Origin: Arthrobacter sp. CDRTa11
GTDB taxonomy: Bacteria; Actinomycetota; Actinomycetes; Actinomycetales; Micrococcaceae
Assembly (NCBI RefSeq): GCF_026427775.1
Contig: NZ_CP044532.1
Location: 4,092,001 to 4,156,000, forward strand
DNA length: 64,000 nucleotides
Direction of reading: 5' to 3'
Positions within the stretch are counted from its first letter, which is position 1. Each line of letters opens with the position of its first letter. The notes beneath the pieces were generated by a model. The model was not told the origin of the DNA and searched no databases. It saw only the letters and a list, made by a program, of their open reading frames with translations. This document shows, in pieces, positions 1-64,000 of this stretch. The position numbers and the translations under genes were made by a program.

Positions 1-505
1 TGCCGTGGAAGCCGTAGCGGCGGATGCCGTGGCTGGTGTAGAGCTCATCCGGCACGGCGTAGCGCCAGGCATGCTCGGGCAGCGTGCGGTGGAAGGCGGT
101 GTCAAAAACGGCCACCTGCGGCATGTCAGGCCATTTTTTAGTGATGGCGCGGATCCCCAGCACGTTGGCGGGGTTGTGCAGCGGCGCCAGCGGGTTGAGG
201 CGTTCGATGGCGCGGGTGATCTCGTGATCGATCAGCACGGGTTCCGCGAAGCGCTCACCGCCATGCACCACACGGTGGCCAACGGCAGCCAGTTCAAGGT
301 CCCCAAGTTCCGCATGGATGGCCGCGTCCACCTGTTCCAGGGCCTCCGCGTGGTCACGCGGGCCCTCGATCTCGCCATCGCCGTCGCCGCCGTTGCCCAT
401 GCCGATTTTTTCGATCAGGCCTTCGGTCAGCACACTCCCGGCGGCAACGTCACGCACCTGGTATTTGAGCGACGACGAGCCGGAATTGATGACGAGCACA
501 AGCAT
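1..505 (-). CDS. ackA: Acetate kinase, N-terminal part (cut by window edge)
   Basis: Reverse-strand reading from 505 gives MLVLVINSGSSSLKYQV, the ADP/phosphate-binding start of the acetate kinase family (ASKHA fold). GHRVVHGGERF and DTAFHRTLP follow, both standard AckA segments. The enzyme interconverts acetyl phosphate plus ADP and acetate plus ATP in the cytoplasm. A strong AGGAGG lies 4 nt before the ATG. About 168 of roughly 400 codons are inside the window. It lies downstream of pta on the same strand, but a small opposite-strand ORF at 587-829 separates them, so ackA probably has its own promoter in 506-586. Identification is firm. Confidence 0.95.
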   Translation of the reverse strand, partial: MLVLVINSGSSSLKYQVRDVAAGSVLTEGLIEKIGMGNGGDGDGEIEGPRDHAEALEQVDAAIHAELGDLELAAVGHRVVHGGERFAEPVLIDHEITRAIERLNPLAPLHNPANVLGIRAITKKWPDMPQVAVFDTAFHRTLPEHAWRYAVPDELYTSHGIRRYGFHG

Positions 506-586
506 GGGGCCTCCTGAGCCTTGCTGTTGCGGTAACTACGTCCCACTATAAATTGACACGTTGGACCACGCCGAAGGGAACCTTCC

Positions 587-829
587 ATGACGAACGACCC
601 CACTCACCCGGACTACACCACCCCCGAGAACGTCGAAGCGCACACCGAAACCGCCCAGCCGCCCACCGGCACCGAGGGTGACAACCCGGCGTCGGCTAAG
701 ACTGCGCCCGCTGATACTGCGTCGGCTGGCAAGGATGCCGAAGGAATGGACCTCACACCCGAGGGCCTTTCCGACGAACCGGCCAAACAGGAGGACCCGG
801 CGAGCGTGGTGAAGCCGGAAAACAGCTGA
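587..829 (+). CDS. Small acidic, probably disordered protein
   Basis: An 80-residue protein (MTNDPTHPDYTTPENVEAH...) rich in Glu, Asp, Thr, Ala and Pro, with no hydrophobic segment and no motif I recognise. GAAGGGA precedes the ATG by a normal distance, and a TATAAA-like -10 lies near 547. It is divergent from ackA, and its stop codon directly abuts the reverse-strand stop of pta at 830. The position, between two genes that often form one operon and on the opposite strand, is odd. The protein resembles other short acidic proteins of this lineage such as the one at 9431. Function unknown. Confidence 0.6.
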   Translation: MTNDPTHPDYTTPENVEAHTETAQPPTGTEGDNPASAKTAPADTASAGKDAEGMDLTPEGLSDEPAKQEDPASVVKPENS

Positions 830-2911
830 CTAGACCTTTACCGGCACCTGCGCCTGGATAGCCGTGATGGCCACGGTGTTCACGATGTCCTCAACAGTGC
901 AGCCGCGGGAGAGGTCGTTGACCGGTTTGCGGAGCCCCTGCAGAACGGGCCCGACGGCGACCGCTCCGGAGCTCTGCTGCACCGCCTTGTATGTGTTGTT
1001 GCCGGTGTTGAGGTCCGGGAAGATGAAGACGGTCGCCTGGCCGGCCACGGACGAGCCCGGCATCTTGGACTCGGCAATGGACGCATCCACGGCGGCGTCG
1101 TACTGGATGGGGCCTTCGACGGCTAGGTCCGGCCGGCGTTCGCGCACCAGTGCGGTGGCCTGCCGGACCTCGTCCACAGCCTCCCCGGAGCCGGAACCGC
1201 CGGTGGAGTAGGACAGCATGGCCACCCGCGGCTCCACACCGAACTGGGCAGCGGTTTCGGCCGAGGCCAGGGCTATGTCCGCCAGCTGCTCCACGTTGGG
1301 GTCAGGGTTCACCGCGCAGTCGCCGTAAACCAGCACCCGGTCCGACATCAGCATCAGGAACACCGAGGAGACAATGTTCACGCCGTCGCGCGTCTTCACG
1401 AATTCCAGGGCGGGCCGGATGGTGTGGGCCGTGGTGTGGGCGGCGCCGGACACCATCCCGTCCACCACGCCCAGATGGACCATCATGGTGCCAAAGTAGC
1501 TGCCGTCCTGCATGATCTCGAGTGCCTTGGCCACGTCCACGCCCTTGTGCGCGCGCAGTTCCGCATACTTTTCCGCGAAGCCCTGCCGGAGCTCGGACGT
1601 GGCCGGGTCAACAATGTTGATTCCGGACAGGTCGATGCCCCGGGCGGCTGCCAGTTCACGGACGTCGGACTCAGGGCCCAGCAGGGTCAGGTCACACACG
1701 TCGCGGCGGTGCAGGATCTCGGCGGCCCGGAGAATCCGGACGTCTGTCCCCTCCGGGAGGACCACGTGCCTGCGCTGCGCCCGGGCCCGTTCAATGAGGT
1801 CGTGCAGGAACCGCAGGGGCGTCATCCGCTCGGCCCGCGGCAGGTGCAGCCGTTCCACCAGTTCGGCCTCGTCCACACTCCTGGACCAGAGCCCCAGCGC
1901 GGACGCCACTTTACGCCGGTGCCCGGACCAGATCTCGCTCCGGACCTCCGAGACCCGGCGGGCCGTGGTGTACGTGTCGTCGTGGGAGGCGAACACGGGG
2001 AAGGGGGCCTGGGCCAGCAGAGGATAGATGTTGGCATCCGGGGCAAGGCCGCCGGTCAGGACCAGGGCCGAGGGCACCGGGAACTCCGGCGAGAACGACG
2101 ACGCCAGGCATGCCACCATCACGTCCGCGCGGTCCCCCGGCACAATCACCAGGGCGCCCTCGTCCAGGACGTTCAGGAAGTTGCCCACGTTCATGGCCGC
2201 CACCTTGATGTCCCGGACATCCCGCTCCATGTCCGGGCGGCCGGCAATCTGCCGCACGCCCAGGGCGGCGGCAACCTCGCCGGTGGTGGGCCGGGCGATC
2301 TCCTCCAGTTCAGGCAGGACGTACACGGGACGCCCGGACGCGCCTGGCTTCACCGCCGCAACGATGGCCTCGACGTCGTCGGGATCTGCGCGGTTGACCA
2401 TGATGGCCAGCAGGGCGCAATTTCCTGCGGAAAGTTCCTTGCGGGCCACTTCGACGGCGGCGGCCGCCTCCGCGACGGTACGCCCCTTCGCGCCCACCAC
2501 GGCGACCACCGGTGCGGCCAGGTTGTTGGCGAGACGGGCGTTGAGGTCAAACTCGACGGCGGCGTCCTGGCCAGTGAGGTCCGTGCCCTCCACAATCACC
2601 ACATCGCAGTGCCGGGACATTTCGGCGAAGATGTCCACACAGCGGGCGTCGATGTCGGCCCGCTTTCCCTCGGCCAGCAGGGCGCGCACCTCGGCGAAGG
2701 TCAGGCCGCCCCGGCAGCGCTCATCGTCCAGCGCAAAGCGTGACTTCATCAGCGCCACCATGGGGTCATCCGCAGCATCGGTGCCCAGGACCACCGGCTT
2801 GAAGAAGCCGATCCTGTCGGCGTGCCGGTGCAGGGTGTCCGCAAGGCCCAGGGCCACGAGCGACTTGCCCGAGCCTGGGGTGGTTGCGCTGACATAGATG
2901 CCTCTGGCCAT
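830..2911 (-). CDS. pta: Phosphate acetyltransferase, long two-domain form
   Basis: 693 residues starting MARGIYVSATTPGSGKSLVA. The N-terminal half is a BioD/CobQ-like P-loop domain (TTPGSGKS at about 9-16) followed by a DRTGG-like middle region. The C-terminal half is the catalytic phosphotransacetylase domain (RAQRRHVVLPEGTDVRIL, SYSTGGSGSGEAVDEV, QYDAAVDASIAESKMPGS). This matches the long actinobacterial Pta, which converts acetyl-CoA and phosphate to acetyl phosphate and CoA for AckA. I chose the ATG at 2911 over an upstream in-frame extension because AAAGGGCGG precedes it and the family begins there. The gene converges on the small ORF at 587-829 with no gap. Confidence 0.95.
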   Translation of the reverse strand: MARGIYVSATTPGSGKSLVALGLADTLHRHADRIGFFKPVVLGTDAADDPMVALMKSRFALDDERCRGGLTFAEVRALLAEGKRADIDARCVDIFAEMSRHCDVVIVEGTDLTGQDAAVEFDLNARLANNLAAPVVAVVGAKGRTVAEAAAAVEVARKELSAGNCALLAIMVNRADPDDVEAIVAAVKPGASGRPVYVLPELEEIARPTTGEVAAALGVRQIAGRPDMERDVRDIKVAAMNVGNFLNVLDEGALVIVPGDRADVMVACLASSFSPEFPVPSALVLTGGLAPDANIYPLLAQAPFPVFASHDDTYTTARRVSEVRSEIWSGHRRKVASALGLWSRSVDEAELVERLHLPRAERMTPLRFLHDLIERARAQRRHVVLPEGTDVRILRAAEILHRRDVCDLTLLGPESDVRELAAARGIDLSGINIVDPATSELRQGFAEKYAELRAHKGVDVAKALEIMQDGSYFGTMMVHLGVVDGMVSGAAHTTAHTIRPALEFVKTRDGVNIVSSVFLMLMSDRVLVYGDCAVNPDPNVEQLADIALASAETAAQFGVEPRVAMLSYSTGGSGSGEAVDEVRQATALVRERRPDLAVEGPIQYDAAVDASIAESKMPGSSVAGQATVFIFPDLNTGNNTYKAVQQSSGAVAVGPVLQGLRKPVNDLSRGCTVEDIVNTVAITAIQAQVPVKV

Positions 2912-3144
2912 GATCCGCCCTTTAATTGCTGGTGGTGTGTGGAGCTGCCGGTCCTCCCATCCTGTCACTAGCTTTCCGCCGGGTTCACTCCCCGCTGTAG
3001 AGCAGTTCGTCACACGTTGGCCACTTAGCCAATTTTTGGGCCTGAAGAATCGCCGCTAGGCTCGAAGGTGTCAAAACACTGGGGGTACCGCTCCCCGGGG
3101 GCAGCCGGCCACCCTAAGGGCCGTATGGTTCGGAAGGCGGATAC

Positions 3145-5271
3145 GTGGGTATGACGCATGTGGAAAATTTGAGGCGGACAACCCGCGGGATGGGCCGGTC
3201 ACTGCGAAGCCGGGCATTTCTCCTGACTTGGGTGCTGCCGCTGGCTGCCATCCTGGGGATCCTGGCCCTGTACGTCGGGAGCGAGCAGCGGATCTATTTC
3301 TACGACCCGCGCGGTTATCAGGAAGTGGCCATCAACACCTCCGATGCGCTCCGTAAAGGGCCACACGCGCTTTACACGTACCTGAAGGCGCAGTCGCTGA
3401 GCGAGTATCCCCCGTACTGGGCCCTGCCGCTGACGGTCCTGCCGCCTGAACTCCTCAACCTCCGCGTGCCTTACGAGGCTGCCATGGGTTTGCTCGGCCT
3501 GCTGCCGATGACCGTGCTGACCACCAAGATCGCCTGCCGCACTTTCGGACTTCGGGTTTCACCCTGGATAGTGCTGGCGGCAGGCCTCAACCCGCTGACG
3601 TTCCTGGTCTGCGTACAGGGAGTTCCCGACCTGATCGGGATGTCCCTGATTCTTGCCGCGGTCTGGATTCTGATGTCACGCCGGATGCACCGCTGGACGC
3701 TGTTCTGGGCACTGCTGATCGGGGCAGCGGCGTTGCTGGTGAAGAAGAACTTCCTCTTTGACCTGGCGATCGTCGTCGCATGCTTCCTGCTCGCCTACAC
3801 CGTGGCCGCGCTGCGCTACCGGCGCCCGCCCGAGCGGTGGCGGAGCCTCCTGAAGGAGACACTGAGCCTGCCCGTCCTTCTTGCGGCGGCCGCAGTGATC
3901 GGCGGCGCAACCGTCCTGACACCGGGCACACTCACCTCCATTTTTTCGCGTGACAACTCCCTGTTCTACATCAGCTACCAGACCTCGCTGACGGACGCGC
4001 TCACCGCCAACCTCTCCTACGCCGGAGGCTTCGTGGCGCTGGTGGTCGCCATCGCAGCCGTCGTTGGACTGGCGCTGGTCATTGCCCGGAGGACCTCGAC
4101 GTCGGTCACCCGCAACGCCGTGTTCGTGGCTTCCTTCCTGCTGGTCTCCGAGGTGGTGTGGGCCATCATCCAAAAACAGTCCGGAATCATCCACCAGGTG
4201 CATGTGTGGCCGCTGCTGATGACAGTTGGCTTCGTCGGGCTGGTTCGCTTGCTGCCGCGGCCGCGTCCGCTGGCCCGCCAGCTGGTGGCGGCGGGGCTTG
4301 CCACGGCCCTGTTCGCCTTTATGTTCGCGCAGACACCGGCCCTGTCCGGGATTCGCTTCGCGGCCTCGCAGCTGCCGGGCGGGCTGTACCCCAATGTGAC
4401 GGAACCCTTCGTCCAGTCAAACCTGCCCAACATGGTGGAAGTGGCCTCCACCGTTCGGACACTGTCCCAAACCAGCGGGCCCGTGATGGTGCCCATTGCG
4501 TCCACCTCGTTCAACTCCAGCCTCCTGTACCAGACGTACGTCCAACAAGCCGGTGCCCCGATTCCGGATATCTACCAGCTGCCCCAGGTTGACCTGCGGG
4601 ATGCCCAGCCCTGGTCCGGGCTCATCGGCGACGACGGACGCACCGTGCTGGTTTCCCGGCAGTGGCTCCCCGATCTCCCTGAGGGCCACCACAACCTGCA
4701 GGCAGTCAACGAGTTCCTTGATTCACCCGCCGCGCAGCCATGGATCAAGTCCTCCCAGCCCCTGGATGCCGGCGTTCCCGGGCAACTGGCGGATCTCAGG
4801 GCTGTCCACCTCCTGATTCCGGAGTCCGATGCGCTTGCCTTTGCGGCGGCGATCAGGCCCTACCTGCCCGTTAATGCGGACCACGGCCTGCAGGGAGCGG
4901 TGGCACTCCTGACCGATCAGGGCCTGCGCACTGAAGGACCCAGCGCCAAAACACCGTCAGCGTGGACCATCACGGCGGGCTCCCCCGCTGCTCCCACCCG
5001 GCTGCTGGTGGATGCCACCGCCGCGCAGTCCATCACGCTCAGCGCACCGGGCGCCGGCTGCAGCGGTGTCCAGTATCAGTGGACCTCCCTCGAAACTCCC
5101 ACCGGGAGCGCTCCGGCCGCCGCGTCAGATGCTGGCCAGGGAACGTTGCCTGCAGGTGCTGCTCAGACCGTCGCAGTTCCGAACACCGGCACCGCCGCGT
5201 GGAGCCAGGTGCTGACACTCTCCACCGACAACGCCAACCCGCACGCCTGCCAGGTGGTTGTGGGCGGCTAA
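3145..5271 (+). CDS. Large polytopic membrane protein of unknown function
   Basis: 708 residues with a GTG start; GGAAGG lies 7 nt upstream. About ten hydrophobic segments occupy roughly residues 25-405 (LTWVLPLAAILGILALYV, LLVTFLVCVQGVPDLIGMSL and others). A hydrophilic region of about 300 residues follows, probably outside the cell and rich in Ala, Pro and Thr. The layout (short loop with acidic residues after the first membrane helix, many helices, soluble C-terminus) resembles GT-C type glycosyltransferases, but I see no diagnostic DxD-type motif that I would defend. It stands alone between pta (divergent) and paaI; a strong hairpin follows at 5376-5409. I would label it a conserved membrane protein. 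Confidence 0.85.
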   Translation: MGMTHVENLRRTTRGMGRSLRSRAFLLTWVLPLAAILGILALYVGSEQRIYFYDPRGYQEVAINTSDALRKGPHALYTYLKAQSLSEYPPYWALPLTVLPPELLNLRVPYEAAMGLLGLLPMTVLTTKIACRTFGLRVSPWIVLAAGLNPLTFLVCVQGVPDLIGMSLILAAVWILMSRRMHRWTLFWALLIGAAALLVKKNFLFDLAIVVACFLLAYTVAALRYRRPPERWRSLLKETLSLPVLLAAAAVIGGATVLTPGTLTSIFSRDNSLFYISYQTSLTDALTANLSYAGGFVALVVAIAAVVGLALVIARRTSTSVTRNAVFVASFLLVSEVVWAIIQKQSGIIHQVHVWPLLMTVGFVGLVRLLPRPRPLARQLVAAGLATALFAFMFAQTPALSGIRFAASQLPGGLYPNVTEPFVQSNLPNMVEVASTVRTLSQTSGPVMVPIASTSFNSSLLYQTYVQQAGAPIPDIYQLPQVDLRDAQPWSGLIGDDGRTVLVSRQWLPDLPEGHHNLQAVNEFLDSPAAQPWIKSSQPLDAGVPGQLADLRAVHLLIPESDALAFAAAIRPYLPVNADHGLQGAVALLTDQGLRTEGPSAKTPSAWTITAGSPAAPTRLLVDATAAQSITLSAPGAGCSGVQYQWTSLETPTGSAPAAASDAGQGTLPAGAAQTVAVPNTGTAAWSQVLTLSTDNANPHACQVVVGG

Positions 5272-5375
5272 CGCTAAGGGAGCCGGGAGCCAGGGCCGCC
5301 GCACAGCGTCCCGTCACTGCCTTCAGTGCACTGCCTCCGTGCACTGCCTTCCCCATGCTCCCCGGAGGCAGACCT

Positions 5376-5409
5376 CAGGGCCTGGATCAAACCCTCGATC
5401 CAGGCCCTG
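5376..5409 (+). terminator. Hairpin downstream of the membrane protein gene
   Basis: Perfect 13-bp arms (CAGGGCCTGGATC at 5376-5388 and its complement at 5397-5409) around an 8-nt loop, 105 bases after the stop of the preceding gene. No T-run follows, so it is a hairpin-only terminator at best. Confidence 0.55.
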
Positions 5410-5483
5410 CATTCTGCCCGGCAACCAGCAGCAATGCCTGTCCACACACCGCCCCGCTCTTGACACCGCACCCCTTCATGGGA

Positions 5484-5505
5484 TTACCTAATGAACATTC
5501 GGTAA
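5484..5505. promoter_or_regulatory. PaaR-like operator upstream of paaI
   Basis: A 22-bp imperfect palindrome beginning TTACC and ending TTCGGTAA, 22 bp before the paaI start codon. The right half (TTCGGTAA) matches the sites at 13580 and 21774; the left half is degenerate. It is placed to block transcription of paaI-paaK. Confidence 0.6.
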
Positions 5506-5527
5506 ATAAAGCTGGAGGCAATGACGC

Positions 5528-6001
5528 ATGGCTGAAGCAGCACTCTCAGGGGCCACACACCCCATCCTCGAAAACGACTATGCCTCCGAATGGATGGGTA
5601 TAGAGGTCCTCGCCGTCAGCGACGGGCATGCCACCATCCGCATGAAGCTCCGCCAGGAAATGCTCAACGGCTTCGGCATGGCACACGGCGGAATGATCTT
5701 CGCGTTTGCGGACACTGCCTTCGCGCTGGCCTGCAATCCGGTCAACCCAGCGCCCGGCGAGGAAGACAGCATCACCGTTGCCGCCGGCGTCGACATCAAT
5801 TTCCTCAAGCCCGCCTACCGCGGCCAGGTGATCACCGCCGTCGCGGACCGCCGCTCAAGCGCAGGACGCAGCGGGCTCTATGACATTCAGATTTTTGCCG
5901 CCGACCCCGGAGCGCAGCCCGCTTCACCCCTCAGCTCCGGCCAGCCCGGTGAACTCATTGCCGAGTTCCGCGGACGCAGCCGGACCATCCCCAAGAAGTA
6001 G
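5528..6001 (+). CDS. paaI: Hydroxyphenylacetyl-CoA thioesterase PaaI
   Basis: 157 residues with a single hot-dog domain. The active-site segment NGFGMAHGGMIFAFADTAFA has the HGG at residues 53-55 and Asp62, as in PaaI thioesterases. The enzyme releases CoA from dead-end (hydroxy)phenylacetyl-CoA thioesters and so protects the phenylacetate pathway. GGAGG lies 9 nt before the ATG at 5528; a nearer ATG at 5521 is out of frame and stops after four codons. paaK begins 7 bases after the stop, so the two are co-transcribed, most likely under the operator at 5484. Confidence 0.93.
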   Translation: MAEAALSGATHPILENDYASEWMGIEVLAVSDGHATIRMKLRQEMLNGFGMAHGGMIFAFADTAFALACNPVNPAPGEEDSITVAAGVDINFLKPAYRGQVITAVADRRSSAGRSGLYDIQIFAADPGAQPASPLSSGQPGELIAEFRGRSRTIPKK

Positions 6002-6008
6002 GAAAGCC

Positions 6009-7418
6009 ATGACGCTTCACGCCCCCGAAACCCCGGCACATCACAACCGCTCCGCGCAGGAAACTACCGCACAGGGAACCGCCACGCAGGGAACCACGCT
6101 GCCTTCAGATGCCGTCCTGGACCGCGAGGAAACCATGTCCCGGGACGAGCTGGAAGCCCTCCAGCTCAGCCGCCTGCAGCACACGGTGGCGTACGCGTAT
6201 GACCGCGTACCGTTGTACAAGCGCAAGTTCGACGACGCCGGCATCCACCCCACGGATCTCCGTGAACTCAGCGACCTCGGCAACTTCCCGTTCACCACCA
6301 AGGACGACCTGCGCGCCGAGTACCCGTTCGGCATGTTCGCCGTGCCGCAGCACGAAGTAGCCCGCGTCCACGCAAGCTCCGGCACCACCGGCCGTCCCAC
6401 CGTCGTCGGCTACACCAAACAGGACCTGGCAGACTGGGCAAAACTTGTTGCCCGCTGCTTCCGCGCCTCCGGCATCCGCCCCGGCATGAAGGTCCACAAT
6501 GCCTACGGCTACGGGCTGTTCACCGGCGGCCTGGGCGCACACGCCGGTGCCGAGGCCCTGGGCTGCACCGTCATCCCCATGTCCGGCGGCCAGACCGAAC
6601 GCCAGATCCAGCTCATCCAGGATTTCCAGCCTGACGCGATCCTGTGCACACCCACGTACCTGCTGACCATCGCGGACGCCATGGCGCACATGGGAATCGA
6701 TCCCACCTCAACATCGCTGAAATACGCGGTGCTGGGTGCCGAGCCGTGGACCCAGGAAATGCGGCACGAACTCGAAGTCACCATGAACATCAAGGCCTGT
6801 GACATCTACGGCCTGTCCGAGGTGATGGGTCCGGGCGTCGCCGGTGAGGCCGTGGAGACGCAGGACGGCAGCCACATCTGGGAGGACCACTTCCGCCCCG
6901 AAATCATCGACGCATTCAACCCGGTGGCGGGCAAGGAAAACGTCCTGGGCGACGGCGAACACGGCGAGCTGGTCTTTACCTCGCTCACCAAGGAAGCGCT
7001 GCCCATCATCCGCTACCGCACCAAGGACCTCACCCGCCTCCTCCCGGGCACCGCCCGCCCCGCACACCGGCGGATGGGCCGCATCACCGGCCGCAGCGAC
7101 GACATGATCATCCTCCGCGGCGTAAATCTCTTCCCGTCCCAGATCGAGGAAATCGCCCTGCGCATCCCCGAGCTCAGCCCTCACTTCCAGCTTGAGCTGA
7201 CCCGCCCGGAAGGCCAGCGCATGGACCAGCTGACCGTGCGGATCGAACGCCGGGACAACGTGACGCCTGAGCAGAGTTCGACGGCGGCCCGCGCCCTGCG
7301 CGAGCAGATCAAGATCCATGTGGGTTCTTCATGCACGGTGGATGTTGTGGAGCCAGGTTCGCTGGAGCGGTCCAACGGCAAGCTGCGCCGGATTTACGAC
7401 CTGCGCCCGAAGGCCTGA
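6009..7418 (+). CDS. paaK: Phenylacetate-CoA ligase
   Basis: 469 residues of the adenylate-forming superfamily. It activates phenylacetate with ATP and CoA, the first step of aerobic phenylacetate catabolism. The AMP-binding loop SSGTTGRPT is at 123-131. VHNAYGYGLFTGGLGAHAGAE, YGLSEVMGPGVA and the C-terminal GRSDDMIILRGVNLFPSQIEE are characteristic of PaaK. The ATG at 6009 follows GGAAAG and lies just after the paaI stop. An Ala/Thr/Gln-rich N-terminal extension of about 30 residues (up to LPSDAVLDREE) precedes the conserved part. Membership is clear. Confidence 0.95.
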   Translation: MTLHAPETPAHHNRSAQETTAQGTATQGTTLPSDAVLDREETMSRDELEALQLSRLQHTVAYAYDRVPLYKRKFDDAGIHPTDLRELSDLGNFPFTTKDDLRAEYPFGMFAVPQHEVARVHASSGTTGRPTVVGYTKQDLADWAKLVARCFRASGIRPGMKVHNAYGYGLFTGGLGAHAGAEALGCTVIPMSGGQTERQIQLIQDFQPDAILCTPTYLLTIADAMAHMGIDPTSTSLKYAVLGAEPWTQEMRHELEVTMNIKACDIYGLSEVMGPGVAGEAVETQDGSHIWEDHFRPEIIDAFNPVAGKENVLGDGEHGELVFTSLTKEALPIIRYRTKDLTRLLPGTARPAHRRMGRITGRSDDMIILRGVNLFPSQIEEIALRIPELSPHFQLELTRPEGQRMDQLTVRIERRDNVTPEQSSTAARALREQIKIHVGSSCTVDVVEPGSLERSNGKLRRIYDLRPKA

Positions 7419-7438
7419 AACGGGCAGCCTGCGCCGGC

Positions 7439-7460
7439 TGACCGACCGTTCATGAGAAAC
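7439..7460. promoter_or_regulatory. Half-conserved PaaR-like site before the TetR gene
   Basis: ACCGACCGTTC at 7441-7451 matches the left half of the site at 21774 exactly; the right half does not match. It overlaps the -10 region (GAAACT, 7456-7461) of the regulator gene, which would suit autoregulation. Confidence 0.4.
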
Positions 7461-7468
7461 TAGCCACT

Positions 7469-8074
7469 ATGTCCAGCACAACGGCACCCATGAAGCGCGG
7501 CCGCCCCGGTTACGACCAGCAGTCGGTGCTGCTGATCGCCGTGGACGTTTTCAACCGGCATGGCTATGACGCCACGTCCATGGGCATCCTGGCTGAGAAC
7601 CTGGGCATCTCCAAGTCCGCGATCTACCACCACGTGCCGTCAAAGGGCGATCTCCTGAAGCTGGCCTTGGAGCATGCACTGGGCGGCCTCGAGGGCATTC
7701 TGGACCAGCCGGAGGCTTCCTCGGGCGCGGCCGACGCCCGGCTGGAGTTCGTGCTGCGGCGGACGGTGGCCGTGCTGGTGGAACGGCTCCCGTTTGTCAC
7801 GTTACTGCTCCGGCTCCGGGGCAATACAGAGATTGAACGCAACGCCCTGGAACGGCGGCGCTCGTTTGACCACAAGGTGGCCGGGCTGATTTCCGCCGCC
7901 CGCGACGAGGGGTCCCTGCGCCAGGACATCGACCCCCGTACCGTCACGCGGCTCCTGTTCGGCATGATCAACTCGATCGTGGAATGGTACAAACCGGGCG
8001 GTTCGCTCTCCCCCGAAAGACTGGCCGACGACGTCATCACCATGGCGTTCGACGGGCTCCACTCACAGGCCTAA
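7469..8074 (+). CDS. paaR: TetR-family regulator of phenylacetate genes (PaaR type)
   Basis: 201 residues. The N-terminal HTH region (AVDVFNRHGYDATSMGILAENLGISKSAIYHHVPSKGDLL) is typical TetR, with SKSAIYHHV as recognition helix. The C-terminus is helical with LEFVLRRTVAVLVERL, as in TetR regulators of aromatic-CoA pathways. It lies 50 bp downstream of paaK on the same strand but has its own -10-like GAAACT seven bases before the ATG, consistent with a leaderless mRNA. From the shared operators I infer that it represses paaIK, paaZ and the thiolase operon until phenylacetyl-CoA appears. The symbol is inferred from context. Confidence 0.8.
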   Translation: MSSTTAPMKRGRPGYDQQSVLLIAVDVFNRHGYDATSMGILAENLGISKSAIYHHVPSKGDLLKLALEHALGGLEGILDQPEASSGAADARLEFVLRRTVAVLVERLPFVTLLLRLRGNTEIERNALERRRSFDHKVAGLISAARDEGSLRQDIDPRTVTRLLFGMINSIVEWYKPGGSLSPERLADDVITMAFDGLHSQA

Positions 8075-8141
8075 AACCCAGCTGAAGCCTGCCCGGCCTC
8101 GCCGGCAGGCCCTCGCCGGCACGCCCGGCACCTTGCCCCGG

Positions 8142-8177
8142 GATCTCCAGTAATAAGGGTACTTACTACTGGAGATC
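8142..8177. promoter_or_regulatory. Nested palindrome upstream of the HtrA-like gene
   Basis: Perfect 11-bp arms GATCTCCAGTA (8142-8152) and TACTGGAGATC (8167-8177) enclose TAAGGGTACTTA (8154-8165). The inner element has the TAAG-N4-CTTA form and ends 68 bp before the ATG at 8234. AAGGGTACTTA recurs upstream of the manganese catalase gene (11293-11303). More operator-like than terminator-like. Confidence 0.55.
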
Positions 8178-8233
8178 GGGATGCTCCCCCGCTACGGTGG
8201 AAGGAAGAGCCAGCATCCGCAAGGAGGTTGTCG

Positions 8234-9343
8234 ATGAGCCCCAGCAACGGCCACGAACTGAGCTGTGCAACCCGCCCCCGGACAGCCCTCGGGGCCCTGC
8301 TGCTGGCCGCCGCGGTGTCCGTCTCCGGCTGCACCGGTTCACCCACTCCCCCCGAACCCAACGAATCGTCCCCCACCGCGCCTCCTGCCGGCACCACGCA
8401 AACCCCCAGGCCAGGCCCCGTCCCTGATAATTCCGCCCCCGCCGCAGCCGGCGACATCCCTCAACTGGTGGAGAACCTGGCGCCATCCGTGGTGACGATC
8501 TTTACCGAGGGCGGACTGGGCAGCGGCGTGGTGTACTCCGAGGACGGCCTCATCCTCACCAACGAACACGTCATCAGGGGTGAAACCACTGTTCAAGTTG
8601 CCTTCGCTGACGGCCAGAGGGTGGAAGGGACGGTGAGGGCAACTGACCCCGTCACTGACCTTGCCCTGGTCCAGGCGAACCGCACCGGGCTCCCCAAGCC
8701 GACCTACCAGGCAACGCTGCCCAAGGTAGGGGAAGGTGCCATTGTGCTGGGCTCCCCGCTGGGCTTCGAGAACACGGCTACCGCCGGGATCATTTCCGGC
8801 CTGCACCGGGCCATCCCCGGCTCCGCCTCCAACAGCCTGTCCCTGGTGGACCTGATCCAGACTGATGCGCCCATCAGCCCCGGCAACTCCGGCGGCGCCG
8901 TGATCAACATGCGCGGCGAGGTGATCGGCATCAGCGAGGCCTACATCCCGCCGCAGGCAGGCGCTGTTTCGCTGGGCTTCGCTATTCCCGCGGCCACCGC
9001 CGTGGAGGTGGCCGAGGAACTGCTGGCGGACGGCACGGCCGAGCATGCCTACCTGGGACTGACACCGGGCGAGCTGACACCGCAGATCGCCGGGCAGTTG
9101 GGGATCGCCGCCGACCGCGGCGTCCTGGCCTTGTCCGTTGACCAGGACGGCCCGGCAGGGAAAGCGGGCATCCGCCCCGGTGACGTCCTGGAATCCATGG
9201 AGTCCGTGGAACTGACCACTCCCGAAAAGCTGCTGTCTGAACTCCGTAACCGCAACCCGGGCGACACTGTTGGGTTCAAGGTGAAACGGGATGACCAGAG
9301 GGTGGACGTCAAGGTGGAACTCACCGAACGGCCGGCGGGCTAA
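8234..9343 (+). CDS. HtrA/DegP-like trypsin-fold protease lipoprotein with PDZ domain
   Basis: 369 residues. A signal peptide ends in a lipobox (VSGC, Cys33), so the protein is anchored outside the membrane. A Pro/Thr/Ser linker leads to a trypsin-fold domain with His112 (LTNEHVI), Asp142 (DPVTDLALV) and Ser219 (SPGNSGGAV), the complete triad of HtrA enzymes. A single PDZ domain follows at about 255-365 (GVLALSVDQDGPAGKAGIRPGDVL). It would degrade or refold misfolded exported proteins. The start is the ATG at 8234, six bases after AAGGAGG; a TTG two codons earlier sits too close. The upstream palindrome at 8142 suggests stress control. Confidence 0.92.
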   Translation: MSPSNGHELSCATRPRTALGALLLAAAVSVSGCTGSPTPPEPNESSPTAPPAGTTQTPRPGPVPDNSAPAAAGDIPQLVENLAPSVVTIFTEGGLGSGVVYSEDGLILTNEHVIRGETTVQVAFADGQRVEGTVRATDPVTDLALVQANRTGLPKPTYQATLPKVGEGAIVLGSPLGFENTATAGIISGLHRAIPGSASNSLSLVDLIQTDAPISPGNSGGAVINMRGEVIGISEAYIPPQAGAVSLGFAIPAATAVEVAEELLADGTAEHAYLGLTPGELTPQIAGQLGIAADRGVLALSVDQDGPAGKAGIRPGDVLESMESVELTTPEKLLSELRNRNPGDTVGFKVKRDDQRVDVKVELTERPAG

Positions 9344-9430
9344 GACTCCCGCACATGAAAGCGAGCCGGGCCCGGACGCACCAACCCGGCGCACCAGAGA
9401 GGCCAGTACACCAGAGAGGAAGGTTACGTC

Positions 9431-9724
9431 ATGACCCACCCAAAGGATGAAGCAGACCAGGGGTTCATCGTCCCCGACCCGTCAACCGTCCGGGAGGACG
9501 TCCCCGGGGACGCAGGCGATGAAGGCAACGTGATCCGCTTCAGCGAAGAGCAGGCGCTGATCGAGGAACAGGCAAAAGGCATCCGCCCGGACACCTACAG
9601 CGTTCCGTCCGGCGGGCCCACCATGGAGGAGGCCCGCGGCAACATGGACCTTTCGGACCAAACCGGGACGGAACCGGCTGACGACAGCAGCGATGACGGA
9701 TTGCACGGAGGCGCCCAAAGCTAA
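9431..9724 (+). CDS. Small acidic hypothetical protein
   Basis: 97 residues (MTHPKDEADQGFIVPDPSTV...), strongly acidic and polar with no membrane segment. It contains VIRFSEEQALIEEQAKGIRPD and a Gly/Asp-rich tail. GAGGAAGG precedes the ATG by 9 nt. It follows the HtrA-like gene by 87 bp on the same strand and may be co-expressed. I recognise no family; its size and composition resemble stress-accumulated disordered proteins. A short GGCGCC inverted repeat (9710-9730) spans its stop codon. Confidence 0.65.
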   Translation: MTHPKDEADQGFIVPDPSTVREDVPGDAGDEGNVIRFSEEQALIEEQAKGIRPDTYSVPSGGPTMEEARGNMDLSDQTGTEPADDSSDDGLHGGAQS

Positions 9725-9778
9725 GGCGCCTACGCGGCTAAGGCACCGGGACCGTCCAAACCTGAGCCGCCGGCGTCG

Positions 9779-10186
9779 TCAGAGCTGGTACTCGGCCTGC
9801 TTACCCAGGGTCTCGTGGATGCACAGGATGTTGTGTTCTGTGTCCATGAACCACGCGCACTTCTCTGAGTCCGTAGTGCAGATGTGGTTCTCCGTCCTGA
9901 GATGGGGCAGATCGTAATCCTGGAACCGGACGCCCTTGGCTTCCATGTCCTGGACTGTCCGCTCGATGTCCTCCACTTCGAAGGTCAGGGCGGTGTGCTC
10001 GGAGTGTTTGCCATCCGAGACCGGCATCAGCTGCAGCATGGGGCCGCCGGGATTGCCGAGCAGTTCGCTGCCATCATCCGTTCTGCCGCGGTGCGGGAGC
10101 CCGAGTTTTTCTGTGTAGAAACTCCGGGCGCGGGCTGGATCATCCACTGGCAGGATGGTTGTGGCTGTGTTCAGGGCTAGGGTCAT
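9779..10186 (-). CDS. VOC-family (glyoxalase-like) protein
   Basis: 135 residues starting MTLALNTATTILPVDDPARARSFYTEKLGL, the usual opening of one vicinal-oxygen-chelate module. Metal-ligand candidates lie in HTALTFEVED and the C-terminal HNILCIHE. AGGAGGT precedes the ATG. The substrate cannot be told: members include glyoxalases, dioxygenases and fosfomycin-type resistance proteins. It converges with the gene at 9431 and lies just after the manganese catalase gene on the same strand, so it could share that promoter. Confidence 0.85.
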   Translation of the reverse strand: MTLALNTATTILPVDDPARARSFYTEKLGLPHRGRTDDGSELLGNPGGPMLQLMPVSDGKHSEHTALTFEVEDIERTVQDMEAKGVRFQDYDLPHLRTENHICTTDSEKCAWFMDTEHNILCIHETLGKQAEYQL

Positions 10187-10252
10187 TTCGCCACCTCCTA
10201 CCAGGAAAATTTTACGCTTGCGGCCAACGGAAAGAACGTGGCAGTTTGCCTG

Positions 10253-11200
10253 CTACTTCGGTTCCTTCGGGTTGTTGGCTTCCGCCAGTTCCGCTTCAGC
10301 CGTTGCCTGGATGAGTGCCAGCAGTTCTGGGTCGAGGCCCGGAGCAAACTCCTCTTTCCGCTCCGGTGACATGGTCATGGGAAAGCCTTCGGGCATTACC
10401 TCGGTGGTCAACTGGGTGCCGTCATTGGAGGGTGACTCACCCCGGAACAACTTTCCGGCCTGGCTGAGATCGTCCGCGCCAAAGGTGTACTGAATGCTTT
10501 GCAGTCCCGTGTCCAGCAGCTTCTTCACTTCGGGGAACTGTTCGGCGCTGGTCTTGGGAATGGGCAGGACCTTGCCCCAGTTCACGCCCAGGCTTTCCAG
10601 CGCCTTGGCAAAGGCATTCTCATGCGCCTGGTCCCGGACGATCAGGTACGCAATTGTGGAACGTGCCGTCTTGTTGTCCGTCATTTCATAGATCCGGCAT
10701 TTCTGCAGGCGTCCGGTGGACTCCAGCATCAGGTTGTAGAGCAGGTCCAGGATAAGGTTGCCGCTGTTGTAGACGTAGGAGCCGCTCCACGGATTGCCTG
10801 CCGCATCCACGGGCAGGGCACCCTGGGCGCCCACAAGATAGTGGTGGATGTTGCTGGTATCGAGCGCGATCTTGAGCGGGGTAGCACCCTTGGCGCCGGG
10901 CTCGTCCACGGGGTCGGTCTTCTTCCCCTGATAGCGCGGGGATCCATCCAAAAGCTGGGAGATGGTGGTGCCGATCAGCTCGACATGGCTGATCTCTTCT
11001 GTTCCAATGCCCTGAAGGAGGTCCTTGTAGGGCTTGGAGGAGGGGTCGCCGCGGAAGTTCATGCTCTGGAAGAGGTACTGCATCATGGTGCGCATTTCGC
11101 CGAATTGGCCCCCCAGCCCTTCCTGGAGGGCGTTCGCGGCGGCCGGGTCCGGCTCGTCGGCGGCAATCTCATTGATCAGAAGCTGGGTATGCAGGTACAT
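10253..11200 (-). CDS. Manganese catalase
   Basis: 315 residues starting MYLHTQLLINEIAADEP, the usual manganese catalase N-terminus. The dimanganese ligands can be placed by family pattern: Glu35 (GGQFGEMRT), Glu69 and His72 (GTEEISHVELI), Glu160 (NLMLEST) and His193 (RDQAHENAF). The enzyme splits hydrogen peroxide without haem in the cytoplasm. The start is ATG 11200 with GAGG 9 nt upstream; an in-frame extension to 11233 lacks support. Upstream lie the palindrome TAAGCATGCTTA (11270-11281) and AAGGGTACTTA (11293-11303), elements shared with other stress genes here. The manganese importer at 33230-35877 may supply its metal. Confidence 0.93.
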   Translation of the reverse strand: MYLHTQLLINEIAADEPDPAAANALQEGLGGQFGEMRTMMQYLFQSMNFRGDPSSKPYKDLLQGIGTEEISHVELIGTTISQLLDGSPRYQGKKTDPVDEPGAKGATPLKIALDTSNIHHYLVGAQGALPVDAAGNPWSGSYVYNSGNLILDLLYNLMLESTGRLQKCRIYEMTDNKTARSTIAYLIVRDQAHENAFAKALESLGVNWGKVLPIPKTSAEQFPEVKKLLDTGLQSIQYTFGADDLSQAGKLFRGESPSNDGTQLTTEVMPEGFPMTMSPERKEEFAPGLDPELLALIQATAEAELAEANNPKEPK

Positions 11201-11269
11201 GGGCCAAATCCTCGTCGCTGGTACTGACACCAAAAAGCCCCGGGCTCAGGTGAATGGATTTGATTACAG

Positions 11270-11303
11270 TAAGCATGCTTAGCATTTATGGCAAGGGTAC
11301 TTA
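11270..11303. promoter_or_regulatory. Paired TAAG-N4-CTTA-type elements upstream of the manganese catalase gene
   Basis: TAAGCATGCTTA (11270-11281) is a perfect 12-bp palindrome, 70 bp from the start codon. AAGGGTACTTA (11293-11303) is centred about 22 bp farther away. AGTAAGCATGCTT recurs exactly upstream of the CsbD gene, and AAGGGTACTTA upstream of the HtrA-like gene. Confidence 0.55.
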
Positions 11304-11333
11304 GTAGTTTTGGTCCCCCCTTAAAATCAAATT

Positions 11334-11385
11334 AGGTAGCAGTAAGTGCCGTTATGAACGCTTATAACGGCACTTACTGCTACCT
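11334..11385. repeat. Long perfect inverted repeat (IR-A)
   Basis: Perfect 22-bp arms (11334-11355 and 11364-11385) around an 8-nt loop. The left arm begins AGGTAGCAGTAAGTGCC. It lies 39 bp past the paaZ stop and also upstream of the manganese catalase gene; both genes are on the minus strand. There is no T-run, so it is not a textbook terminator. Its arm resembles that of the repeat at 35960. Confidence 0.9.
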
Positions 11386-11423
11386 GGTTGGGCTGGGAAG
11401 CCTGCGAGGGCGTCCCTCCGCAG

Positions 11424-13532
11424 TTACTTCTCCACGAGGGTCAGGACGTCGTAGGTAGCCACAATTTCATCGTTCTGGTTGGTCAGCACCGCATCCCAGG
11501 CCACCTCGCCGTACTCGTCGGTCTCACGGGGCGTGATCTTCTTGGCCGTGAGGGTCACGCGGATTGAGTCGCCTGCGGCCACCGGGGTGATGAAGCGCAG
11601 GTTCTCCAGCCCATAGTTGGCCAGGACAGGACCCGGAGCCGGCTCCACGAACAGTCCGGCACCCCAGGCCAGCAGCAGGTAGCCATGGGCAACGATGCCG
11701 GGGAAGAAGGGGTTGGCTTCCGCGGCTTCCTGGTTGGTGTGGGCATAGAAGGTGTCGCCGGTGGAGTTGGCGAAGGCGGTGATGTCCTCCAGCCTGACCT
11801 CGCGCAGGTCCGAGCGGATGGCATCACCGATGTGCAGGGTTTCCAGCGACTTCCGGAACGGGTGCGTCCCCTCCGTCTCCAGGGTGAAGTTGCGGTCAGC
11901 ACCGGCGTGCCAGACGCCCGTGACGGCGGTGAGCATGTTGGGTGAGCCCTGGATCGCGGTGCGCTGCATGTGGTGCATTACCGAGCGGATGCCGCCCAGT
12001 TCCTCGCCGCCGCCTGCCCGGCCGGGGCCGCCGTGGACCAGGTGCGGGACCGGGGAACCGTGGCCTGTGGAGCTGCGGGCGTCCTCACGGTTGAGCATCA
12101 GGACCCGGCCGTGGTGGGCGGCGATGCCCATCACCAGTTCCTGCGCCACCTTAGGATCGTTGGTGCATACAGAGGCCACGAGGGAGCCGCTGCCGCGGGC
12201 GGCGAGGCGGACGGCGTCGGGAATGTCCTTGTACCCAATCACCGACGAAACCGGGCCGAACGCCTCCAGCGAGTGGACTTCTTCCGCCTCGGAGTCCGGC
12301 CAGTTGAGCAGCACCGGTGCCATAAAGGCGCCGCCCTCCACAACCCCGGTATCACCGTTGGCAGTGGTGACCGACGGCGAATCGAGGGTTCCGTACGCAA
12401 GCTCACCGCCGGCGTCGAGCATTGACTGGACGGCGGCACGGACGTCAGCGAGCTGCTCGACGGAGGCGAGGGCGCCCATGGTGACGCCGTCAGCCCGGGG
12501 ATCGCCCAGGACAACGCGTTCGGAGAGTCGCCTGCCGATGGCCGCGGACACCGCGGGAACCAGCTCCTGCGGCACGATGGCGCGGCGGATGGCGGTGCAC
12601 TTCTGCCCCGCTTTGGCCGTCATTTCGGTGACGACGGACTTGACGAATGCGTCGAACTCCGGCGTGCCCTCCACGGCGTCCGGGCCCAGGATGGCGGCGT
12701 TCAAGGAGTCGGTTTCGGAGGTGAAGCGGACGCCGCCCTGCACCACGTTGGGGTGGGATTTCAGGGACAGGGCGGTGGACGCGGAGCCGGTGAAGGCCAC
12801 CAGGTCGCGGTAGTCCAGCACGTCCAGGAGCCCGCGGACCGAGCCGGAAATGAGCTGCAGCGCGCCCTTGGGCAGGATGTTGGATTCGACGATCGCCTTG
12901 ACCACTGCGGCAGCCACGTATCCGGTGGGGGTGGCGGGTTTGACGATGGTGGGCACGCCGGCGATGAAAGCAGGCGCGAACTTCTCGAGCATGCCCCAGA
13001 CCGGGAAGTTGAAGGCGTTGATCTGCACGGCCACGCCCGGGATGCGCGTGTAGATGTGCTCGCCGGCGAAGGAGCCGTCCTTGGACAGCACCTCCAGCGG
13101 CCCGTCCACCACCACCTGCGAGTTGGGCAGTTCACGCCGGCCCTTGGATCCGAAGGTGAACAGGACGCCGATGCCGCCGTCGATATCGATCAGGTTGTCC
13201 ACCTTGGTGGCACCGGTCTGGGCCGAGAAGGCGTAGAAGTGCTCGCGCCGGGCATGAAGATACTGCGCCAGTTCCTTGAGCTTGAGGGCGCGCTGGTGGA
13301 AGGTGAGCTGGCCCAGTTCCGCCTGGCCGATGGTGCGGCCGTATTCGACGACGGCGGCCAGGTCCAGGCCGTCCGTGCTGACCTTGGCCAGGATTTCGCC
13401 CGTGCTTGCATCACGCACGGGGACAGCGTTGGCCGTGGAGCCGGCGTCGGGCGTCCACCAGGCATCCTGCACAAAACTGGGGACTGTCTCTACGGTGTCG
13501 ACTGTGGCTTCGGCTGTGGCGGTGGTGGTCAT
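11424..13532 (-). CDS. paaZ: Bifunctional PaaZ: oxepin-CoA hydrolase / semialdehyde dehydrogenase
   Basis: 702 residues. The N-terminal aldehyde dehydrogenase domain (about 1-530) has INAFNFPVWG, Glu273 (TSETDSLN) and the catalytic Cys312 (GQKCTAIRR). The C-terminal MaoC-like hot-dog domain (about 545-702) has the Asp/His dyad in STGDTFYAH and the segment FFPGIVAHGYLLLAWGAGL. In the phenylacetate pathway it opens oxepin-CoA and oxidises the resulting semialdehyde. ATG 13532 was chosen over a 35-residue extension because the protein begins there in homologues and the extension runs through the operator at 13580. It is divergent from the thioesterase gene at 13676. Confidence 0.95.
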   Translation of the reverse strand: MTTTATAEATVDTVETVPSFVQDAWWTPDAGSTANAVPVRDASTGEILAKVSTDGLDLAAVVEYGRTIGQAELGQLTFHQRALKLKELAQYLHARREHFYAFSAQTGATKVDNLIDIDGGIGVLFTFGSKGRRELPNSQVVVDGPLEVLSKDGSFAGEHIYTRIPGVAVQINAFNFPVWGMLEKFAPAFIAGVPTIVKPATPTGYVAAAVVKAIVESNILPKGALQLISGSVRGLLDVLDYRDLVAFTGSASTALSLKSHPNVVQGGVRFTSETDSLNAAILGPDAVEGTPEFDAFVKSVVTEMTAKAGQKCTAIRRAIVPQELVPAVSAAIGRRLSERVVLGDPRADGVTMGALASVEQLADVRAAVQSMLDAGGELAYGTLDSPSVTTANGDTGVVEGGAFMAPVLLNWPDSEAEEVHSLEAFGPVSSVIGYKDIPDAVRLAARGSGSLVASVCTNDPKVAQELVMGIAAHHGRVLMLNREDARSSTGHGSPVPHLVHGGPGRAGGGEELGGIRSVMHHMQRTAIQGSPNMLTAVTGVWHAGADRNFTLETEGTHPFRKSLETLHIGDAIRSDLREVRLEDITAFANSTGDTFYAHTNQEAAEANPFFPGIVAHGYLLLAWGAGLFVEPAPGPVLANYGLENLRFITPVAAGDSIRVTLTAKKITPRETDEYGEVAWDAVLTNQNDEIVATYDVLTLVEK

Positions 13533-13579
13533 CGTTGACGGGTCCTTCCGGAACGGGGGCAAACAAAGGCGGTCAGGTA

Positions 13580-13601
13580 TTACTGACCGTCCGTTCGGTA
13601 A
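13580..13601. promoter_or_regulatory. PaaR-like operator between paaZ and the divergent thioesterase gene
   Basis: The best-conserved site of the set: GACCGTCCGTTCGGTAA at its right part, with TTACT at its left edge. It carries the ACCG-NN-CG-NN-CGGT arrangement that I recall for Corynebacterium glutamicum PaaR. It could control both genes. Confidence 0.7.
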
Positions 13602-13675
13602 TATGACTACAGTACATGAATGTACCGTGCTGCACACTAGGAGTTCAGCTATTCCCGCCGCCCGAAGGAGAGCTC

Positions 13676-14119
13676 ATGACCGCCGAGCCCACAGACACCG
13701 CCCCCACCCAGAATCCTGCCGACGCCGACTTGTGGAAGATCACCCTCGGCGAGCTGGACGAGAAAATGGGCGTCAAGATCGTGGAGGAATCCATCCAGCG
13801 TGTAGTGGCCACCATGCCCGTGGAGGGCAACAGGCAGTCCTTCGGGCTGCTGCATGGGGGTGCGTCCCTGGCTGTGGGAGAGGCCGTGGGCTCCTGGGCT
13901 GCCGTCATCCACGCGGGCACGCTGGGCAAGACAGCCGTGGGGGTGGACGTTTCCGCAACCCATCATCGGTCCGCGAGGGAAGGCACGATCACCATCACGG
14001 CCACACCCATCTATCTGGGCGGCACCCTCACTACCCACGAGGTCCTGATTACCAACGACGCCGGCGAGCGGCTCTGCACGCTGCGCATCACCAACCTGCT
14101 CCTCGACCGGAAGGTCTAG
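13676..14119 (+). CDS. Hot-dog acyl-CoA thioesterase (PaaI/MenI-like)
   Basis: 147 residues with one hot-dog fold. FGLLHGGASLAVGEAVGSWA places His60, the GG pair and the catalytic Glu69 as in the YdiI/MenI branch rather than the Asp-type PaaI at 5528. AAGGAG lies 5 nt before ATG 13676, much better than the upstream in-frame ATG at 13616. Two roles fit: hydrolysis of aromatic-CoA dead ends in phenylacetate catabolism (it shares the operator with paaZ), or 1,4-dihydroxy-2-naphthoyl-CoA hydrolysis in menaquinone synthesis (menB, menE and menA are about 28 kb away). I favour the first from context, without certainty. Confidence 0.85.
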   Translation: MTAEPTDTAPTQNPADADLWKITLGELDEKMGVKIVEESIQRVVATMPVEGNRQSFGLLHGGASLAVGEAVGSWAAVIHAGTLGKTAVGVDVSATHHRSAREGTITITATPIYLGGTLTTHEVLITNDAGERLCTLRITNLLLDRKV

Positions 14120-14134
14120 GCCGGAAGGTCTAAG
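14107..14134. repeat. 14-bp tandem duplication over a stop codon
   Basis: CCGGAAGGTCTAGG (14107-14120) is followed at once by CCGGAAGGTCTAAG (14121-14134). The first copy contains the stop codon of the thioesterase gene. Confidence 0.8.
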
Positions 14135-14213
14135 CCGGACCTGCCCTTTTAACCGGCGATGCTCTATCAGATACGGTCCCCAAAGTGGGGCTGAAGCGAC
14201 TCGAAGTGATAGC

Positions 14214-16361
14214 TCAACGGGTGGTGGTGGGGTGCTGCTTCTTTCGCCGCAGGCCGAGGACAAGGAAAAGGCTGCCGACGGCGATGGCACCGGCCGCGAG
14301 GCTTGCTGCTGTGCTGATTCCGTCCGCTCCGGTAGCAGCCAGGTTTGCGTATCCCCCGACGGCGGTGCGGCCACCTGCGGGAAGAACGAGATCGTTGAGG
14401 GTTGGAGACGCCGATGCACTGGGCTGGGCCGGACCTGGTGGCGGCGCGGGGACAGCGGCAGGTGGAGGTGCGGCCGGCGCGGAGGCAGCGGCCGGTGGCG
14501 GTGGTGCTGGTACCAGTGGTGGGGCTGGTGTGGGAGCCGCGAACTCAAAGCTGCTGGCTCCCGAGGCGCTGAAGCCGTTCGTTGTCTCGGCAGTGAATCT
14601 CAAGGGGCCGGCCGTTTCAGGTGCGGTGAACGTCCAGTGTCCGGCCCCGTCCAGCGGGACGTCGAAGGGGGCCTGGCCCGGGAGGGCGATCCTGACAAAA
14701 GACCCCGCTGCGACGGCGGATGCGGGCGCCGCGGGTACCTGCCCCGTCACTGTCTGGCCGGGTTGCACCGTTCCGCCGGGTGCAGGGGAAACCACCAGCG
14801 GCTTGTTGAGGAAAAGTTCCAGCTGATACCCGGGAAGCACGGCAAGGGCGTCATCCAGGGTGGCAGCGACGGCAAAGTTCTGGACGTTGCCGAACTCGTC
14901 CGGGACGTCCCCGGCGCTGTGGGTGCCCACGGCGTAGTTGCCGCTGACCCAGGGTCCGCCGGAGTCGCCGCCGCTGGATTGGACCTCAAAAGAGAGGAAT
15001 CCGTTGAAGGCCCGAAGGTCGGTGGGGTCTGCTGCGAATTCCGGCCCGGGCACCACATAGATGCCCACTTCGTCGATGGTTCCGCAGGACCAGGCCGATG
15101 ATCGTCCCGATCGGCAGACCGGCTGGCCTTCCACAGGCGCCGCCTTGCCGATGATTTTTACATCCGGTCCGGGTTCGGAAGAATCACCCCACGTGCTGGC
15201 GGCAGGCGCGGGGTCCAGGCCAGGGCGGATGGACTCAATCACGGCAATGTCGGTTCCCACATTCCCTGGGTTTTCCGGATCCGCAGGGTTGCCGTTAGTC
15301 CCGGTGATGGCGCTGTTGCCGGGACCGCCAAACTGATTGAATCCGAAGGTCCCCAGCAGGCCGATGGGGTTCGCCTGATATTCCAGGGTTGCTTTACCTA
15401 CGGAGCCGTCGTCCGAGCAGTGCCCGGCCGTAAGGACCGCTGGAAGGCCGGCGGGGTCGAAGGCCGAAAACCCGGTGGAGCATATCTGCCCGTTGTCCGC
15501 GAAGTAACCTTGGCCGCCCAGGACGTCGGCGTCCTCGGGAGCCAGCTTCGCACCGGCGTCGAGCTCCACGTTCGCATACTTGGCCACGAATGCCTCGGCG
15601 GACATCTTCGTCCCGTCGGAGGCAGCAGGTCTCTTGGTGGCCGGTGATTCCTGCCCGGCAGATTCGGAGGCGGTAACTCCCCCGGTGCGGATGACAAACC
15701 TGCCGCGCGAGTAGGCAACAGCCTGGAGGTCCTCCGGCCCCACCTCCCGAACATAAGCCTGGAACAGTTGCTGGGTGCTGGCGGCAAGCTCACTCCCGCG
15801 GACAGGAGCGGCTGTTTCGCTCTCACGGGAAGCGGCAGTCTGGTTTGCGGCGGCCTGATTTGCGGTGGCCGGCTCCCCTGCTCCAGGCTTCTCGAGCACC
15901 AGGCCAGGGATGCTTCCGGACAGCCCGGCCACCTTTGCTTCCAGCTCGGGGCCTTGGCCTGTAACCAGGATCTGGCCCGCCTGCAGCCGGATTGCAACGT
16001 ACCCGGGCACGTCCCGGAGAGCGGAAGCCGCCTCGGCCGCCTGCTTGCCCAACTCACCGGCAGCGTTGAACTGCTCGGGCGTGAGGCCGAGGTCGCGCAG
16101 AGCAGCCTCTGCGAGGCCTGATTCGCTGATTCCTGTGCCCGACGCCGTCGGGCTCTCCGTCCCGGCCGAAGCCGAAGCTGCCGGGACAGTGTCGGGCGGC
16201 AAAGTGGTGGCGACGGCGGGCACCGCCCCGAACGCCGCAGCCACAGAGAAGCCTGCCACCCCTCCCCAGGCAAGAGTGCGCCGCAGGACAAGCATCCGCA
16301 TCAACCCGCTCTGCGCTCCGTTCGGCCTACTCATAGGCACAGCTTTCGCCGCACCCTTCAC
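14214..16361 (-). CDS. Sortase-anchored trypsin-like (S1) serine protease
   Basis: 715 residues if the GTG at 16361 is used (4-bp overlap with the phosphatase stop); an ATG at 16334 is the alternative. A signal peptide (LRRTLAWGGVAGFSVAAAFG) is followed by a propeptide-like Ala/Glu-rich region. The S1E-like protease domain has His314 (LTAGHCSDD), Asp371 (GTDIAVIES) and Ser467 (SSGGDSGGPW), with likely disulfides Cys294-Cys315 and Cys416-Cys426 as in streptogrisins. An Ig-like domain and a Pro/Ala/Ser-rich wall-spanning stretch come next. The end is LAATG (674-678), a hydrophobic helix and RRKK, a sorting signal of the LAxTG class. The protein should therefore be covalently attached to the cell wall. 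Confidence 0.9.
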   Translation of the reverse strand: MKGAAKAVPMSRPNGAQSGLMRMLVLRRTLAWGGVAGFSVAAAFGAVPAVATTLPPDTVPAASASAGTESPTASGTGISESGLAEAALRDLGLTPEQFNAAGELGKQAAEAASALRDVPGYVAIRLQAGQILVTGQGPELEAKVAGLSGSIPGLVLEKPGAGEPATANQAAANQTAASRESETAAPVRGSELAASTQQLFQAYVREVGPEDLQAVAYSRGRFVIRTGGVTASESAGQESPATKRPAASDGTKMSAEAFVAKYANVELDAGAKLAPEDADVLGGQGYFADNGQICSTGFSAFDPAGLPAVLTAGHCSDDGSVGKATLEYQANPIGLLGTFGFNQFGGPGNSAITGTNGNPADPENPGNVGTDIAVIESIRPGLDPAPAASTWGDSSEPGPDVKIIGKAAPVEGQPVCRSGRSSAWSCGTIDEVGIYVVPGPEFAADPTDLRAFNGFLSFEVQSSGGDSGGPWVSGNYAVGTHSAGDVPDEFGNVQNFAVAATLDDALAVLPGYQLELFLNKPLVVSPAPGGTVQPGQTVTGQVPAAPASAVAAGSFVRIALPGQAPFDVPLDGAGHWTFTAPETAGPLRFTAETTNGFSASGASSFEFAAPTPAPPLVPAPPPPAAASAPAAPPPAAVPAPPPGPAQPSASASPTLNDLVLPAGGRTAVGGYANLAATGADGISTAASLAAGAIAVGSLFLVLGLRRKKQHPTTTR

Positions 16362-17077
16362 AGCGCCACCCTGCTGCCCAGCACAGACAGGACCGCGGCC
16401 AGTTCAGCCGGTGTCAGGCCGTGCCGGAGCAGGAACGATCGCGTGCCAAGGGTGCGCACAAAGTCCACAACCGTCCGGCCGCGCTCGGTGAGTATCGGCG
16501 CCAGCTCGGCCTCCTCGATATAACGCTCCCTGTCATGCGGCGGCCCGTGCGTGCGGTAGCGCTCATTGATGCCCCGCGCAGCCTGCTGGTAGCCGGCGGC
16601 GATCTGCTGGTCCGTGTCCCCGGCCAGATCCTGCAGCATGGCCGCCACCATGCCGCTGCGGTCCCGCCCGGCAGCACAGTGGATCACCACACCGCCGGTA
16701 GGCAGGGACTCGGCAATGGCGCGGAAGATCGCCACAAACTTTTCCGGGTAGAGGCGGACGTTGTGAAGGTAGTGCGCAGGATCCTTGATGTAGGGTCCGC
16801 AGACTGAGGTCAGGCGCGGATCGTCCGGTTCTTCAGTGGGAGTGGACACCACGGCGACTCCGGACCAGGCCGTCTCAACTAGCACGGGGTCGGTGTCCCG
16901 GCGGCGCGCTTCATGGGAGTTCCGGAGGTCAATGACCGTGCGGACGCCGTCGTCGTAGGCCTGCCGCCAGCCCGCCTCCGTGAGCCATTCGCGGCGGCCC
17001 ATCCGGTAGACGCTGCCGGCTACGTGCCAGGCATTGACGGCGCCGTCCCAGTCCACCGCCCCGCCAGGTTTCTCCAT
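16358..17077 (-). CDS. Tyrosine/serine protein phosphatase family protein
   Basis: 239 residues from ATG 17077. The signature HCAAGRDRSG gives the HCxxGxxR phosphatase loop with Cys134 and Arg140. The general-acid region lies in STPTEEPDD, and VRTVIDLRNSHE is typical of the Tyr_phosphatase_2 group, which acts on phosphotyrosine/serine or phosphoinositides. There is no strong ribosome-binding site; TTAGCT six bases before the ATG would suit leaderless transcription. The gene overlaps the downstream protease by 4 bp, so the two are one transcript, an unusual pairing. Two direct repeats at 17121-17153 lie in its upstream region. Confidence 0.85.
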   Translation of the reverse strand: MEKPGGAVDWDGAVNAWHVAGSVYRMGRREWLTEAGWRQAYDDGVRTVIDLRNSHEARRRDTDPVLVETAWSGVAVVSTPTEEPDDPRLTSVCGPYIKDPAHYLHNVRLYPEKFVAIFRAIAESLPTGGVVIHCAAGRDRSGMVAAMLQDLAGDTDQQIAAGYQQAARGINERYRTHGPPHDRERYIEEAELAPILTERGRTVVDFVRTLGTRSFLLRHGLTPAELAAVLSVLGSRVAL

Positions 17078-17120
17078 CCGGACAGCTAACCACAAGCCCG
17101 CAGAGCCCGCACATCCGAAG

Positions 17121-17153
17121 TCAGGTACTCCCTGCTGAAAATCAGGTACTCCC
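17121..17153. promoter_or_regulatory. Direct repeats TCAGGTACTCCC, 21-bp period
   Basis: Identical 12-mers at 17121-17132 and 17142-17153, two helical turns apart, in the divergent promoter region of the phosphatase (minus) and the SGNH hydrolase (plus). The spacing suggests binding of a regulator dimer or activator. Confidence 0.5.
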
Positions 17154-17231
17154 AGCCGGTGACCTGCGCCTTCGCGAGGCGTACGGTGGCACTTATCCTG
17201 ACCCGCACTCTGATCAACTTTAGGGGACACA

Positions 17232-18134
17232 ATGACAAACCGAACAGGACGACGCCGGCTCCCGGCTTTTGCAGCCGGCCTCGCCACCGCGGCCATGGCA
17301 CTTGGCTTCACGGCCCTTCCGGCGGGCGCAGCGCCCCCGGTTCCGGATGTCGACCTCGTGGCGGTTGGCGACTCTTACACGGCCGGGGTGGGGGCAGGGT
17401 CTTTCATAGCGCCTTTCCCGTGCCTGCAGACAAACGGAGGTTATGTAGATGTGCTGAAGGCACTGCCCATTGTTGACGACGTGGTTAGCAATGAAGCATG
17501 CGCTGGAGCGCTCCTGGTAGACGGGCCATCTGACGTCATACCCAGCGTCATGGAGCAGATCGCGGCCCTCTCCGCCTCCGAAGGACTCTCCGGCCGGACC
17601 GAACTGGTCACCATAACGGCAGGGGCGAATGACCTTGACTTCACCACACCCTTGGCTATCTGCGCAACGTCCACGCTCTTTGACTGCGCCCAGGCTGTAC
17701 AAGCAGCACAGACGCAATTTCCTGTCATTCAAGCCAACCTTGTGGATGCGCTGACCGCAATCCATAAGGCCGCCCCGCGCGCCACGATTGTGGTGTTTGG
17801 TTACCCGCTCCTTTTTAATCCCGAAGGCGGGCCGGCGCTGCTGACCCCAGAGGCACAAATGCTGGTCAACACAGGCACGGCAGCCCTCAACGAGGTGATC
17901 TCTGACGCTGTGGATATCGCCAACGCTGAAGCAAAAGCTAACGCTGTATACGTCGACGTCACGGATGAGTTCGCCGATCACGCCATAAACTCCCTCACCG
18001 GAGCATCGTGGATCAACTTCAATCCCCAGGTCCCCTTTGCCCCGGAGAATTTCCACCCCAACGCGGCCGGACATAACGCTTACGCCGACGCCCTTGTCGA
18101 TGAAGTAAACCTCCAGGCGATCGCCCGGCGCTAA
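17232..18134 (+). CDS. Secreted SGNH/GDSL hydrolase (esterase or lipase)
   Basis: 300 residues. A Sec signal peptide (RRRLPAFAAGLATAAMALGFTALPAGA) ends near residue 34. Block I GDSYTAG has the nucleophile Ser48. GAND (Asn133) is block III and FHPNAAGH supplies the catalytic His275, which together fit the Streptomyces SGNH lipase/esterase group. Cysteine pairs (64/90, 144/152) suggest disulfides outside the cell. AGGGGAC precedes the ATG. The gene converges with the acetyltransferase gene across a shared terminator at 18153-18184. The substrate (short acyl esters or lipids) is not determined by sequence. Confidence 0.9.
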   Translation: MTNRTGRRRLPAFAAGLATAAMALGFTALPAGAAPPVPDVDLVAVGDSYTAGVGAGSFIAPFPCLQTNGGYVDVLKALPIVDDVVSNEACAGALLVDGPSDVIPSVMEQIAALSASEGLSGRTELVTITAGANDLDFTTPLAICATSTLFDCAQAVQAAQTQFPVIQANLVDALTAIHKAAPRATIVVFGYPLLFNPEGGPALLTPEAQMLVNTGTAALNEVISDAVDIANAEAKANAVYVDVTDEFADHAINSLTGASWINFNPQVPFAPENFHPNAAGHNAYADALVDEVNLQAIARR

Positions 18135-18152
18135 ACCGCTATTTGACGCAGT

Positions 18153-18184
18153 CTCGCCAGGCAGCCCTACCGCTGCCTGGCGAG
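18153..18184. terminator. Bidirectional terminator hairpin
   Basis: CTCGCCAGGCAG (18153-18164) and its perfect complement (18173-18184), loop 8 nt, between convergent genes. The stop codon of the reverse-strand acetyltransferase lies in the loop. Confidence 0.8.
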
Positions 18185-18775
18185 CCTGTGCTCCAGCCCG
18201 TTCCGGACCATGGGCCACTCGTGCTCCAGGATGGAAAAAACCACAGTGTCCCGGAGCACGCCGTCCTTGGTCCGCGAATGGTTGCGCAGCACGCCGTCCT
18301 GCTTTGCGCCCAGCCGGGCGATGGCGTCGCGGGACTGGTGGTTGAGCCAATGCGTGCGGAACTCAACCGCCGGGCAGCCCAGCACCTCGAAGGCGTGGCG
18401 CAGCAGCAGCAGCTTGGAGTCCGGGTTGGTTCCGGTGCCCTGGACCGACGCCGCGTTCCAGGTGGAGCCGATCTCCACGCGGGGCGTATCGGCGTCGATG
18501 TTCATGTAGGTGGTCATGCCGATGATCCTGCCGGGGCCGCCCGTGGCAGGATCGATCAGCCGCGTGGTGAACGGCAGCATGGATCCCTGATCCTGAAGCC
18601 TGAGCCGCCGGCTGATCTCCGCCGCCATAGCGTCGAGCGTGGGGACGGAGGTGTACCAGAGCTTCCAGAGCTCGCCGTCCTGCGCTGCCGCCTCGAGGCC
18701 GTCGTGCTGCGAGTGATTGAGGGGTTCCAGGATGACATGCTGGCCGGTCAGGGTGATGGGTTCTATGGAGGTCAC
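18167..18775 (-). CDS. GNAT-family N-acetyltransferase (RimJ/RimL-like)
   Basis: 202 residues from a GTG at 18775: VTSIEPITLTGQHVILEPLNHSQHDGL is the usual opening of RimJ/RimL-type acetyltransferases. VEIGSTW followed by GTGTNPDSKLLLLRHAFEVLGCPAVEFRTHWLNHQSRDAI is the acetyl-CoA binding region, and GVLRNHSRTKDGVLRDTVVFSILEHEW is the standard C-terminus. TAAACT seven bases before the GTG points to a leaderless promoter, although the dehydrogenase gene of the thiolase operon ends only 10 bp upstream and read-through is likely. The acyl acceptor is unknown. Confidence 0.85.
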   Translation of the reverse strand: MTSIEPITLTGQHVILEPLNHSQHDGLEAAAQDGELWKLWYTSVPTLDAMAAEISRRLRLQDQGSMLPFTTRLIDPATGGPGRIIGMTTYMNIDADTPRVEIGSTWNAASVQGTGTNPDSKLLLLRHAFEVLGCPAVEFRTHWLNHQSRDAIARLGAKQDGVLRNHSRTKDGVLRDTVVFSILEHEWPMVRNGLEHRLARQR

Positions 18776-18782
18776 CCGGCAC

Positions 18783-18788
18783 AGTTTA
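18783..18788 (-). promoter_or_regulatory. -10 box (TAAACT) of the acetyltransferase gene
   Basis: TAAACT on the minus strand, 7 nt before the GTG start, with no Shine-Dalgarno sequence between: leaderless arrangement. Confidence 0.45.
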
Positions 18789-19658
18789 CTCAGGCCAGTC
18801 GAAGAAACCCTTGCCTGTCTTGCGCCCCAGTTCGCCCCGAGCCACCTTGTCCCGGAGAATCTGCGGCGGGGCAAACCGTTCACCGAGGGTGGAGTGCAGG
18901 TACTCGGCGATGCCCAGCCGCACGTCCAGGCCCACAATGTCCGTGGTCCTCAGCGGGCCGGTGGGGTGCTTGTAGCCCAGGACCATGGCGGCGTCGATGT
19001 CCTCAGCGGATGCAACCCCCTCCTCCACCATGCGCATGGCCTCCAGCGCGATGGCCACACCCAGACGGGAGGACGCGAACCCCGGGGCGTCATTGACGAC
19101 GACGGCGGTCTTGCCGAGCGCCTCAACCCACTTTTTCGCCGCAGCCGCTAAGTCCGGGGACGTCTGCTCGCCCAGCACCACCTCAATCAGGGTGGACGCG
19201 GGCACCGGGTTGAAGAAGTGCAGGCCCAGGAAATTCTGCGGCCGCTTCAGTTCGCGGGCCAGACCGTTGACGGACAGCGAGGATGTGTTGGAAGCGAGGT
19301 AGGCATCTTCGGCTAGCCGCTCCTCGATCCCGCGCAGCGAGGTGACCTTCAGCTCCCAGTCCTCAGGGACGGCCTCCACCACCAGCTGGCGGTCGGCGAA
19401 GTCGTCGTAGTCCACGGTGACTGCCAGCCGCGAAGCCATCTCATCCAGGTTGCCGTCGGTGGCTCCGCGTTCGATGCTTTTGGCAGCCGCGGCTTCCACC
19501 CTTTCGCGGGCGGCCTGGGCGGACTCGTCGTCGCGCTCCACCACCACCACGTTGACGCCCTTGATCAGGAAGGCGTGCGCAATGCCTGCGCCCATGCGGC
19601 CGCCACCGAGTACTCCGACGGATGAGGGTAAGCCTGGGGCAAGTTCAGAGTTGGCCAT
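18786..19658 (-). CDS. paaH: 3-Hydroxyacyl-CoA dehydrogenase (PaaH-like)
   Basis: 290 residues. The Rossmann motif VGVLGGGRMGAGIAHAF near residue 14 binds NAD. EAVPEDWELK, NTSSLSV and the catalytic-His segment LGLHFFNPVP mark the 3-hydroxyacyl-CoA dehydrogenase family, and GYKHPTGPL with GRKTGKGFFDW close the C-terminal domain. In phenylacetate degradation it would oxidise 3-hydroxyadipyl-CoA to 3-oxoadipyl-CoA; 3-hydroxybutyryl-CoA is an alternative substrate. Its ATG overlaps the hydratase stop by one base (TGATG), so the three genes are translationally coupled under the operator at 21774. Confidence 0.9.
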   Translation of the reverse strand: MANSELAPGLPSSVGVLGGGRMGAGIAHAFLIKGVNVVVVERDDESAQAARERVEAAAAKSIERGATDGNLDEMASRLAVTVDYDDFADRQLVVEAVPEDWELKVTSLRGIEERLAEDAYLASNTSSLSVNGLARELKRPQNFLGLHFFNPVPASTLIEVVLGEQTSPDLAAAAKKWVEALGKTAVVVNDAPGFASSRLGVAIALEAMRMVEEGVASAEDIDAAMVLGYKHPTGPLRTTDIVGLDVRLGIAEYLHSTLGERFAPPQILRDKVARGELGRKTGKGFFDWPE

Positions 19659-20470
19659 CAGTTCTTCTTTCCGTCAGCCTGGTTGGCGGCTTCCTGGGCT
19701 TTCTTGTCAGCCTTCCGGTCAAGGAAAGCCTGCATCCGGTCAAACTTGGCCGGGGATTCAAACAGAATTCCCTGCGCCAGCTGGTCCACCAGCGGGTGCG
19801 CCTCCGCCGGTGCATGGAACACGGATTTAGTGATGCGCACCGCCAGCGGATCCTGGCGGCCAATCCTGTCCGCAAGGTTGTGCGCAGCCTCCATCAGGAG
19901 GGGCGCCTCGTGGATCTCCGTGATCAGGTGAAGCGCCAGCGCCTCCTCGGCACGGAGCACCAGCCCGGCCAGCAGGATCTGCTTCGCTACCGGCTCCCCC
20001 ACCAGCTCCTTAAGACGCCAGCTTGCACCGGCGGCGGCCAGGATCCCCAGTCCCGTTTCCGGGTTCCCGATCCGGACGCTGGGGGTGCCGATCCGGAAAT
20101 CGGCAGCGTAGGCGAGCTCGGCGCCGCCACCCAGGCAATAGCCGTCGAGGGCGGCGATGACAGGCATGGGAAGCTTGGCGATCCGCACAAAAAGCGTGGA
20201 GTTAATTCCCTGGAGGGCATCGTCCCGGCGCCGTTCGCGCAGCTGGGAGATGTCCGCACCGGAGGCAAAAACGCCGTCCACGCCGGCGATGATTAGGACC
20301 CGGGGGTTCTGCTCCAGCGCCGCACAGACCACGTGCAGCTCATCCACCATCTGCTGGTCAATGGCATTCCTGACGTCCGGGCGGTTGAGCAGCACCACCA
20401 TACGGTCGCCCCGCTCCTCGACCAGCAGGGTGCTGAAGTGTTCGTTCGCGAGATCCTGTGCATCCGCCAT
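19658..20470 (-). CDS. paaF: Enoyl-CoA hydratase/isomerase (PaaF-like)
   Basis: 270 residues of the crotonase fold from ATG 20470, whose A is the last base of the thiolase stop (TGATG). The oxyanion-hole segments are GVFASGADISQL and AALDGYCLGGGAELAYAADFRIG. NPETGLGILAAAGASWRLKELVG carries the usual catalytic-region Glu. It should hydrate 2,3-dehydroadipyl-CoA in the lower phenylacetate pathway. The C-terminus ends in a charged tail (DRKADKKAQEAANQADGKKN). Crotonase functions are hard to tell apart by eye, so PaaF versus PaaG rests mainly on operon context. Confidence 0.85.
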   Translation of the reverse strand: MADAQDLANEHFSTLLVEERGDRMVVLLNRPDVRNAIDQQMVDELHVVCAALEQNPRVLIIAGVDGVFASGADISQLRERRRDDALQGINSTLFVRIAKLPMPVIAALDGYCLGGGAELAYAADFRIGTPSVRIGNPETGLGILAAAGASWRLKELVGEPVAKQILLAGLVLRAEEALALHLITEIHEAPLLMEAAHNLADRIGRQDPLAVRITKSVFHAPAEAHPLVDQLAQGILFESPAKFDRMQAFLDRKADKKAQEAANQADGKKN

Positions 20471-21699
20471 CAGACTCGCTCCAGCAGCATCGCGGTGCCC
20501 TGCCCCACGCCGATGCACATGGTGGCCAGTCCGATCCCGGCATCCTCGCGTTCCATTCTGCCCAGCAGGGTAATGGCAATCCTGGATCCGCTGGAACCCA
20601 GCGGATGGCCCAAAGCGATGGCCCCGCCGTCGCTGTTCACCATGTCCGGGTCCAGGCCCAGCCGGCGGATGCAGGCCAGTGACTGGGTGGCAAAGGCTTC
20701 ATTAAGCTCGACGGCGCCGAGGTCACCAACGCTGATGCCGGTCCGCTTGAGCACCTTCTGGGTTGCCGGGACCGGGCCGATGCCCATGATTTCCGGCTCG
20801 CAGCCCGCGGAGGCGCCGTCGATGATGCGGGCCCTGGCCGTCAGCCCCAGCCGTTCAATGGCGGACTCGGACGCGACGATGATGGCGGAGGCGCCGTCGT
20901 TGAGGCTCGAGGAGTTGCCTGCCGTCACCACAGAGCCGCCCGAGACCACCGGTTTCAGGTTGGCGAGGACGTCCAGGCTGGTGTCGGCACGGGGGCCTTC
21001 GTCGGTGTCCACCACGTGTTCGGACTTGCGGCTCTTGACCGTAACCGGGACGATTTCATCCTTAAACCGGCCGGCCTGGATGGCGGCGAGGGAACGTTCG
21101 TGGGAGCGGACGGCGAAGGCGTCTGCGTCGTCGCGGGAGATGCCGTCCACGCGGGCCACTTCCTCGGCGGTTTCGGGCATGGAGTAGGTCATTTTTCCGT
21201 CCCGGGACAGCTCACCCTTCTGGAACTGCGGGTTGGCGAAGCGCCAGCCAATGGAAGTATCGAAGATCTGGCCGGGCTTGGCGAAGGCGGTGGCAGGTTT
21301 CTCCTGGACCCAGGGCGCACGGCTCATGGACTCCACACCACCGGCGATGACAACGTCCGCGGCGCCGGCTTTGATCATCTGGCTGGCCTGGATGATGGCG
21401 CTGAGGCCGGAGGCACACAGCCTGTTCACCGTGATGCCTGGGATGTGGACGGGCAACCCTGCCAGGAGGGTGGCCATGCGGGCCACGTTGCGGTTTTCTT
21501 CCCCTGCGCCGTTGGCGTTGCCGAGGATAACTTCGTCGATGCTGTCCGGATCGAGTCCGGCACGCGCGACTGCCTCCCGGATCACCAGGGCGGCGAGGTC
21601 ATCGGGGCGGATGGACGAGAGGGCGCCGCCGTAACGGCCCACCGGTGTCCGGACACCGCCAACAAGAAAAGCCTGTGGTCCTGCGGTACCTGCAGCCAT
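20470..21699 (-). CDS. paaJ: Thiolase, 3-oxoadipyl-CoA type (PaaJ/PcaF-like)
   Basis: 409 residues from ATG 21699 (GAAGGG upstream). NRLCASGLSAIIQAS carries the acyl-accepting Cys. GGVESMSRAPWV, NEAFATQSLACIRRLG, GGAIALGHPLGSSGSR (active-site His) and MCIGVGQGTAML (second Cys) cover all thiolase active-site blocks. With the hydratase and dehydrogenase downstream it would cleave 3-oxoadipyl-CoA to acetyl-CoA and succinyl-CoA. It is the first gene of the operon, 75 bp from the PaaR-like operator. A general acetyl-CoA acetyltransferase role cannot be excluded. Confidence 0.9.
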   Translation of the reverse strand: MAAGTAGPQAFLVGGVRTPVGRYGGALSSIRPDDLAALVIREAVARAGLDPDSIDEVILGNANGAGEENRNVARMATLLAGLPVHIPGITVNRLCASGLSAIIQASQMIKAGAADVVIAGGVESMSRAPWVQEKPATAFAKPGQIFDTSIGWRFANPQFQKGELSRDGKMTYSMPETAEEVARVDGISRDDADAFAVRSHERSLAAIQAGRFKDEIVPVTVKSRKSEHVVDTDEGPRADTSLDVLANLKPVVSGGSVVTAGNSSSLNDGASAIIVASESAIERLGLTARARIIDGASAGCEPEIMGIGPVPATQKVLKRTGISVGDLGAVELNEAFATQSLACIRRLGLDPDMVNSDGGAIALGHPLGSSGSRIAITLLGRMEREDAGIGLATMCIGVGQGTAMLLERV

Positions 21700-21773
21700 G
21701 GAAACACCCTTCACACGATAAACGGCTCTGTCATCATCTGCTTGCAAACGGACAGGCAGCAGGATTCTGCCAC

Positions 21774-21795
21774 TTACCGACCGTTCGTTCTGTAA
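21774..21795. promoter_or_regulatory. PaaR-like operator of the thiolase operon
   Basis: TTACCGACCGTTCGTTC followed by TGTAA. It matches the sites at 13580 and 5484 at both ends and lies 75 bp before the thiolase start codon. Confidence 0.65.
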
Positions 21796-21826
21796 AGACT
21801 ACACTGTGGCCGCAAGGGCAACCAAG

Positions 21827-21921
21827 AGCCTTCCCCCTCCCCCGAGTTTTTGTCCATTTGTGGCGGGCAAAAGTGCGTTTTGCCCGCCACAAATGGACAA
21901 AAATTCTGAAGGGGGAAGGCT
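21827..21921. repeat. Two-tier long inverted repeat (IR-B)
   Basis: The inner arms are perfect over 26 bp (21847-21872 and 21878-21903; left arm begins TTTTTGTCCATTTG, loop GTGCG). Outside them AGCCTTCCCCCT (21827-21838) pairs perfectly with 21910-21921. The element ends one base before the stop codon of the pentapeptide gene and precedes the thiolase promoter. It is T-rich at the inner-arm edge, so it may also terminate transcription. Confidence 0.9.
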
Positions 21922-21922
21922 G

Positions 21923-22585
21923 TTAGAGGACTACAACGCCCAGGTGGCCGGCCAGAAGTGGGGCGAGAAGGCTGAGCTGGTAGTCGTCAATCACCATGCC
22001 TGCCATGCTTCCCAAGCCGTTGACGCTGCGGAAATCCGTGCCGCGGAGATCCACGTCCTTGAGCTTGGCCCCGCCGATATCCAGTGTGCCGATGGTGCAG
22101 TCCTTGAGGACCACCCTGGTGGCGGAGGCTGAGCCAAGATCAAGCTCATTGATGATGCAGCCCGTAATCAGGACATCCATCAATTTGGAGCCCCGCAGGT
22201 TCAGGAAGTCCAGCTTGCCGCCGTCGATCCGGACGGATTGCCAGCCGCTCTCATACATCTCGGCGGAACCCAGGCGGGGGTTGGTGATCTGCACGTCCCG
22301 CCAGGTGGAGCGGGCCGCCTTGAACACCGGCGCGTAGAGCTCAGCCAGGAGGCAGTCCTTGAAGGTGGCGCCGCGGAGCTGCGCGTCATTGAAGGAGACG
22401 CCCTGGAACTCACATTCGGCGAAGTCCGTGCCGCTCAGTTCCAAACCGTCGGCTACAGCGCGGCTGTACCGGACGCCGTCGTACCTCTCGCCCCGCTGGA
22501 AGTCCGGCGCGGGATCATCTGCCAGTCCTTCGAGGCGGATTTCCGAAAGCCGGGGTGGGGTTACTTTGGGCGCTTTAGCCGCCAC
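21923..22585 (-). CDS. Pentapeptide-repeat protein
   Basis: 220 residues. From about residue 40 to 190 the protein shows imperfect A(D/N)LxX-type repeats (LSGTDFAECEFQGVSFNDAQ, LRGATFKDCLLAE, LKDVDLRGTDFRSVNG), which predict a right-handed quadrilateral beta-helix. Some relatives mimic DNA and protect gyrase; most have no known role. The GTG start shares its first base with the TAG stop of the upstream SRPBCC gene, so the two are translationally coupled. The long hairpin IR-B begins right after its stop codon. Confidence 0.88.
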   Translation of the reverse strand: MAAKAPKVTPPRLSEIRLEGLADDPAPDFQRGERYDGVRYSRAVADGLELSGTDFAECEFQGVSFNDAQLRGATFKDCLLAELYAPVFKAARSTWRDVQITNPRLGSAEMYESGWQSVRIDGGKLDFLNLRGSKLMDVLITGCIINELDLGSASATRVVLKDCTIGTLDIGGAKLKDVDLRGTDFRSVNGLGSMAGMVIDDYQLSLLAPLLAGHLGVVVL

Positions 22586-23043
22586 TACAGGGATTCCGCT
22601 TTGGCAGCGATTTCCGCCAGGTCCTTGGCCAGCGCCTTCCGGGTCATCTGCATGCCGAGCTTTCCGAACAGGGCCATGGCGATCCGGCTCAGCAGGCCGG
22701 GATTGCCCACCTCCGCGCCGAACGTCAGAGTGAGATCGGTTCCGTCGCCGCGTTCTGCCAGATTGAACCGGGTAGTGTAATCGGCGCCGTTCTGCAGGGC
22801 TTTGACAGTGGTGCTCCGTGGCGGATCAGCCTGCGCCACCCACATCTCCACCGTTTCCGACTTGCCCATCATGGTGCGGGTTTCCTTCCAGCGGGTCCCT
22901 TCGCCGTAGGGTCCGTCGCTGAGCATCTGCACCGACTGGACGCCGGACAGGGTTCCCGCAGAGCCGGGAATGTCCGAAATGACGGACCAGACCTTTTCCG
23001 GCGACGCGTGGATGTGCTGGGTGAGGCTGGTGCTGTGATCCAT
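22585..23043 (-). CDS. SRPBCC-family (START-like) protein
   Basis: 152 residues starting MDHSTSLTQHIHASPEKVWSVISDIPGSAGTLSGVQSV, the typical first strand and helix of the polyketide cyclase/dehydrase-like SRPBCC fold. LTLTFGAEVGNPGLLSRIAMALFGKLG is the C-terminal helix region. These proteins bind hydrophobic ligands; the ligand here is unknown. The ATG follows TAGGCT by 6 nt with no Shine-Dalgarno sequence, a leaderless arrangement. The divergent neighbour is the CsbD gene. It heads a two-gene unit with the pentapeptide protein. Confidence 0.88.
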   Translation of the reverse strand: MDHSTSLTQHIHASPEKVWSVISDIPGSAGTLSGVQSVQMLSDGPYGEGTRWKETRTMMGKSETVEMWVAQADPPRSTTVKALQNGADYTTRFNLAERGDGTDLTLTFGAEVGNPGLLSRIAMALFGKLGMQMTRKALAKDLAEIAAKAESL

Positions 23044-23049
23044 GCTTCG

Positions 23050-23055
23050 AGCCTA
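23050..23055 (-). promoter_or_regulatory. -10 box (TAGGCT) of the SRPBCC gene
   Basis: TAGGCT on the minus strand ends 6 nt before the ATG at 23043; leaderless arrangement. Confidence 0.55.
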
Positions 23056-23126
23056 GCCCCAGCCCCGGACATTCAACAGACGTTCTATACCCGGTCCACC
23101 GGGGACCCTCAGGTGGGGCTTGAAAT

Positions 23127-23139
23127 AGTAAGCATGCTT
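23127..23139. promoter_or_regulatory. TAAG-N4-CTT element upstream of the CsbD gene
   Basis: AGTAAGCATGCTT, identical over 13 bases to the site upstream of the manganese catalase gene (11268-11280). It ends 57 bp before the CsbD start codon. Confidence 0.5.
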
Positions 23140-23196
23140 CGTGTTATGGTGAAAAGGCATTGTTTGATCAATCGGAAACGAAAGGTGGCCGACACC

Positions 23197-23373
23197 ATGG
23201 GCCTCGGAGACAAGATCAGTAACGCAGCAGAAGACATGGGCGGCAAGGCCAAGGAAGCGGCCGGCAAAGCCACCGACAACGATCGCCTCAAGGCAGAAGG
23301 CCAGGCCGACCAGGTCAAGGCCGACGCGAAGAAGGTCGGCGAGGACGTCAAAGACGAATTCAAGAGGGACTAG
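23197..23373 (+). CDS. CsbD-family stress protein
   Basis: 58 residues: MGLGDKISNAAEDMGGKAKE continuing with repeated KA-type heptads (AAGKATDNDRLKAEGQADQV). This is the short, charged, amphipathic form of CsbD, a general-stress family of unknown biochemical function. AAAGGTGG precedes ATG 23197; a longer in-frame extension starting at 23008 would overlap the divergent gene and is not supported. A shared palindrome upstream (23127) suggests co-regulation with manganese catalase. A strong terminator follows at 23433. Confidence 0.88.
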   Translation: MGLGDKISNAAEDMGGKAKEAAGKATDNDRLKAEGQADQVKADAKKVGEDVKDEFKRD

Positions 23374-23432
23374 TCCCCACCGCCGCTCCCGCGGCGCCAC
23401 ACCATCTGGCAACGGGGCAGTGGCCCACAGAC

Positions 23433-23476
23433 GAACGACGGCGGAATCCCATGGGGGATCCGCCGCCGTTCTTTTT
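23433..23476. terminator. Rho-independent terminator (bidirectional)
   Basis: GAACGACGGCGGA (23433-23445) pairs with 23459-23471 with one mismatch and is followed by TTTTT. It lies between the convergent CsbD and SnoaL-like genes. Confidence 0.85.
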
Positions 23477-23561
23477 GTGCCCGTTCCTTCTGTGAATCGC
23501 AGCGGCTCGGTGGCCGGCCCCGCTGGGCAGCAGGCGTTTTGGACCCGCCGAAACAGGACAT

Positions 23562-23993
23562 TCAGGTTCCGGGTAAATGTATGACTCCAAGTTGCTGCAT
23601 TAGTCCGAGGTCGTCGCGGTCTGACCAGTGCTCCGCGATCTTTCCCGCCTCTATCCTGTGGATGGCAACGGCAGTTTCCCGCAGTTCAGCACCGGTGGCT
23701 GGCAGCGGGCCGGGCAGCTCGCCTTCGTGTCGACCATGCGCCGTCAACCTGGTCACTACCTTGTCGCCTTCGCAGATCTGATCCTCGATTGCGTGCTTCC
23801 CCGGGGTTGCCTGGAGGAAGATGAGGAAGGCCTGTTTCAGGCCTTCCCTTCCAGCCGGAAGTCCGGGGAATGGCGGGTGGTGGTCCAAGTAATCTTCCGC
23901 GACCAGTTCGTCCATCGCGTCGATGTTGCCAGCATCGATCGCTGCATAGAAGCGCCTTACGAGCGCCTTGTTGTCCTCAGGCTCCACGGTCAT
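23562..23993 (-). CDS. SnoaL-like NTF2-fold protein
   Basis: 143 residues from ATG 23993: EDNKALVRRFYAAIDAGNIDAMDELVAEDYLDHHPPFPGLPAGREGLKQAF is the standard opening of SnoaL-like polyketide-cyclase proteins. The family pattern of His/Asp near LDHHPP and WSDRDDLGLMQQLGVI is present. The substrate is unknown; such proteins range from cyclases to stress proteins without known ligands. It converges with csbD and follows dinB on the same strand with a 135-bp gap. Confidence 0.85.
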   Translation of the reverse strand: MTVEPEDNKALVRRFYAAIDAGNIDAMDELVAEDYLDHHPPFPGLPAGREGLKQAFLIFLQATPGKHAIEDQICEGDKVVTRLTAHGRHEGELPGPLPATGAELRETAVAIHRIEAGKIAEHWSDRDDLGLMQQLGVIHLPGT

Positions 23994-24128
23994 CCCTTTC
24001 TTGAATGCACGGGCCGCCTCGTGGCGAACCGGCCAAGGCAACGCAAACAGTCCTCGCATCGCACGTGGGAGGCCCAGTCTAGGCCGGGCGGTTCAGTGAT
24101 GACAGATGTCCCGTCGCTCCTGTCCCCC

Positions 24129-25199
24129 TCACCATCCGCTGCGGGTGGGCGTATGCCCCTGCCGGGAGTCTTCGGGCATCGGCATTTCGGCCCGCAGCCC
24201 GAGGAGCCGGATGGGGCGGTCCGGCTCAATCTTCGCCGCCAGGTCCATGGCACGCGCGAGCACTTCCGCCGGGTCCGACGTCTCGGGGATCTTCCGGGCG
24301 TAGGTTTTCGTGAGGAACGGGGCGTAGCGGACCTTGAGGGTCAGCCCGATCACCGGGCGCCCCTCGGCCGCGACATCTTCCAGGACGTGCCCCGTCAGCT
24401 CCCTGACGGCGTCGTCGATCTGCCTTGGCTCCGTGAGGTCGCGCTGGAAGGTGGTTTCCCGGCTGTGCCCCCGCGCCACCCAGGGCGTGTCATCAACTGT
24501 CCGCCCGCCGTCGCCCCGGCCGAGCTGCGCATACCAGGGACCCATCTTGGGGCCGAACTCGGGGACCAGGTCGTCGGGATTGCACGCTGCCAGCTCGGAA
24601 ACCGTCTTGATGCCAAGCGTGGCAAGGCGGCGCGACACCTTCGTTCCCACGCCCCACAGCTCAATGGTGGGCCGGCTCCCCATGACCTCCAGCCAATTCT
24701 GGGCCGTGAGCCGGAAAACGCCGGCAGGCTTCCCGAACGTCGTTGCTACCTTGGCGCGCACCAGGGTGTCACCGATGCCCACACTGCAGTGCAGGCGGGT
24801 CTCCTCAAGGACATCGCGCTGCAGTTGCCGGGCGTATCCTTCCGGGTCCTCCGTCTGCACACCAACGAACGCTTCATCCCAGCCGAGCACCTGGACCGTA
24901 GCGCCGGGCTGCGAGCGCAGCACCGACATAACGTTTTCAGATGCAGCGAAGTAGGCCTCATGATCCACGGGGAGGATGACGGCGTCGGGAACCTTCCGTG
25001 CGGCGATGCGCAGCGGCATCCCGGAGCCGACGCCGTACGCCCTGGCTTCGTAGGACGCCGTGGACACCACCGCGCGCTCGGTCGGATCGCCGCGGCCACC
25101 CACGATGATGGCCTTGCCCGCAAGTTCGGGCCGGCGCAGCACTTCAACAGCCGCAATGAACTGGTCAAGGTCAACATGCAGTACCCACGGTTCGCCCAC
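24129..25199 (-). CDS. dinB: Y-family DNA polymerase IV
   Basis: 356 residues from a GTG at 25199: VGEPWVLHVDLDQFIAAVEVLRRPELAGKAIIVGG gives the first catalytic Asp and the Y-family finger start. YEARAYGVGSGMPLRIA and GWDEAFVG (usually SxDEAF or SIDEAYLD; here GWDEAFVG) form the active site. GVGTKVSRRLATLGIKTVSEL is the HhH thumb and the C-terminal little-finger domain is complete. CAGACT seven bases before the GTG would allow leaderless translation; a TTG 22 codons upstream has no better support. The Ser-to-Trp change in the SxDE motif is common in actinobacterial DinB-like proteins, as far as I recall. It is divergent from the dienelactone hydrolase gene. Confidence 0.88.
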   Translation of the reverse strand: MGEPWVLHVDLDQFIAAVEVLRRPELAGKAIIVGGRGDPTERAVVSTASYEARAYGVGSGMPLRIAARKVPDAVILPVDHEAYFAASENVMSVLRSQPGATVQVLGWDEAFVGVQTEDPEGYARQLQRDVLEETRLHCSVGIGDTLVRAKVATTFGKPAGVFRLTAQNWLEVMGSRPTIELWGVGTKVSRRLATLGIKTVSELAACNPDDLVPEFGPKMGPWYAQLGRGDGGRTVDDTPWVARGHSRETTFQRDLTEPRQIDDAVRELTGHVLEDVAAEGRPVIGLTLKVRYAPFLTKTYARKIPETSDPAEVLARAMDLAAKIEPDRPIRLLGLRAEMPMPEDSRQGHTPTRSGW

Positions 25200-25305
25200 A
25201 AGCCCCAGTCTGCCCCGGCACGGCGCTCCGCACCACCGTTTCGCCTGCCCGCTTTCACGATTCAAGAGAACGCCGACGTCGGAACTCCCCTTCAGCGGGC
25301 ACGGT

Positions 25306-25311
25306 TAGCCT
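25306..25311 (+). promoter_or_regulatory. -10 box (TAGCCT) of the dienelactone hydrolase gene
   Basis: TAGCCT ends 6 nt before the ATG at 25318; no ribosome-binding site in between. Confidence 0.55.
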
Positions 25312-25317
25312 TAGGCC

Positions 25318-26055
25318 ATGACCTACGCAGACCTGAGCGCCGAGAGCAGCGCGGCGGGCGGCTCCCCATCCCTGGGCGGCTATCTTGCCACGCCACCCGG
25401 CACCGGCCCGTTCCCCGCCGTCCTGATGATCCACGAGGCGTTCGGGCTGAACGACATGACGCGGCGGCATGCCGACCGGCTGGCGAGCGCCGGCTATCTG
25501 ACCCTGGCGCTGGACCTGTTCAGCGACGGCGGGCCGCGCCGCTGCCTGGTCAGCACCATGCGCAGCATGCTCAAGGGAACAGGGCGCCCCTTCACGGACC
25601 TTGCCACGGCCCGAAAATGGCTCGCCAGTGCCCCGCAGTCCAACGGCAAAACCGGCGTAATCGGGTTCTGCATGGGCGGCGGCTTCGCTCTGCTGGTGGC
25701 ACGCGGCGGCTTTGACGCTGCCTCAGTCAATTACGGCCGGCTGCCCGGAAAACAGCAGGAGGACCTGGAGGATGCGCTCCGCGGCGCCTGCCCCATCGTG
25801 GCCAACTTCGGCGGCAGGGACACCACGCTCAAGGGTGCGGCCCGCAAGCTCGAGACAGCCCTCACCAACCTTGGGATCGAGCACAGCGTCAAGGAGTTTC
25901 CCACTGCCGGCCATGCCTTCCTGAACGACGCCGACCTTGGCCCTGCGGTGTTCCGGCCCCTCATGCGGGTCATGGGAATCGGTCCGGATCCTGAATCCGC
26001 CCCCGAGGCGTGGCAGCGGATCGAGGACCACTTCGCCCGGTACCTGAAGGACTGA
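25318..26055 (+). CDS. Dienelactone hydrolase family protein
   Basis: 245 residues of the alpha/beta-hydrolase fold. PAVLMIHEAFGLNDMTRRHADRLASAGYLTLALDLF is the usual N-terminal block. The nucleophile is Cys118 in GFCMGGG, the acid lies in ANFGGRDTTL, and TAGHAFLND supplies the catalytic His. Cys at the nucleophile position is the mark of dienelactone hydrolases, which open muconolactone-type rings, although many relatives act on other esters. It is divergent from dinB and appears leaderless. A perfect 14-bp terminator hairpin follows at 26084. Confidence 0.9.
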   Translation: MTYADLSAESSAAGGSPSLGGYLATPPGTGPFPAVLMIHEAFGLNDMTRRHADRLASAGYLTLALDLFSDGGPRRCLVSTMRSMLKGTGRPFTDLATARKWLASAPQSNGKTGVIGFCMGGGFALLVARGGFDAASVNYGRLPGKQQEDLEDALRGACPIVANFGGRDTTLKGAARKLETALTNLGIEHSVKEFPTAGHAFLNDADLGPAVFRPLMRVMGIGPDPESAPEAWQRIEDHFARYLKD

Positions 26056-26083
26056 GCACCCGCGCGCACTCCAGCCGGGAAGA

Positions 26084-26128
26084 ACGACGACGGCGGGCCG
26101 CCCCTGAAAGGCGACCCGCCGTCGTCGT
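26084..26128. terminator. Bidirectional terminator
   Basis: ACGACGACGGCGGG (26084-26097) with its perfect complement at 26115-26128, followed after a few bases by TTTT. It serves the convergent hydrolase and permease genes. Confidence 0.85.
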
Positions 26129-26161
26129 ACTGTTTTAGTCGTACTGCTTTAAGTTGAACCG

Positions 26162-27622
26162 TTAGCTGTACAGCGCGTTCTTCGGTTCGTTGTTCTTGAC
26201 CTTCTGCCAGCCCAGCCAGAGGACCACGGCGAAGAACGGGATGGTGGCCAGGGTCCAGAGGCCCAGGTAGAACACCTCGCCGCTCTTGCTGGTCATGGTG
26301 TCGAAGCCGATGAGCACGGTGATGGCCAGCAGGCCCACCAGTCCGGCCCAGCTGGTCCACGGCGAGCCGGGCATCGGCAGGCTGGACGTGATGCCCTGGC
26401 GGCGGCGCAGTACGATCTGGCTGGCGAAGATGGAGCCCCAGCAGAAGATCACGCCGATGGAGGCGGTGTTCAGCGCCAGGTCAAACGCGTGGGAGCCGCC
26501 CAGCCAGATGTTGAGCAGGATGCCCACCAGGTAGAAGGCAGCGATGGCGAGGATGGCCGCGTACGGGACGTGCCGCTTGGACATCCGGGTGAGCCACTGC
26601 GGAGCATGGCCGTTGTTGGCCATGGTGCGGAACACGCGGCCGATCGAGTACAGGCCGGAGTTGCAGGAGGACAGGGCAGCGGTGATCACGATCATGTTCA
26701 TGACGTCGCCCACCCACGCCAGGCCCATCTGGCCAAAGACCGTAACGAACGGCGAGGTGCCCGCCACGTACTGGTCCGAGGGCAACAGCATGGCCAGCAG
26801 CAGCACGGAACCGACGTAGAAAACGACAATACGGAGGACGACGGCGCGGATCGCCTTGGGCACTTCACGTTCCGCGTTCTGCATCTCGCCCGCGGTGATG
26901 CCCACCAGTTCGATGCCGTTGTAGGCGAAGATGACGGCGTTGAGGACCAGGACCATCACCAGCGCGCCCTTGGGGAACATCCCGCCGTCGGCGGCAAACA
27001 GGTTGGCCACGGAGGCGTTGCCGTCACCCACCTTGGCGTTGGTGACAACCATAAAGGTGCCCACTGCCAGGAAGATCACGATGGCGCCCACTTTGAGGCA
27101 GGAGGCCCAGAATTCGAACTCGCCGAACGCCTTCACGCTCAGCAGGTTCACTGCCACCAGGAGCGCCAGGGCCGCAATGGCGGAGGCCTCCACCGGGACG
27201 TTGGGGAAGAAGAACTGGAAGTAGAGCCCGATCGCGATCAGTTCCGCGATGCCGGTCATGCCCCAGTTGATGAAGTACATCCAGCCGGAAAGGAACGCGC
27301 CCTTCTTGCCGAACATTTCACCGGCGTAGCTCACGAAGGAGCCGGAGGTCTGGCGGTACATGATGAGCTCGCCCAGCGCCCGCATCAGCAGGTAGGCGAT
27401 GACGCCGGCAATGGCGTAGGAGAAAATCAGCGCCGGGCCAGTAGAGGCCAGGCGGCCGCCGGCGCCCATAAAGAGGCCGACGCCGATGGCGCCACCCATG
27501 GCGATCATGGTGACGTGGCGGCGGCCAAGGGTCTTGCTGTAGCCCTCGGCGCTGAGGGTGGGGTCGACGGCGATGGATGGTGCCGTGGGGTTTTGCAGGT
27601 CGGTGGGGGTACTTTGAGGCAC
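26162..27622 (-). CDS. Amino-acid permease (APC family)
   Basis: 486 residues with about 12 membrane helices. TLGRRHVTMIAMGGAIGVGLFMGAG is the first-helix motif of the amino-acid transporter (AAT) group. FVSYAGEMFGKKGAFLSGWMYFINW and AFIFAYNGIELVGITAGEMQN-like segments support uptake of a neutral or basic amino acid such as asparagine or lysine. I chose the GTG at 27622 because AAGGAA lies 5 nt upstream; a 54-residue in-frame extension has no such signal. It converges with the dienelactone hydrolase gene. The substrate is not determined. Confidence 0.9.
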   Translation of the reverse strand: MPQSTPTDLQNPTAPSIAVDPTLSAEGYSKTLGRRHVTMIAMGGAIGVGLFMGAGGRLASTGPALIFSYAIAGVIAYLLMRALGELIMYRQTSGSFVSYAGEMFGKKGAFLSGWMYFINWGMTGIAELIAIGLYFQFFFPNVPVEASAIAALALLVAVNLLSVKAFGEFEFWASCLKVGAIVIFLAVGTFMVVTNAKVGDGNASVANLFAADGGMFPKGALVMVLVLNAVIFAYNGIELVGITAGEMQNAEREVPKAIRAVVLRIVVFYVGSVLLLAMLLPSDQYVAGTSPFVTVFGQMGLAWVGDVMNMIVITAALSSCNSGLYSIGRVFRTMANNGHAPQWLTRMSKRHVPYAAILAIAAFYLVGILLNIWLGGSHAFDLALNTASIGVIFCWGSIFASQIVLRRRQGITSSLPMPGSPWTSWAGLVGLLAITVLIGFDTMTSKSGEVFYLGLWTLATIPFFAVVLWLGWQKVKNNEPKNALYS

Positions 27623-27794
27623 AACGGTTCCTTGTGGGTTGGGTTTGGCCGCATCCGTAACATGAAAGATTCCGGTCACAAAATTCGGTGTTTTGCCCTT
27701 GGGGCAACCGATTGTGATCGGAATCTCTCGTGTCGCCGAAGCTTCACGCGGCTTGACCATCCTACAAGACCGAGCGGGCAGCACGTGACGGGGG

Positions 27795-28163
27795 CTACAC
27801 CTGGCCGGTCCGCAGGACGATGTTCCGCTCCTCGTCAGACGTCACCTGGTACCTGGTCAGCGGGCCGGCGCCGGTGGTGGAACAGCCTGTCCCAAGGTCA
27901 AAGGCATGCTGGTGCAGGGGGCAGATGACCACCTCCCGGTCAATGGTCCCGTCGGCGAGCGGGCCTCCACGGTGCGGGCAAACTGCGGAGAGCGCGCGCA
28001 GGGAACCGTCCCTGAGCCGGAAGACAGCCACCTGCTGCCCCCCGACGGCGAACGCCCGGCCCTCGCCCAGCGGAATCTGTTCCACCGGGCCCAGGACGTG
28101 GAGGGCACTGGTTCCCGGTCCGCCGTCGTACGTCATTCCTAAACCGGGCTGTTCCGTACTCAT
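27795..28163 (-). CDS. nirD: Assimilatory nitrite reductase, small subunit
   Basis: 122 residues with a Rieske-like [2Fe-2S] fold. VCPHRGGPLADG (Cys62, His64) and CPLHQHAFDL (Cys81, His84) keep all four cluster ligands. NirD of some bacteria lacks these ligands, so this is the ligand-bearing type. It partners NirB in NAD(P)H-dependent reduction of nitrite to ammonium in the cytoplasm. The ATG overlaps the nirB stop by 4 bp, and it is the last gene of the operon. Confidence 0.93.
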   Translation of the reverse strand: MSTEQPGLGMTYDGGPGTSALHVLGPVEQIPLGEGRAFAVGGQQVAVFRLRDGSLRALSAVCPHRGGPLADGTIDREVVICPLHQHAFDLGTGCSTTGAGPLTRYQVTSDEERNIVLRTGQV

Positions 28164-30706
28164 CGGACCGGCACCTGCGGGAGCACCGTCAGCGGGAGCG
28201 ACGTCCTGAACTGTCCCGGGGTGAGGCGATCGTCCCGCTCGCTCCAGGGATCCACATAGTTGTCCACCGAAGCCTGCATTGAGGAGTCGAGCCGGCCGGC
28301 AATCCCCTCGGAGTCCGCCACGATGACGGCCCTGATGTGTTCGATGCCCACCCGGGGAACAAAGGCGTACGTCCGTTCCAGCCAGTTGGCGTTTTCACGG
28401 TAGTACTGCATAAACCGGCCGGTGAGGACCTTGACCTCATCGGGGTCATCCACGGTGGCCAACAGGTCCCCTTTGCGGATGTGCGCGCCGGCGGCCCCGC
28501 CCACATAGATCTCCCAGCGGCCGCCCTCCACGGCCACCACGCCCACGTCCTTGACTAGGGATTCCGCGCAGTTGCGGGGGCACCCGGAGACAGCCAGCTT
28601 CAGCTTGGCCGGGGATTCAATCCCTTGGAAGCGGGACTCGATCTCGATGCCCAGCTTGGTGGAATCGCCGGTGCCGTACCGGCAGAAGTCCTTGCCCACG
28701 CAGGTCTTGACCGTGCGGAAGCTCTTGCCGTACGCATATCCGGAGGGCATATCCAGGTCAGCCCAGACCTGCGGGAGATCCTCCTTGGGCACCCCCAGCA
28801 GGTCAATGCGCTGGCCGCCGGTCAGTTTGATCAGGGGAATCTTGTGCTTCTCGGCCACGTCCGCGATCCGGCGCAGCTGCTGCACCGAGGTCACGCCGCC
28901 CTTCATCTGCGGCACCACGGAGAAGGTGCCGTCGCGCTGGATGTTGGCGTGCACGCGGTCATTGATGAACCGGGCATCGCGTTCGTCGATGTACTGGTCC
29001 GCCAGCATCATTTTCAGCAGCGATGCCAGTCCCATTTTCGATTTGGCATCCTCGGCACTCCCCGGTGCGAGCGCCTGGAACACCTGGGAGACCGAACGCA
29101 GCCCGCGTTTGCGGATCTCCGCCATCAACGACGGCTTGTCCAGCGGGATGCCGGGGACGTAGTAGCTGGCGGCCGGATCCTCCTCCACTGCACCGTCCGC
29201 GGCCCACTCCACCACCTGCCGGACCAGGAGCTTGCAGGAGCCGCAGCCCTTGCCCGCGCGGGTGGCGTCCATGGCACCGGCAACAGAGGTGCAGCCACCC
29301 TTTACCGCCCCGACCAGGTCCTTTTTGCTGACGCCGTTGCAGTTGCAGACCTGGGCGTCGTCATCCAGCTCGGCCACGCCCACGTCCTCCCCCGGAGTGC
29401 CGAGATCAAACATCAGGCTGATCCGTTCCTCGGGGAGCGGCAGCCCGCGGTCATAGGCCTGGGTCAGGTAGGCCACCTTGCGGCTGTCGCCCAGGAGCGT
29501 GGCGCCCACCATCTTGTTGTCGCGGACCACGATGGACTTGAACACGCCACGGCTGGGCTCGGAAAAGACAATGTGCTCGTCGGTATCGCGTTCCGGCCCG
29601 TGCAGGCCCATGGAAGCCACCTCCACGCCGGCAACCTTGAGCTTGGTGGCCGTGCGGGAGCCCAGGTAAGCGGCGCTGGTGTCGGCGCCGGTGACGTGGT
29701 TGGCCAGCACCACGGCCTGCTCCCACAGTGGCGCGACAAGCCCGTACACCTCGCCGCGGTGCTGCACGCACTCCCCCACGGCATAGACGTCGTCCTCGTC
29801 CTGGACGCGCAGCTGGTCATCCACCACGATGGCCCGTTCCACCGGCAGCCCGCTGAGTACGGCGAGGTCCACATTTGGCCGGATGCCCGCCGCAACCACC
29901 ACCATGTCGCAGGCAATATCTTCCCGGTCGCGGAGCCTGACGCCGCTCACTCTGTCTGTTCCCAGGACGGCCGTGGTGCGGCTGCCGGTATGCACGCGGA
30001 TGCCGAGCGCTTCCACGCTGCGGCGAAGCACCGCACCGCCGTCGGGCCCCATCTGGGCGTTCATCAGGTGCCCGCCGGAGTGCACCACCTCCACGTCGAT
30101 GCCGTGGCTTTTCAGGCCGTAGGCCGCCTCTAATCCCAGGAGGCCGCCGCCGATCACCACCGCGCGGCTGTGGTGATCATGCTGGGCGTGCTGGATCATT
30201 TTCCGGGTGTCATCAATGGTGCGGAACCCAAACACGCCGTGTTTGACGGACCCGCCCGGGGTGTAAAGCCCGTCCATGGGCGGCATGTGGGATCGGCTGC
30301 CCGTGGCGATGATCAGCACGTCGTACGGTGTCACCCTGCCGTCGTCGGAAAAGACGTTCTTGGTGAACCTGTCGATCCGCTCTGCCCTGACGCCGGAATG
30401 CAGGGTGATGTTGTTTTCCCGGTACCAGGAGAGGGCGTTGAGGAAGATGTCCGCATCGCTTTCCTCCCCCGAGAGGACGTGGCTGAGCATAATCCTGTTG
30501 TAGTTCCCATACGGTTCGTCGCCGAACATGGTGATGCTGAACTGCTCGGCTCCGCCCCTGGCCAGGATCTCCTCCACGGCGCGGGCGCCGGCCATCCCGT
30601 TGCCGATCACCACCAGCCGACGGCGGGAAGCGGGTTTTCCTGAATAGGCACGTTCTTGCGGCTTATGCCCGGGCTTGTCCAGCGGCTTTTCCATAAGACC
30701 CGTCAT
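28160..30706 (-). CDS. nirB: Assimilatory nitrite reductase, large subunit
   Basis: 848 residues. An FAD/NAD(P)H-binding reductase domain (RLVVIGNGMAGARAVEEIL, GGGLLGLEAAYGL, VVVAAGIRPNVDLA) is followed by a BFD-like [2Fe-2S] domain (VCNCNGVSKKDLVGAV, GKGCGSCK). The sulfite/nitrite reductase siroheme-[4Fe-4S] domain carries TCVGKDFCRYGTGDS and VSGCPRNCAES. All cofactor motifs are intact. A second ATG four codons in (MEKPLDKPG) is an alternative start. The ATG overlaps the upstream small gene's stop by one base (TGATG). The operon is small gene, nirB, nirD, with a possible GlnR site at 31131. Confidence 0.95.
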   Translation of the reverse strand: MTGLMEKPLDKPGHKPQERAYSGKPASRRRLVVIGNGMAGARAVEEILARGGAEQFSITMFGDEPYGNYNRIMLSHVLSGEESDADIFLNALSWYRENNITLHSGVRAERIDRFTKNVFSDDGRVTPYDVLIIATGSRSHMPPMDGLYTPGGSVKHGVFGFRTIDDTRKMIQHAQHDHHSRAVVIGGGLLGLEAAYGLKSHGIDVEVVHSGGHLMNAQMGPDGGAVLRRSVEALGIRVHTGSRTTAVLGTDRVSGVRLRDREDIACDMVVVAAGIRPNVDLAVLSGLPVERAIVVDDQLRVQDEDDVYAVGECVQHRGEVYGLVAPLWEQAVVLANHVTGADTSAAYLGSRTATKLKVAGVEVASMGLHGPERDTDEHIVFSEPSRGVFKSIVVRDNKMVGATLLGDSRKVAYLTQAYDRGLPLPEERISLMFDLGTPGEDVGVAELDDDAQVCNCNGVSKKDLVGAVKGGCTSVAGAMDATRAGKGCGSCKLLVRQVVEWAADGAVEEDPAASYYVPGIPLDKPSLMAEIRKRGLRSVSQVFQALAPGSAEDAKSKMGLASLLKMMLADQYIDERDARFINDRVHANIQRDGTFSVVPQMKGGVTSVQQLRRIADVAEKHKIPLIKLTGGQRIDLLGVPKEDLPQVWADLDMPSGYAYGKSFRTVKTCVGKDFCRYGTGDSTKLGIEIESRFQGIESPAKLKLAVSGCPRNCAESLVKDVGVVAVEGGRWEIYVGGAAGAHIRKGDLLATVDDPDEVKVLTGRFMQYYRENANWLERTYAFVPRVGIEHIRAVIVADSEGIAGRLDSSMQASVDNYVDPWSERDDRLTPGQFRTSLPLTVLPQVPVR

Positions 30707-31053
30707 CAGTGTTCCACCATGCCCAGGTCAATCACCACGGCCCCGGCGACGCCTTCGGGGGCCACCAGGTAGAGCTCGATCACCGAGCCGCCTTCAATGT
30801 CCTCCACCACCCGCAGCGGCACATGGACATCGCCCCTGGCTCCGATCGGGAAGTACCGCATGGGCACACCGTCCCGCATCAGCACCACGGTGATCAGTTC
30901 AGGGCTGGAGTTCCCGCCCCGGAAGTAGAGCGTCTGGTTGATCACCCCGTCCGGAACGTAGTGCAGAAGTTCGCTGTGGATGGGGACCGGTTTATCCAGC
31001 CCCGCCCCGGCAAAGGGATAGATGCCCTGCAGGAAAAGGTTCTTGGTGATCAC
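30706..31053 (-). CDS. Uncharacterised small protein leading the nirBD operon
   Basis: 115 residues from a GTG at 31053 with AAAGGA 7 nt upstream (an in-frame start at 31086 is weaker). The sequence ITKNLFLQGIYPFAGAGLDKPVPIHSELLHYVPDGVINQTLYFRGGNSSPELI has no signal peptide, no Cys pairs and no cofactor motif I know. It looks all-beta and compact, ending AGAVVIDLGMVEH. Its stop overlaps the nirB start by one base, so it is translationally coupled. That suggests a role in nitrite reductase assembly or nitrogen control, inferred from context only. Confidence 0.8.
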   Translation of the reverse strand: MITKNLFLQGIYPFAGAGLDKPVPIHSELLHYVPDGVINQTLYFRGGNSSPELITVVLMRDGVPMRYFPIGARGDVHVPLRVVEDIEGGSVIELYLVAPEGVAGAVVIDLGMVEH

Positions 31054-31130
31054 AGTGAGATCCTTTCGGCCGCCGGTGACTGGCATGTCCCCATCCTGCG
31101 CTGCCGATGTTTCCGCCTGCCGGTCCCCGG

Positions 31131-31146
31131 GTAACGATCCCTTAAC
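31131..31146. promoter_or_regulatory. GlnR-like box upstream of the nir operon
   Basis: GTAAC-N6-TTAAC at 31131-31146 keeps the AC-N9-AC spacing of actinobacterial GlnR boxes, 78 bp before the first start codon. nirB is a known GlnR target in other actinobacteria. Confidence 0.45.
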
Positions 31147-31213
31147 GCAAATCTCACCGTTTTCCGGGCCTCGGGCCGCCAGCCGCTCAGGCTAGCGATG
31201 CACGCCAATAGCG

Positions 31214-31262
31214 CGAACGGACAGTTGAGGCCCCTCCAACTGGGGCCTCAAGTGTTCGTTCG
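31214..31262. repeat. Long inverted repeat over the ABC-F stop codon (IR-C)
   Basis: Arms of 21 bp with two mismatches (31214-31234 and 31242-31262; core TTGAGGCCCC perfect), 7-nt loop. The ABC-F stop codon lies inside the right arm, so the arm is partly coding. It may act as terminator for the ABC-F gene. CAACTGTCCGTTCG in the reverse direction resembles the core of IR-E. Confidence 0.85.
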
Positions 31263-32930
31263 GGCTTCCTCCGCGAGTGCGCCATTCTCCATCGAGTACC
31301 TGACCCAGCGGCCGGCGTCGTCCGTTCTTGCCTTGTCGCTCTTTCGCGCGCAGGAGGCGAACCACTCCCGCAGGGCGCGGTCGTGGCTGACCATGACCAG
31401 CGTCCCGGCAAAGCCCGCGAGCGCCTCCTCGAGCTGCTCCACAAGCACCGGTGCCAAGTGGTTGGTGGGTTCGTCAACAATCAGGGTTCCGTAGCCGCCG
31501 AGCAAAAGCCTGGCCAGGGCAAGGCGGCGCTGCTGGCCGGCGGACAGGCCTCCTACCGGCACATGGAATTCGCTGGTGCGGAACAGCCCCAGGCGCAGGA
31601 GTGCCTCGGCGTGCTCGTCGATGTTTCCCCCCAGCCCTGCGGCAAACGCGGGGAGCAGCCGCAGCCCGGGCCGCTTCGGGAGCTCGAGCTCCTGCTGCAG
31701 GTAGCCCACCCGCGCAGGGCGGGTCACGGTGCCTGCCGCGGGCTCCAGCGTGCCTGCCAGCACCGAGAGGAGCGTGGATTTGCCTGCGCCATTGGGGCCG
31801 GTGATGAGGATCTTCTCCCCGGCGGCGGCGGCAAAGTTCGTGGTGTCCAGGCGGCCCGGCACGGCCACCCCACGGGCTTTGAGCACGGGAACCGCCAGCT
31901 GGGGCGCATCCGGACCAACGTCAAGCTCCGCGGCAAGGCGTAGCGGGACGGGCGGACGGTCCACCGGACTGGCTTCCAGCCGGCGGAGGCGCTCCTGGGC
32001 GTTGCGGACCTTGCTGGTGGCCGCCTTCTGCCAGGTGCCGGCCTTGAAGTCGAAACCCATTTTGTCGCCGTCGCGTTTGCGGGCGTAGCCCATTTTCCCG
32101 GCCACGGTGTCCGCCTGCCGCTGTTCGGCCTCCATCGCGTCAACCCAGGTCTGATACTGCTGTACCCAGCGCGAGCGTTCGGCTGCTTTCTCCTTCAGGT
32201 AGCCCTCATAGCCGTTGCCGTAACGGGTCACGGAGCGTCGCTCGGCATCCACCTCGATCACGGTGCTGGCCACCTTCCGCAGGAGGACCCGATCGTGCGA
32301 AACCACCACCACCGTGCCGCGGTGGGCGGCCAACCTGTCCTCCAGCCAGGCTGTTCCGCGTGCGTCCAGATGGTTGGTGGGTTCGTCCAGGAGCAGGATG
32401 TCGGCCGGGTCCGCCAGGATGCAGGCCAGGGCCACGCGTTCCTGCTCACCGCCGGACAGCGAGCCGAGCACCCGGCTCCGGTCCAGGCCGCCCAGCCCCA
32501 GCCGGTCCAGGGCTGCCTCCACGCGGGACTCAGCAGCATAGCCCTCGCGCAGCTGATACTCGGTCTGCAAAGCGCCGTAGGCTTCCAGTTCGTCCGCTTC
32601 GGCCTCGGCCAGCCCGGTCTCCAGGCGGTCAAGTTCCGCCTCGATGGCGCGCAGGGACGCCAGGGACTCGTCGATGGCGGCGCCGACTGTGAAAGACTCC
32701 GGCAGGCCGTGAGTCTGGGCCAGGTAGCCCACCCGGCCGGGGCTCGCCACCGTTCCTTCGTTCGGTGCCTCAAGGCCCGCCATCAGCCGCAGGAGTGTTG
32801 ATTTGCCGGCACCGTTTTCGCCGACGATGGCCACATGCTCGCGGGCGGTAATGGCCAGGCTGATGTTGTCCAGCAGCTGGCGGTCTCCGTAGCCGTGGGA
32901 AACGCCCACAAGGCTGAGGTGTTCAGTCAT
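31248..32930 (-). CDS. ABC-F family ATPase
   Basis: 560 residues with two ABC domains and no membrane segment. The Walker A motifs are GENGAGKST and GPNGAGKST, and the signature motifs LSGGEQERV and LSAGQQRRL. A charged linker of about 80 residues (ERSRWVQQYQTWVDAMEAEQRQADTV) lies between them. ABC-F proteins act on the ribosome, either as translation factors (EttA, Uup) or as antibiotic-resistance proteins. The linker here does not let me choose. GAGGA lies 6 nt before ATG 32930. An in-frame extension to 32996 is unlikely. Its stop codon falls within the hairpin at 31214. Confidence 0.9.
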   Translation of the reverse strand: MTEHLSLVGVSHGYGDRQLLDNISLAITAREHVAIVGENGAGKSTLLRLMAGLEAPNEGTVASPGRVGYLAQTHGLPESFTVGAAIDESLASLRAIEAELDRLETGLAEAEADELEAYGALQTEYQLREGYAAESRVEAALDRLGLGGLDRSRVLGSLSGGEQERVALACILADPADILLLDEPTNHLDARGTAWLEDRLAAHRGTVVVVSHDRVLLRKVASTVIEVDAERRSVTRYGNGYEGYLKEKAAERSRWVQQYQTWVDAMEAEQRQADTVAGKMGYARKRDGDKMGFDFKAGTWQKAATSKVRNAQERLRRLEASPVDRPPVPLRLAAELDVGPDAPQLAVPVLKARGVAVPGRLDTTNFAAAAGEKILITGPNGAGKSTLLSVLAGTLEPAAGTVTRPARVGYLQQELELPKRPGLRLLPAFAAGLGGNIDEHAEALLRLGLFRTSEFHVPVGGLSAGQQRRLALARLLLGGYGTLIVDEPTNHLAPVLVEQLEEALAGFAGTLVMVSHDRALREWFASCARKSDKARTDDAGRWVRYSMENGALAEEARTNT

Positions 32931-33154
32931 CAAAAGTCCTCGAATAATCCGCAGTGTGGCCGCCGGAGCTGAAGGTGACTTCAGGTAAACGCTCAACGGG
33001 GGGCCCTGGCATCGGTGGAACAGCCCGGTCTGCTTGGGCTGCTGGCTAGGACTTCATCGCTCCAGCCTGCCCGGTGACGCCGTGAACGTCAAGGTGGCTG
33101 CCGCCGTCGCCCGCTTTGTCCGTCGCGTTGAGAGGCTCCCCACCCCATCCCCCC

Positions 33155-33217
33155 GCGCGAACTGGCACGTAATGCCCTCAAAAGTCGGATCTGCGGGCAT
33201 TACGTGCCAGTTCGCGC
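33155..33217. repeat. Long perfect inverted repeat (IR-D)
   Basis: Perfect 23-bp arms (33155-33177 and 33195-33217; left arm begins GCGCGAACTGGCACG), 17-nt loop. It starts 13 bases past the stop of the manganese permease gene (minus strand). No T-run. The remainder of 32931-33229 holds the ABC-F promoter region and no gene I would defend. Confidence 0.9.
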
Positions 33218-33229
33218 TCAGCCTCAGGG

Positions 33230-34105
33230 TCAGACAGCGAGGACGGCCGCCTTCTTGCGGCGGGCCTTCGCGAGCCGGGTACCGATCAGTCCCTGCCGGG
33301 GACTGAAGAGATAGACGACGGCGAATACCGCACCCTGGGTGAGGACCACCATGGCGCCGGACGCGGTGTCCAGGTAGTAGCTGAGGTAGATTCCGGCGAT
33401 GGAGCAGGCCGCCGAGATGGCGGGGGCGATAACCAGCATCCGGGAGAAGCGGTCAGTCAGCAGATAGGCCGTGGCGCCGGGGATGATCAGCATGGCCACC
33501 ACCAGCACCACGCCCACGGTTTGCAGCGCCACCACCGACGTCAGCGCCAGCAGGCCCAGCAGCAGCGCGCCGAGCCGTTTCGGGGAAAGTCCGATGGCGT
33601 GGGCGTGCGTGGGATCAAAGGCGTAGAGGGTGAGGTCACGGCGCTTCAGGATGAGGATGGCGAATGCCACCACGCCCAACACGACGACCTGGATGAGGTC
33701 AGGAATGCTGACGCCCAGCAGGTTGCCGAAGATGATGTGGTTCAGGTCCGTCTGGCTGGGTGTGACCGAGATGAGGACCAGGCCCAGGGCAAACAGCGAG
33801 CTGAAAACAATGCCGATCGCGGCGTCCTCCTTGACCCGGCTGGTGTTGCGGACCACCCCGATCAGCGTCACGGCGATCAGCGCAAACACCAGGGCGCCCA
33901 GGGCAAACGGAGCCCCCACGATGTACGCCAGGACCACCCCCGGGAGCACGGCGTGGGAGACGGCGTCGCCCATCAGGGACCAGCCGATCAGCACCAGCCA
34001 GCAGCTCAGGACGGCACACACAATGGCGGCGAGCGCGGTGGTGATGATGGCGCGGACCATAAAGTCGTAGCTCAGCGGTTCCAGCAGCATGTCCAGAAGA
34101 TCCAC
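33230..34105 (-). CDS. Manganese ABC transporter, permease
   Basis: 291 residues with about eight membrane helices, of the ABC-3 (metal) permease family. SLMGDAVSHAVLPGVVLAYIVG is the conserved family segment. TLYAFDPTHAHAIGLSPKRLGALLLGLLALTSVVALQTVGVVLVVAMLIIPGATAYLL carries the coupling region and the last helices. It pairs with the ATPase at 34109 and the lipoprotein at 34876 (equivalent to MntC/SitC or ZnuB). The lipoprotein's ligands favour manganese. It is the last gene of the three, 3 bp after the ATPase. Confidence 0.93.
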   Translation of the reverse strand: MDLLDMLLEPLSYDFMVRAIITTALAAIVCAVLSCWLVLIGWSLMGDAVSHAVLPGVVLAYIVGAPFALGALVFALIAVTLIGVVRNTSRVKEDAAIGIVFSSLFALGLVLISVTPSQTDLNHIIFGNLLGVSIPDLIQVVVLGVVAFAILILKRRDLTLYAFDPTHAHAIGLSPKRLGALLLGLLALTSVVALQTVGVVLVVAMLIIPGATAYLLTDRFSRMLVIAPAISAACSIAGIYLSYYLDTASGAMVVLTQGAVFAVVYLFSPRQGLIGTRLAKARRKKAAVLAV

Positions 34106-34108
34106 GGT

Positions 34109-34879
34109 TCAGCCCCTGCTTTCGGTGCGTGCGGGCTTGTCGCGGTTCAGCACGTCCAGGCCGAACGCCATGGCCAGGTTCTCGGGCTGCAGCACCAGTT
34201 CCGGGGCACCGTGCATCAGGACCCGGCGCATGAGCAGCACGGCTTCGTCGCACAGCTGGGGCAGGGCGTGCAGATCGTGGGTGGAGATGAGGATGGTGCA
34301 GCCGTCTGCGGCGAGTTCGCGCAGCAGCCTGGTAATGGTGGCCTCGGAGCGTTTGTCCACGCCGGCAAATGGCTCGTCCAGGAGCATCATGGTGGCGCCC
34401 TGGGCAATTCCGCGGGCCACAAAGGCGCGCTTTTTCTGGCCGCCGGAGAGCTGCCCGATCTGGCGTCCGGCGTACTCGCCCAGTTCCACCCGGTCCAGAG
34501 CTTCGTCGACGGCGGCGCGGTCCGCCTTCGACGGGCGCCGGGTGAACCCCTGGTGCCCGTAGCGGCCCATCATCACCACATCGCGGACGGACAGCGGAAA
34601 CTGCCAGTCCACATCCTCGCTCTGCGGCACGTAGCCAATCCCACCTTCCTTGCGTGCCCTGGAAGGTGACTGGCCGTTGATCAGGACACGGCCGGCGTCG
34701 GGCTTAATCATTCCCATGATGACTTTGAACAGCGTGGACTTTCCGGAGCCGTTCATGCCGATCAGGCCACAGATCCGCGCAGCATCCAGCGTCAGGGAGG
34801 CGGAGTCGAGCGCCAGGACCTCACCGTAGTGGACGGTCACGTTCTCCACGAGGATTGCTGGGGTGCTCATGGTAATCAT
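34109..34879 (-). CDS. Manganese ABC transporter, ATPase
   Basis: 256 residues. Walker A is GMNGSGKST, the Q-loop is GYVPQSEDVDW, the signature is LSGGQKKRAFVARGIAQ, Walker B is MMLLDEPFAGVD and the H-loop is STHDLHAL. PQSEDVDWQFPLSVRDVVMMGRYGH is characteristic of manganese/iron importers (SitB, MntB). The ATG overlaps the lipoprotein stop by 4 bp. A second ATG four codons in (MSTPAILVENV) is possible. Confidence 0.93.
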   Translation of the reverse strand: MITMSTPAILVENVTVHYGEVLALDSASLTLDAARICGLIGMNGSGKSTLFKVIMGMIKPDAGRVLINGQSPSRARKEGGIGYVPQSEDVDWQFPLSVRDVVMMGRYGHQGFTRRPSKADRAAVDEALDRVELGEYAGRQIGQLSGGQKKRAFVARGIAQGATMMLLDEPFAGVDKRSEATITRLLRELAADGCTILISTHDLHALPQLCDEAVLLMRRVLMHGAPELVLQPENLAMAFGLDVLNRDKPARTESRG

Positions 34880-35877
34880 TGTGCTGCAGTTGTGGACGCC
34901 CCTGTAAGCGCCTTGGTGATGACCTGGGCGTCGTGCCGGATGAGGTCGAGGTAGGTGGGAACGGGACCATCGGCTTCGGAGAGCGAATCTACGTACAGCG
35001 TTCCGCCGAACTTGGCGCCGGTGGCGCCCACAACCTGCTGCATGGGCGCATCTGAAACGGTGGATTCACAGAAGACTGCGGGGACCTTGTTGGCCTTGAC
35101 GTACTCGATGGCCCGGGTGATCTGCTGGGGTGTGGCCTGCTGCTCGGCGTTGACCGCCCAGATGTAGACCTCGTGCAGGCCGGCGTCGCGGGCGAGGTAG
35201 GAGAAGGCGCCTTCACAGGTCACCAGGGCACGCTGCGCCTCCGGGACGCCGGCGAGGCTCGATTTCATCTCGTCCTGCACAGCCTGCAGCTCGGCTTTGT
35301 AGGCGTCGCCGTTGCTCCGGAATTCCCCGGCATTATCCGGGTCCAGCTCGGAGAAGGCCTTCACCATGTTGTCCACATAGATCTGGACGTTCACCGGCGA
35401 CATCCAGGCGTGCGGGTTGGGTTTTCCCTGGTAGGAATCCTCGCTGATGGACATCGCCTGGACACCGTCGCTCACCACGGCATGGGGGACGTCCAGGCCC
35501 TCCACGAACTGCCCGAACCAGGCCTCCAGGTTCAGCCCGTTGTCCAGGATCAGGTCGGCTTTGGAGGCCTTGCGGATATCGCCGGGGGTGGGCTCGTAGC
35601 CGTGGATTTCGGCTCCGGCTTTGGTAATGGACTCCACCGTCAGCTTGTCGCCGGCGACGTTGCGGGCGATGTCTGCCAGCACCGTGAAGGTGGTCAGCAC
35701 AACTGGTTTCTCCCCGTCGCCGCTGCCGGATGTACCACCCGGTGCGGCGCCGCCACAGGCGGCCAGGGAAAGGGACAGGAGGACGACGGCGGCGGCGCCG
35801 ATGGCGCGTGACGCCACCGATCGCCGGGCTGAGGTTCGGCGGACTACTTTGGCGCACCGAAACAGAAAGTTAGGCAT
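34876..35877 (-). CDS. mntA: Manganese ABC transporter, substrate-binding lipoprotein
   Basis: 333 residues; lipobox LAAC (Cys41). The cluster A-I metal ligands are His92 (EIHGYEPTPGD), His156 (NPHAWMSP), Glu222 (TCEGAFSYLARD) and Asp297 (YVDSLS). A His-His-Glu-Asp set and the absence of a His-rich loop fit manganese (PsaA/SitA/MntA) rather than zinc. The ATG has no ribosome-binding site; TAGAAT lies 7 nt upstream, so the mRNA is probably leaderless. An alternative GTG at residue 21 would give a shorter signal peptide. A DtxR/MntR-like palindrome covers the start. First gene of mntA-ATPase-permease. Confidence 0.9.
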   Translation of the reverse strand: MPNFLFRCAKVVRRTSARRSVASRAIGAAAVVLLSLSLAACGGAAPGGTSGSGDGEKPVVLTTFTVLADIARNVAGDKLTVESITKAGAEIHGYEPTPGDIRKASKADLILDNGLNLEAWFGQFVEGLDVPHAVVSDGVQAMSISEDSYQGKPNPHAWMSPVNVQIYVDNMVKAFSELDPDNAGEFRSNGDAYKAELQAVQDEMKSSLAGVPEAQRALVTCEGAFSYLARDAGLHEVYIWAVNAEQQATPQQITRAIEYVKANKVPAVFCESTVSDAPMQQVVGATGAKFGGTLYVDSLSEADGPVPTYLDLIRHDAQVITKALTGASTTAAQ

Positions 35878-35890
35878 ACCGAATATTCTA
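35870..35890 (-). promoter_or_regulatory. mntA promoter with DtxR/MntR-like operator over the start codon
   Basis: The -10 box TAGAAT (minus strand, 35885-35890) lies 7 nt before the ATG. TTAGGCATACCGAA (35870-35883, plus strand) is a pseudo-palindrome of the form TTMGGYATRCCKAA that covers the predicted transcription start, a position suited to metal-dependent repression. Confidence 0.55.
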
Positions 35891-35959
35891 CGGGACGCCG
35901 AAGTTGGACTGCAAACCTACGCCTGCCCGCCTGCACGCCTCCTCTACCCCAACTGGGTC

Positions 35960-36001
35960 GCGCTAACTGTCTTTATGGATCCGCAAAACGACAGTTAGCG
36001 C
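35960..36001. repeat. Inverted repeat between mntA and the CPBP gene (IR-E)
   Basis: Perfect 12-bp arms GCGCTAACTGTC (35960-35971) and GACAGTTAGCGC (35990-36001). Outside them the match continues imperfectly to about 35947 and 36014. The centre holds GGATCC. Unlike the other repeats it sits between two divergent starts and overlaps the -35 region of the CPBP gene. Confidence 0.85.
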
Positions 36002-36020
36002 TACCTAGATGGGGTGGGGA

Positions 36021-36026
36021 TACGCT
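36021..36026 (+). promoter_or_regulatory. -10 box (TACGCT) of the CPBP gene
   Basis: TACGCT ends 6 nt before ATG 36033; no ribosome-binding site; leaderless arrangement. Confidence 0.5.
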
Positions 36027-36032
36027 GAACCT

Positions 36033-36779
36033 ATGGCTACACAACGTCGGAGACCACCACCTCTGCAGCCTGAGCTCTACCGGTTTTCCAGCCTGGATTT
36101 CGCCACCGTGGGCCTTTACGTCGGCCTGGCTGTGTTCATCGCCCTGGCCGGGCAACTGCTGCTGCCACTCCTGCCGCAGCTCGGACCCTCCCGGCTGGCC
36201 GCTTCATACGGCCTTACCTTTGTCTTTTATGCGTTGGTCGCAGCGCTGGCCCTGTTCGCCGCGCGTCATGTGGTGGCCCGGGACCTCCGCGTGCTCGCTA
36301 CCCGCCCCTGGTTCACGCTGCTGATGGTGCCGGCCGCCGTCGTGGCCATGATGATCCTGACGGCGATTGTGGTGGTGGCCGCGGGCGGAGTGGAGACCTC
36401 CCAGAACCAGGCCGGGCTACAGGCGCTCATGCAGCGCATTCCGGCCTGGCTGACGGCTCCGGTGCTGGTAGTGATCGGACCCTTTGTGGAGGAATACCTC
36501 TTCCGCCACCTGCTAATCGGCAAGCTGAGCCGGCGGGTCAACATCTGGTTGTGCTGCATCCTGTCCACAGTGCTCTTCGCCGCCCTGCACGTTGTGCGGG
36601 AGGGCATCACCTTCACTGTGCTGCTGCCCTACCTGGCGATGGGGGCCACATTCGTCCTTGTCTACGTGTGGACAGGGAAGAACCTGATGTTCTCCTACCT
36701 TGTGCACGCAGCCAAGAACCTGCTCGCCGTGATCTTTATCTACGCGATACCGCCGGAGGTCTACGAACAGATCCAGTAG
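36033..36779 (+). CDS. CPBP (CAAX/Rce1-like) intramembrane metalloprotease
   Basis: 248 residues with about seven membrane helices. The active-site motifs are present: EEYLFR (Glu153, Glu154, Arg158), AALHVVREG with the motif-2 His, and VHAAKNLLAV giving HxxxN. In bacteria this family includes bacteriocin self-immunity proteins and general membrane proteases; the substrate here is unknown. ATG 36033 was preferred to an upstream ATG (36009) because TACGCT lies 6 nt before it. It is divergent from mntA across inverted repeat IR-E and converges with the heparinase-like gene. Confidence 0.88.
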   Translation: MATQRRRPPPLQPELYRFSSLDFATVGLYVGLAVFIALAGQLLLPLLPQLGPSRLAASYGLTFVFYALVAALALFAARHVVARDLRVLATRPWFTLLMVPAAVVAMMILTAIVVVAAGGVETSQNQAGLQALMQRIPAWLTAPVLVVIGPFVEEYLFRHLLIGKLSRRVNIWLCCILSTVLFAALHVVREGITFTVLLPYLAMGATFVLVYVWTGKNLMFSYLVHAAKNLLAVIFIYAIPPEVYEQIQ

Positions 36780-36809
36780 GTTCAGGCCTAGATCCCGCGG
36801 ACGAACTGC

Positions 36810-38657
36810 CTAGGGAAGGGAGATCCCGCGCAGGGTGAACGTGTGGGTGCCCCGGGTCCGGCCCGTGATGTAGACCTTTACGCCGTCCGTGGCGTTGGTT
36901 CCATTGACGTAGCGGTAGGCCTCACCCGGGTTGTACACCGGCGGGTTGTCGGGGTCCGTGGGGTTGCCCGGACCGAACTCGATGCCGTGCCCGCCCACCC
37001 GGTAACTGCCTGTTCCTTCCACGAGCTGAAAGGTGTCGGCACCTCCGGCAGGCTCGGCACCCTCAAGCACGCCCCCGGGCCTGAAAGTGAGTTCCAGGGC
37101 GAAGGAGGTGTCAGCGCCGTCAAAGCCGATCTCCAGGACGGTTTCATTCTCGCCGACATGGACCGCAACATCCGTGGTGAGACTGTGCACCACCGCGGGC
37201 CTGCTGGAAAAGTCCATGCTGGCGCTGAAGCGGCCCTCGTGGGTGAGGCTGTAGATGCCGTCGCCGCAGTGCTTCTCAGGCGGAAGCGGCAGGTAGAAGT
37301 TGGCGGCAAGGGTCTCGGACAGGGACACCTGGGAGCTCCCGTCGGCAGCCGTCTCCTGGCTCCGGAACGGACCGAGGTCAAAGAAGCTGCGGGACAGCCG
37401 GACGTCGGACAGGAGGGCTGAGCCATGCTCAAAACGCAGGAAGGTGGGGTTGGCGGACAGCCCTGACACCACACCGGGCACCAGTTCATCGCAGCCGCCG
37501 TAGACGGTGGTGACTGCCTCCCCCCGCCGGAACCGGTAGACGCCGCAGCTGTCCAGTGAGGCCTCGGCAGGGGCCAGTGCGTCCGGCAACGGAACATTGT
37601 CGTCCATGCCGGCGCCAGCGCCCGCTCCCGTGCTGCCAGCACCCGGCAGGGTTTCCGCCAGCCAGGGATCCAGCCGAGTCCTGGCAAGCAGCTTGTCCGG
37701 TGCGTACAGCGGGAACTGCTCCAGCCAGCGTGCGGCGGCGGCGAAATCCTTCCGCCCGTCCTGGTTGGCCAGCCGGCGGTAGAGCATCAGGAAGACGGTA
37801 GCGTCAAAGGTCAGCCATTGGTCCTGGCGCCGGGAGAAGACGGATTCCACACTGCCATCGGAGTTAAACCAAGGCAGGAATGCCGCCAGGTTCCGGCGGA
37901 CATGGTCCAGCAGATCGGGCTTGCCGGCACTGTCCGCGATGGTCAGGAGCGAGGGGTTGGTGACCGCCGTGGCATACAGCGGGCTGCGTTCGGAATACAT
38001 GCCGTCCGGAAGCTGGTCGATCCCCTCGGCCAGCCATTGCCCAATGCGGGCCTCGATCTCCGGCCGCGGCGCACCCTCGCGGAGCTGGAGCTGATGGATC
38101 TGGGCCAGCGCGGCCGAGAGTTCCCACCGGTGGTTGGGGGTGTGGACTCCGCCGCCCACCAGGGACCCCGTGGCACCGGCAACGATCTGCCTCAGCCTAT
38201 GGCGGACGTCCCGCAAAACACCGTCCCGCAAAACACCGTCCCGCAAAACACCGTCCCGCAAAACACCGTCCCGCAAGACGCCCTCCGGCGCCCCGTCGGC
38301 CAGGGCGTCGATCAGGCATAAGGCCAGGCACGCGTCATTGATGGTGAAGGCCGTGTCAGGCGGCGAGCTCAGGTTGGTGCCGTCAAAAAGGCCGGCAGGG
38401 CCCTGGAGGCGTTCAAGCCGGTCCAGGCATCTCCCCATCGGTTCCTGCAGCCCGGATTGCCCGTAATAGGCGGATCGTGGCTCCGAAAACACCGTCACCA
38501 GGGCCAGCAGCCGGCTCATGGCGCCGCGATGGGGAAGAGCCGCAACGCCGCCGTCGGACGTTTCAAGGAGGGTGCCAACATGCCTGTCCGCTTCATCCAC
38601 TACCCGGTGAAGAAAAGCGATATCGGTTGTTGCGGCCGTCTGCTGTTCGTTCAACAT
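36810..38657 (-). CDS. Putative heparinase II/III-like polysaccharide-degrading enzyme
   Basis: 615 residues, no signal peptide. The N-terminal half is helical and contains VHTPNHRWELSAALAQIHQL and MYSERSPLYATAVTNPSLL, which resemble the alpha/alpha-toroid of heparinase-like polysaccharide lyases. The C-terminal half is beta-rich (SRPAVVHSLTTDVAVHVGENETVLEIGFDG). It is the last gene after two sugar permeases and a binding protein, so it probably acts on an imported oligosaccharide in the cytoplasm. A five-fold GVLRD repeat lies near residue 145. The family assignment is by resemblance and not secure. Start ATG 38657 has an AAGGA immediately upstream. Confidence 0.7.
   Translation of the reverse strand: MLNEQQTAATTDIAFLHRVVDEADRHVGTLLETSDGGVAALPHRGAMSRLLALVTVFSEPRSAYYGQSGLQEPMGRCLDRLERLQGPAGLFDGTNLSSPPDTAFTINDACLALCLIDALADGAPEGVLRDGVLRDGVLRDGVLRDGVLRDVRHRLRQIVAGATGSLVGGGVHTPNHRWELSAALAQIHQLQLREGAPRPEIEARIGQWLAEGIDQLPDGMYSERSPLYATAVTNPSLLTIADSAGKPDLLDHVRRNLAAFLPWFNSDGSVESVFSRRQDQWLTFDATVFLMLYRRLANQDGRKDFAAAARWLEQFPLYAPDKLLARTRLDPWLAETLPGAGSTGAGAGAGMDDNVPLPDALAPAEASLDSCGVYRFRRGEAVTTVYGGCDELVPGVVSGLSANPTFLRFEHGSALLSDVRLSRSFFDLGPFRSQETAADGSSQVSLSETLAANFYLPLPPEKHCGDGIYSLTHEGRFSASMDFSSRPAVVHSLTTDVAVHVGENETVLEIGFDGADTSFALELTFRPGGVLEGAEPAGGADTFQLVEGTGSYRVGGHGIEFGPGNPTDPDNPPVYNPGEAYRYVNGTNATDGVKVYITGRTRGTHTFTLRGISLP
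38207..38281 (-). repeat. 15-bp coding tandem repeat, five units
   Basis: The unit CGTCCCGCAAAACAC is repeated four times exactly and once with three changes. It encodes GVLRD x5 in the heparinase-like protein. The multiple-of-three unit keeps the frame whatever the copy number. Confidence 0.95.
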
Positions 38658-38683
38658 TCCTTCTTTTCCAAGCGGCAAGGGAG

Positions 38684-39601
38684 CTAGTCCTTCAGGCCGG
38701 CGCTGACATCGGCGTTGAGGACGTACTTCTGGCAGACAAAGAACACCAGGACCAGCGGCAGGATGGAGATCACCGACGCACCAAGGAGGACAGGCCAGTC
38801 GATGTTCTCGGCGCCCACGATGCTCCGCAATGCAACCTGAAGGGTGTACCACTTGGGGTCGTTCAGCACGATCAGCGGCCAGATGTAGTCATTCCAGCGC
38901 CACTGGAACGAAAAGATGGCCAGCGTGAACAGAATGGGCCGGGACAGCGGCAGCATGATCCGGAAGAAAATAGTCAGCTCGCTGGCACCGTCGATCCGGG
39001 CTGAATGCAGGAGGTCATCGGGGACCGTCAGGAAGAACTGGCGGAACATAAACACCCCCGTGGCCGTCAGCACCGAGGGCACAATAATGCCCGACAGCGA
39101 GTTGTACAGGCCCAGATCCCGGATCACCGTAAACGTGGGGTTCAGGATCACCTCGGTGGGCAGCATGGTGGTAGCCAGGATGCAGACGAAGAACAGGCGC
39201 GTGCCGGGGTTGTTGTACTTGGCCAGGGCGTAGCCGGTGCAGGCGCTGAAAAAGACAGTCAGCACGGTGGTGACCAGCGCCACGGTGGCGGTGTTCAGGA
39301 AGTACTGGGCGAAGTCAACGCGCTCCCAGGCGTCAATAAAGCCCTGGAAGGTCCATTCCCTCGGAATCATGGACAGCGGATACGTGAACAGTTCGCTGCC
39401 CGGCTTGAACGAACTGAGGATGAACCACAGCAGCGGCAGCGCGTAGATGGCCACGATCAGCCACATCAGGCCCGTCAGCGGCGCGGACAGTTTGGCCCGT
39501 CCGTTCCGCATGTTCCGCTGGTCCGCGGTGCGGGCGGCTTCCTCGGCCCCTAGAACGGCCACTTCGTCCGAGACGGGAGGCAGGTTGGCAGCTGTTGCCA
39601 T
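38684..39601 (-). CDS. Sugar ABC transporter permease (MalG type)
   Basis: 305 residues with six predicted helices. The EAA loop (DDLLHSARIDGASELTIFFRIMLPLSRPIL) fits the carbohydrate uptake 1 family, MalG half. The N-terminus has a cytoplasmic extension of about 40 residues. It follows the MalF-type permease by 3 bp and precedes the heparinase-like gene by 26 bp, so one operon runs from the binding protein to the enzyme. No ATPase gene is present; a shared MsmK-type ATPase elsewhere is the usual solution. Confidence 0.92.
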   Translation of the reverse strand: MATAANLPPVSDEVAVLGAEEAARTADQRNMRNGRAKLSAPLTGLMWLIVAIYALPLLWFILSSFKPGSELFTYPLSMIPREWTFQGFIDAWERVDFAQYFLNTATVALVTTVLTVFFSACTGYALAKYNNPGTRLFFVCILATTMLPTEVILNPTFTVIRDLGLYNSLSGIIVPSVLTATGVFMFRQFFLTVPDDLLHSARIDGASELTIFFRIMLPLSRPILFTLAIFSFQWRWNDYIWPLIVLNDPKWYTLQVALRSIVGAENIDWPVLLGASVISILPLVLVFFVCQKYVLNADVSAGLKD

Positions 39602-39604
39602 GGG

Positions 39605-40549
39605 TCAGCCCTTCTTCTTGTTGAAGCGAAGCTGGATCAGCGCGATAGCCAGCAGGACCACCATCAGCACCATGGACGCGGCGCTGGCGTAACCCACCTT
39701 GGACTGCTCAAACCCGGTCTTGTAGATGTACTGGACGATCAGGACGTTTTCCGTGCCGGGGCCGCCGTTGGTCAGCGCCTGGATCATGGCGAATTCCTTC
39801 ATCGCATGGATCGTGGAGAGCAGGATAACCATGAACGACGTCGGTGCGATGCCAGGCAGTGTCACATGCCGGAACCGTTGCCAGGCGTTGGCCCCGTCCA
39901 GCTCGGCGGCCTCCAGCAAGGCTTCCGGAATGTTCTTCAGCGCTGCGATGAACAGGAGCATGTTGAAGGCTGTTCCGCCCCAGGCGGCGGCAAAGATCAC
40001 CACTGTCAGGGCCAGGTTGGCGTTGCTGGACCACGGCAGCGGGCTTCCGCCCAGCGTGGAGATCACGAAGTTGACGAAGCCGAAGTCCTGTCCGAACATC
40101 CATTTCCAGATGACACCCACCACAATCGGGGAGATCAGCCAGGGCAGGAAGATCACGATCTTGGCAGCGGTCCGGCCCCTGACGGCCCTGCTGACGAGCA
40201 GGGCCGCAACTCCCAGGGAGGAGACGTAGATCAGCGGCACCGACAGCAGGGTGTACAGGAACGTGCGGCTCAATGCGGCGTAAAACGTGCTGTCCGCGAA
40301 GAGCTTCTGGAAGTTGGCCAGGCCGATGAAGTTCAACCGGCCCACACCGCGGTAGTCCGTGAACGAGTAGATCAGGCCCAATGCCCCGGGCCAGACAAAG
40401 AACACGAGGAAGAGCACCACGTTGACGCCGATGAGGACCAGCGGGGCAATGACGTAGCGGTTGTGGCGCTTCTGCTGGGACTTGCTCCGCACGGCTGGCG
40501 TGCGGAGCGTCTCAGGCGCCACCGTGGATCCCGTGGTTGGAGTAGCCAC
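39605..40549 (-). CDS. Sugar ABC transporter permease (MalF type)
   Basis: 314 residues. The first helix region is VIAPLVLIGVNVVLFLVFFVWPGALGLIYSF and the EAA loop is PEALLEAAELDGANAWQRFRHVTLPGIAPTSF, standard for MalF-like subunits of sugar importers. TNGGPGTENVLIVQYIYKTGFEQSKVGYASA is the conserved C-terminal part. The gene follows the binding-protein gene by 3 bp. Confidence 0.93.
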   Translation of the reverse strand: MATPTTGSTVAPETLRTPAVRSKSQQKRHNRYVIAPLVLIGVNVVLFLVFFVWPGALGLIYSFTDYRGVGRLNFIGLANFQKLFADSTFYAALSRTFLYTLLSVPLIYVSSLGVAALLVSRAVRGRTAAKIVIFLPWLISPIVVGVIWKWMFGQDFGFVNFVISTLGGSPLPWSSNANLALTVVIFAAAWGGTAFNMLLFIAALKNIPEALLEAAELDGANAWQRFRHVTLPGIAPTSFMVILLSTIHAMKEFAMIQALTNGGPGTENVLIVQYIYKTGFEQSKVGYASAASMVLMVVLLAIALIQLRFNKKKG

Positions 40550-40552
40550 GGC

Positions 40553-41830
40553 TTAGCCGCCGTTGTAGAGCTTCACGATGTTGTCCACCGTGGTTTTGGC
40601 GTCCTGGCTGCCGCCGAGCATCTTGACGGTTTCCTCACGCAGCGGGTCACCGGAGAACGGGGTCTCGGCGTACGCTTCAGCCACCACCCGCTTGATGGCA
40701 TTGTCACCCTTCGCCTCGTTGCCGGCAATCTGCTTCTGGTACAGCTCGAAGGAAGCCTGCTGGAAGGGGTACTCCACCTTCAGGTCTGCCTTGACGGGCA
40801 GGTAACCGCCCAACTTGGCGAACTCCGTGTAGTTGGCGTCATCGTAGAACCACTCGATGAACTTCTTGGCTTCCTCGTCAGCGCCGGTGTCCTTGAAGGC
40901 GACCATAAAGCCGCCGCCGAGGTTAGTGGCGCTGACTTCCTTCTTGGGCAGCGGCACGGAGAGCCATTCGAAGTCCTTGATGTTCTTGTTGAAGTCGGCA
41001 ACCTGCCAGCTGCCGGAGTAGTACGCGGCCACCTGGCCACTCTTGAACATGGCATTGCCGTCTTCGCCGCTGAGCCAGACCGACTTCGGCATGGTCTTGT
41101 CGTCGTTGATCTTCTGGAAGTATTCGAGCGTTTCCACGGCCTTGTCGTCGCCGGCGTACTTGTCGCCTTCCTTGGCAAAGGCGCTGCTGCCGAACTCGTA
41201 CATCATGGCGCGCAGGCGGTGGCCGGAGCGGTCCATGACCACGCCGTATTTAGCGCCGGCCTTCTCGCGGACCTCGGTGACGGCCGCGACAAACTCATCC
41301 CAGGTCCAGGCGTCCTCAAGAGCGGTGGGGTAGGCCACGCCGGCTTTGTCAAAGAGGCTCTTGTTCACAAACAGTCCGACGGCGGTGAGGTCGGAGGGGA
41401 TGGCCGGAATGGTTCCGTCCGGGGCCTCCTGCAGGAACTTTTCGTCGATGTTCCGGGACTTGGCGATGTCCGTCAGGTCCTGGAGCTGGTTGACCCACAG
41501 CGGGTCAATGCTGGTCACGCGCGCCAGGGCCGGCAGATCGTTGGCGGTGGCTGCGTTCTTGAGCTTGGTGGTGATGTCCGCCGTGGGGACGTCCACCACT
41601 TCGATGGTGATGCCGGTGGCTTCCTTGTACTTCTTGGCGGCCGCGGCAAACGCGCCGCCCTGGTTGGTGTCGCCGGAGAGGATCAGCTGAAGGGGCTTGG
41701 AAGGGTCAGACGTGCCGCCTCCGCCCCCGCTGCCACAGGCGGTGAGCCCGGCGGCAAGGGCCGAAAGGCCGAACGCCGTCAGACCGAACTGCCTGCGGCT
41801 GATGCTTGAGATTCTTGTCTGCTCTGACAA
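40553..41830 (-). CDS. Sugar-binding lipoprotein of ABC importer
   Basis: 425 residues from a TTG at 41830; AGGA lies 7 nt upstream. The signal SISRRQFGLTAFGLSALAAGLTAC has a twin-arginine pattern and a lipobox Cys at residue 32. The mature protein is a cluster B/D extracellular solute-binding protein (ITIEVVDVPTADITTKLKNA, PVKADLKVEYPFQQASF). Weak start signals make a later or earlier start possible, but upstream codons to 41977 look non-coding. The sugar is unknown; the linked heparinase-like enzyme suggests an oligosaccharide, possibly acidic. Confidence 0.88.
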   Translation of the reverse strand: MSEQTRISSISRRQFGLTAFGLSALAAGLTACGSGGGGGTSDPSKPLQLILSGDTNQGGAFAAAAKKYKEATGITIEVVDVPTADITTKLKNAATANDLPALARVTSIDPLWVNQLQDLTDIAKSRNIDEKFLQEAPDGTIPAIPSDLTAVGLFVNKSLFDKAGVAYPTALEDAWTWDEFVAAVTEVREKAGAKYGVVMDRSGHRLRAMMYEFGSSAFAKEGDKYAGDDKAVETLEYFQKINDDKTMPKSVWLSGEDGNAMFKSGQVAAYYSGSWQVADFNKNIKDFEWLSVPLPKKEVSATNLGGGFMVAFKDTGADEEAKKFIEWFYDDANYTEFAKLGGYLPVKADLKVEYPFQQASFELYQKQIAGNEAKGDNAIKRVVAEAYAETPFSGDPLREETVKMLGGSQDAKTTVDNIVKLYNGG

Positions 41831-41958
41831 TGCTCTGTCCTGTCTCTTGCGGGGGGTGGGCCGCTGCCTGCGGACCGGGCTGGGTGAAAAATGGATGGAA
41901 GCCGGGGCCACCTGCCATGCTTGGGAAAAGCCTTTCCCTCGCTCCCAACTGTGACTTA

Positions 41959-41968
41959 TGTCATGACA
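41959..41968. promoter_or_regulatory. Palindrome TGTCATGACA upstream of the sugar operon
   Basis: A perfect 10-bp palindrome just after TTGACA (minus strand, near 41977), so it would lie between -35 and -10. Possible repressor site. Confidence 0.35.
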
Positions 41969-42048
41969 ATCTGTCAAGCAAACGTGCCTGCATTTTGTCC
42001 GCCTGAAGAAAGCCGGGCCTGGTCTACCGGCCGGGCCCGCCGCCGTCG

Positions 42049-42054
42049 TAGGTT
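42049..42054 (+). promoter_or_regulatory. -10 box (TAGGTT) of the VOC gene at 42061
   Basis: TAGGTT ends 6 nt before the ATG; no ribosome-binding site. Confidence 0.55.
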
Positions 42055-42060
42055 GGGTCC

Positions 42061-42501
42061 ATGGGACTGAACATTCAGATTGTCACCGACTGCAGTAACC
42101 CGCACCAGCTCGCTGATTGGTGGGCCGAAACCCTGGAATGGGAGGTGGAACCGCAGGACGAAGGCTTCATCCGGTCCATGATCGACCAGGGGTTTGCCAC
42201 GGAAGACCAGACCCTTGTCCACAAGGGCAAGCTCGTCTGGCGCGAGGGCTGCGCCATCCGGCCACCGGAGGAGCTCGAGGCGGCCAAGCCCACCAGGCGC
42301 CTCCTCTTCCAGACTGCGCCGGAAGGAAAGACCGTCAAGAACCGGGTGCACTGGGACGTGGACCTTGCGGGACGGGACAAGGATGAAGCAAGAAAGGCAC
42401 TCGAAGCGCGCGGAGCCACGTTCCTCTGGACCGCCAGCCAGGGCCCGCATTCCTGGCACACCATGGCAGACCCCGAGGGGAACGAGTTCTGCATCAGCTG
42501 A
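42061..42501 (+). CDS. VOC-family protein
   Basis: 146 residues: MGLNIQIVTDCSNPHQLADWWAETLEWEVEPQDEGFIRSM is the opening of a glyoxalase-like module of the kind annotated in actinobacteria as VOC. HWDVDLAGRDKDEARKALEARGATFL and HTMADPEGNEFCIS close the fold and hold candidate metal ligands. Function unknown. It appears leaderless and lies 21 bp before menB on the same strand, but menB has its own -10 box. Confidence 0.85.
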   Translation: MGLNIQIVTDCSNPHQLADWWAETLEWEVEPQDEGFIRSMIDQGFATEDQTLVHKGKLVWREGCAIRPPEELEAAKPTRRLLFQTAPEGKTVKNRVHWDVDLAGRDKDEARKALEARGATFLWTASQGPHSWHTMADPEGNEFCIS

Positions 42502-42510
42502 GCCGATTAC

Positions 42511-42516
42511 TAGACT
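42511..42516 (+). promoter_or_regulatory. -10 box (TAGACT) of menB
   Basis: TAGACT ends 6 nt before the GTG start at 42523; leaderless arrangement within a short gap. Confidence 0.55.
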
Positions 42517-42522
42517 TGTCCG

Positions 42523-43476
42523 GTGAGCAACCAATTCCCCGCCAAGGTGTCCGACGTTTTTGATCCTTCCCGCTGGCGCACCGTGTCCGGCTTCGACGAC
42601 TTCCAGGACATGACCTACCACCGCCAGGTGGAGCGGGAAGCCGACGGCTCGGTGATCAGGGACCTGCCCACCGTCCGGATCGCGTTCAACCGTCCGGAGG
42701 TGCGGAACGCCTTCCGCCCCGGCACCGTGGATGAGCTCTACCGCGCCATGGACCACGCCCGGATGACGCCGGACGTAGCCACCGTGCTGCTCACCGGTAA
42801 TGGCCCGTCCGCGAAGGACGGCGGCCATTCCTTCTGCTCGGGCGGTGACCAGCGGATCAGGGGCAGGGACGGCTATCGCTATGCCGACGGCGAAACGACG
42901 GAAACCATCGACCCCGCGCGTGCCGGCCGGCTCCACATCCTGGAAGTCCAGCGGCTCATGCGCACCATGCCCAAGGTGGTCATCGCCGTCGTCAACGGCT
43001 GGGCGGCCGGCGGCGGGCACTCCCTGCACGTGGTCTCGGACCTCACCATCGCCTCCCGCGAGCACGGGAAGTTCAAGCAGACAGACGCCACCGTGGGCAG
43101 TTTCGACGCCGGCTATGGCTCCGCGCTGCTTGCCCGCCAGATCGGCCAGAAGGCCGCCCGGGAGATCTTTTTCCTGGCGCGCGAATATTCCGCGGAGGAC
43201 ATGGTTCGGATGGGCGCGGTCAACGAGGCGGTGGACCACCACCGGCTGGAGGACGTTGCACTGGAATACGCGGCCGACATCGCCCGCCAGTCCCCCCAGG
43301 CCATCCGAATGCTCAAGTTCGCGTTCAACCTCGCCGACGACGGCCTGGCCGGCCAGCAGGTCTTCGCAGGCGAGGCCACCCGGCTGGCATATATGACGGA
43401 CGAAGCCGTTGAAGGCAAGGAAGCGTTCCTGGAAAAACGTGACCCCGACTGGTCCCGTTTCCCGCACTACTTCTAA
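42523..43476 (+). CDS. menB: 1,4-Dihydroxy-2-naphthoyl-CoA synthase
   Basis: 317 residues of the crotonase fold with a GTG start. FCSGGDQRIRGRDGYRY is the MenB-specific loop, and AVVNGWAAGGGHSLHVVSDLTIAS and TDATVGSFDAGYGSALLARQIG build the active site. AREYSAEDMVRMGAVNEAV and LAYMTDEAVEGKEAFLEKRDPDWSRFPHYF form the C-terminus. It closes the second ring of menaquinone from o-succinylbenzoyl-CoA. TAGACT lies 6 nt upstream and no ribosome-binding site is seen. It is followed by menE and menA. Confidence 0.96.
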   Translation: MSNQFPAKVSDVFDPSRWRTVSGFDDFQDMTYHRQVEREADGSVIRDLPTVRIAFNRPEVRNAFRPGTVDELYRAMDHARMTPDVATVLLTGNGPSAKDGGHSFCSGGDQRIRGRDGYRYADGETTETIDPARAGRLHILEVQRLMRTMPKVVIAVVNGWAAGGGHSLHVVSDLTIASREHGKFKQTDATVGSFDAGYGSALLARQIGQKAAREIFFLAREYSAEDMVRMGAVNEAVDHHRLEDVALEYAADIARQSPQAIRMLKFAFNLADDGLAGQQVFAGEATRLAYMTDEAVEGKEAFLEKRDPDWSRFPHYF

Positions 43477-43488
43477 GGCAGGACTTCC

Positions 43489-44709
43489 ATGACTTTCGAA
43501 CCCGTGAATCCGGGCCCCATGAACGCTGGCCCCGTGGACATCGACCCTGCTCTCAAGGCACTCGCAGCTGCCCTCCATGGCGAGGGCCCCGCCGTCGAAC
43601 TTTCCGTTGGCCCTGCCGGGAACCTGGTGGTGGGACACATTGAGACTCCCGGCTGTGACGACGCCGTCGCTGTGGTCCGCACGTCCGGATCCACCGGCGC
43701 CCCCAAGGCCACCGTCCTGACGGTGGAGGCCCTGGCGGCGTCTTCCATGGCCACTGCTTTGGCACTGCGGGGCGAGGGCCAGTGGCTCCTGGCACTGCCG
43801 GTGCAGTATGTGGCGGGGCTGCAGGTCCTGGTGCGCTCACTGTTCGCCGGCACGCGTCCGTGGGTGATGGACATGTCCGGAGGCTTCACGCCGGAGGCCT
43901 TTACCGCGGCCGCTCTGGAACTGACGGACAAAATCAGGTTCACGTCACTTGTGCCCACCCAACTGCAGCGGCTGCTGGCCTCGCCGGCTCCGGAGACCCT
44001 GGCCGTGCTGCGCCGCTTCAATGGCATCCTGCTGGGCGGCGCCCCGGCCTCGGCGGATCTGCTGAATGCCGCCAGGGAGGCCGGAGTGCGCGTCATCACC
44101 ACCTACGGATCCGCCGAAACCTGCGGCGGCTGCGTGTACGACGGCTGGCCGCTGGAAGGGGTGAACGTCCGGGTGGAGGCGGACGGCCGCATCCTCCTGG
44201 GCGGCGACACCGTGGCGGCGGGCTACATGGACTCGCCTGAAAGCACCGACACCTTCTTCGAGGAGGACGGTGTCCGCTGGTTCCGCACCAGCGACCTGGG
44301 CGTCCTCGATGCGGACGGACGGCTGACGGTGCTGGGCCGGGCCGACGACGTCATTGTTACGGGCGGCGTGAAGGTTTCGGCCGGGCACGTTCAGGCTGAG
44401 CTGGAAAAGTCCGACGGCGTCCTGGCGGCTTTTGTGGCCGGCGTCCCGTCAGCGGAATGGGGGCAGGCCGTGGCCGCGTATGTCGCGCTGGCCGGCCACC
44501 CTGCCGGCCCTGCCCGTCCTGCCGGCGCGGCCGGAGCCGACGGCCCCGGGGATCACGCCGTCGTCCTCGAACAGGAGTGGCGCCAGGCCCTGGGACTCCT
44601 TGCCCCCAAGACAGTGCTCGCCGATTCGGCGCTTCTTATGCTGCCAAATGGGAAGCCGGACCGCCTGGCTATGACGGAGCGGCTCAACGCTTTGCATCAG
44701 GGAAAGTAG
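43489..44709 (+). CDS. menE: o-Succinylbenzoate-CoA ligase
   Basis: 406 residues of the adenylate-forming family. VRTSGSTGAPKATVLT (65-74 core) is the P-loop. ALPVQYVAGLQVLVRS, TYGSAETCGGCVYDG and the hinge DLGVLDADGRLTVLGRADDVIVTGGVKVS are MenE-like. PNGKPDR holds the C-terminal lysine region. The protein is about 50 residues shorter than many MenE proteins at its N-terminus, as is usual in actinobacteria. An Ala/Pro/Gly-rich insert lies near residues 335-355. GCAGGA precedes the ATG; 12 bp after menB. Confidence 0.93.
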   Translation: MTFEPVNPGPMNAGPVDIDPALKALAAALHGEGPAVELSVGPAGNLVVGHIETPGCDDAVAVVRTSGSTGAPKATVLTVEALAASSMATALALRGEGQWLLALPVQYVAGLQVLVRSLFAGTRPWVMDMSGGFTPEAFTAAALELTDKIRFTSLVPTQLQRLLASPAPETLAVLRRFNGILLGGAPASADLLNAAREAGVRVITTYGSAETCGGCVYDGWPLEGVNVRVEADGRILLGGDTVAAGYMDSPESTDTFFEEDGVRWFRTSDLGVLDADGRLTVLGRADDVIVTGGVKVSAGHVQAELEKSDGVLAAFVAGVPSAEWGQAVAAYVALAGHPAGPARPAGAAGADGPGDHAVVLEQEWRQALGLLAPKTVLADSALLMLPNGKPDRLAMTERLNALHQGK

Positions 44710-44794
44710 AGTAGACCTGCACCTCCGGCCCTATCGGGACCGGCTGCACCGTCACTGATTCACCGTTTTTCCGACCCAACACGAGGTACTCACC

Positions 44795-45676
44795 GTGGCC
44801 ACAGCCGCACAATGGATCCAAGGCGCCCGCCTCCGCACTTTGCCGGCGGCGATCGCCCCCGTACTGATCGGCACCGCCGCTGCGTTCGAAATGGATTCGT
44901 TCCGCCCGGTCAATGCCGTGCTGGCGGCCCTGGTGGCGCTCCTCCTGCAGATCGGCGTGAATTACGCCAACGACTACTCAGACGGCATCCGCGGCACGGA
45001 CGACGACAGGGTAGGCCCGCTGCGCCTGGTGGGATCAGGAGCGGCCCGCCCCGAACAGGTCAAATATGCGGCGTTTGGTGCGTTCACGGCAGCCATGGTG
45101 CTGGGTCTGGCTTTGGTGATCATCACGCAGAGCTGGTGGCTGATCCTGGTGGGAGTAGGGTGCGTCCTGGCTGCCTGGGGCTACACCGGCGGCAAGAACC
45201 CCTATGGCTACAAGGGCCTGGGCGATGTGTTTGTGTTTGTGTTCTTTGGCCTGGTGGCCACCCTGGGCACCACGTACACCCAGGCCGGGCAGATAAACCT
45301 GGCGTCCATCATCGGCGCCATCGGGACCGGGCTGATTGCAACGGCCCTGCTGATGGCCAACAACGTCCGGGACATTCCCACGGACATGCGGGCAGGCAAG
45401 AAGACCCTGGCTGTCAGGCTGGGTGACAAACATGCCCGGGAAAGCTACGTGCTGATGCTGGCCGTGGCAATCCTGCTGGTGATTATCCTGGCCCCGGGAA
45501 GGCCATGGATGCTGATTGTCCTGCTGCTCATTCCGGCCTGCCTGATGCCGGCCTGGCTCATGATTAACGGCCGCAAGCGCAAAAGCCTTATTCCGGTGCT
45601 CAAGCAGACCGGCCTGATCAACCTCGGCTACAGCCTGCTTTTCTCACTGGGCCTTGCGCTCAGCCACGGGTTCTAA
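44795..45676 (+). CDS. menA: 1,4-Dihydroxy-2-naphthoate polyprenyltransferase
   Basis: 293 residues with about nine membrane helices, UbiA family. The first Asp-rich motif is NYANDYSDGIRGTDDDRVGPLRLVGSG and the second NNVRDIPTDMRAGKKTLAVRLG. It attaches the isoprenoid chain to form demethylmenaquinone in the membrane. GAGG lies 8 nt before the GTG start. It ends 9 bp from the convergent DUF4229 gene. Confidence 0.95.
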   Translation: MATAAQWIQGARLRTLPAAIAPVLIGTAAAFEMDSFRPVNAVLAALVALLLQIGVNYANDYSDGIRGTDDDRVGPLRLVGSGAARPEQVKYAAFGAFTAAMVLGLALVIITQSWWLILVGVGCVLAAWGYTGGKNPYGYKGLGDVFVFVFFGLVATLGTTYTQAGQINLASIIGAIGTGLIATALLMANNVRDIPTDMRAGKKTLAVRLGDKHARESYVLMLAVAILLVIILAPGRPWMLIVLLLIPACLMPAWLMINGRKRKSLIPVLKQTGLINLGYSLLFSLGLALSHGF

Positions 45677-45685
45677 AGCCGGTCC

Positions 45686-46042
45686 TCAGCTGTTATCGGG
45701 GCCCTTGGCCCCGCTGTCTTGGGTCCTGCTGTCTTTGGCCCTGGGGTCTTTGGCGTCGGTGCGGATGACAGCGTCCGGGTTCGCGTCCAGGAGGGAATCC
45801 TCGGCAACCGCGTCCTCCACCTCACCCGCCGAGCGGAGCGGCTTCGCCTTGCCTGAGAACCGGTGCTGGAGCGCCGAGGCGGCCTCGTCACGCTGTTTCT
45901 GGAAGAAGAGGTAGCTCACCGCGAAGGCGATCAGGGCCGCACAGACGACGGACATCAGCGCACCCAGCCCCAGGAAATTGAAGAGCAGGAAGAGCGGCGC
46001 GAAGAGCGCCAAACGGATCAGGGAATATTTCAAAAAGGCCAC
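45686..46042 (-). CDS. DUF4229 membrane protein
   Basis: 118 residues. Two membrane helices (LIRLALFAPLFLLFNFLGLG, LMSVVCAALIAFAVSYLFF) are followed by a charged cytoplasmic tail rich in Lys, Asp and Ala. FFQKQRDEAASALQHR is typical of DUF4229, which is commonly found beside menA in actinobacteria. Function unknown. The tail contains short repeats (KDPRAKDSRTQDSGAKGPD), probably disordered. Confidence 0.85.
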   Translation of the reverse strand: MAFLKYSLIRLALFAPLFLLFNFLGLGALMSVVCAALIAFAVSYLFFQKQRDEAASALQHRFSGKAKPLRSAGEVEDAVAEDSLLDANPDAVIRTDAKDPRAKDSRTQDSGAKGPDNS

Positions 46043-46091
46043 TATTCAAGTTTAGCCGCCGCCCGCCGAAGGCCCTGCCCCGTCCGAACGA

Positions 46092-46097
46092 TAGACT
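46092..46097 (+). promoter_or_regulatory. -10 box (TAGACT) of the gene at 46104
   Basis: TAGACT ends 6 nt before the ATG; leaderless arrangement, identical box to menB. Confidence 0.55.
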
Positions 46098-46103
46098 TTA
46101 TGC

Positions 46104-46721
46104 ATGCTCTTCCGTGTGGCTCTCGCCGTCGCAGTACTCGCCATTTTTGTCTATGGCCTGGTGGACGTGATCCGCACTGACGGACGCCTCACCCGGGGCA
46201 TCTCCAAACCCGCCTGGATAGTGGTGATGATTGTCCTGCCGGTGCTTGGCGCCATCCTGTGGCTCCTGATCGGCCGCCCGCGCGGCACTCCCCAAGTCCG
46301 TCAGAATTACAGCCACCCCACGGCCCCCGACGACGACCCCGCCTTCCTGCGCAACCTGGAAGTCCGGCGCCGCAACCAGGCCGAAGCGGCCCGCCTCCAA
46401 AAGATCAAGGATGGCCTGGACGCACCGGCGCCCAGCCCCGAAGGCAGCGGTTCTGCAGGCCCAGGCCCAAGCACTTCCGGCTCGCCAGGTTCCGGCGGCG
46501 GCTCTACAGGTTCCGGCCCAGCAGGTTCCGGCGGTTCAGGATCTCCTGCTTCAGGATCCTCAGCTTCTGGATCCCCAGCAACAGGTGCCGCCGGTTCAGG
46601 AGCGGGCGCTTCAGGATCCCGCGGCGATGCCGGTAAGGGTAACGGCCCGCTGGATGAGGAAGGCGCCGGCGGTGCGGGCAGTGGCGATGCGGACGCGCAC
46701 GATACTGATGAACTGAAGTAG
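46104..46721 (+). CDS. PLDc_N-domain membrane protein with Gly/Ser tail
   Basis: 205 residues. Two helices (LFRVALAVAVLAIFVYGLVDVI, KPAWIVVMIVLPVLGAILWLLIG) and GRPRGTP identify the phospholipase D nuclease N-terminal (PLDc_N) domain, which here occurs without a nuclease. The charged segment NLEVRRRNQAEAARLQKIKDGLD follows. The tail of about 90 residues, almost only Gly, Ser, Ala and Pro (GSGS, SGSPGSGGGS), is probably disordered. It appears leaderless. The next gene starts 7 bp later, so they are co-transcribed. Confidence 0.85.
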   Translation: MLFRVALAVAVLAIFVYGLVDVIRTDGRLTRGISKPAWIVVMIVLPVLGAILWLLIGRPRGTPQVRQNYSHPTAPDDDPAFLRNLEVRRRNQAEAARLQKIKDGLDAPAPSPEGSGSAGPGPSTSGSPGSGGGSTGSGPAGSGGSGSPASGSSASGSPATGAAGSGAGASGSRGDAGKGNGPLDEEGAGGAGSGDADAHDTDELK

Positions 46722-46727
46722 GAACCG

Positions 46728-47351
46728 ATGGCCCAGCGACCCGACGGAGAACACCAGTTACCGGCTTCCGACGCCGAACCTCCGTCAGGCGGGCCGCCTT
46801 CCCCTGCCAGCCAGCCGCCTGCCAGTCCCCCTCCGCGGCCAGGGTTGTCCTACTCCGCCCCCGCTCCCATAAAGGTGACCCAGCCGCCCCCGCGGATGGT
46901 CAGGCTGGGAAGGACACTGTGGGTGTTGAGCTTTCTGTGCGGCCTGGCGGTGCTCGCATCATCATTCTTCTCCCGCGACGCCCACTTGGAGCGCCTTCGC
47001 GGCGTAGTGGACCAGATGGCGCCCGGGGCCGAAGCCGAGGCCCTGACAACGTCTGTGGCCATCGTGTTCTGGGGCAGCCTCGGCGCCATGGTTGTGGTTA
47101 TCCTCCTGGAGGCTATGGTCCTGGGAAGTGCCATGAACCAGCGCGGCTGGGCCCGCTGGGTCATGATTCCGCTGCTTCTTGCCCATATCGGCGCCATGCT
47201 GGTGGCGGGGGCGTTCCTGGTACCTGCAGACGCCACCGGCAGCTACGTGGTGCTGCTCTGGGCAGCTCAGCTGCTCCTGGCCCTCGCTGGCCTGGTGCTG
47301 CTCTTTTTGCCTTCCAGCGGGGCGTGGTTCCGCTCCCGGCAGCGGCTATAA
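46728..47351 (+). CDS. Proline-rich-N-terminus membrane protein
   Basis: 207 residues. The first 65 are rich in Pro, Ser and Ala (PPSGGPPSPASQPPASPPP). Four membrane helices follow (LWVLSFLCGLAVLASSFF, SVAIVFWGSLGAMVVVILLEAMVL, WVMIPLLLAHIGAMLVAGAFLV, VVLLWAAQLLLALAGLVLLFL). No family recognised. It follows the PLDc_N gene and converges with the dynamin-like gene at 47397. It could belong functionally to either neighbour. Confidence 0.8.
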   Translation: MAQRPDGEHQLPASDAEPPSGGPPSPASQPPASPPPRPGLSYSAPAPIKVTQPPPRMVRLGRTLWVLSFLCGLAVLASSFFSRDAHLERLRGVVDQMAPGAEAEALTTSVAIVFWGSLGAMVVVILLEAMVLGSAMNQRGWARWVMIPLLLAHIGAMLVAGAFLVPADATGSYVVLLWAAQLLLALAGLVLLFLPSSGAWFRSRQRL

Positions 47352-47396
47352 ATATTCGGCAAACTCCCCGAAAAGGTTCAATACTGTGCTTTGTGC

Positions 47397-48881
47397 CTAA
47401 CGGTTCAATTGCAGCGCGGCGCATTCGGCGAGAACACCCTCACAGCTTCGCATCACCACACGGCATACATCTGCCGCGGAACGGTCCGTCAATGGGCTTT
47501 CGCTCACCATCCGCCACCGCTGCAGGCACCTGCGCGCCTCAGCACTGATCTCGTCCGTGCCTGCCTCCGGCTGCAGCCCCAGCCTCAGGTATGGTGCCGT
47601 TCCCCAGCCGCCCACCAGGCGTTCCGCTTCGTCAGCCAAATCATGGTTGAGCGCCACCCCGGTGGTGCGCAAAGTTGCCAGCAGGCGGAGTTCGCTGAAC
47701 TCATGCGCATTGACTTGTATCCGTTCCAAAGCTGCCGCCAATTGTTCGGAGCCGTCCCGCGGCGAACTTCGGAGCAGTGCCTCAACTCCCACCAGCGCGG
47801 TCCGGGCTTTCAGCGTGTCGGCCCTGGCCTGGAATTGGCGGTTCACCATGTCCAGAAGCGGATCCAGGCCGCTGCGGCGCGCCAGTTCGTGTGCCAGCGG
47901 CGTGGGCTCTGTGAATCCGCTCCTGATAAGCACCACGCCCAGCCGGATGCCGAACAGCCCGAACCGCGCCAGGAGGGAGGCCCGTGCCTCCTGGTCCAGA
48001 CCCTCGGGCACGGAAGCCCTCAGGAACCTGTCTGCTGAGAGCAGCATCCGCTCCCGGGCCGGCCGGTCCATGCCGGCAAGGAGCTGCAGAGACTCGAAAT
48101 CGGACTGCCGCAGGCTGCGGGCACTCTGCGCCAACAGCCCGGCCACCGGGACCACCCCCAATGCCAGCTTGCGCAGGCTGTGGTCCCGACGGTACCGCTC
48201 CGCAATATCCCCGGCGGAAAGCAGGGAATCGATGCGGCCGGCACCGATCTCGTCCGCCCGGGACAAGACAGCCAGGGCGTTGACGGTCCCTGACCTTCCC
48301 GCCTCTGTGTCTTTGAATGACTCAAGGAACCGAAGATCCGCTGCATGCATATGCCGCATGAGGTATATGACGGCGTCGGCCTGAGAGGGAGTATCGGCAG
48401 GGGTCAGGAAACCGGTGGACAGCGCCGACACCTTCTCGGACAGCGACGCGATCCCGGGAGTATCAATAAGCGTGACATCCCGGAGGTTCCGGGACGGCCA
48501 GTCCACCACCAGGCGATCAACATCCTCCGGGCCCAGACTGCCCAGGACGAACACGAGACGGCCATCCACGCGTTTGACAGGCAGGGCCCTTGGCTCGCCG
48601 TGCACGGGATACATGGTGATCCGAGGCGAAAGCCCGTAGCGGTACCAGGTGATGATCTTCGTCGATTCACCAGTATCGGTAGGAGCGATCTCCTCGCCAA
48701 TAATCGCGTTGAGCAGCGTGGATTTTCCTGCCTTCACCATGCCAGCAACGGCGATCCGCAGCGGTTCGGCCAGCCGCCGGGCGTACCCCTCCAATGCCCT
48801 TGTTGCTGCCGGATCATCGCGGTAGACGTGGAGGGCCTCCTGGACGAGTTCGGACACCCCTGTGATGGTCTCTTGCGTCAT
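47397..48881 (-). CDS. iniC: Dynamin-like GTPase, IniC-like
   Basis: 494 residues. The G1 motif GMVKAGKST is at 47-55, G3 is LIDTPGIAS and G4 is LSRADEIG. The remainder is helical (ERMLLSADRFLRASV, DPLLDMVNRQFQARADTLKARTALVG) and lacks a clear membrane segment. The arrangement matches mycobacterial IniC, the second dynamin-like protein of iniBAC. Its ATG overlaps the iniA-like stop by 4 bp. Dynamin-like proteins bind and remodel membranes with GTP; a partner role to the IniA-like protein is inferred. Gene symbol by analogy to mycobacteria. Confidence 0.85.
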   Translation of the reverse strand: MTQETITGVSELVQEALHVYRDDPAATRALEGYARRLAEPLRIAVAGMVKAGKSTLLNAIIGEEIAPTDTGESTKIITWYRYGLSPRITMYPVHGEPRALPVKRVDGRLVFVLGSLGPEDVDRLVVDWPSRNLRDVTLIDTPGIASLSEKVSALSTGFLTPADTPSQADAVIYLMRHMHAADLRFLESFKDTEAGRSGTVNALAVLSRADEIGAGRIDSLLSAGDIAERYRRDHSLRKLALGVVPVAGLLAQSARSLRQSDFESLQLLAGMDRPARERMLLSADRFLRASVPEGLDQEARASLLARFGLFGIRLGVVLIRSGFTEPTPLAHELARRSGLDPLLDMVNRQFQARADTLKARTALVGVEALLRSSPRDGSEQLAAALERIQVNAHEFSELRLLATLRTTGVALNHDLADEAERLVGGWGTAPYLRLGLQPEAGTDEISAEARRCLQRWRMVSESPLTDRSAADVCRVVMRSCEGVLAECAALQLNR

Positions 48882-50800
48882 GCAGCAACCACCGCCGATT
48901 CGGTCGCGAGTACCTCGGCGGCGCGGTGCAGGGCGTCCACCCTCGTGAGTTCAGCCTTGATCTCGCGGATGCGCCGGTCCTTTTCCAGCGTGAACGTGGT
49001 GGCCGCCTTTTGTGCCGCCGCCACGGAGTCCGCGAGCGACCGGTGGTGCTCGTCCGCGATCTCCGTGAAATGGTCCCGTGTGGTCCGCTGGACCATCCTG
49101 AGCCTGTCCTTAAGCTGCTTCCCCACCTGGAAGACAACGTCGTCCACCTGTCGCCGGACCAGTGCCTTGGCTTCGCCCTGGCGTCGCTTGAGCCGGGCCT
49201 CCTGGTCTTCGCGGTATGCCTTGCGCCCCAGCAGCAGTCCAGCACCCACGGAAAGCGGATTGATAAGCGCCATTCCAAAAATCCCGGTCAACAGGCCGAA
49301 CATCAGCACTCCGCCGTATGAGCCGCGCATGCCGATCAGGACCTTTTGCATGGGCTTGATGTGCCCGTCGTCCAAGGTTGGCATCTCGTCCACGGGGTCC
49401 AGGGCATCGCCTGTGTCGGCCACATGCAGCACCGGCAGGGCCACCTCGTCCTGGGAGAAGTGGTCCGCCACCTGCGCTGCCAGCCATTGAGCCCGCTCGC
49501 TCGTCCAAACGAAGGTGTCCGAAACGGCGGCGGCGGCACATTCCTCAAGCCACAATGAAAATTCCGGCCAGGTGGGGCCCGGGTCCCCCTGGTCAATGGC
49601 TGTCTCGGCTTCCCGCTGGATACGTCGCAGCCTGTCCCGCAGGTCATACTCCATGTCGGCTATCAGGTCGGTAATGCCGTCGTTGAGGGTCAGCTGCCAC
49701 CGCGCGGACCGTTTACGCAGCTCGTCGGCCTGCGCTTTGGCCTCTTCCAGGCCGGCAATCATCTGGGGTGTACCTTCCGGATCCTCCAGCGCTCCCAGTT
49801 CCGATTGCAGGGACAGACGCAAATTCTCCGTCACCGAAAGCAGGTCCTGGCTGACGGACCGGCGCTGGATGCGTTCCGCTTTCCCCACCACTTCATTGCG
49901 GAGGTGGGCCACCAGATCCGGGAAGCCTGATTCCGTGTTCAGTTCCGCGTCCCGCAGCCGCGCTGCTTCAAGCCGGAGATCGGAGGAGACGGGGAAGAGC
50001 GGGATATCCGGCGCCACCTCGGCGAGGTGGCCGCGGTCCAAGTCCACCACCCGGCGCCACTCCGGATAGAGGTCGGTCTTGGACACCACTCCAATCACGC
50101 TCGGCGTGATGCGCATGGCCTGGCGCAGGAAACGGATTTCAGGTTCGGTGTACTCCTGTGATGCATCGGAAACCAACAGCATGGCATCCGCTGTTGGCAG
50201 GGCAGTCAGGGTGGTCAGGGTATGCGTGGATCCCAGTCCCCCCACGCCCGGCGAGTCGATGACCGTCAGGCCGCCGGCGAGCACCTTCCGGGGAAGGAAG
50301 ACTTCCGCGGCCACGAGTTTCTTTCCATTTCCGGGATTGCCGCGTTCCGAGACATAGGCGGCAAGGTCTTCAATGTTGATGGGCTGGCGCTCCAGCACCC
50401 CTTCCTCGCCGGGTTCAGCGTCAACCTTGGGCAGCAGTATTGCCGCCGAGGCGCTGTCACCGTGCCGGACGACGGTGGGCACCGAGGTGGCAATGTCGTC
50501 GTCGACGGGGCACACCGGAGCGTTGACCAGAGCGTTGATGAGCTTGCTTTTGCCCTGTTTGAATTCACCCACCACGATCACGCGGATGCTGGGATCCTTC
50601 AGGCGGCGCAATGTCTGGTCCAGCCGCCTGCGAAGGTCTGCCCTGTCTCCCGCCCCCACCAGCTCAATGCCCTGCTCCACGAGCTTTGTCAGTTCGACTG
50701 ACTGGATCGGCTGAACGGGTTTGGCATGGCCTGCCTGGCCGACAGAACCCGCCGGAGTAATCCTTGTTGCCAGCCCCCCGGATGGTTGCGTTTCAGCCAC
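48878..50800 (-). CDS. iniA: Dynamin-like GTPase, IniA-like
   Basis: 640 residues. G1 is GEFKQGKSK (78-86), the switch-I Thr lies in DDDIATSVPTVV, G3 is VIDSPGVGG and G4 is VSKTDLYPEW. A hydrophobic hairpin near 505-540 (GGVLMFGLLTGIFGMALINPLSVGAGLLLG) is the likely membrane paddle, and long coiled-coil helices flank it (VRRQVDDVVFQVGKQLKDRLRMVQ). This is the bacterial dynamin-like layout of mycobacterial IniA. It lies between the IniB-like and IniC-like genes, as in mycobacteria. A hairpin at 50855-50888 separates it from iniB. Confidence 0.87.
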   Translation of the reverse strand: MAETQPSGGLATRITPAGSVGQAGHAKPVQPIQSVELTKLVEQGIELVGAGDRADLRRRLDQTLRRLKDPSIRVIVVGEFKQGKSKLINALVNAPVCPVDDDIATSVPTVVRHGDSASAAILLPKVDAEPGEEGVLERQPINIEDLAAYVSERGNPGNGKKLVAAEVFLPRKVLAGGLTVIDSPGVGGLGSTHTLTTLTALPTADAMLLVSDASQEYTEPEIRFLRQAMRITPSVIGVVSKTDLYPEWRRVVDLDRGHLAEVAPDIPLFPVSSDLRLEAARLRDAELNTESGFPDLVAHLRNEVVGKAERIQRRSVSQDLLSVTENLRLSLQSELGALEDPEGTPQMIAGLEEAKAQADELRKRSARWQLTLNDGITDLIADMEYDLRDRLRRIQREAETAIDQGDPGPTWPEFSLWLEECAAAAVSDTFVWTSERAQWLAAQVADHFSQDEVALPVLHVADTGDALDPVDEMPTLDDGHIKPMQKVLIGMRGSYGGVLMFGLLTGIFGMALINPLSVGAGLLLGRKAYREDQEARLKRRQGEAKALVRRQVDDVVFQVGKQLKDRLRMVQRTTRDHFTEIADEHHRSLADSVAAAQKAATTFTLEKDRRIREIKAELTRVDALHRAAEVLATESAVVAA

Positions 50801-50854
50801 GATCTGTCCTTCGCGTCAAGTCCATGAATGCGTAAGCACCGTAAGCGGGCAAGT

Positions 50855-50888
50855 GCCCGGCAGGAGGTTGTTGGTCCCCCTGCCGGGC
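50855..50888 (-). other. Intercistronic hairpin between iniB-like and iniA-like genes
   Basis: GCCCGGCAGG (50855-50864) and its perfect complement (50879-50888). No T-run follows on the minus strand, so it may set relative mRNA levels or stability rather than end transcription. Confidence 0.6.
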
Positions 50889-50912
50889 GTTGCCGTTACC
50901 GGGCGCTGACGC

Positions 50913-51986
50913 TTAGCCTGCTTCCGAGTGATCAATTGCGGTGTTGTTCTCAATCTCCACTTCGTTGTCCTTGATGACCGTGATGTCATCAATTTCGGTG
51001 TACTCAAACTCGTTGTCAGCAACCACCGTGTTGCCGGCAACAACTGTGTTGTCCTCGACGTTGGTGTAGTCGATGTTGTTGTCCGCGACCACGACGTTGT
51101 CCTCGATGTTGGTCTTGGTTGTTGTGGTGTTGGTTGTTGTGTTCGTTGTTGTGTTGCCCACGTTGCTCAGGGTCGCGTCGATCTCGACCTCCGTCTCCGT
51201 GGAGTGGTCATCGTTGAAGGATCCCACGATCGCCGTGTGTTCGGAGTTGTCGGTGTTGCCAACATTCTGCAGATCGGCATCGATGTCGACCTCTGTGTTG
51301 TAGGAATCGTCGACAGACTTATCCGTGTTGAAGGACTCGTCCACGTCGATTTCGGTGTTGCCAACCACTGCGTCACGGCCGGCGACGATGGAGTTGTCCG
51401 TGGAGTGATCCACCGAGTTGTCCGTGTTGTACGAGTCCTCCACGTTGAAGGAATCGTCGACGTCGATGTCGTCACCGGCCGCCATGGCCTGGTCGCCCGA
51501 GGCGATGATGGCGTCGTTGTCGAAGAACTGCCTGACGTCGCCGTCGGCCCAGATGTTCTGGTTGACTGACTGGTCGGTGATCGTGTCCCTGTCATCCACC
51601 GTTGTGGTGTAGGAGTAGTTGTTCACCACATGGTGCAACTGCTGTACGGCGTGGGCGTGGTCCTCGTGGTGTCCGCCGCCACCGCCGCCATGTCCACCGC
51701 CGTGTCCGGGGTCGCGACCGCCGGCGCCGCCGCTGCCGCCATTGTGACCAGTCCAGGCGGTGTTGCCACCAGTGTTGTACTCACGATCGAACGAGGCGGC
51801 GTTGACCGCGATGGGGGCGTAATCCAGGACGACTGGCATAGCTGCGTCCACATCTGCTGAGCAAACACCGCCAAGCCCGGCATCGTCCAGGGCCTTTTCC
51901 GGATCGTTCAGGAATTCCTGGGCGGCGACAGGGTTGTTGAATAGGCTCATCAGGAACTGGACGAGCTGATTTGCAAGAGTAGGCAT
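50913..51986 (-). CDS. iniB: IniB-like protein with Asn/Asp/Val-rich repeats
   Basis: 357 residues from ATG 51986 (GAGGT 8 nt upstream). Residues 1-60 (MPTLANQLVQFLMSLFNNPV, then EFLNDPEKALDDAGLGGV) match the helical IniB N-terminal domain. A Gly/His stretch follows (GGRDPGHGGGHGGGGGGHHED). The last 220 residues are repetitive and almost free of Lys/Arg: NTDNSVDHSTDNSIVAG, NTTTNTTTNTTTTKTN, DNVVVADNNIDYTNVEDNTV. The alternation of small, Asn/Asp and Val residues suggests a beta-solenoid or fibrous surface structure, unlike the Gly/Ala-rich mycobacterial IniB. There is no signal peptide or sorting motif. Acidic; function unknown. Confidence 0.8.
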   Translation of the reverse strand: MPTLANQLVQFLMSLFNNPVAAQEFLNDPEKALDDAGLGGVCSADVDAAMPVVLDYAPIAVNAASFDREYNTGGNTAWTGHNGGSGGAGGRDPGHGGGHGGGGGGHHEDHAHAVQQLHHVVNNYSYTTTVDDRDTITDQSVNQNIWADGDVRQFFDNDAIIASGDQAMAAGDDIDVDDSFNVEDSYNTDNSVDHSTDNSIVAGRDAVVGNTEIDVDESFNTDKSVDDSYNTEVDIDADLQNVGNTDNSEHTAIVGSFNDDHSTETEVEIDATLSNVGNTTTNTTTNTTTTKTNIEDNVVVADNNIDYTNVEDNTVVAGNTVVADNEFEYTEIDDITVIKDNEVEIENNTAIDHSEAG

Positions 51987-52022
51987 TTGGGTGGACCTCA
52001 TATCTTCTCTAAGTTTCGGATC

Positions 52023-52042
52023 GCCCGGCATCGTCGCCGGGC
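52023..52042 (-). other. Hairpin in the iniB-like upstream region
   Basis: GCCCGGC (52023-52029) pairs with GCCGGGC (52036-52042), 6-nt loop, about 37-56 nt before the iniB start codon. TTTTATTC lies just upstream on the minus strand. It may be part of the 5' leader. Confidence 0.45.
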
Positions 52043-52152
52043 TTGAATAAAACGTACGGTCCCACCCAAGGACCGGGCATCGGGTTGCGGCCCCCTACCG
52101 GGCCGGCCCCGCTAGGGGATTGCTTGCTGGGGCTTTAGGGGAAATAGGGGAA

Positions 52153-54372
52153 TCACTCCGGCGGCGGGTGCTCCGGCCCCAGGACCAGCCGAAGCCGAAC
52201 CAGGAGATCCGAGCGGTTTTCGGCTCCTAACCGGCGTCGAATCCGTGCCATGTGGTGCTCAGCAGTCCGGGGCGAAATGTAGATCGTCTCCCCTATTTCG
52301 CGGTACGTCTTGCCCTCAAGGACCAGGCGGGCCACTTCCTTCTCTCGATCGCTAAGGACGGGTGCGGCCGCCTGGCGGACGTTGTTCTCCGGTGCGGCAC
52401 CATCACGGATCTCAGAAGATGAAGATCCGGCAGACGGGGGCGCAGGACGTATTGTCCCGGTTCCGGCGGGGTTCCCCTGCGGATGCAGGTCCCGGGCACA
52501 CGCCAGCAGCCTCACCATGTCCCTGCGGTCATCGGCCCGGGCCGCTGCGTGTCCCGCCAGTCGTGCACCTTCCCAGGGCATGCCAACGGCATTAAGCCCG
52601 TGCGCGGCCTGCTCCACGGCGGCAGCCTGGAAGCGGCCGGCAAGGACTGAAACCCATGCCTTGCCTGCCCCTGCAAGCACCGCCGCCAGATGGCTGTGTC
52701 CTGCTGCCCGTACCAGTGCCGAAGCATGGGGTGCCAGGGCAGCGGGGCTCTCGTTCAGCAGTGCGGCCTGGACTGCAGCCCAATGCAGGGGCACGGCCCA
52801 GAGGGGAGGCTCGCCAAGCCCTGCCAACAGTTTCCACGCCTCGTCAAGGTAAGGCGACACCCGCCGGCTTTCCCGCAGGCGGGCACCGGCAATCATGAGC
52901 TCACCCCACGGCAACAGGCTGTAAAGATCCACCGTGGTGTGCAGCATTGCTTCCCGCGCGCGTTCCCATGCCATGACCAGGCCATGGACTTCACCGCTTC
53001 TCCGGGCGAGGCCGACTTCCAAGGTGGCGCACAGGAACTCGTCGCGCGGCACCAGTGGCCAGTGGTTCGCCTTCGAGGCCTCGTTGATGGCCAGGCGGGC
53101 TTCGTCAGGATTGTCCTGCTGCATGGCTGACCAGGCCTTAAGCAGGCATAGCCGCGGCTTGGCGGCATCACCTCCCTGGCCGGCAGCGATAGCTGATCGG
53201 AGGATGGTGTCAGCAAGGTGGGGTTCCCCGGTGTGCAGCGCCAGCAGCGCGGCCAGCGCCCCCGGGGTGTCCGGAAGCGGGTGCGCCGCTCCAGCTGAGT
53301 TGAGCAAGTCGGAAGCATGAATCAGCACGGGCAGCCCTTGGTGGGGTTCGCTGGCAAGTGACTCAAGGATGCCCTTTCCCGTCTGGGTCAGGCCTACAGC
53401 CAGCAGCGTGGGAGAAGCAGGCTCTGAGTCCAGGGAAAACATGGTTTCGGCGCCCTCCCGGTTACCGCATCCCACCAAAGCCACTGCGGCGAGGGGCGCT
53501 GAAGGCCCCACTCTCTCCCGGCCAAGCCAACTGTAGACATCGGCGCCGCGGGCCAGCATGCCACGCTGCGCCCACACCGCGGCTGCCACGTCCACCCCCA
53601 GCCGGAGGTCGGGAGCAATCGGCGCCACCAGAAGTTCATCAACGATGCGTCCGGCAGCATCCAGGTCCCCCGTTGCTGCGGCAGCCTGCGCACGGCGGGC
53701 TGCCGTTGCCAGCTCATCTGCCCCGGCCAGCAAAGCTTCGTCATAGAGTTGGAAGGCCAGGCCCGGGTCACGCTCGAGCGCTTTGTCCGCCGCTTTTTCA
53801 AGTTCCTCGGCCACCCGGGGATCTGCCAGGCCGCTCCGTGCCAGTTCGCGGGCGAAATCACCCAAGGGCCGCCCTTCCGCGGCGAAGTTTGATACAAGTT
53901 CCTTTTGCAGCGCGTGGATCCTGGCCGTCGGTGTAACGGTCAGGAGGGCGTGCTGTGCAGGACCTACTACCGTGCCGCCAGGCCCCAGCAGGCCTGACGC
54001 TTCTGCCCTGGCCACCAAGGCGTCAAGGCCCTCCACTTCGGAGCTTTCCAGCCTCCGTTGCAGTTCCCGCGGCAGTGGGCCAGGCAACGTGAAGCCAACT
54101 GACAGGGCGAGCAGCAGCTCCCGCACAGCGGCATTTTCACCCCGCAACTGCTTCGCCATGTACTCGGCGCTGCCGTGCATTGGCGGCTGGACCCTTGGCT
54201 CTTCCGGCCCGCTTGGAGGGCTTTCAGCGCCCGCGTTCTGGATTCCGTTTTGCAACCCGACCTCTGATAGGGAGCCGCCGGCGCTTGCAGGGTCAGTCAT
54301 CGGTCGGGTCTGCGGTTCTTCCGTGCCATGACCCTGGACGGCTCCGGAAGGCGCTGTATCGTGTCCGGTCAT
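52153..54372 (-). CDS. LuxR-family transcriptional regulator with long helical sensor region
   Basis: 739 residues. The C-terminal HTH (LSDREKEVARLVLEGKTYREIGETIYISPRTAEHHMARIRRRLGAEN) is a clear LuxR/NarL domain. The remaining 650 residues are Ala/Leu-rich helices in TPR-like pairs (AFQLYDEALLAGADELATAARRAQAAAATGDLDAAG). I see no Walker A motif, so this is not a full LAL/MalT-type NTPase. It starts 3 bp after the Hsp70-like gene and precedes the iniB-like gene, as a regulator gene (IniR) sits near iniBAC in mycobacteria. It probably controls the cluster; the signal it senses is unknown. Confidence 0.85.
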   Translation of the reverse strand: MTGHDTAPSGAVQGHGTEEPQTRPMTDPASAGGSLSEVGLQNGIQNAGAESPPSGPEEPRVQPPMHGSAEYMAKQLRGENAAVRELLLALSVGFTLPGPLPRELQRRLESSEVEGLDALVARAEASGLLGPGGTVVGPAQHALLTVTPTARIHALQKELVSNFAAEGRPLGDFARELARSGLADPRVAEELEKAADKALERDPGLAFQLYDEALLAGADELATAARRAQAAAATGDLDAAGRIVDELLVAPIAPDLRLGVDVAAAVWAQRGMLARGADVYSWLGRERVGPSAPLAAVALVGCGNREGAETMFSLDSEPASPTLLAVGLTQTGKGILESLASEPHQGLPVLIHASDLLNSAGAAHPLPDTPGALAALLALHTGEPHLADTILRSAIAAGQGGDAAKPRLCLLKAWSAMQQDNPDEARLAINEASKANHWPLVPRDEFLCATLEVGLARRSGEVHGLVMAWERAREAMLHTTVDLYSLLPWGELMIAGARLRESRRVSPYLDEAWKLLAGLGEPPLWAVPLHWAAVQAALLNESPAALAPHASALVRAAGHSHLAAVLAGAGKAWVSVLAGRFQAAAVEQAAHGLNAVGMPWEGARLAGHAAARADDRRDMVRLLACARDLHPQGNPAGTGTIRPAPPSAGSSSSEIRDGAAPENNVRQAAAPVLSDREKEVARLVLEGKTYREIGETIYISPRTAEHHMARIRRRLGAENRSDLLVRLRLVLGPEHPPPE

Positions 54373-54375
54373 GAG

Positions 54376-56340
54376 TTACACCGCCGGTTCTGTCGCTGAC
54401 ACCGGATCCGCAGGCGGTGGGGCGGGGGCAGTGGCGGTTGGGGCCACCGTAGCGGGCGGCTGTGTGGTGGGCGGCGGCGGAGTCACCGTGGCGGGCGGCT
54501 GTGTGGTGGGCGGCGGCGGAGCCACAGTAGCTGGTGGAGTTGCCGTAGCGGGTGGTGGCGCCGTGGCTGGTGGAGGTTCGGTAGCCGGCGGGGCTGTGGT
54601 GGTCGGATTAGCTGTTGCTGGAGCCGATGGTGTGGTGGGCGAAGCCGTTCCCGCGGCCTGGGTAGGATCAGCCACTGCCGCCGCACCGCCGCCTTCACCT
54701 TCAGAAGAACTGGCGGGGCCAACGGAGGTACCACCCGCGGCAGGTTGGGACGATGGCCCGGAAGTTGGCTTGCTGGTGGGCACCGCCGCCTGCAGTCCCG
54801 TGCCACCGACAGGCTGGCCGACGCTCCGCTGGGCGCTGGCCTCGAGTCCCGGCTGTCCAGCCTGTGTCCCACCGGCGGCATCGTCGCTGCCAGCTTCGGT
54901 GGTGCCGGTGGAGCCGTTTGCAGCCTCCGGCCCCGTTCCGGCACCCGCTTCCTGCGGAGCGAAGATCCCCGTCAGCGTGGCAATGCCCCCAGGACTCTGG
55001 GCCGCGGTGGCAGTCAGCACCGTAAAGAGCGCGGCCACTGCGGCGACGGCGGTCACCCGCACGGTGGGCCTGTTCGCGTGGGTGCCAGGCTTCCGGGACC
55101 GGCTGGCGCTGTGGGCTGCCAACGCTGCGGCAGTAGGTGCCGCTGCGGGAGCGGATGCCGCCACTCCTGCGGCAGCATCCTTGCCGGCAACCTCCTGGCC
55201 GGCAACCTGCTGCGCCGCAACAACCTGCTCCGCCGCAACAACCTCATGCGCCGCACGATCCTGCGCGCGCACGGCTGCAACGGCAGCCCCGCAGCAAATG
55301 GACGACTTGGGATCCGCGTCCACGGCTATGGGCCTGTCCAGCGTTTCGGAAAGGAGCTGCGCCACCAGAGGGATGCGGGAGGATCCTCCGATCAGCAGCA
55401 CGGCCGACAGGTCCCCGGGGTCGAGTCCCAAATCCTGAAGGGAGCGCTCCAATGCCTCCACGGTCTCGCGGACAGGCTCCTCGATCATCGCCTCGAACTC
55501 GGACCGGACCAGCCGCACCTGCTGCTGGACTCCTGGCAGCATCACCGCGATGCTTGCCTCGCTGTCAGAGGAGAGGGCTTCCTTGGCTTCCACGCATTCG
55601 CGCCGCAGCCGGGCCAGCGCTGCGCGTGCGGCGGGTAATTCCGGGTCCAGGCCAGCGAGGGCAGCACCCGTGTGTTCGGCCACATGGCGGAACACAGCCG
55701 CATCAAAATCAGCGCCGCCCAGACCCTCAATTCCGTGGGGGCGGCCCAGGAATTCGAAGTGGCCGGCGCCGGCCTTCCTCAGGATGGCGGTGTCGAATGT
55801 CCCGCCGCCCAGATCGTAAACGGCGATAGTGCTGCCGTCCTCCACACGCACCTGGGAGGCGTAGTACAGCGCTGCGGCTTCGGGCTCGCTGATCAGGGTG
55901 ACGGAAGGCAGTCCCGCCGAGGACAGGGCATCCAGAATGCGTTTGGTGCGGTGTCCGCCCCACGACGCCGGGTGGGACAGGATGATGTTCGACGGCGGCT
56001 GCCCCTCGCGCTCCTGCGCCCGGTCCACCACCCATCGGGTCATGGTGGCAAAGACATCTTCGGCCGGCAACGACAGGGTGCCCACCGAAATTGGAACGGC
56101 GTCACCCACCCGGCGTTTGAATTCGCGCACCACCCGCTCAGGGGAGTCAAGGCCCCTGCGCTCGGCGGCTTCCCCCACCAGGACTGGCCCTTCGTCCGGA
56201 TAGAACACCACAGAGGGCACAGCGGTTCCGCGGAGCCCCAGCGGGAGGCTCTCCGGAACACGTGGAGCATTCTGATCAATTCGGATAACTGCAGCGGCCG
56301 TAAAACTGGTCCCGACATCGACGGCGAGAACGTAGCTCAT
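54376..56340 (-). CDS. Membrane-anchored Hsp70/DnaK-like ATPase with Pro/Thr-rich tail
   Basis: 654 residues. Residues 1-360 are an Hsp70-type actin-fold ATPase: VLAVDVGTSFTAAAV (phosphate 1), EPEAAALYYA, VYDLGGGTFDTAIL (phosphate 2) and VLLIGGSSRIPLVAQLL (adenosine). The canonical substrate-binding domain is missing. An Ala/Gln-rich linker leads to a membrane helix near 445-465 (VAAVAALFTVLTATAA), and about 190 residues of Pro/Thr/Ala-rich sequence, including PPPPTTQPPATV repeats, follow. Predicted topology: ATPase inside, tail outside. GAGGT precedes ATG 56340. It is first in the cluster with the LuxR and iniBAC-like genes. Confidence 0.88.
   Translation of the reverse strand: MSYVLAVDVGTSFTAAAVIRIDQNAPRVPESLPLGLRGTAVPSVVFYPDEGPVLVGEAAERRGLDSPERVVREFKRRVGDAVPISVGTLSLPAEDVFATMTRWVVDRAQEREGQPPSNIILSHPASWGGHRTKRILDALSSAGLPSVTLISEPEAAALYYASQVRVEDGSTIAVYDLGGGTFDTAILRKAGAGHFEFLGRPHGIEGLGGADFDAAVFRHVAEHTGAALAGLDPELPAARAALARLRRECVEAKEALSSDSEASIAVMLPGVQQQVRLVRSEFEAMIEEPVRETVEALERSLQDLGLDPGDLSAVLLIGGSSRIPLVAQLLSETLDRPIAVDADPKSSICCGAAVAAVRAQDRAAHEVVAAEQVVAAQQVAGQEVAGKDAAAGVAASAPAAAPTAAALAAHSASRSRKPGTHANRPTVRVTAVAAVAALFTVLTATAAQSPGGIATLTGIFAPQEAGAGTGPEAANGSTGTTEAGSDDAAGGTQAGQPGLEASAQRSVGQPVGGTGLQAAVPTSKPTSGPSSQPAAGGTSVGPASSSEGEGGGAAAVADPTQAAGTASPTTPSAPATANPTTTAPPATEPPPATAPPPATATPPATVAPPPPTTQPPATVTPPPPTTQPPATVAPTATAPAPPPADPVSATEPAV
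54452..54529 (-). repeat. 39-bp coding tandem repeat, two units
   Basis: Units at 54452-54490 and 54491-54529 are nearly identical and encode PPPPTTQPPATV-type repeats in the extracytoplasmic tail of the Hsp70-like protein. Confidence 0.85.
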
Positions 56341-56497
56341 AGGTACCTCGAAAAAACATGCGGCGAGTCGCCTGCAAACTGCATCACAGGCGAGCTCCAA
56401 CCAACGTAGCATCACCCTTTCGCGGGCGACACCCTTGTTGCTACACCGATTAGTTATTTAGCGGCGGCACCTTCAGCGCTATCCGAGTAACCCCTGT

Positions 56498-57619
56498 TCA
56501 GAGGCCTGAATAGGAGTGCAGACCATTAAAGAATTGGTTCACAATCGTGAAGTTGAAGATGACGCAGAGGTAGCCGACGATCGACAGCCAGGCGGCGCGG
56601 GTCCCCGTCCAGCCGCGGGTGGCACGGGCGTGAAGGTACCCGGCATAGACCACCCAGATGACGAACGTCCACACTTCCTTGGTGTCCCAGCCCCAGAAGC
56701 GTCCCCAGGCCTTCTCGGCCCAGATGGCACCGAACATCAGGGTGAAAGTCCAGCCAATAAAGGCGATCGCGTTGATCCGGTAGGACAGGTTTTCCAGGCT
56801 CAGGGCAGACGGCACCAGGCGCATGAAGCCCAGCTTGTCCGCACCACCTGCAGCCACGGTCTTCTGCCGGTGCGCCTGCACCAGCTGCAGCGCGGACATG
56901 GCAAAGGTGAGGGTGAACAGGGCCGATGACAACACGGCAATGGAGACGTGGATGATGAGCCAGTAGCTTTGCAGGGCCGGCACCAAGTGGCCTACCGGGG
57001 TCCAGTACGCCACCGAGGCGGCCACCAGCATGATGATGGACAAGCCCACCACAAAGGTCCCCAGGAACCTGAGGTCCCGCCGGATCAGCGCCAGCAGGAA
57101 CACGGCAACGGCCACAAAAGCACCGGTGGTGAGGAATTCGTACATATTTCCCCAGGGCACACGCCCCGCGCCCAGCGCCCGCGTGACTACACCGGCAGCG
57201 TGGATGAGCACGCCAAGCACTGTCAGCGCCACCGCCACCCGCGCCGGAACGCGCCGTTCGGCCGCATAGCGCATGTCGGCGTCGGCAGTCTTTCCCGCCC
57301 CGGAAGGCGCGCCGCCCTGAATGGTGACCGACGACGACGGCCGCTCGGCCCGTCCGGCCGGCCCGGCCAGGTGCGATTCAGTCCTGTCGGCGCCCGCCCC
57401 CGCAGCAGCTGCTCCTGCGCCCGCACCTACACCTGCACCTACAGGGAATTTCGACGTCCGCTCCGCCTGGGCCGCTTTGAGGTCAACGGCGCGGAGGGCT
57501 TTGCTGCTCTTCGCCAGGTCCCAGGCGAAGGCGATGAAGGCCACGGTGTAGGTGCCGGCCGCGAGCAGCATAAACAGCTCGCTGTACTGGCCCATGGTTT
57601 CGTTGATGGCGAAGGGCAT
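56498..57619 (-). CDS. ccsB: Cytochrome c biogenesis protein CcsB/ResC
   Basis: 373 residues with about eight membrane helices. The haem-handling segment is FWGWDTKEVWTFVIWVVYAGYLHARATRGW, with conserved His in LHARA and the WGWDxKE signature of CcsA/ResC proteins. VPWGNMYEFLTTGAFVAVAVF is also characteristic. A cytoplasmic insert of about 80 residues (Gly/Ala-rich, GAGVGAGAGAAAAGAGAD) lies after the first helix. With ResB it carries haem across the membrane and ligates it to apocytochrome c. Its ATG overlaps the resB stop by one base. Confidence 0.95.
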   Translation of the reverse strand: MPFAINETMGQYSELFMLLAAGTYTVAFIAFAWDLAKSSKALRAVDLKAAQAERTSKFPVGAGVGAGAGAAAAGAGADRTESHLAGPAGRAERPSSSVTIQGGAPSGAGKTADADMRYAAERRVPARVAVALTVLGVLIHAAGVVTRALGAGRVPWGNMYEFLTTGAFVAVAVFLLALIRRDLRFLGTFVVGLSIIMLVAASVAYWTPVGHLVPALQSYWLIIHVSIAVLSSALFTLTFAMSALQLVQAHRQKTVAAGGADKLGFMRLVPSALSLENLSYRINAIAFIGWTFTLMFGAIWAEKAWGRFWGWDTKEVWTFVIWVVYAGYLHARATRGWTGTRAAWLSIVGYLCVIFNFTIVNQFFNGLHSYSGL

Positions 57620-59358
57620 TACTGGTCCTTTTTCGGCCCGTTGGGGCCAGCTGGGGTGGTGACAGAGTCTGCGCCATTATCGTCATAACGGCTGGGAGTT
57701 TGCTGGGTTCCGGAGGACTCGTCGGCAGGACCGGCAGGCACCTGCCATTCCTCGGAGAGGAGCTTACGGAGGACGGCGGACTCGGCGGCGAGCCGATGGT
57801 CTTCACCGCGCGCCAGGAGGCCGTATTCCACCATGGTGCGGCCGTCCTCGTGCGTGCCCGTGCGAATCCAGACGCGGCGGCGGTTTACGTAGAGCGACAT
57901 GACCAGCCCCGCGACAGCCAACAGGGCAAAGATCAGGGCGTACAGCTGGCCGGGGTTGTGGTGGATGTCCACGCCCACGTACCGCTTTACGCCGTCAAAA
58001 CTGATGCTCCCCTTGCCGTCGGGCAGGGTGAGGCTGGCACCGGGCGTCAACGTGAGGCCTCCGGCCTCGAGGTTCCGGGCGTTCAGCGGAGTCAGGTCCT
58101 TGACGTTGAGCTCAAAGACATTCTGCGGGGCGCCGTCGTCCAGGCCGAGGTCCCCGTAGTACGAGTTCAACGTCAGCTGCGGGTTGAACAGTTCGGGGTC
58201 CCCGCTGAAGGACACACCTTCAGGGGTGACGAAGGCGGTGGGCAGGAAGAAGCCCTGGAAGCCCAGCTGGTCCGGCTTGGCGTCGGGAACCTTGATGACC
58301 ACCGACGAGTAGTAGTTCTCGCCCTGCAGCTTGCCCACCACAGGGCCCTGGAAAGCCACGTTGCCCGCTCCGTCGCGGACGGTGACCAGCGGGGCGTACC
58401 CGTTTCCCGTGAGGTAGATGCTGGTGCCGCCCAAGGTGACGGGATCGTTGACTTTCAGGGTTTCCTGCCGCGCCGGCGCGTCAGGGTTTTCCTTGGTGGT
58501 CACTGCTGCGGAGAAGTCGATGGGCTGGCCGAACTTACCCCTGGATTCCCGGTCAAAGGTGATGTCGAACTTATCGAGCTGGATAGAGTACGGCTGCAGC
58601 TGGCTGGACTGGAAATTGGTACCGGGCATGAATTGGTCGTAACCCACCAGGGTGTTCACGAACGTGTCGCCTTCCACCAGGATGCGCTGCCCGCTGTATC
58701 CAAAGAGCCCGCCAACCGCCACGGACACCAGCACGCCGATCAGGGATGTGTGGAACAGCAGGTTCCCCACTTCCTTCATAAAGCCGCGTTCGGCCCCCAA
58801 AGACGGCCGCGCGCCGTCGTCGTCCCTCACCTCAACACGGTAGCCGCGCTTCTTGAGCAGCCCGGCGGCGCTGTGAATAGCGTCCGACGCCGGGAGGCCG
58901 GCCGCCGCCGGCACCACCAGCGTGCCGTACTCGGGCAGGCGGGAGAGCCGCTTCGGGGTACGCGGCGGCTGGGACCGCATCGCCTTGTAATGGGCCATGG
59001 CGCGGGGCACCACGCAGCCGATCAGGGAAATGAACAGCAGCAGGTAGATGGCGGAGAACCAGGCGGACGAGTAGACGTCGTACAGCTGCAGGGTGTCCAG
59101 CAGCTTGCCGTAGCCCGGGTTGTTCCTTATGTACTCCGTGACGGTGGAAGGGTTCGCGGGGCGCTGCGGGAACAGCGAGCCAGGCACCGCGGCAACCGCC
59201 AGCAGCAGGAGCAGGAAAAGCGCCGTCCGCATGCTGGTGAGCTGCGTCCACGCCCAGCGCAGCATTTCCTTGGGGCCCAGGGCCGGCAGCGCGGCATCAG
59301 CCTTGGCTTCGGCCACCGGGGTGGAGGACTTATTCTCTGCGTTCACTCGCTCGCTCAT
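57619..59358 (-). CDS. resB: Cytochrome c biogenesis protein ResB/Ccs1
   Basis: 579 residues. Three N-terminal helices (TALFLLLLLAVAAVPGSLFPQR, WFSAIYLLLFISLIGCVVPRAM, NLLFHTSLIGVLVSVAVGGLFG) are followed by a large extracytoplasmic domain (FQGPVVGKLQGENYYSSVVIKVP) and a fourth helix (QLYALIFALLAVAGLVMSLYV). SLFPQRPANPSTVTEYIRNNPG is typical for the family. It forms the haem-delivery and ligation complex with CcsB. ATG 59358 overlaps the ccdA stop by one base; a longer in-frame extension to 59712 lies inside ccdA and is not real. Confidence 0.95.
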   Translation of the reverse strand: MSERVNAENKSSTPVAEAKADAALPALGPKEMLRWAWTQLTSMRTALFLLLLLAVAAVPGSLFPQRPANPSTVTEYIRNNPGYGKLLDTLQLYDVYSSAWFSAIYLLLFISLIGCVVPRAMAHYKAMRSQPPRTPKRLSRLPEYGTLVVPAAAGLPASDAIHSAAGLLKKRGYRVEVRDDDGARPSLGAERGFMKEVGNLLFHTSLIGVLVSVAVGGLFGYSGQRILVEGDTFVNTLVGYDQFMPGTNFQSSQLQPYSIQLDKFDITFDRESRGKFGQPIDFSAAVTTKENPDAPARQETLKVNDPVTLGGTSIYLTGNGYAPLVTVRDGAGNVAFQGPVVGKLQGENYYSSVVIKVPDAKPDQLGFQGFFLPTAFVTPEGVSFSGDPELFNPQLTLNSYYGDLGLDDGAPQNVFELNVKDLTPLNARNLEAGGLTLTPGASLTLPDGKGSISFDGVKRYVGVDIHHNPGQLYALIFALLAVAGLVMSLYVNRRRVWIRTGTHEDGRTMVEYGLLARGEDHRLAAESAVLRKLLSEEWQVPAGPADESSGTQQTPSRYDDNGADSVTTPAGPNGPKKDQ

Positions 59359-60113
59359 CAGATCGGCAACTTCACATCGGTTTGGAACCAGTACTGGAGC
59401 CCGGTCACCCAGGCGCCCCAGACGCCGCTGGCCATCAACAGGCCCAGCACGATCAGGATCGCTCCGCCGGTCCGTTGGATGGCCAGCCGGTGGGTACGGA
59501 AAAAGGACATCACGCCCATCCCGCGGCGCACCGCGAGGGCAATCAGGAGGAACGGGATGCCCAGGCCCAGGCTGTAGACAAAGGCCAGGAACGCGCCCTT
59601 GGCGGCGGACGAGCCGCCGGAGAGGCTCAGGAGCTGGACAGCGGAATAGGTGGGGCCGATGCACGGCGCCCAGCCCAGCCCGAACGTTATGCCCAGCAGC
59701 GGGGCACCCCATAGCCCGGCAGGCGGTTTGGCGTGGATTTTCGCATCACGCTGCAGCCAGCCGAAACCACCCATGAACACAACACCCATAACGATCACCA
59801 GGACACCCAGGAGCTGGGTGATCCAGGCGTTCTGGGAGCCCGTGATCAGCGTGCCGAGTTGCCCGAAGGCACCGCCCAGGAGCACAAAAATCGCGGAGAA
59901 CCCCAATACGAACAGCCCAATCCCCGCGAACATCCGGCCACGCTTCTGCTTCTGCAGGTCCACGCCGGTCAGTCCCGTGACGTAGCCCAGGTACCCCGGC
60001 ACCAGGGGAAGCACGCACGGCGACAGGAAAGACACGAGTCCGGCAAGCAGCGCCACCGGAATGGCGAGGAGCAGGGAGCCGCTCAGGATGGCTTCGGCGA
60101 AGGGGCTGTTCAC
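59358..60113 (-). CDS. ccdA: Thiol-disulfide transport protein CcdA
   Basis: 251 residues, six helices, DsbD-gamma family. The two redox cysteines are Cys33 (SFLSPCVLPLVPGY) and Cys151 (GLGWAPCIGPTYSA). The protein carries electrons from cytoplasmic thioredoxin to ResA, which keeps the haem-binding cysteines of apocytochrome c reduced. GTG start at 60113, 15 bp after resA. Second step of the resA-ccdA-resB-ccsB operon. Confidence 0.95.
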   Translation of the reverse strand: MNSPFAEAILSGSLLLAIPVALLAGLVSFLSPCVLPLVPGYLGYVTGLTGVDLQKQKRGRMFAGIGLFVLGFSAIFVLLGGAFGQLGTLITGSQNAWITQLLGVLVIVMGVVFMGGFGWLQRDAKIHAKPPAGLWGAPLLGITFGLGWAPCIGPTYSAVQLLSLSGGSSAAKGAFLAFVYSLGLGIPFLLIALAVRRGMGVMSFFRTHRLAIQRTGGAILIVLGLLMASGVWGAWVTGLQYWFQTDVKLPI

Positions 60114-60128
60114 GGTCCGGGGCCGCCG

Positions 60129-60755
60129 CTACTCTGCCACTGCGGCGGTGATGAGGGCTTTGAGGGTGCCCTTCTGGATTTCGCCGAGGACACGCGAGGC
60201 AACTCGGCCCTGCTTGTCCAGCACCAGCGTGGTGGGGACGGCACCGGGAGGAACAATGCCGGACACGGCCAGGAGCACGGCACCGTCCTTGTCGTCAAAG
60301 CTGGGATAGGTCAGGTTGAACGACTTGTCGAATGCCTCGGCGGTGGCTTTTTCGTCCCGGAGGTTGACGCCGTAGAACTGCACGCCCTGGTCCTTGAATT
60401 CCTGGTGCAGGGCTTCGAGCTGCGGAGCCTCCACCCGGCACGGCGCACAGGCGGCAAACCAGAAGTTCAGGACCGTCACCTTGCCCTGGAGATCGGCGGG
60501 GGTCACGGACGTGCCGTTGAAGAGTGTGCCGTTGATTTCGACGGCGGACTTGCGGTCCGCGGGGGCGAACTCCGTGACGGAGCCGTCCCCGGCAACGTAG
60601 TTTTTGTTGTCTCCGGCTTTGGCCTGTTTGGCCAGGGCATCCTCCTGGGCGCAGGCAGACAGCCCCAGGGTAAGGGCTGTCAGGGCCACGCCGCCGGCTG
60701 CAAGCAGGCTGCGGCGCGAGGTAGCCGGGGTGGACCCGGCCGGCTTCATGGGCAT
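60129..60755 (-). CDS. resA: ResA/TlpA-like thiol-disulfide lipoprotein
   Basis: 208 residues. The signal peptide RRSLLAAGGVALTALTLGLSAC ends in a lipobox (Cys35) and begins with a twin-arginine-like pair. The thioredoxin-fold active site is FAACAPCRVE (Cys103 and Cys106), and VPTTLVLDKQGRV holds the cis-Pro. It reduces the CXXCH cysteines of apocytochromes outside the membrane. The start lies 2 bp after the histidine phosphatase gene's stop, in one operon. Confidence 0.93.
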   Translation of the reverse strand: MPMKPAGSTPATSRRSLLAAGGVALTALTLGLSACAQEDALAKQAKAGDNKNYVAGDGSVTEFAPADRKSAVEINGTLFNGTSVTPADLQGKVTVLNFWFAACAPCRVEAPQLEALHQEFKDQGVQFYGVNLRDEKATAEAFDKSFNLTYPSFDDKDGAVLLAVSGIVPPGAVPTTLVLDKQGRVASRVLGEIQKGTLKALITAAVAE

Positions 60756-60757
60756 GA

Positions 60758-61438
60758 CTAGGCTCCGGGGGTGCTGGCAGCACCGGGAAGAAGGGCGGCA
60801 GCGGGCTCAGTGTACTGAACGCGCAGGAGCGAGCCGTCGTCGTCGAACACCAGGGAGGTGATGGACGTCAGCGTGCATTCGCGTTTCCGGGGATCGTGCC
60901 ACAGCGGCCGGCCTTCGGCGCTGAGGCGGGTGGCCCAGATAGGGAGCTGGTGGCTGACCATGATGGCTTCTGGCCCGTCTGTTCCGTAGTCGCCGCCCGC
61001 GAGCTCGATCGCGCGGAGCCGGGCGTCCTGGACAGCGGCCCTGACCCTGGCCGCCTGGTCCTTATACGGCTCGCCCCAGGACGGCTTCAGCGGGTTGACC
61101 AGCCGCGGCCAGTGCTTGGGACGGCGGAGCTCGGCCTTGCTGACCTTCATGCCCTCGAAGTAGTTCTCGGCCTCAATGATCCGCGGGTCCGTATGGATCT
61201 CCAGGCCCAAAACCTCGGCCGTGGGGGCCGCCGTTTCCTGTGCCCTTACCAGCGGCGAGGATGCGAGGTAGACGATCCGGGCGCCTGCGGCGGCGCGGTC
61301 GCTGAAGTGCCGGGCGAGCATCTCAGCCATCTGCCGGCCCAACGCGGAGAGGTGGAATTCGGGCAGCCTTCCGTACAGAACGCCGTCGGGATTGTGGACC
61401 TCGCCGTGGCGGAGCAGATGGACAGTGGCTTGGGGCAT
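60758..61438 (-). CDS. Histidine phosphatase superfamily (phosphoglycerate mutase-like)
   Basis: 226 residues. LLRHGEVHNPDGVLYGRLPEFHLSALGRQMAEMLA carries the phospho-accepting His in the RHGE motif, and SSPLVRAQETAAPTAEVLGLEIHTD and VSHQLPIWATRL complete the pocket. This gene often precedes the resA operon in actinobacteria; its substrate is not known. No ribosome-binding site is seen; GAAACT seven bases before the ATG may be a leaderless -10 box. First gene of the cytochrome c maturation operon. Confidence 0.88.
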   Translation of the reverse strand: MPQATVHLLRHGEVHNPDGVLYGRLPEFHLSALGRQMAEMLARHFSDRAAAGARIVYLASSPLVRAQETAAPTAEVLGLEIHTDPRIIEAENYFEGMKVSKAELRRPKHWPRLVNPLKPSWGEPYKDQAARVRAAVQDARLRAIELAGGDYGTDGPEAIMVSHQLPIWATRLSAEGRPLWHDPRKRECTLTSITSLVFDDDGSLLRVQYTEPAAALLPGAASTPGA

Positions 61439-61543
61439 GTTTACCAGTTTCTCAAAGATGGCGTGCTATCCGAAATCTTCTGCACAGCTTTCTACAAACA
61501 GTAGAACTGAAGTTTTTCAAAAAATGTTCCGGAACGGGGAACA

Positions 61544-61568
61544 AAACATGCAAATGCATGTTTATACT
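61544..61568 (+). promoter_or_regulatory. yceI promoter with MarR-like palindrome
   Basis: AAACATGCA (61544-61552) and TGCATGTTT (61555-61563) are perfect 9-bp arms with a 2-bp spacer. They abut the -10 box TATACT (61563-61568), a position for a repressor. The size fits MarR-family operators. Confidence 0.55.
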
Positions 61569-61653
61569 GGATGCAGCAGTTAGTTGATACTTCAACAGAT
61601 GAAGCGTCAATCAACCCGGCACTACTCACCCGACATACATCAAGGAGAACACC

Positions 61654-62202
61654 ATGGCACTTCCCGCAGACGTCACCACCGGCACCTGGACCCTCGACAA
61701 CTCGCACAGCGAAATCGGATTCACCGTCCGGCACGCAGGCATCAGCAAGGTCCGCGGCCAGTTCAAGGATGCCGAAGCAACCTTGGACCTGGCTGAAAAC
61801 GTGGCCGATTCCAAGATCAGTGCCACCATCAAGACCTCCAGCTTCGACTCCGGAGACGTCAACCGCGACGGCCACGTCCGCGGCGAAGACTTCTTCGACG
61901 TAGAGAAGTTCCCGGAAATCTCCTTCGTTTCAAACGGTCTGGTGGCCAACGGCAACAGCTACGAGCTGACCGGCGACCTCACCATCAAGGGCGTCACCCG
62001 CCCCGTGTCCCTCGAAACCGAGTTCAACGGTGTGGCCGTGGACCCGTTCGGCAACACCCGCGCCGGCGTTTCCGCCGAGACCACCATCAGCCGCAAGGAC
62101 TTCGGCCTCACCTGGAACGCCGTCCTGGAAGCCGGCGGCGTCCTGGTCAGCGACAAGGTTGCCATCAACCTCGAGCTCGCCTTCATCGCACCGGCAGCCT
62201 GA
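61654..62202 (+). CDS. YceI-family lipid/isoprenoid-binding protein
   Basis: 182 residues without signal peptide. TTGTWTLDNSHSEIGFTVRHAGISKVRGQF is the family opening, with DGHVRGEDFFDVEKFPEISFVS and GDLTIKGVTRPVSLETEFNG in the middle. The fold is a lipocalin-like barrel that holds isoprenoids in characterised members. AAGGAG precedes the ATG. A MarR-like palindrome sits in its promoter. Role in this host unknown; stress-linked in many bacteria. Confidence 0.93.
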   Translation: MALPADVTTGTWTLDNSHSEIGFTVRHAGISKVRGQFKDAEATLDLAENVADSKISATIKTSSFDSGDVNRDGHVRGEDFFDVEKFPEISFVSNGLVANGNSYELTGDLTIKGVTRPVSLETEFNGVAVDPFGNTRAGVSAETTISRKDFGLTWNAVLEAGGVLVSDKVAINLELAFIAPAA

Positions 62203-62240
62203 TTTCCCCATCCTGATTTCCCACCGCTGATTTCCCACCG
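62199..62240. repeat. 14-bp tandem repeat, three units, at the yceI stop codon
   Basis: CTGATTTCCCCATC, CTGATTTCCCACCG and CTGATTTCCCACCG follow each other at 62199, 62213 and 62227. The first contains the yceI stop codon. Confidence 0.9.
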
Positions 62241-62242
62241 CA

Positions 62243-62281
62243 CCCCGGCCGCTGGTTCCCCAGGAGTCAGACAGGCCGGGG
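62243..62281 (+). terminator. Probable terminator hairpin after yceI
   Basis: CCCCGGCC (62243-62250) and GGCCGGGG (62274-62281) with a 23-nt loop, followed by CGCTGTGTTT. Moderate support. Confidence 0.45.
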
Positions 62282-62287
62282 CGCTGT

Positions 62288-62333
62288 GTTTAACGCCCTC
62301 GCCGTTTAACGCCCTCATCGTTTAGCGCCCCCC
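62288..62333. repeat. 16-bp tandem repeat, three units
   Basis: GTTTAACGCCCTCGCC (62288), GTTTAACGCCCTCATC (62304) and the degenerate GTTTAGCGCCCCCC (62320), in the gap between yceI and the next gene. Confidence 0.8.
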
Positions 62334-62457
62334 TTCCAGGCCGTGCGCCTGTGCCTTAGCCAAGCGCATGTCCCAGGCAAGTCACTCGTCTGGAACAACC
62401 CCTGCTGTTCCCCGACATGTCGCCGCAAATCTCCTGGATAAGAGTGGGTGCCCGGTC

Positions 62458-62463
62458 TACAGT
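62458..62463 (+). promoter_or_regulatory. -10 box (TACAGT) of the gene at 62471
   Basis: TACAGT ends 7 nt before the ATG; GAGAG lies too close to act as a ribosome-binding site; leaderless arrangement. Confidence 0.5.
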
Positions 62464-62470
62464 GAGAGCC

Positions 62471-63238
62471 ATGACCAACCCCAGTGAAGTACCGCAGCCC
62501 CCGCAGCCGGGTGCCCAGCCTCCGGCCGGCAACGTTCCCCCCGCCGGCAACGTTCCTCCAGCCGGCGCGGTGCCGCCACAGGGTCACCAGCCACAGCAGG
62601 GTTACCAAGCGCCGCAGCAGGGCTATGAGGCACCGTCCCAGGGCTACCAGCCGCCGCCGGGTTATCAGGCACCGCCCCAGGCTTACGGACAGCCGTACCC
62701 GCCGCAGAATCAGCCCTACCCGCCGCCAGGTCAGCCTTACGGCCAGCCCGGCTATGGTGCCGGCGCCGCCCCGAGCAATGTCCCGCCGTCGGGCCTGGGC
62801 TACGCCGCCCCTCCACGCAACGTCTTTGGCCTCAGCCTGGACAACATTCAGCAGCGGTTCATTGACACCCAGGGTGTGCCGCAGCAGCTGGTCACGTCCT
62901 ACTGGCTCTGGATCGCTGCAGCAGCGCTCGGGATCGTCTTCAGCCTGGTCAACATGTTCACCGTCAGCAGCGCCTTCGGCGGCATGATGATGGGGGCAGG
63001 GATTGGCGGATTTGTCTTCCAGCTCATCTTCGCGGCCCTGTACGTGTTCATCGCCATCCGGCTGAAGGAGGGTGCACGGTGGGCCCGCCTTGTCCTCTCC
63101 ATCCTGGGCGGCCTGGCCGTGATGGGCTTCTTCGCAAACCTTGTGTTCTTCAATCTCAGCCTCCTCAGCTCCGCGGCTGCCGTGGCCGCTGCGGTCATGA
63201 TGTGGCTGCCCCAATCCCAGGAACACTTCAAGGGCTAA
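62471..63238 (+). CDS. Membrane protein with Pro/Gln/Tyr-rich N-terminus
   Basis: 255 residues from ATG 62471. Residues 1-115 are low-complexity (PPAGNVPPAGNVPPAG, QGYQAPQQGYEAPSQGYQ, QPYPPQNQPYPPPGQPYG) and cytoplasmic by prediction. Four membrane helices follow (WIAAAALGIVFSLVNMFTV, MGAGIGGFVFQLIFAALYVFIAI, LVLSILGGLAVMGFFANLVFF, SLLSSAAAVAAAVMMWLP). The segment IDTQGVPQQLVTSYWLW before the first helix resembles VPQLVNISFW in the next gene, so the two are paralogues. Function unknown; such tails can drive protein clustering. Confidence 0.85.
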   Translation: MTNPSEVPQPPQPGAQPPAGNVPPAGNVPPAGAVPPQGHQPQQGYQAPQQGYEAPSQGYQPPPGYQAPPQAYGQPYPPQNQPYPPPGQPYGQPGYGAGAAPSNVPPSGLGYAAPPRNVFGLSLDNIQQRFIDTQGVPQQLVTSYWLWIAAAALGIVFSLVNMFTVSSAFGGMMMGAGIGGFVFQLIFAALYVFIAIRLKEGARWARLVLSILGGLAVMGFFANLVFFNLSLLSSAAAVAAAVMMWLPQSQEHFKG

Positions 63239-63265
63239 CACCGCCCTCAGTGGGGTTCACGTTAC

Positions 63266-63300
63266 AAAGGCCGCAGCCCGGATCACCGGCTGCGGCCTTT
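63266..63300 (+). terminator. Rho-independent terminator
   Basis: AAAGGCCGCAGCC (63266-63278) and GGCTGCGGCCTTT (63288-63300), perfect 13-bp arms ending in TTTCTT, 27 bp after the stop codon. The rest of 63301-63534 holds the next gene's promoter and nothing else I can name. Confidence 0.9.
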
Positions 63301-63534
63301 CTTGTGGCGGCTTCAGTTCCGGCGGACAAGATCGCCCGGCCGGTCCGCTCCCCCGCCAACGCTCCTGCCCCCATAGCCCCTGCTCACCGTGCGAAACCAT
63401 GTTCAGCGGAATACCTCTCTGGAATGACCCACTGCGGGCCCGCCCGGGGGTACGGTGGACTTAAGCCACGCTGGGGTAGGGCCAGTGAACCGATCCCGGC
63501 AGCCGTCAACAACTCGACATGCAAAGGACCGTCC

Positions 63535-64000
63535 ATGAGCACTCCTCCTGTCCCGCCTCCGACTCCCAACGAGCCTGAGTCCGGCGGCCAGCCGCAGGCT
63601 CCGCGTTACGGCGAGAATGCGCCCCAGTTTGGTCACCCGTCGCCACAGTCCGGCGACAACGCCCCTCAGTATGGGCAGAACGCACCGCAGTATGGCCAGA
63701 ACGCCCCCCAATACGGGCAGAACGCCCCACAGTACGGCCAAAACTCCCCTCAATCCGGGGACAACAGTCCGCAGTACGGGCAGAACGCGCCGCAATACGG
63801 CCAGAACCCGGCTACACCGCAGTACGGGCAGAACCCCTCACAGCCACCCGCTTACGGCCAGAACCCGCCGGCCCCCTATGGCCAGCAGCCGTATGGTCAG
63901 TCGCCCTACGGGCAGTCGCCTTATGGTCAGTACCCCTCCGAGCAGCCGCAGGGCTCAGGATCCTCCGGGGTCCCCCAGCTGGTCAATATTTCGTTCTGGC
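63535..64000 (+). CDS. Membrane protein with YGQNAPQ repeats, N-terminal part (cut by window edge)
   Basis: The visible 155 residues begin MSTPPVPPPTPNEPESGGQP and contain about eight imperfect seven-residue repeats of the form QYGQNAP, encoded by 21-bp units, then QQPYGQSPYGQSPYGQYPSE. The last visible residues, SGVPQLVNISFW, match the start of the membrane part of the preceding gene, so a helical domain should follow beyond the window. AAAGGA lies 7 nt before the ATG. Paralogue of the gene at 62471; function unknown. Confidence 0.85.
   Translation, partial: MSTPPVPPPTPNEPESGGQPQAPRYGENAPQFGHPSPQSGDNAPQYGQNAPQYGQNAPQYGQNAPQYGQNSPQSGDNSPQYGQNAPQYGQNPATPQYGQNPSQPPAYGQNPPAPYGQQPYGQSPYGQSPYGQYPSEQPQGSGSSGVPQLVNISFW

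Follow-up and report, generated by a model that had tools for sequence, protein, structure and literature searches.

Adjoining genes for a membrane-anchored Hsp70-like protein (henceforth Hsp70L) and a LuxR-type regulator precede an iniB-like gene and two dynamin genes in Arthrobacter sp. CDRTa11. What might an Hsp70-type ATPase be doing next to relatives of iniBAC, which, according to the available text of PMC5760070 and PMC6104191, is used to report damage to the mycobacterial wall? We address this question for the window, i.e., the whole stretch of 64,000 nucleotides that was analyzed.

The five genes and their products

All five open reading frames were verified on the minus strand (Table 1), with the shared direction, the 3-bp gap between Hsp70L and iniR, and the 4-bp iniA/iniC overlap described in the original prediction. 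Within the genus, full-length-like matches to IniR and IniA are found in exactly the same 15 genomes out of 25, and 13 of the 14 same-genus regions fetched have all five genes in the same order; in the 14th (L063), a contig end interrupts the region upstream of iniR. Given this co-occurrence and conserved order, the five genes are together beyond chance and form a real, conserved unit. Contrary to the originally stated refuting condition that the Hsp70-like and LuxR genes lack conservation next to ini genes in relatives, all 57 named loci that have long flanks contain both; these loci are drawn from the 80 best matches to the window IniA and are hence biased toward near relatives.

Table 1. 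Features of the five-gene cluster, in positions of the window
Feature	Position	Strand	Basis or remark
Hsp70-like gene (Hsp70L)	54376..56340	-	654 aa; ATG start
Hsp70L nucleotide-binding domain, residues 1-364	55249..56340	-	expected catalytic residues in alignment motif columns; fold
Hsp70L TM helix, residues 429-447	55000..55056	-	Kyte-Doolittle 2.04
Short IniR homolog, LuxR-type gene	52153..54372	-	739 aa
IniR LuxR-type DNA-binding domain, residues 672-725	52198..52359	-	GerE PF00196 E 1.3e-12
Candidate IniR box CCCCTA, site 1	52145..52150	-	with site 2 makes CCCCTANNNCCCCTA
Candidate IniR box CCCCTA, site 2	52136..52141	-	
Candidate IniR box CCCCTA, site 3	52113..52118	-	
Candidate IniR box, reverse orientation	52092..52097	+	
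IniB-like gene	50913..52031	-	NF038175 E 2.6e-20
Strong RNA hairpin, iniB-iniA gap	50855..50888	-	fold z -6.6 for 112-nt gap
IniA-like dynamin GTPase	48878..50800	-	640 aa; PDB 6j72 IniA E 4e-144; Dynamin_N
IniC-like dynamin GTPase	47397..48881	-	494 aa; Dynamin_N E 1.9e-12; pairs with IniA in relatives

The predicted iniB-A-C order is likewise confirmed by matches to IniB_NTERM, 6j72, and Dynamin_N. The IniB-like protein (NCBIfam NF038175, 72.1 bits; cutoff, 40) combines a helical IniB N-terminal domain with a Gly-rich linker and an acidic Asn/Asp/Ser repeat tail; its predicted structure is confident only for the helices at residues 19 to 71, with 260 of 372 residues having a pLDDT of <50. 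The hairpin that follows its gene, both arms of which are visible in 11 of the 14 alignment rows shown, is possibly an attenuator or a processing site. Both the IniA-like and IniC-like proteins contain the dynamin GTPase domain (PF00350, 77 and 48 bits; cutoff, 27), and the former matches the solved IniA of Mycobacterium smegmatis, which, in the accessible part of PMC6715688, cuts or remodels membrane in vitro.

By sequence, the LuxR-type gene is a homolog of IniR, the known activator of iniBAC, lacking the N-terminal STAND ATPase. Its product aligns with positions 220 to 825 of the 827 in the IniR model NF038181 (E 2e-109, 367 bits) and does not reach the equivalog cutoff of 750, which applies to the full length with the ATPase. 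The absence of an NTPase domain, as originally predicted, agrees with this match beginning at model position 220 and with the lack of Walker A residues or a P-loop at the Walker A columns of the alignment; what is kept is the region after the NTPase and the LuxR HTH. Most IniR relatives outside Micrococcaceae keep the P-loop NTPase (NOD) core; the IniR proteins of L161, L182, and L184 fit the P-loop pattern GxxxxGK[ST], and that of L080 fits with one change.

Hsp70L has a true Hsp70 nucleotide-binding fold (PF00012, E 5e-48, the match stopping at residue 357), followed by a linker, one TM helix, and a disordered outer tail rich in P, T, A, and G; the match and the helix together bear out the proposed membrane-anchored Hsp70-like protein. 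Residues 392 to 584 are disordered, with the helix lying within them, and Pfam matching, hydropathy, and fold reveal no substrate-binding domain in the window protein. The 15 residues preceding the helix have a net charge of +5, and such positive charges on its N-terminal side point to an N-in, C-out topology. The hydrophobic segment after the nucleotide-binding domain is absent in 2 of 159 Hsp70L proteins (L073 and L168). An alternative in-frame GTG lies upstream of the window Hsp70L start, at 56415. An apparent fusion of Hsp70L to the regulator in a single 1,359-aa frame (L151) was rejected, as the low-complexity outer tail looks frameshifted at the junction.

The cluster is, hence, a nonmycobacterial iniR-iniBAC system, supplemented by an Hsp70 nucleotide-binding domain that carries a membrane anchor and a disordered tail on the outside. 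The earlier view that the combination is not a described system stands only in part: most of it is iniR-iniBAC, the regulator's identity as IniR having been missed, and the available text of PMC5760070 already notes that M. smegmatis has a dnaK-like gene next to iniR, the single mention of an Hsp70-type neighbor found in the literature searched, as far as the accessible text of those papers goes.

Gene neighborhoods and the fate of the two ATPases

Among 138 nonredundant loci with sufficient flank, 120, some of them mycobacterial, have Hsp70L immediately upstream of iniR, and another 15 have it no more than about 8 kb away. This count leaves out 3 duplicate IniR sequences; IniR pieces of <400 aa; loci that were broken, masked, or cut by a contig end (L119, L155, L136, L133, L078, and L182); overlapping second fetches (L200, L201, and L258-L260); and G271 (L071), which has two IniR-like genes. 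Hsp70L pieces of <300 aa were likewise unused, and L227 is thus scored as having none despite a partial Hsp70L at the end of its stretch. Of the 40 mycobacterial loci with sufficient flank, 8 do not have Hsp70L immediately next to IniR. Another 4 loci from Mycobacterium, whose flanks are short, have an iniB-type gene in that place. Across a sample of the phylum, an IniA-type gene (E < 1e-90) was found in 19 of 396 genomes, 16 of which have IniR and 18 of which have an ini-type Hsp70L beside IniA or IniR.

The catalytic residues of Hsp70L are intact in Micrococcaceae and in 54 of the 55 loci with an ATPase-less IniR. In the mycobacterial examples examined and in several other lineages, most of these residues are replaced and the gene is kept; Mycobacterium also keeps the IniR ATPase. 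The IniR NTPase has been lost, or its P-loop changed, in at least about five or six lineages, judged by eye on a midpoint-rooted IniR tree; tree tips are not independent events, and we therefore claim no statistics for the trend. A strict rule under which the two ATPases are never both lost was rejected, as genome G314 (L072) has both an IniR without the NTPase and a degenerate Hsp70L; it stays as a trend. The Hsp70L of L075 is cut by its stretch and intact in the wider stretch L198, and the tabulation with L075 so counted gives 31/49. One speculative reading, to which we give limited credence, is that a single envelope alarm can use either the Hsp70 nucleotide-binding domain or the STAND NTPase as its ATP switch, the two being interchangeable: Micrococcaceae would have moved the switch from IniR to the membrane-anchored Hsp70L, and in Mycobacterium IniR would have kept it, with Hsp70L decaying to a pseudo-ATPase. 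G314, with both ATPases degenerate, counts against its strict form. If true, it would mean that an Hsp70 ATPase lacking any chaperone domain regulates a transcription activator in trans, and it would explain the reading of ATP by iniBAC.

A candidate operator upstream of iniB-type genes

Counted upstream of iniB-type ORFs of at least 150 aa, with longest-ORF starts, CCCCTA ranks 1st among 1,845 hexamers in 54 mycobacterial regions, 1st among 1,617 in 44 Arthrobacter regions, and 2nd among 1,684 in 46 regions from Microbacterium/Propionibacteriales. A candidate operator sequence is thus common to the Arthrobacter and Mycobacterium iniB upstream regions; in Microbacterium/Propionibacteriales it is weak, with 29 of 51 regions having no site. 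None of the six loci without IniR in the stretch has a site cluster. In Mycobacterium, 40 of 92 clusters lie away from any annotated iniB-type start, and most of the 12 such clusters shown are upstream of the Hsp70L gene or inside the iniB*-iniA gap. The window tandem occurs once in the 5.16-Mb genome, the backwards control pattern being equally unique. As no CCCCTA site precedes Hsp70L in the window, expression of the putative sensor pair looks constitutive and that of iniBAC inducible; a sigma-70 promoter scan returned none and is uninformative.

A proposed envelope alarm, its rivals, and its relatives

According to the available text of PMC5760070, mycobacterial IniR activates iniBAC, binds just upstream of it, and suffices for its induction when expressed; that of PMC6104191 states that this induction follows and requires a drug-induced ATP burst. 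The originally suggested envelope-stress role is a likely one. Taking together the computed gene identities, Hsp70L-IniR adjacency, operator conservation, domain loss, and topology, we lean toward an iniR-iniBAC-type envelope-stress unit in which Hsp70L is a membrane-anchored sensor and tether for the short IniR. We infer this sensor role as follows. The disordered ectodomain would lie in the wall space as a probe of the wall, and in resting cells the cytoplasmic nucleotide-binding domain would contact the short IniR and keep it at the membrane, as MalK anchors MalT (PMC10427625, in the part accessible). Wall or membrane damage, and perhaps also the ATP level sensed by the nucleotide-binding domain, would release IniR, which might then bind the CCCCTA repeats upstream of iniB and raise the levels of IniB and the IniA/IniC pair; these dynamins could then remodel or seal the membrane.

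Another explanation, considerably less probable in our estimate, is that Hsp70L is mainly a structural or energy partner of the IniA/IniC dynamin machine, e.g., a membrane recruiter, its place before IniR merely ensuring coproduction. Stretches in which IniR is missing (L194, in the order A-C-H with a 4-bp C/H overlap; L196; and L242) do have Hsp70L together with the dynamin pair, so control of IniR cannot be its sole job, and in other classes of the phylum it is near iniA/iniC and not adjacent to iniR. Against this, Hsp70L is colinear with IniR in Actinomycetes, frequently with iniA-iniC on the other strand (Mycobacterium and Microbacterium), and its place immediately before iniR in 120 of the 138 loci argues the same way. 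By analogy with Hsc70, which uncoats clathrin, Hsp70L could instead be a dedicated chaperone, acting on IniB or the dynamins to fold them or take them apart. The Hsp70 fold and the catalytic residues intact in Micrococcaceae would suit such a role, but we consider it improbable, as a linker, TM helix, and disordered tail follow the nucleotide-binding domain where a substrate-binding domain is lacking, and as the gene is retained in mycobacteria and other lineages despite the replaced catalytic residues.

That the cluster is an anti-phage defense module of dynamins plus a regulator is not supported, and we regard it as very improbable. PADLOC matches the dynamins to LeoA/LeoBC at 27 to 41 bits, and the distribution among genomes of the genus is patchy (15 of 25); however, the regulator's HTH region and Hsp70L reach 17.8 and 10.7 bits, IniB has no match, an IniA-type gene is on 1 of 72,556 plasmid records, flanking genes are the same among same-genus stretches as far as these extend, and the candidate operator is common with the drug-induced mycobacterial system.

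These findings suggest that an Hsp70-like partner, anchored in the membrane and hardly mentioned in the papers found, is encoded at most IniR loci, including many from mycobacteria; its presence beside an ATPase-less regulator points to an overlooked part of the bacterial cell-envelope alarm. The CCCCTA repeats offer a concrete candidate operator for iniB-type genes, and a soil genus whose IniR naturally lacks the ATPase lends itself to direct tests of damage sensing.

Of the known systems, mycobacterial iniR-iniBAC (Rv0339c; iniB-iniA-iniC) has in common with the window an IniR homolog, a protein with the IniB N-terminal domain, dynamins in the B-A-C order, and CCCCTA repeats upstream of iniB-type genes. 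In contrast, the window IniR lacks the N-terminal NTPase, its Hsp70L has intact catalytic residues that are degenerate in the mycobacterial ones examined, its IniB tail consists of acidic Asn/Asp/Ser repeats, and its genes form one colinear five-gene run rather than two divergent units. Escherichia coli MalT-MalK may be likened to it in that a LuxR-type activator descended from STAND proteins is paired with a membrane-bound ATPase, but the window partner is an Hsp70 nucleotide-binding domain unrelated to the ABC ATPase, and the window regulator is devoid of an NTPase core. RsgI-type anti-sigma factors offer an analogy as membrane proteins with a disordered ectodomain, proposed to probe the wall according to a secondary statement in the accessible text of PMC13059805; here there is no sigma factor and no homology, the cytoplasmic part of Hsp70L being an Hsp70 nucleotide-binding domain. 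With the DnaK/Hsp70 chaperones, finally, Hsp70L has in common the fold and catalytic residues of that domain, but bears a membrane anchor and a disordered tail in place of the substrate-binding domain.

The five-gene unit and its conservation

The five-gene unit is real and conserved and is mostly of a known kind, namely, iniR-iniBAC; it includes a little-noticed partner, the membrane-anchored Hsp70-like protein (Hsp70L), and a variant regulator without the ATPase. All five ORFs are as first described, and so are the strand on which they lie, the gap of 3 bp between the Hsp70-like and LuxR genes, and the 4-bp overlap between the GTPase genes. In family checks against Pfam, NCBIfam, PADLOC, and PDB sequences, the Hsp70-like protein matched PF00012 (best stretch, residues 91 to 357; E = 5e-48), the regulator matched the Pfam GerE domain (residues 672 to 725), and the IniB-like protein exceeded the curated NCBIfam IniB_NTERM cut-off (72 versus 40 bits). 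Dynamin_N was found in each of the two GTPases, the larger of which matched the solved M. smegmatis IniA (6j72; E = 4e-144). Both flanks look ordinary. A very stable hairpin (z = -6.6) lies in the iniB-iniA gap, with both arms present in 11 of the 14 alignment rows shown, and could keep IniB above IniA and IniC in level.

Features by position (in the window unless a locus is named)
Feature	Position	Strand
CCCCTA before iniB, coding strand	52145	-
CCCCTA before iniB, coding strand	52136	-
CCCCTA before iniB, coding strand	52113	-
CCCCTA before iniB, reversed	52092	+
CCCCTA inside iniR	52290	
Hairpin, iniB-iniA gap	50855-50888	
Upstream flank, presumably (by eye) resB/ccsB/ccdA-like cytochrome c maturation genes	56498-60113	
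Downstream flank, presumably (by eye) menE/menA-like genes and two small membrane proteins	43489-47351	
Joined Hsp70-like and IniR frame, locus L151	3910-7989	
Second Hsp70-like paralogue, locus L065	10590-12347	
Hsp70-NBD protein with WD40 region, locus L197	10801-12864	

Within the genus of the window, IniR and IniA occur in the identical 15 of 25 genomes and are both absent from the same 10. In 13 of the 14 regions fetched from this genus all five genes are in order, flanked by ccsB/resB/ccdA on one side and, within reach of the stretches, by menA and the two genes for small membrane proteins on the opposite side; the 14th is cut short by its contig end immediately upstream of iniR. The named-genome set comprised the best 80 of 563 loci in the IniA alignment (Arthrobacter, Pseudarthrobacter, Paenarthrobacter, Agromyces, Microbacterium, Georgenia, Propionibacterium MAGs, and others) and, being the best matches to IniA, is biased toward near relatives. 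In the 57 of these 80 with adequate flanks (at least 9 kb and 7 kb), the Hsp70-like and LuxR genes indeed accompany the ini genes: IniR is present in all 57 and a separate Hsp70L ORF in 56. In the remaining one, L151, both lie within one 1359-aa frame, apparently via a frameshift in the low-complexity tail. Across the phylum sample, the IniR family was found in 16 and IniA (E < 1e-90) in 19 of 396 genomes; 16 of these 19 have IniR, 18 have an ini-type Hsp70L beside IniA or IniR, and one (G087) has neither. In the order of the window, IniR occurs in 17 of 396 genomes, and the system is therefore sparse; in the genus of genome G428, taken as Mycobacterium, it occurs in 50 of 69. A Microbacterium-like ini locus in a record titled Planococcus (L178) clusters in the tree with G738, a genome from the order of the window, and that assembly is probably mislabelled or mixed.

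Hsp70L as the companion of an IniR homologue

Among 146 IniR loci, after removal of duplicates and broken loci, Hsp70L lies directly upstream of IniR on the same strand in 120 of the 138 with enough flank (87/88 Micrococcales/Propionibacteriales, 32/40 mycobacterial, and 1/10 other loci). It lies within about 8 kb in 15 further loci and went uncounted in 3, one of which (L227) has a partial Hsp70L; in 4 further short-flank mycobacterial loci an iniB-type gene, not Hsp70L, is directly upstream of iniR. Given these counts, Hsp70L has long and widely accompanied iniR and was displaced from it in one mycobacterial subgroup. A one-sentence remark in PMC5760070 notes a dnaK-like gene beside iniR in M. 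smegmatis; the titles, abstract openings, and passages searched yielded no other mention of the link. The Micrococcaceae have a single run, Hsp70L-iniR-iniB-iniA-iniC; in Microbacterium and Propionibacteriales, Hsp70L-iniR-iniB opposes (iniB)-iniA-iniC on the other strand; in mycobacteria, Hsp70L-iniR diverges from the iniB-type genes, iniA, and iniC. From these orders, Hsp70L and iniR look like one unit and (iniB-)iniA-iniC like another in Actinomycetes. In other classes, iniR is close to iniC, with Hsp70L on the far side beyond iniA or iniC. Some mycobacterial loci, such as L065, have a further Hsp70-like gene, a second paralogue that lies either downstream of iniR or past iniC. In genome G240, which gave no match in the phylum-sample IniR search, a protein with an Hsp70 NBD and, at its C terminus, a WD40 region adjoins a divergent dynamin pair (L197).

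The best NCBIfam match of the window regulator is NF038181, "isoniazid response ATPase/transcriptional regulator IniR" (E = 2e-109), at 367 bits, under the 750 cut-off, covering only model positions 220 to 825 of 827. As predicted, it has no NTPase domain: aligned with full-length relatives, most of which have GxxxxGK[ST] at the Walker A columns, it shows no P-loop there; what it keeps is the part that follows the NTPase, together with the LuxR-type DNA-binding domain. On these grounds it is an IniR homologue that is neither a full IniR nor a STAND ATPase. The P-loop is lost in the Arthrobacter/Pseudarthrobacter/Paenarthrobacter groups, the A. agilis group, and L128, is altered in L148, has Lys replaced by Arg in G149, G507, G751, and G542, and is kept in three Arthrobacter loci (L130, L136, and L138).

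The catalytic positions of Hsp70L, which we take to be D10, T13, K71, E175, D199, T204, and D206 (Hsc70 numbering), are all intact in Micrococcaceae, most Microbacteriaceae, and the other classes. The mycobacterial versions examined retain 1 to 3 of the seven, with the loop-1 Asp, the Lys, the loop-2 Thr, and the second loop-2 Asp replaced and the first loop-2 Asp kept; Hsp70L is also degenerate in Zafaria, some Microbacterium, Propionibacteriaceae MAGs, G379, G612, and G314. In these alignments the state of the IniR P-loop is partly the mirror image of that of Hsp70L. The IniR NTPase is kept in 31 loci with an intact and 49 with a degenerate Hsp70L, and is lost in 54 with an intact and one (G314) with a degenerate Hsp70L; 11 have no usable Hsp70L in the stretch (NTPase kept in 9, lost in 2). 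G507 and G751 provided a fair test, in that the Lys-to-Arg change was seen before an intact Hsp70L was found further along. Because G314 lacks both ATPases, the G542 homologue (L247) has neither Hsp70L nor other ini neighbors within the 39 kb read around it, and the NTPase losses are few independent events on the IniR tree, loss in one partner with retention in the other is a trend rather than a rule.

A candidate IniR box

The aligned iniR-iniB gap of the window genus has repeated CCCCTA hexamers. Upstream of iniB-type genes, CCCCTA ranks first of 1,845 hexamers in mycobacteria (n = 54; 136 seen versus 6.6 expected), first of 1,617 in Arthrobacter (n = 44; 117 versus 3.2), and second of 1,684 in Microbacterium/Propionibacteriales (n = 46; 26 versus 1.4). 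In Mycobacterium, 29 permutations of the same composition had a top count of 84 and a mean of 13; ATCCCC, with that count of 84, overlaps the site itself. Site clusters fall at the iniB start in 46 of 48 cases in the Arthrobacter group (46 loci, 900 kb), 52 of 92 in mycobacteria (44 loci), and 5 of only 6 in Microbacterium/Propionibacteriales (35 loci). Of the other mycobacterial clusters, 12 are shown, and most of these are upstream of an Hsp70L gene or between iniB* and iniA, where annotation may have overlooked an iniB. In ten loci of other classes, 2 clusters sit at the start of an iniB-type gene and 4 precede Hsp70L; six stretches without IniR have none, with a single site in L195. The CCCCTA tandem occurs nowhere else in the genome of the window, but a single copy of the backwards control pattern is present as well. 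Since ChIP in M. tuberculosis places IniR directly in front of iniBAC (PMC5760070), we read CCCCTA as a candidate IniR box. No such site precedes Hsp70L in the window, so the putative Hsp70L-IniR sensor pair is probably constitutive there; in the mycobacterial loci L065 and L066, sites do occur upstream of the second Hsp70L gene.

A proposed sensor model and its parallels

PMC6104191 reports that wall-drug induction of iniBAC comes after, and requires, an ATP burst, and suggests the IniR ATPase as the ATP reader. In the window unit this domain is missing, and the sole ATP-binding fold left is that of Hsp70L. By analogy with MalK and MalT, we propose a sensor model, open to testing in soil bacteria, in which Hsp70L would anchor IniR. 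As Hsp70L also accompanies iniA-iniC in stretches that yielded no IniR (L194, L196, and L242), it may serve the dynamins too; in vitro, IniA severs membrane tubes (PMC6715688). For a disordered outer tail as a wall probe, RsgI provides a precedent (a secondary statement in PMC13059805). The parallel for the anchoring is MalK, which tethers MalT, a STAND activator, to the membrane until the transport of sugar releases it (PMC10427625). MalK serves its transporter as well, just as Hsp70L may serve the dynamins.
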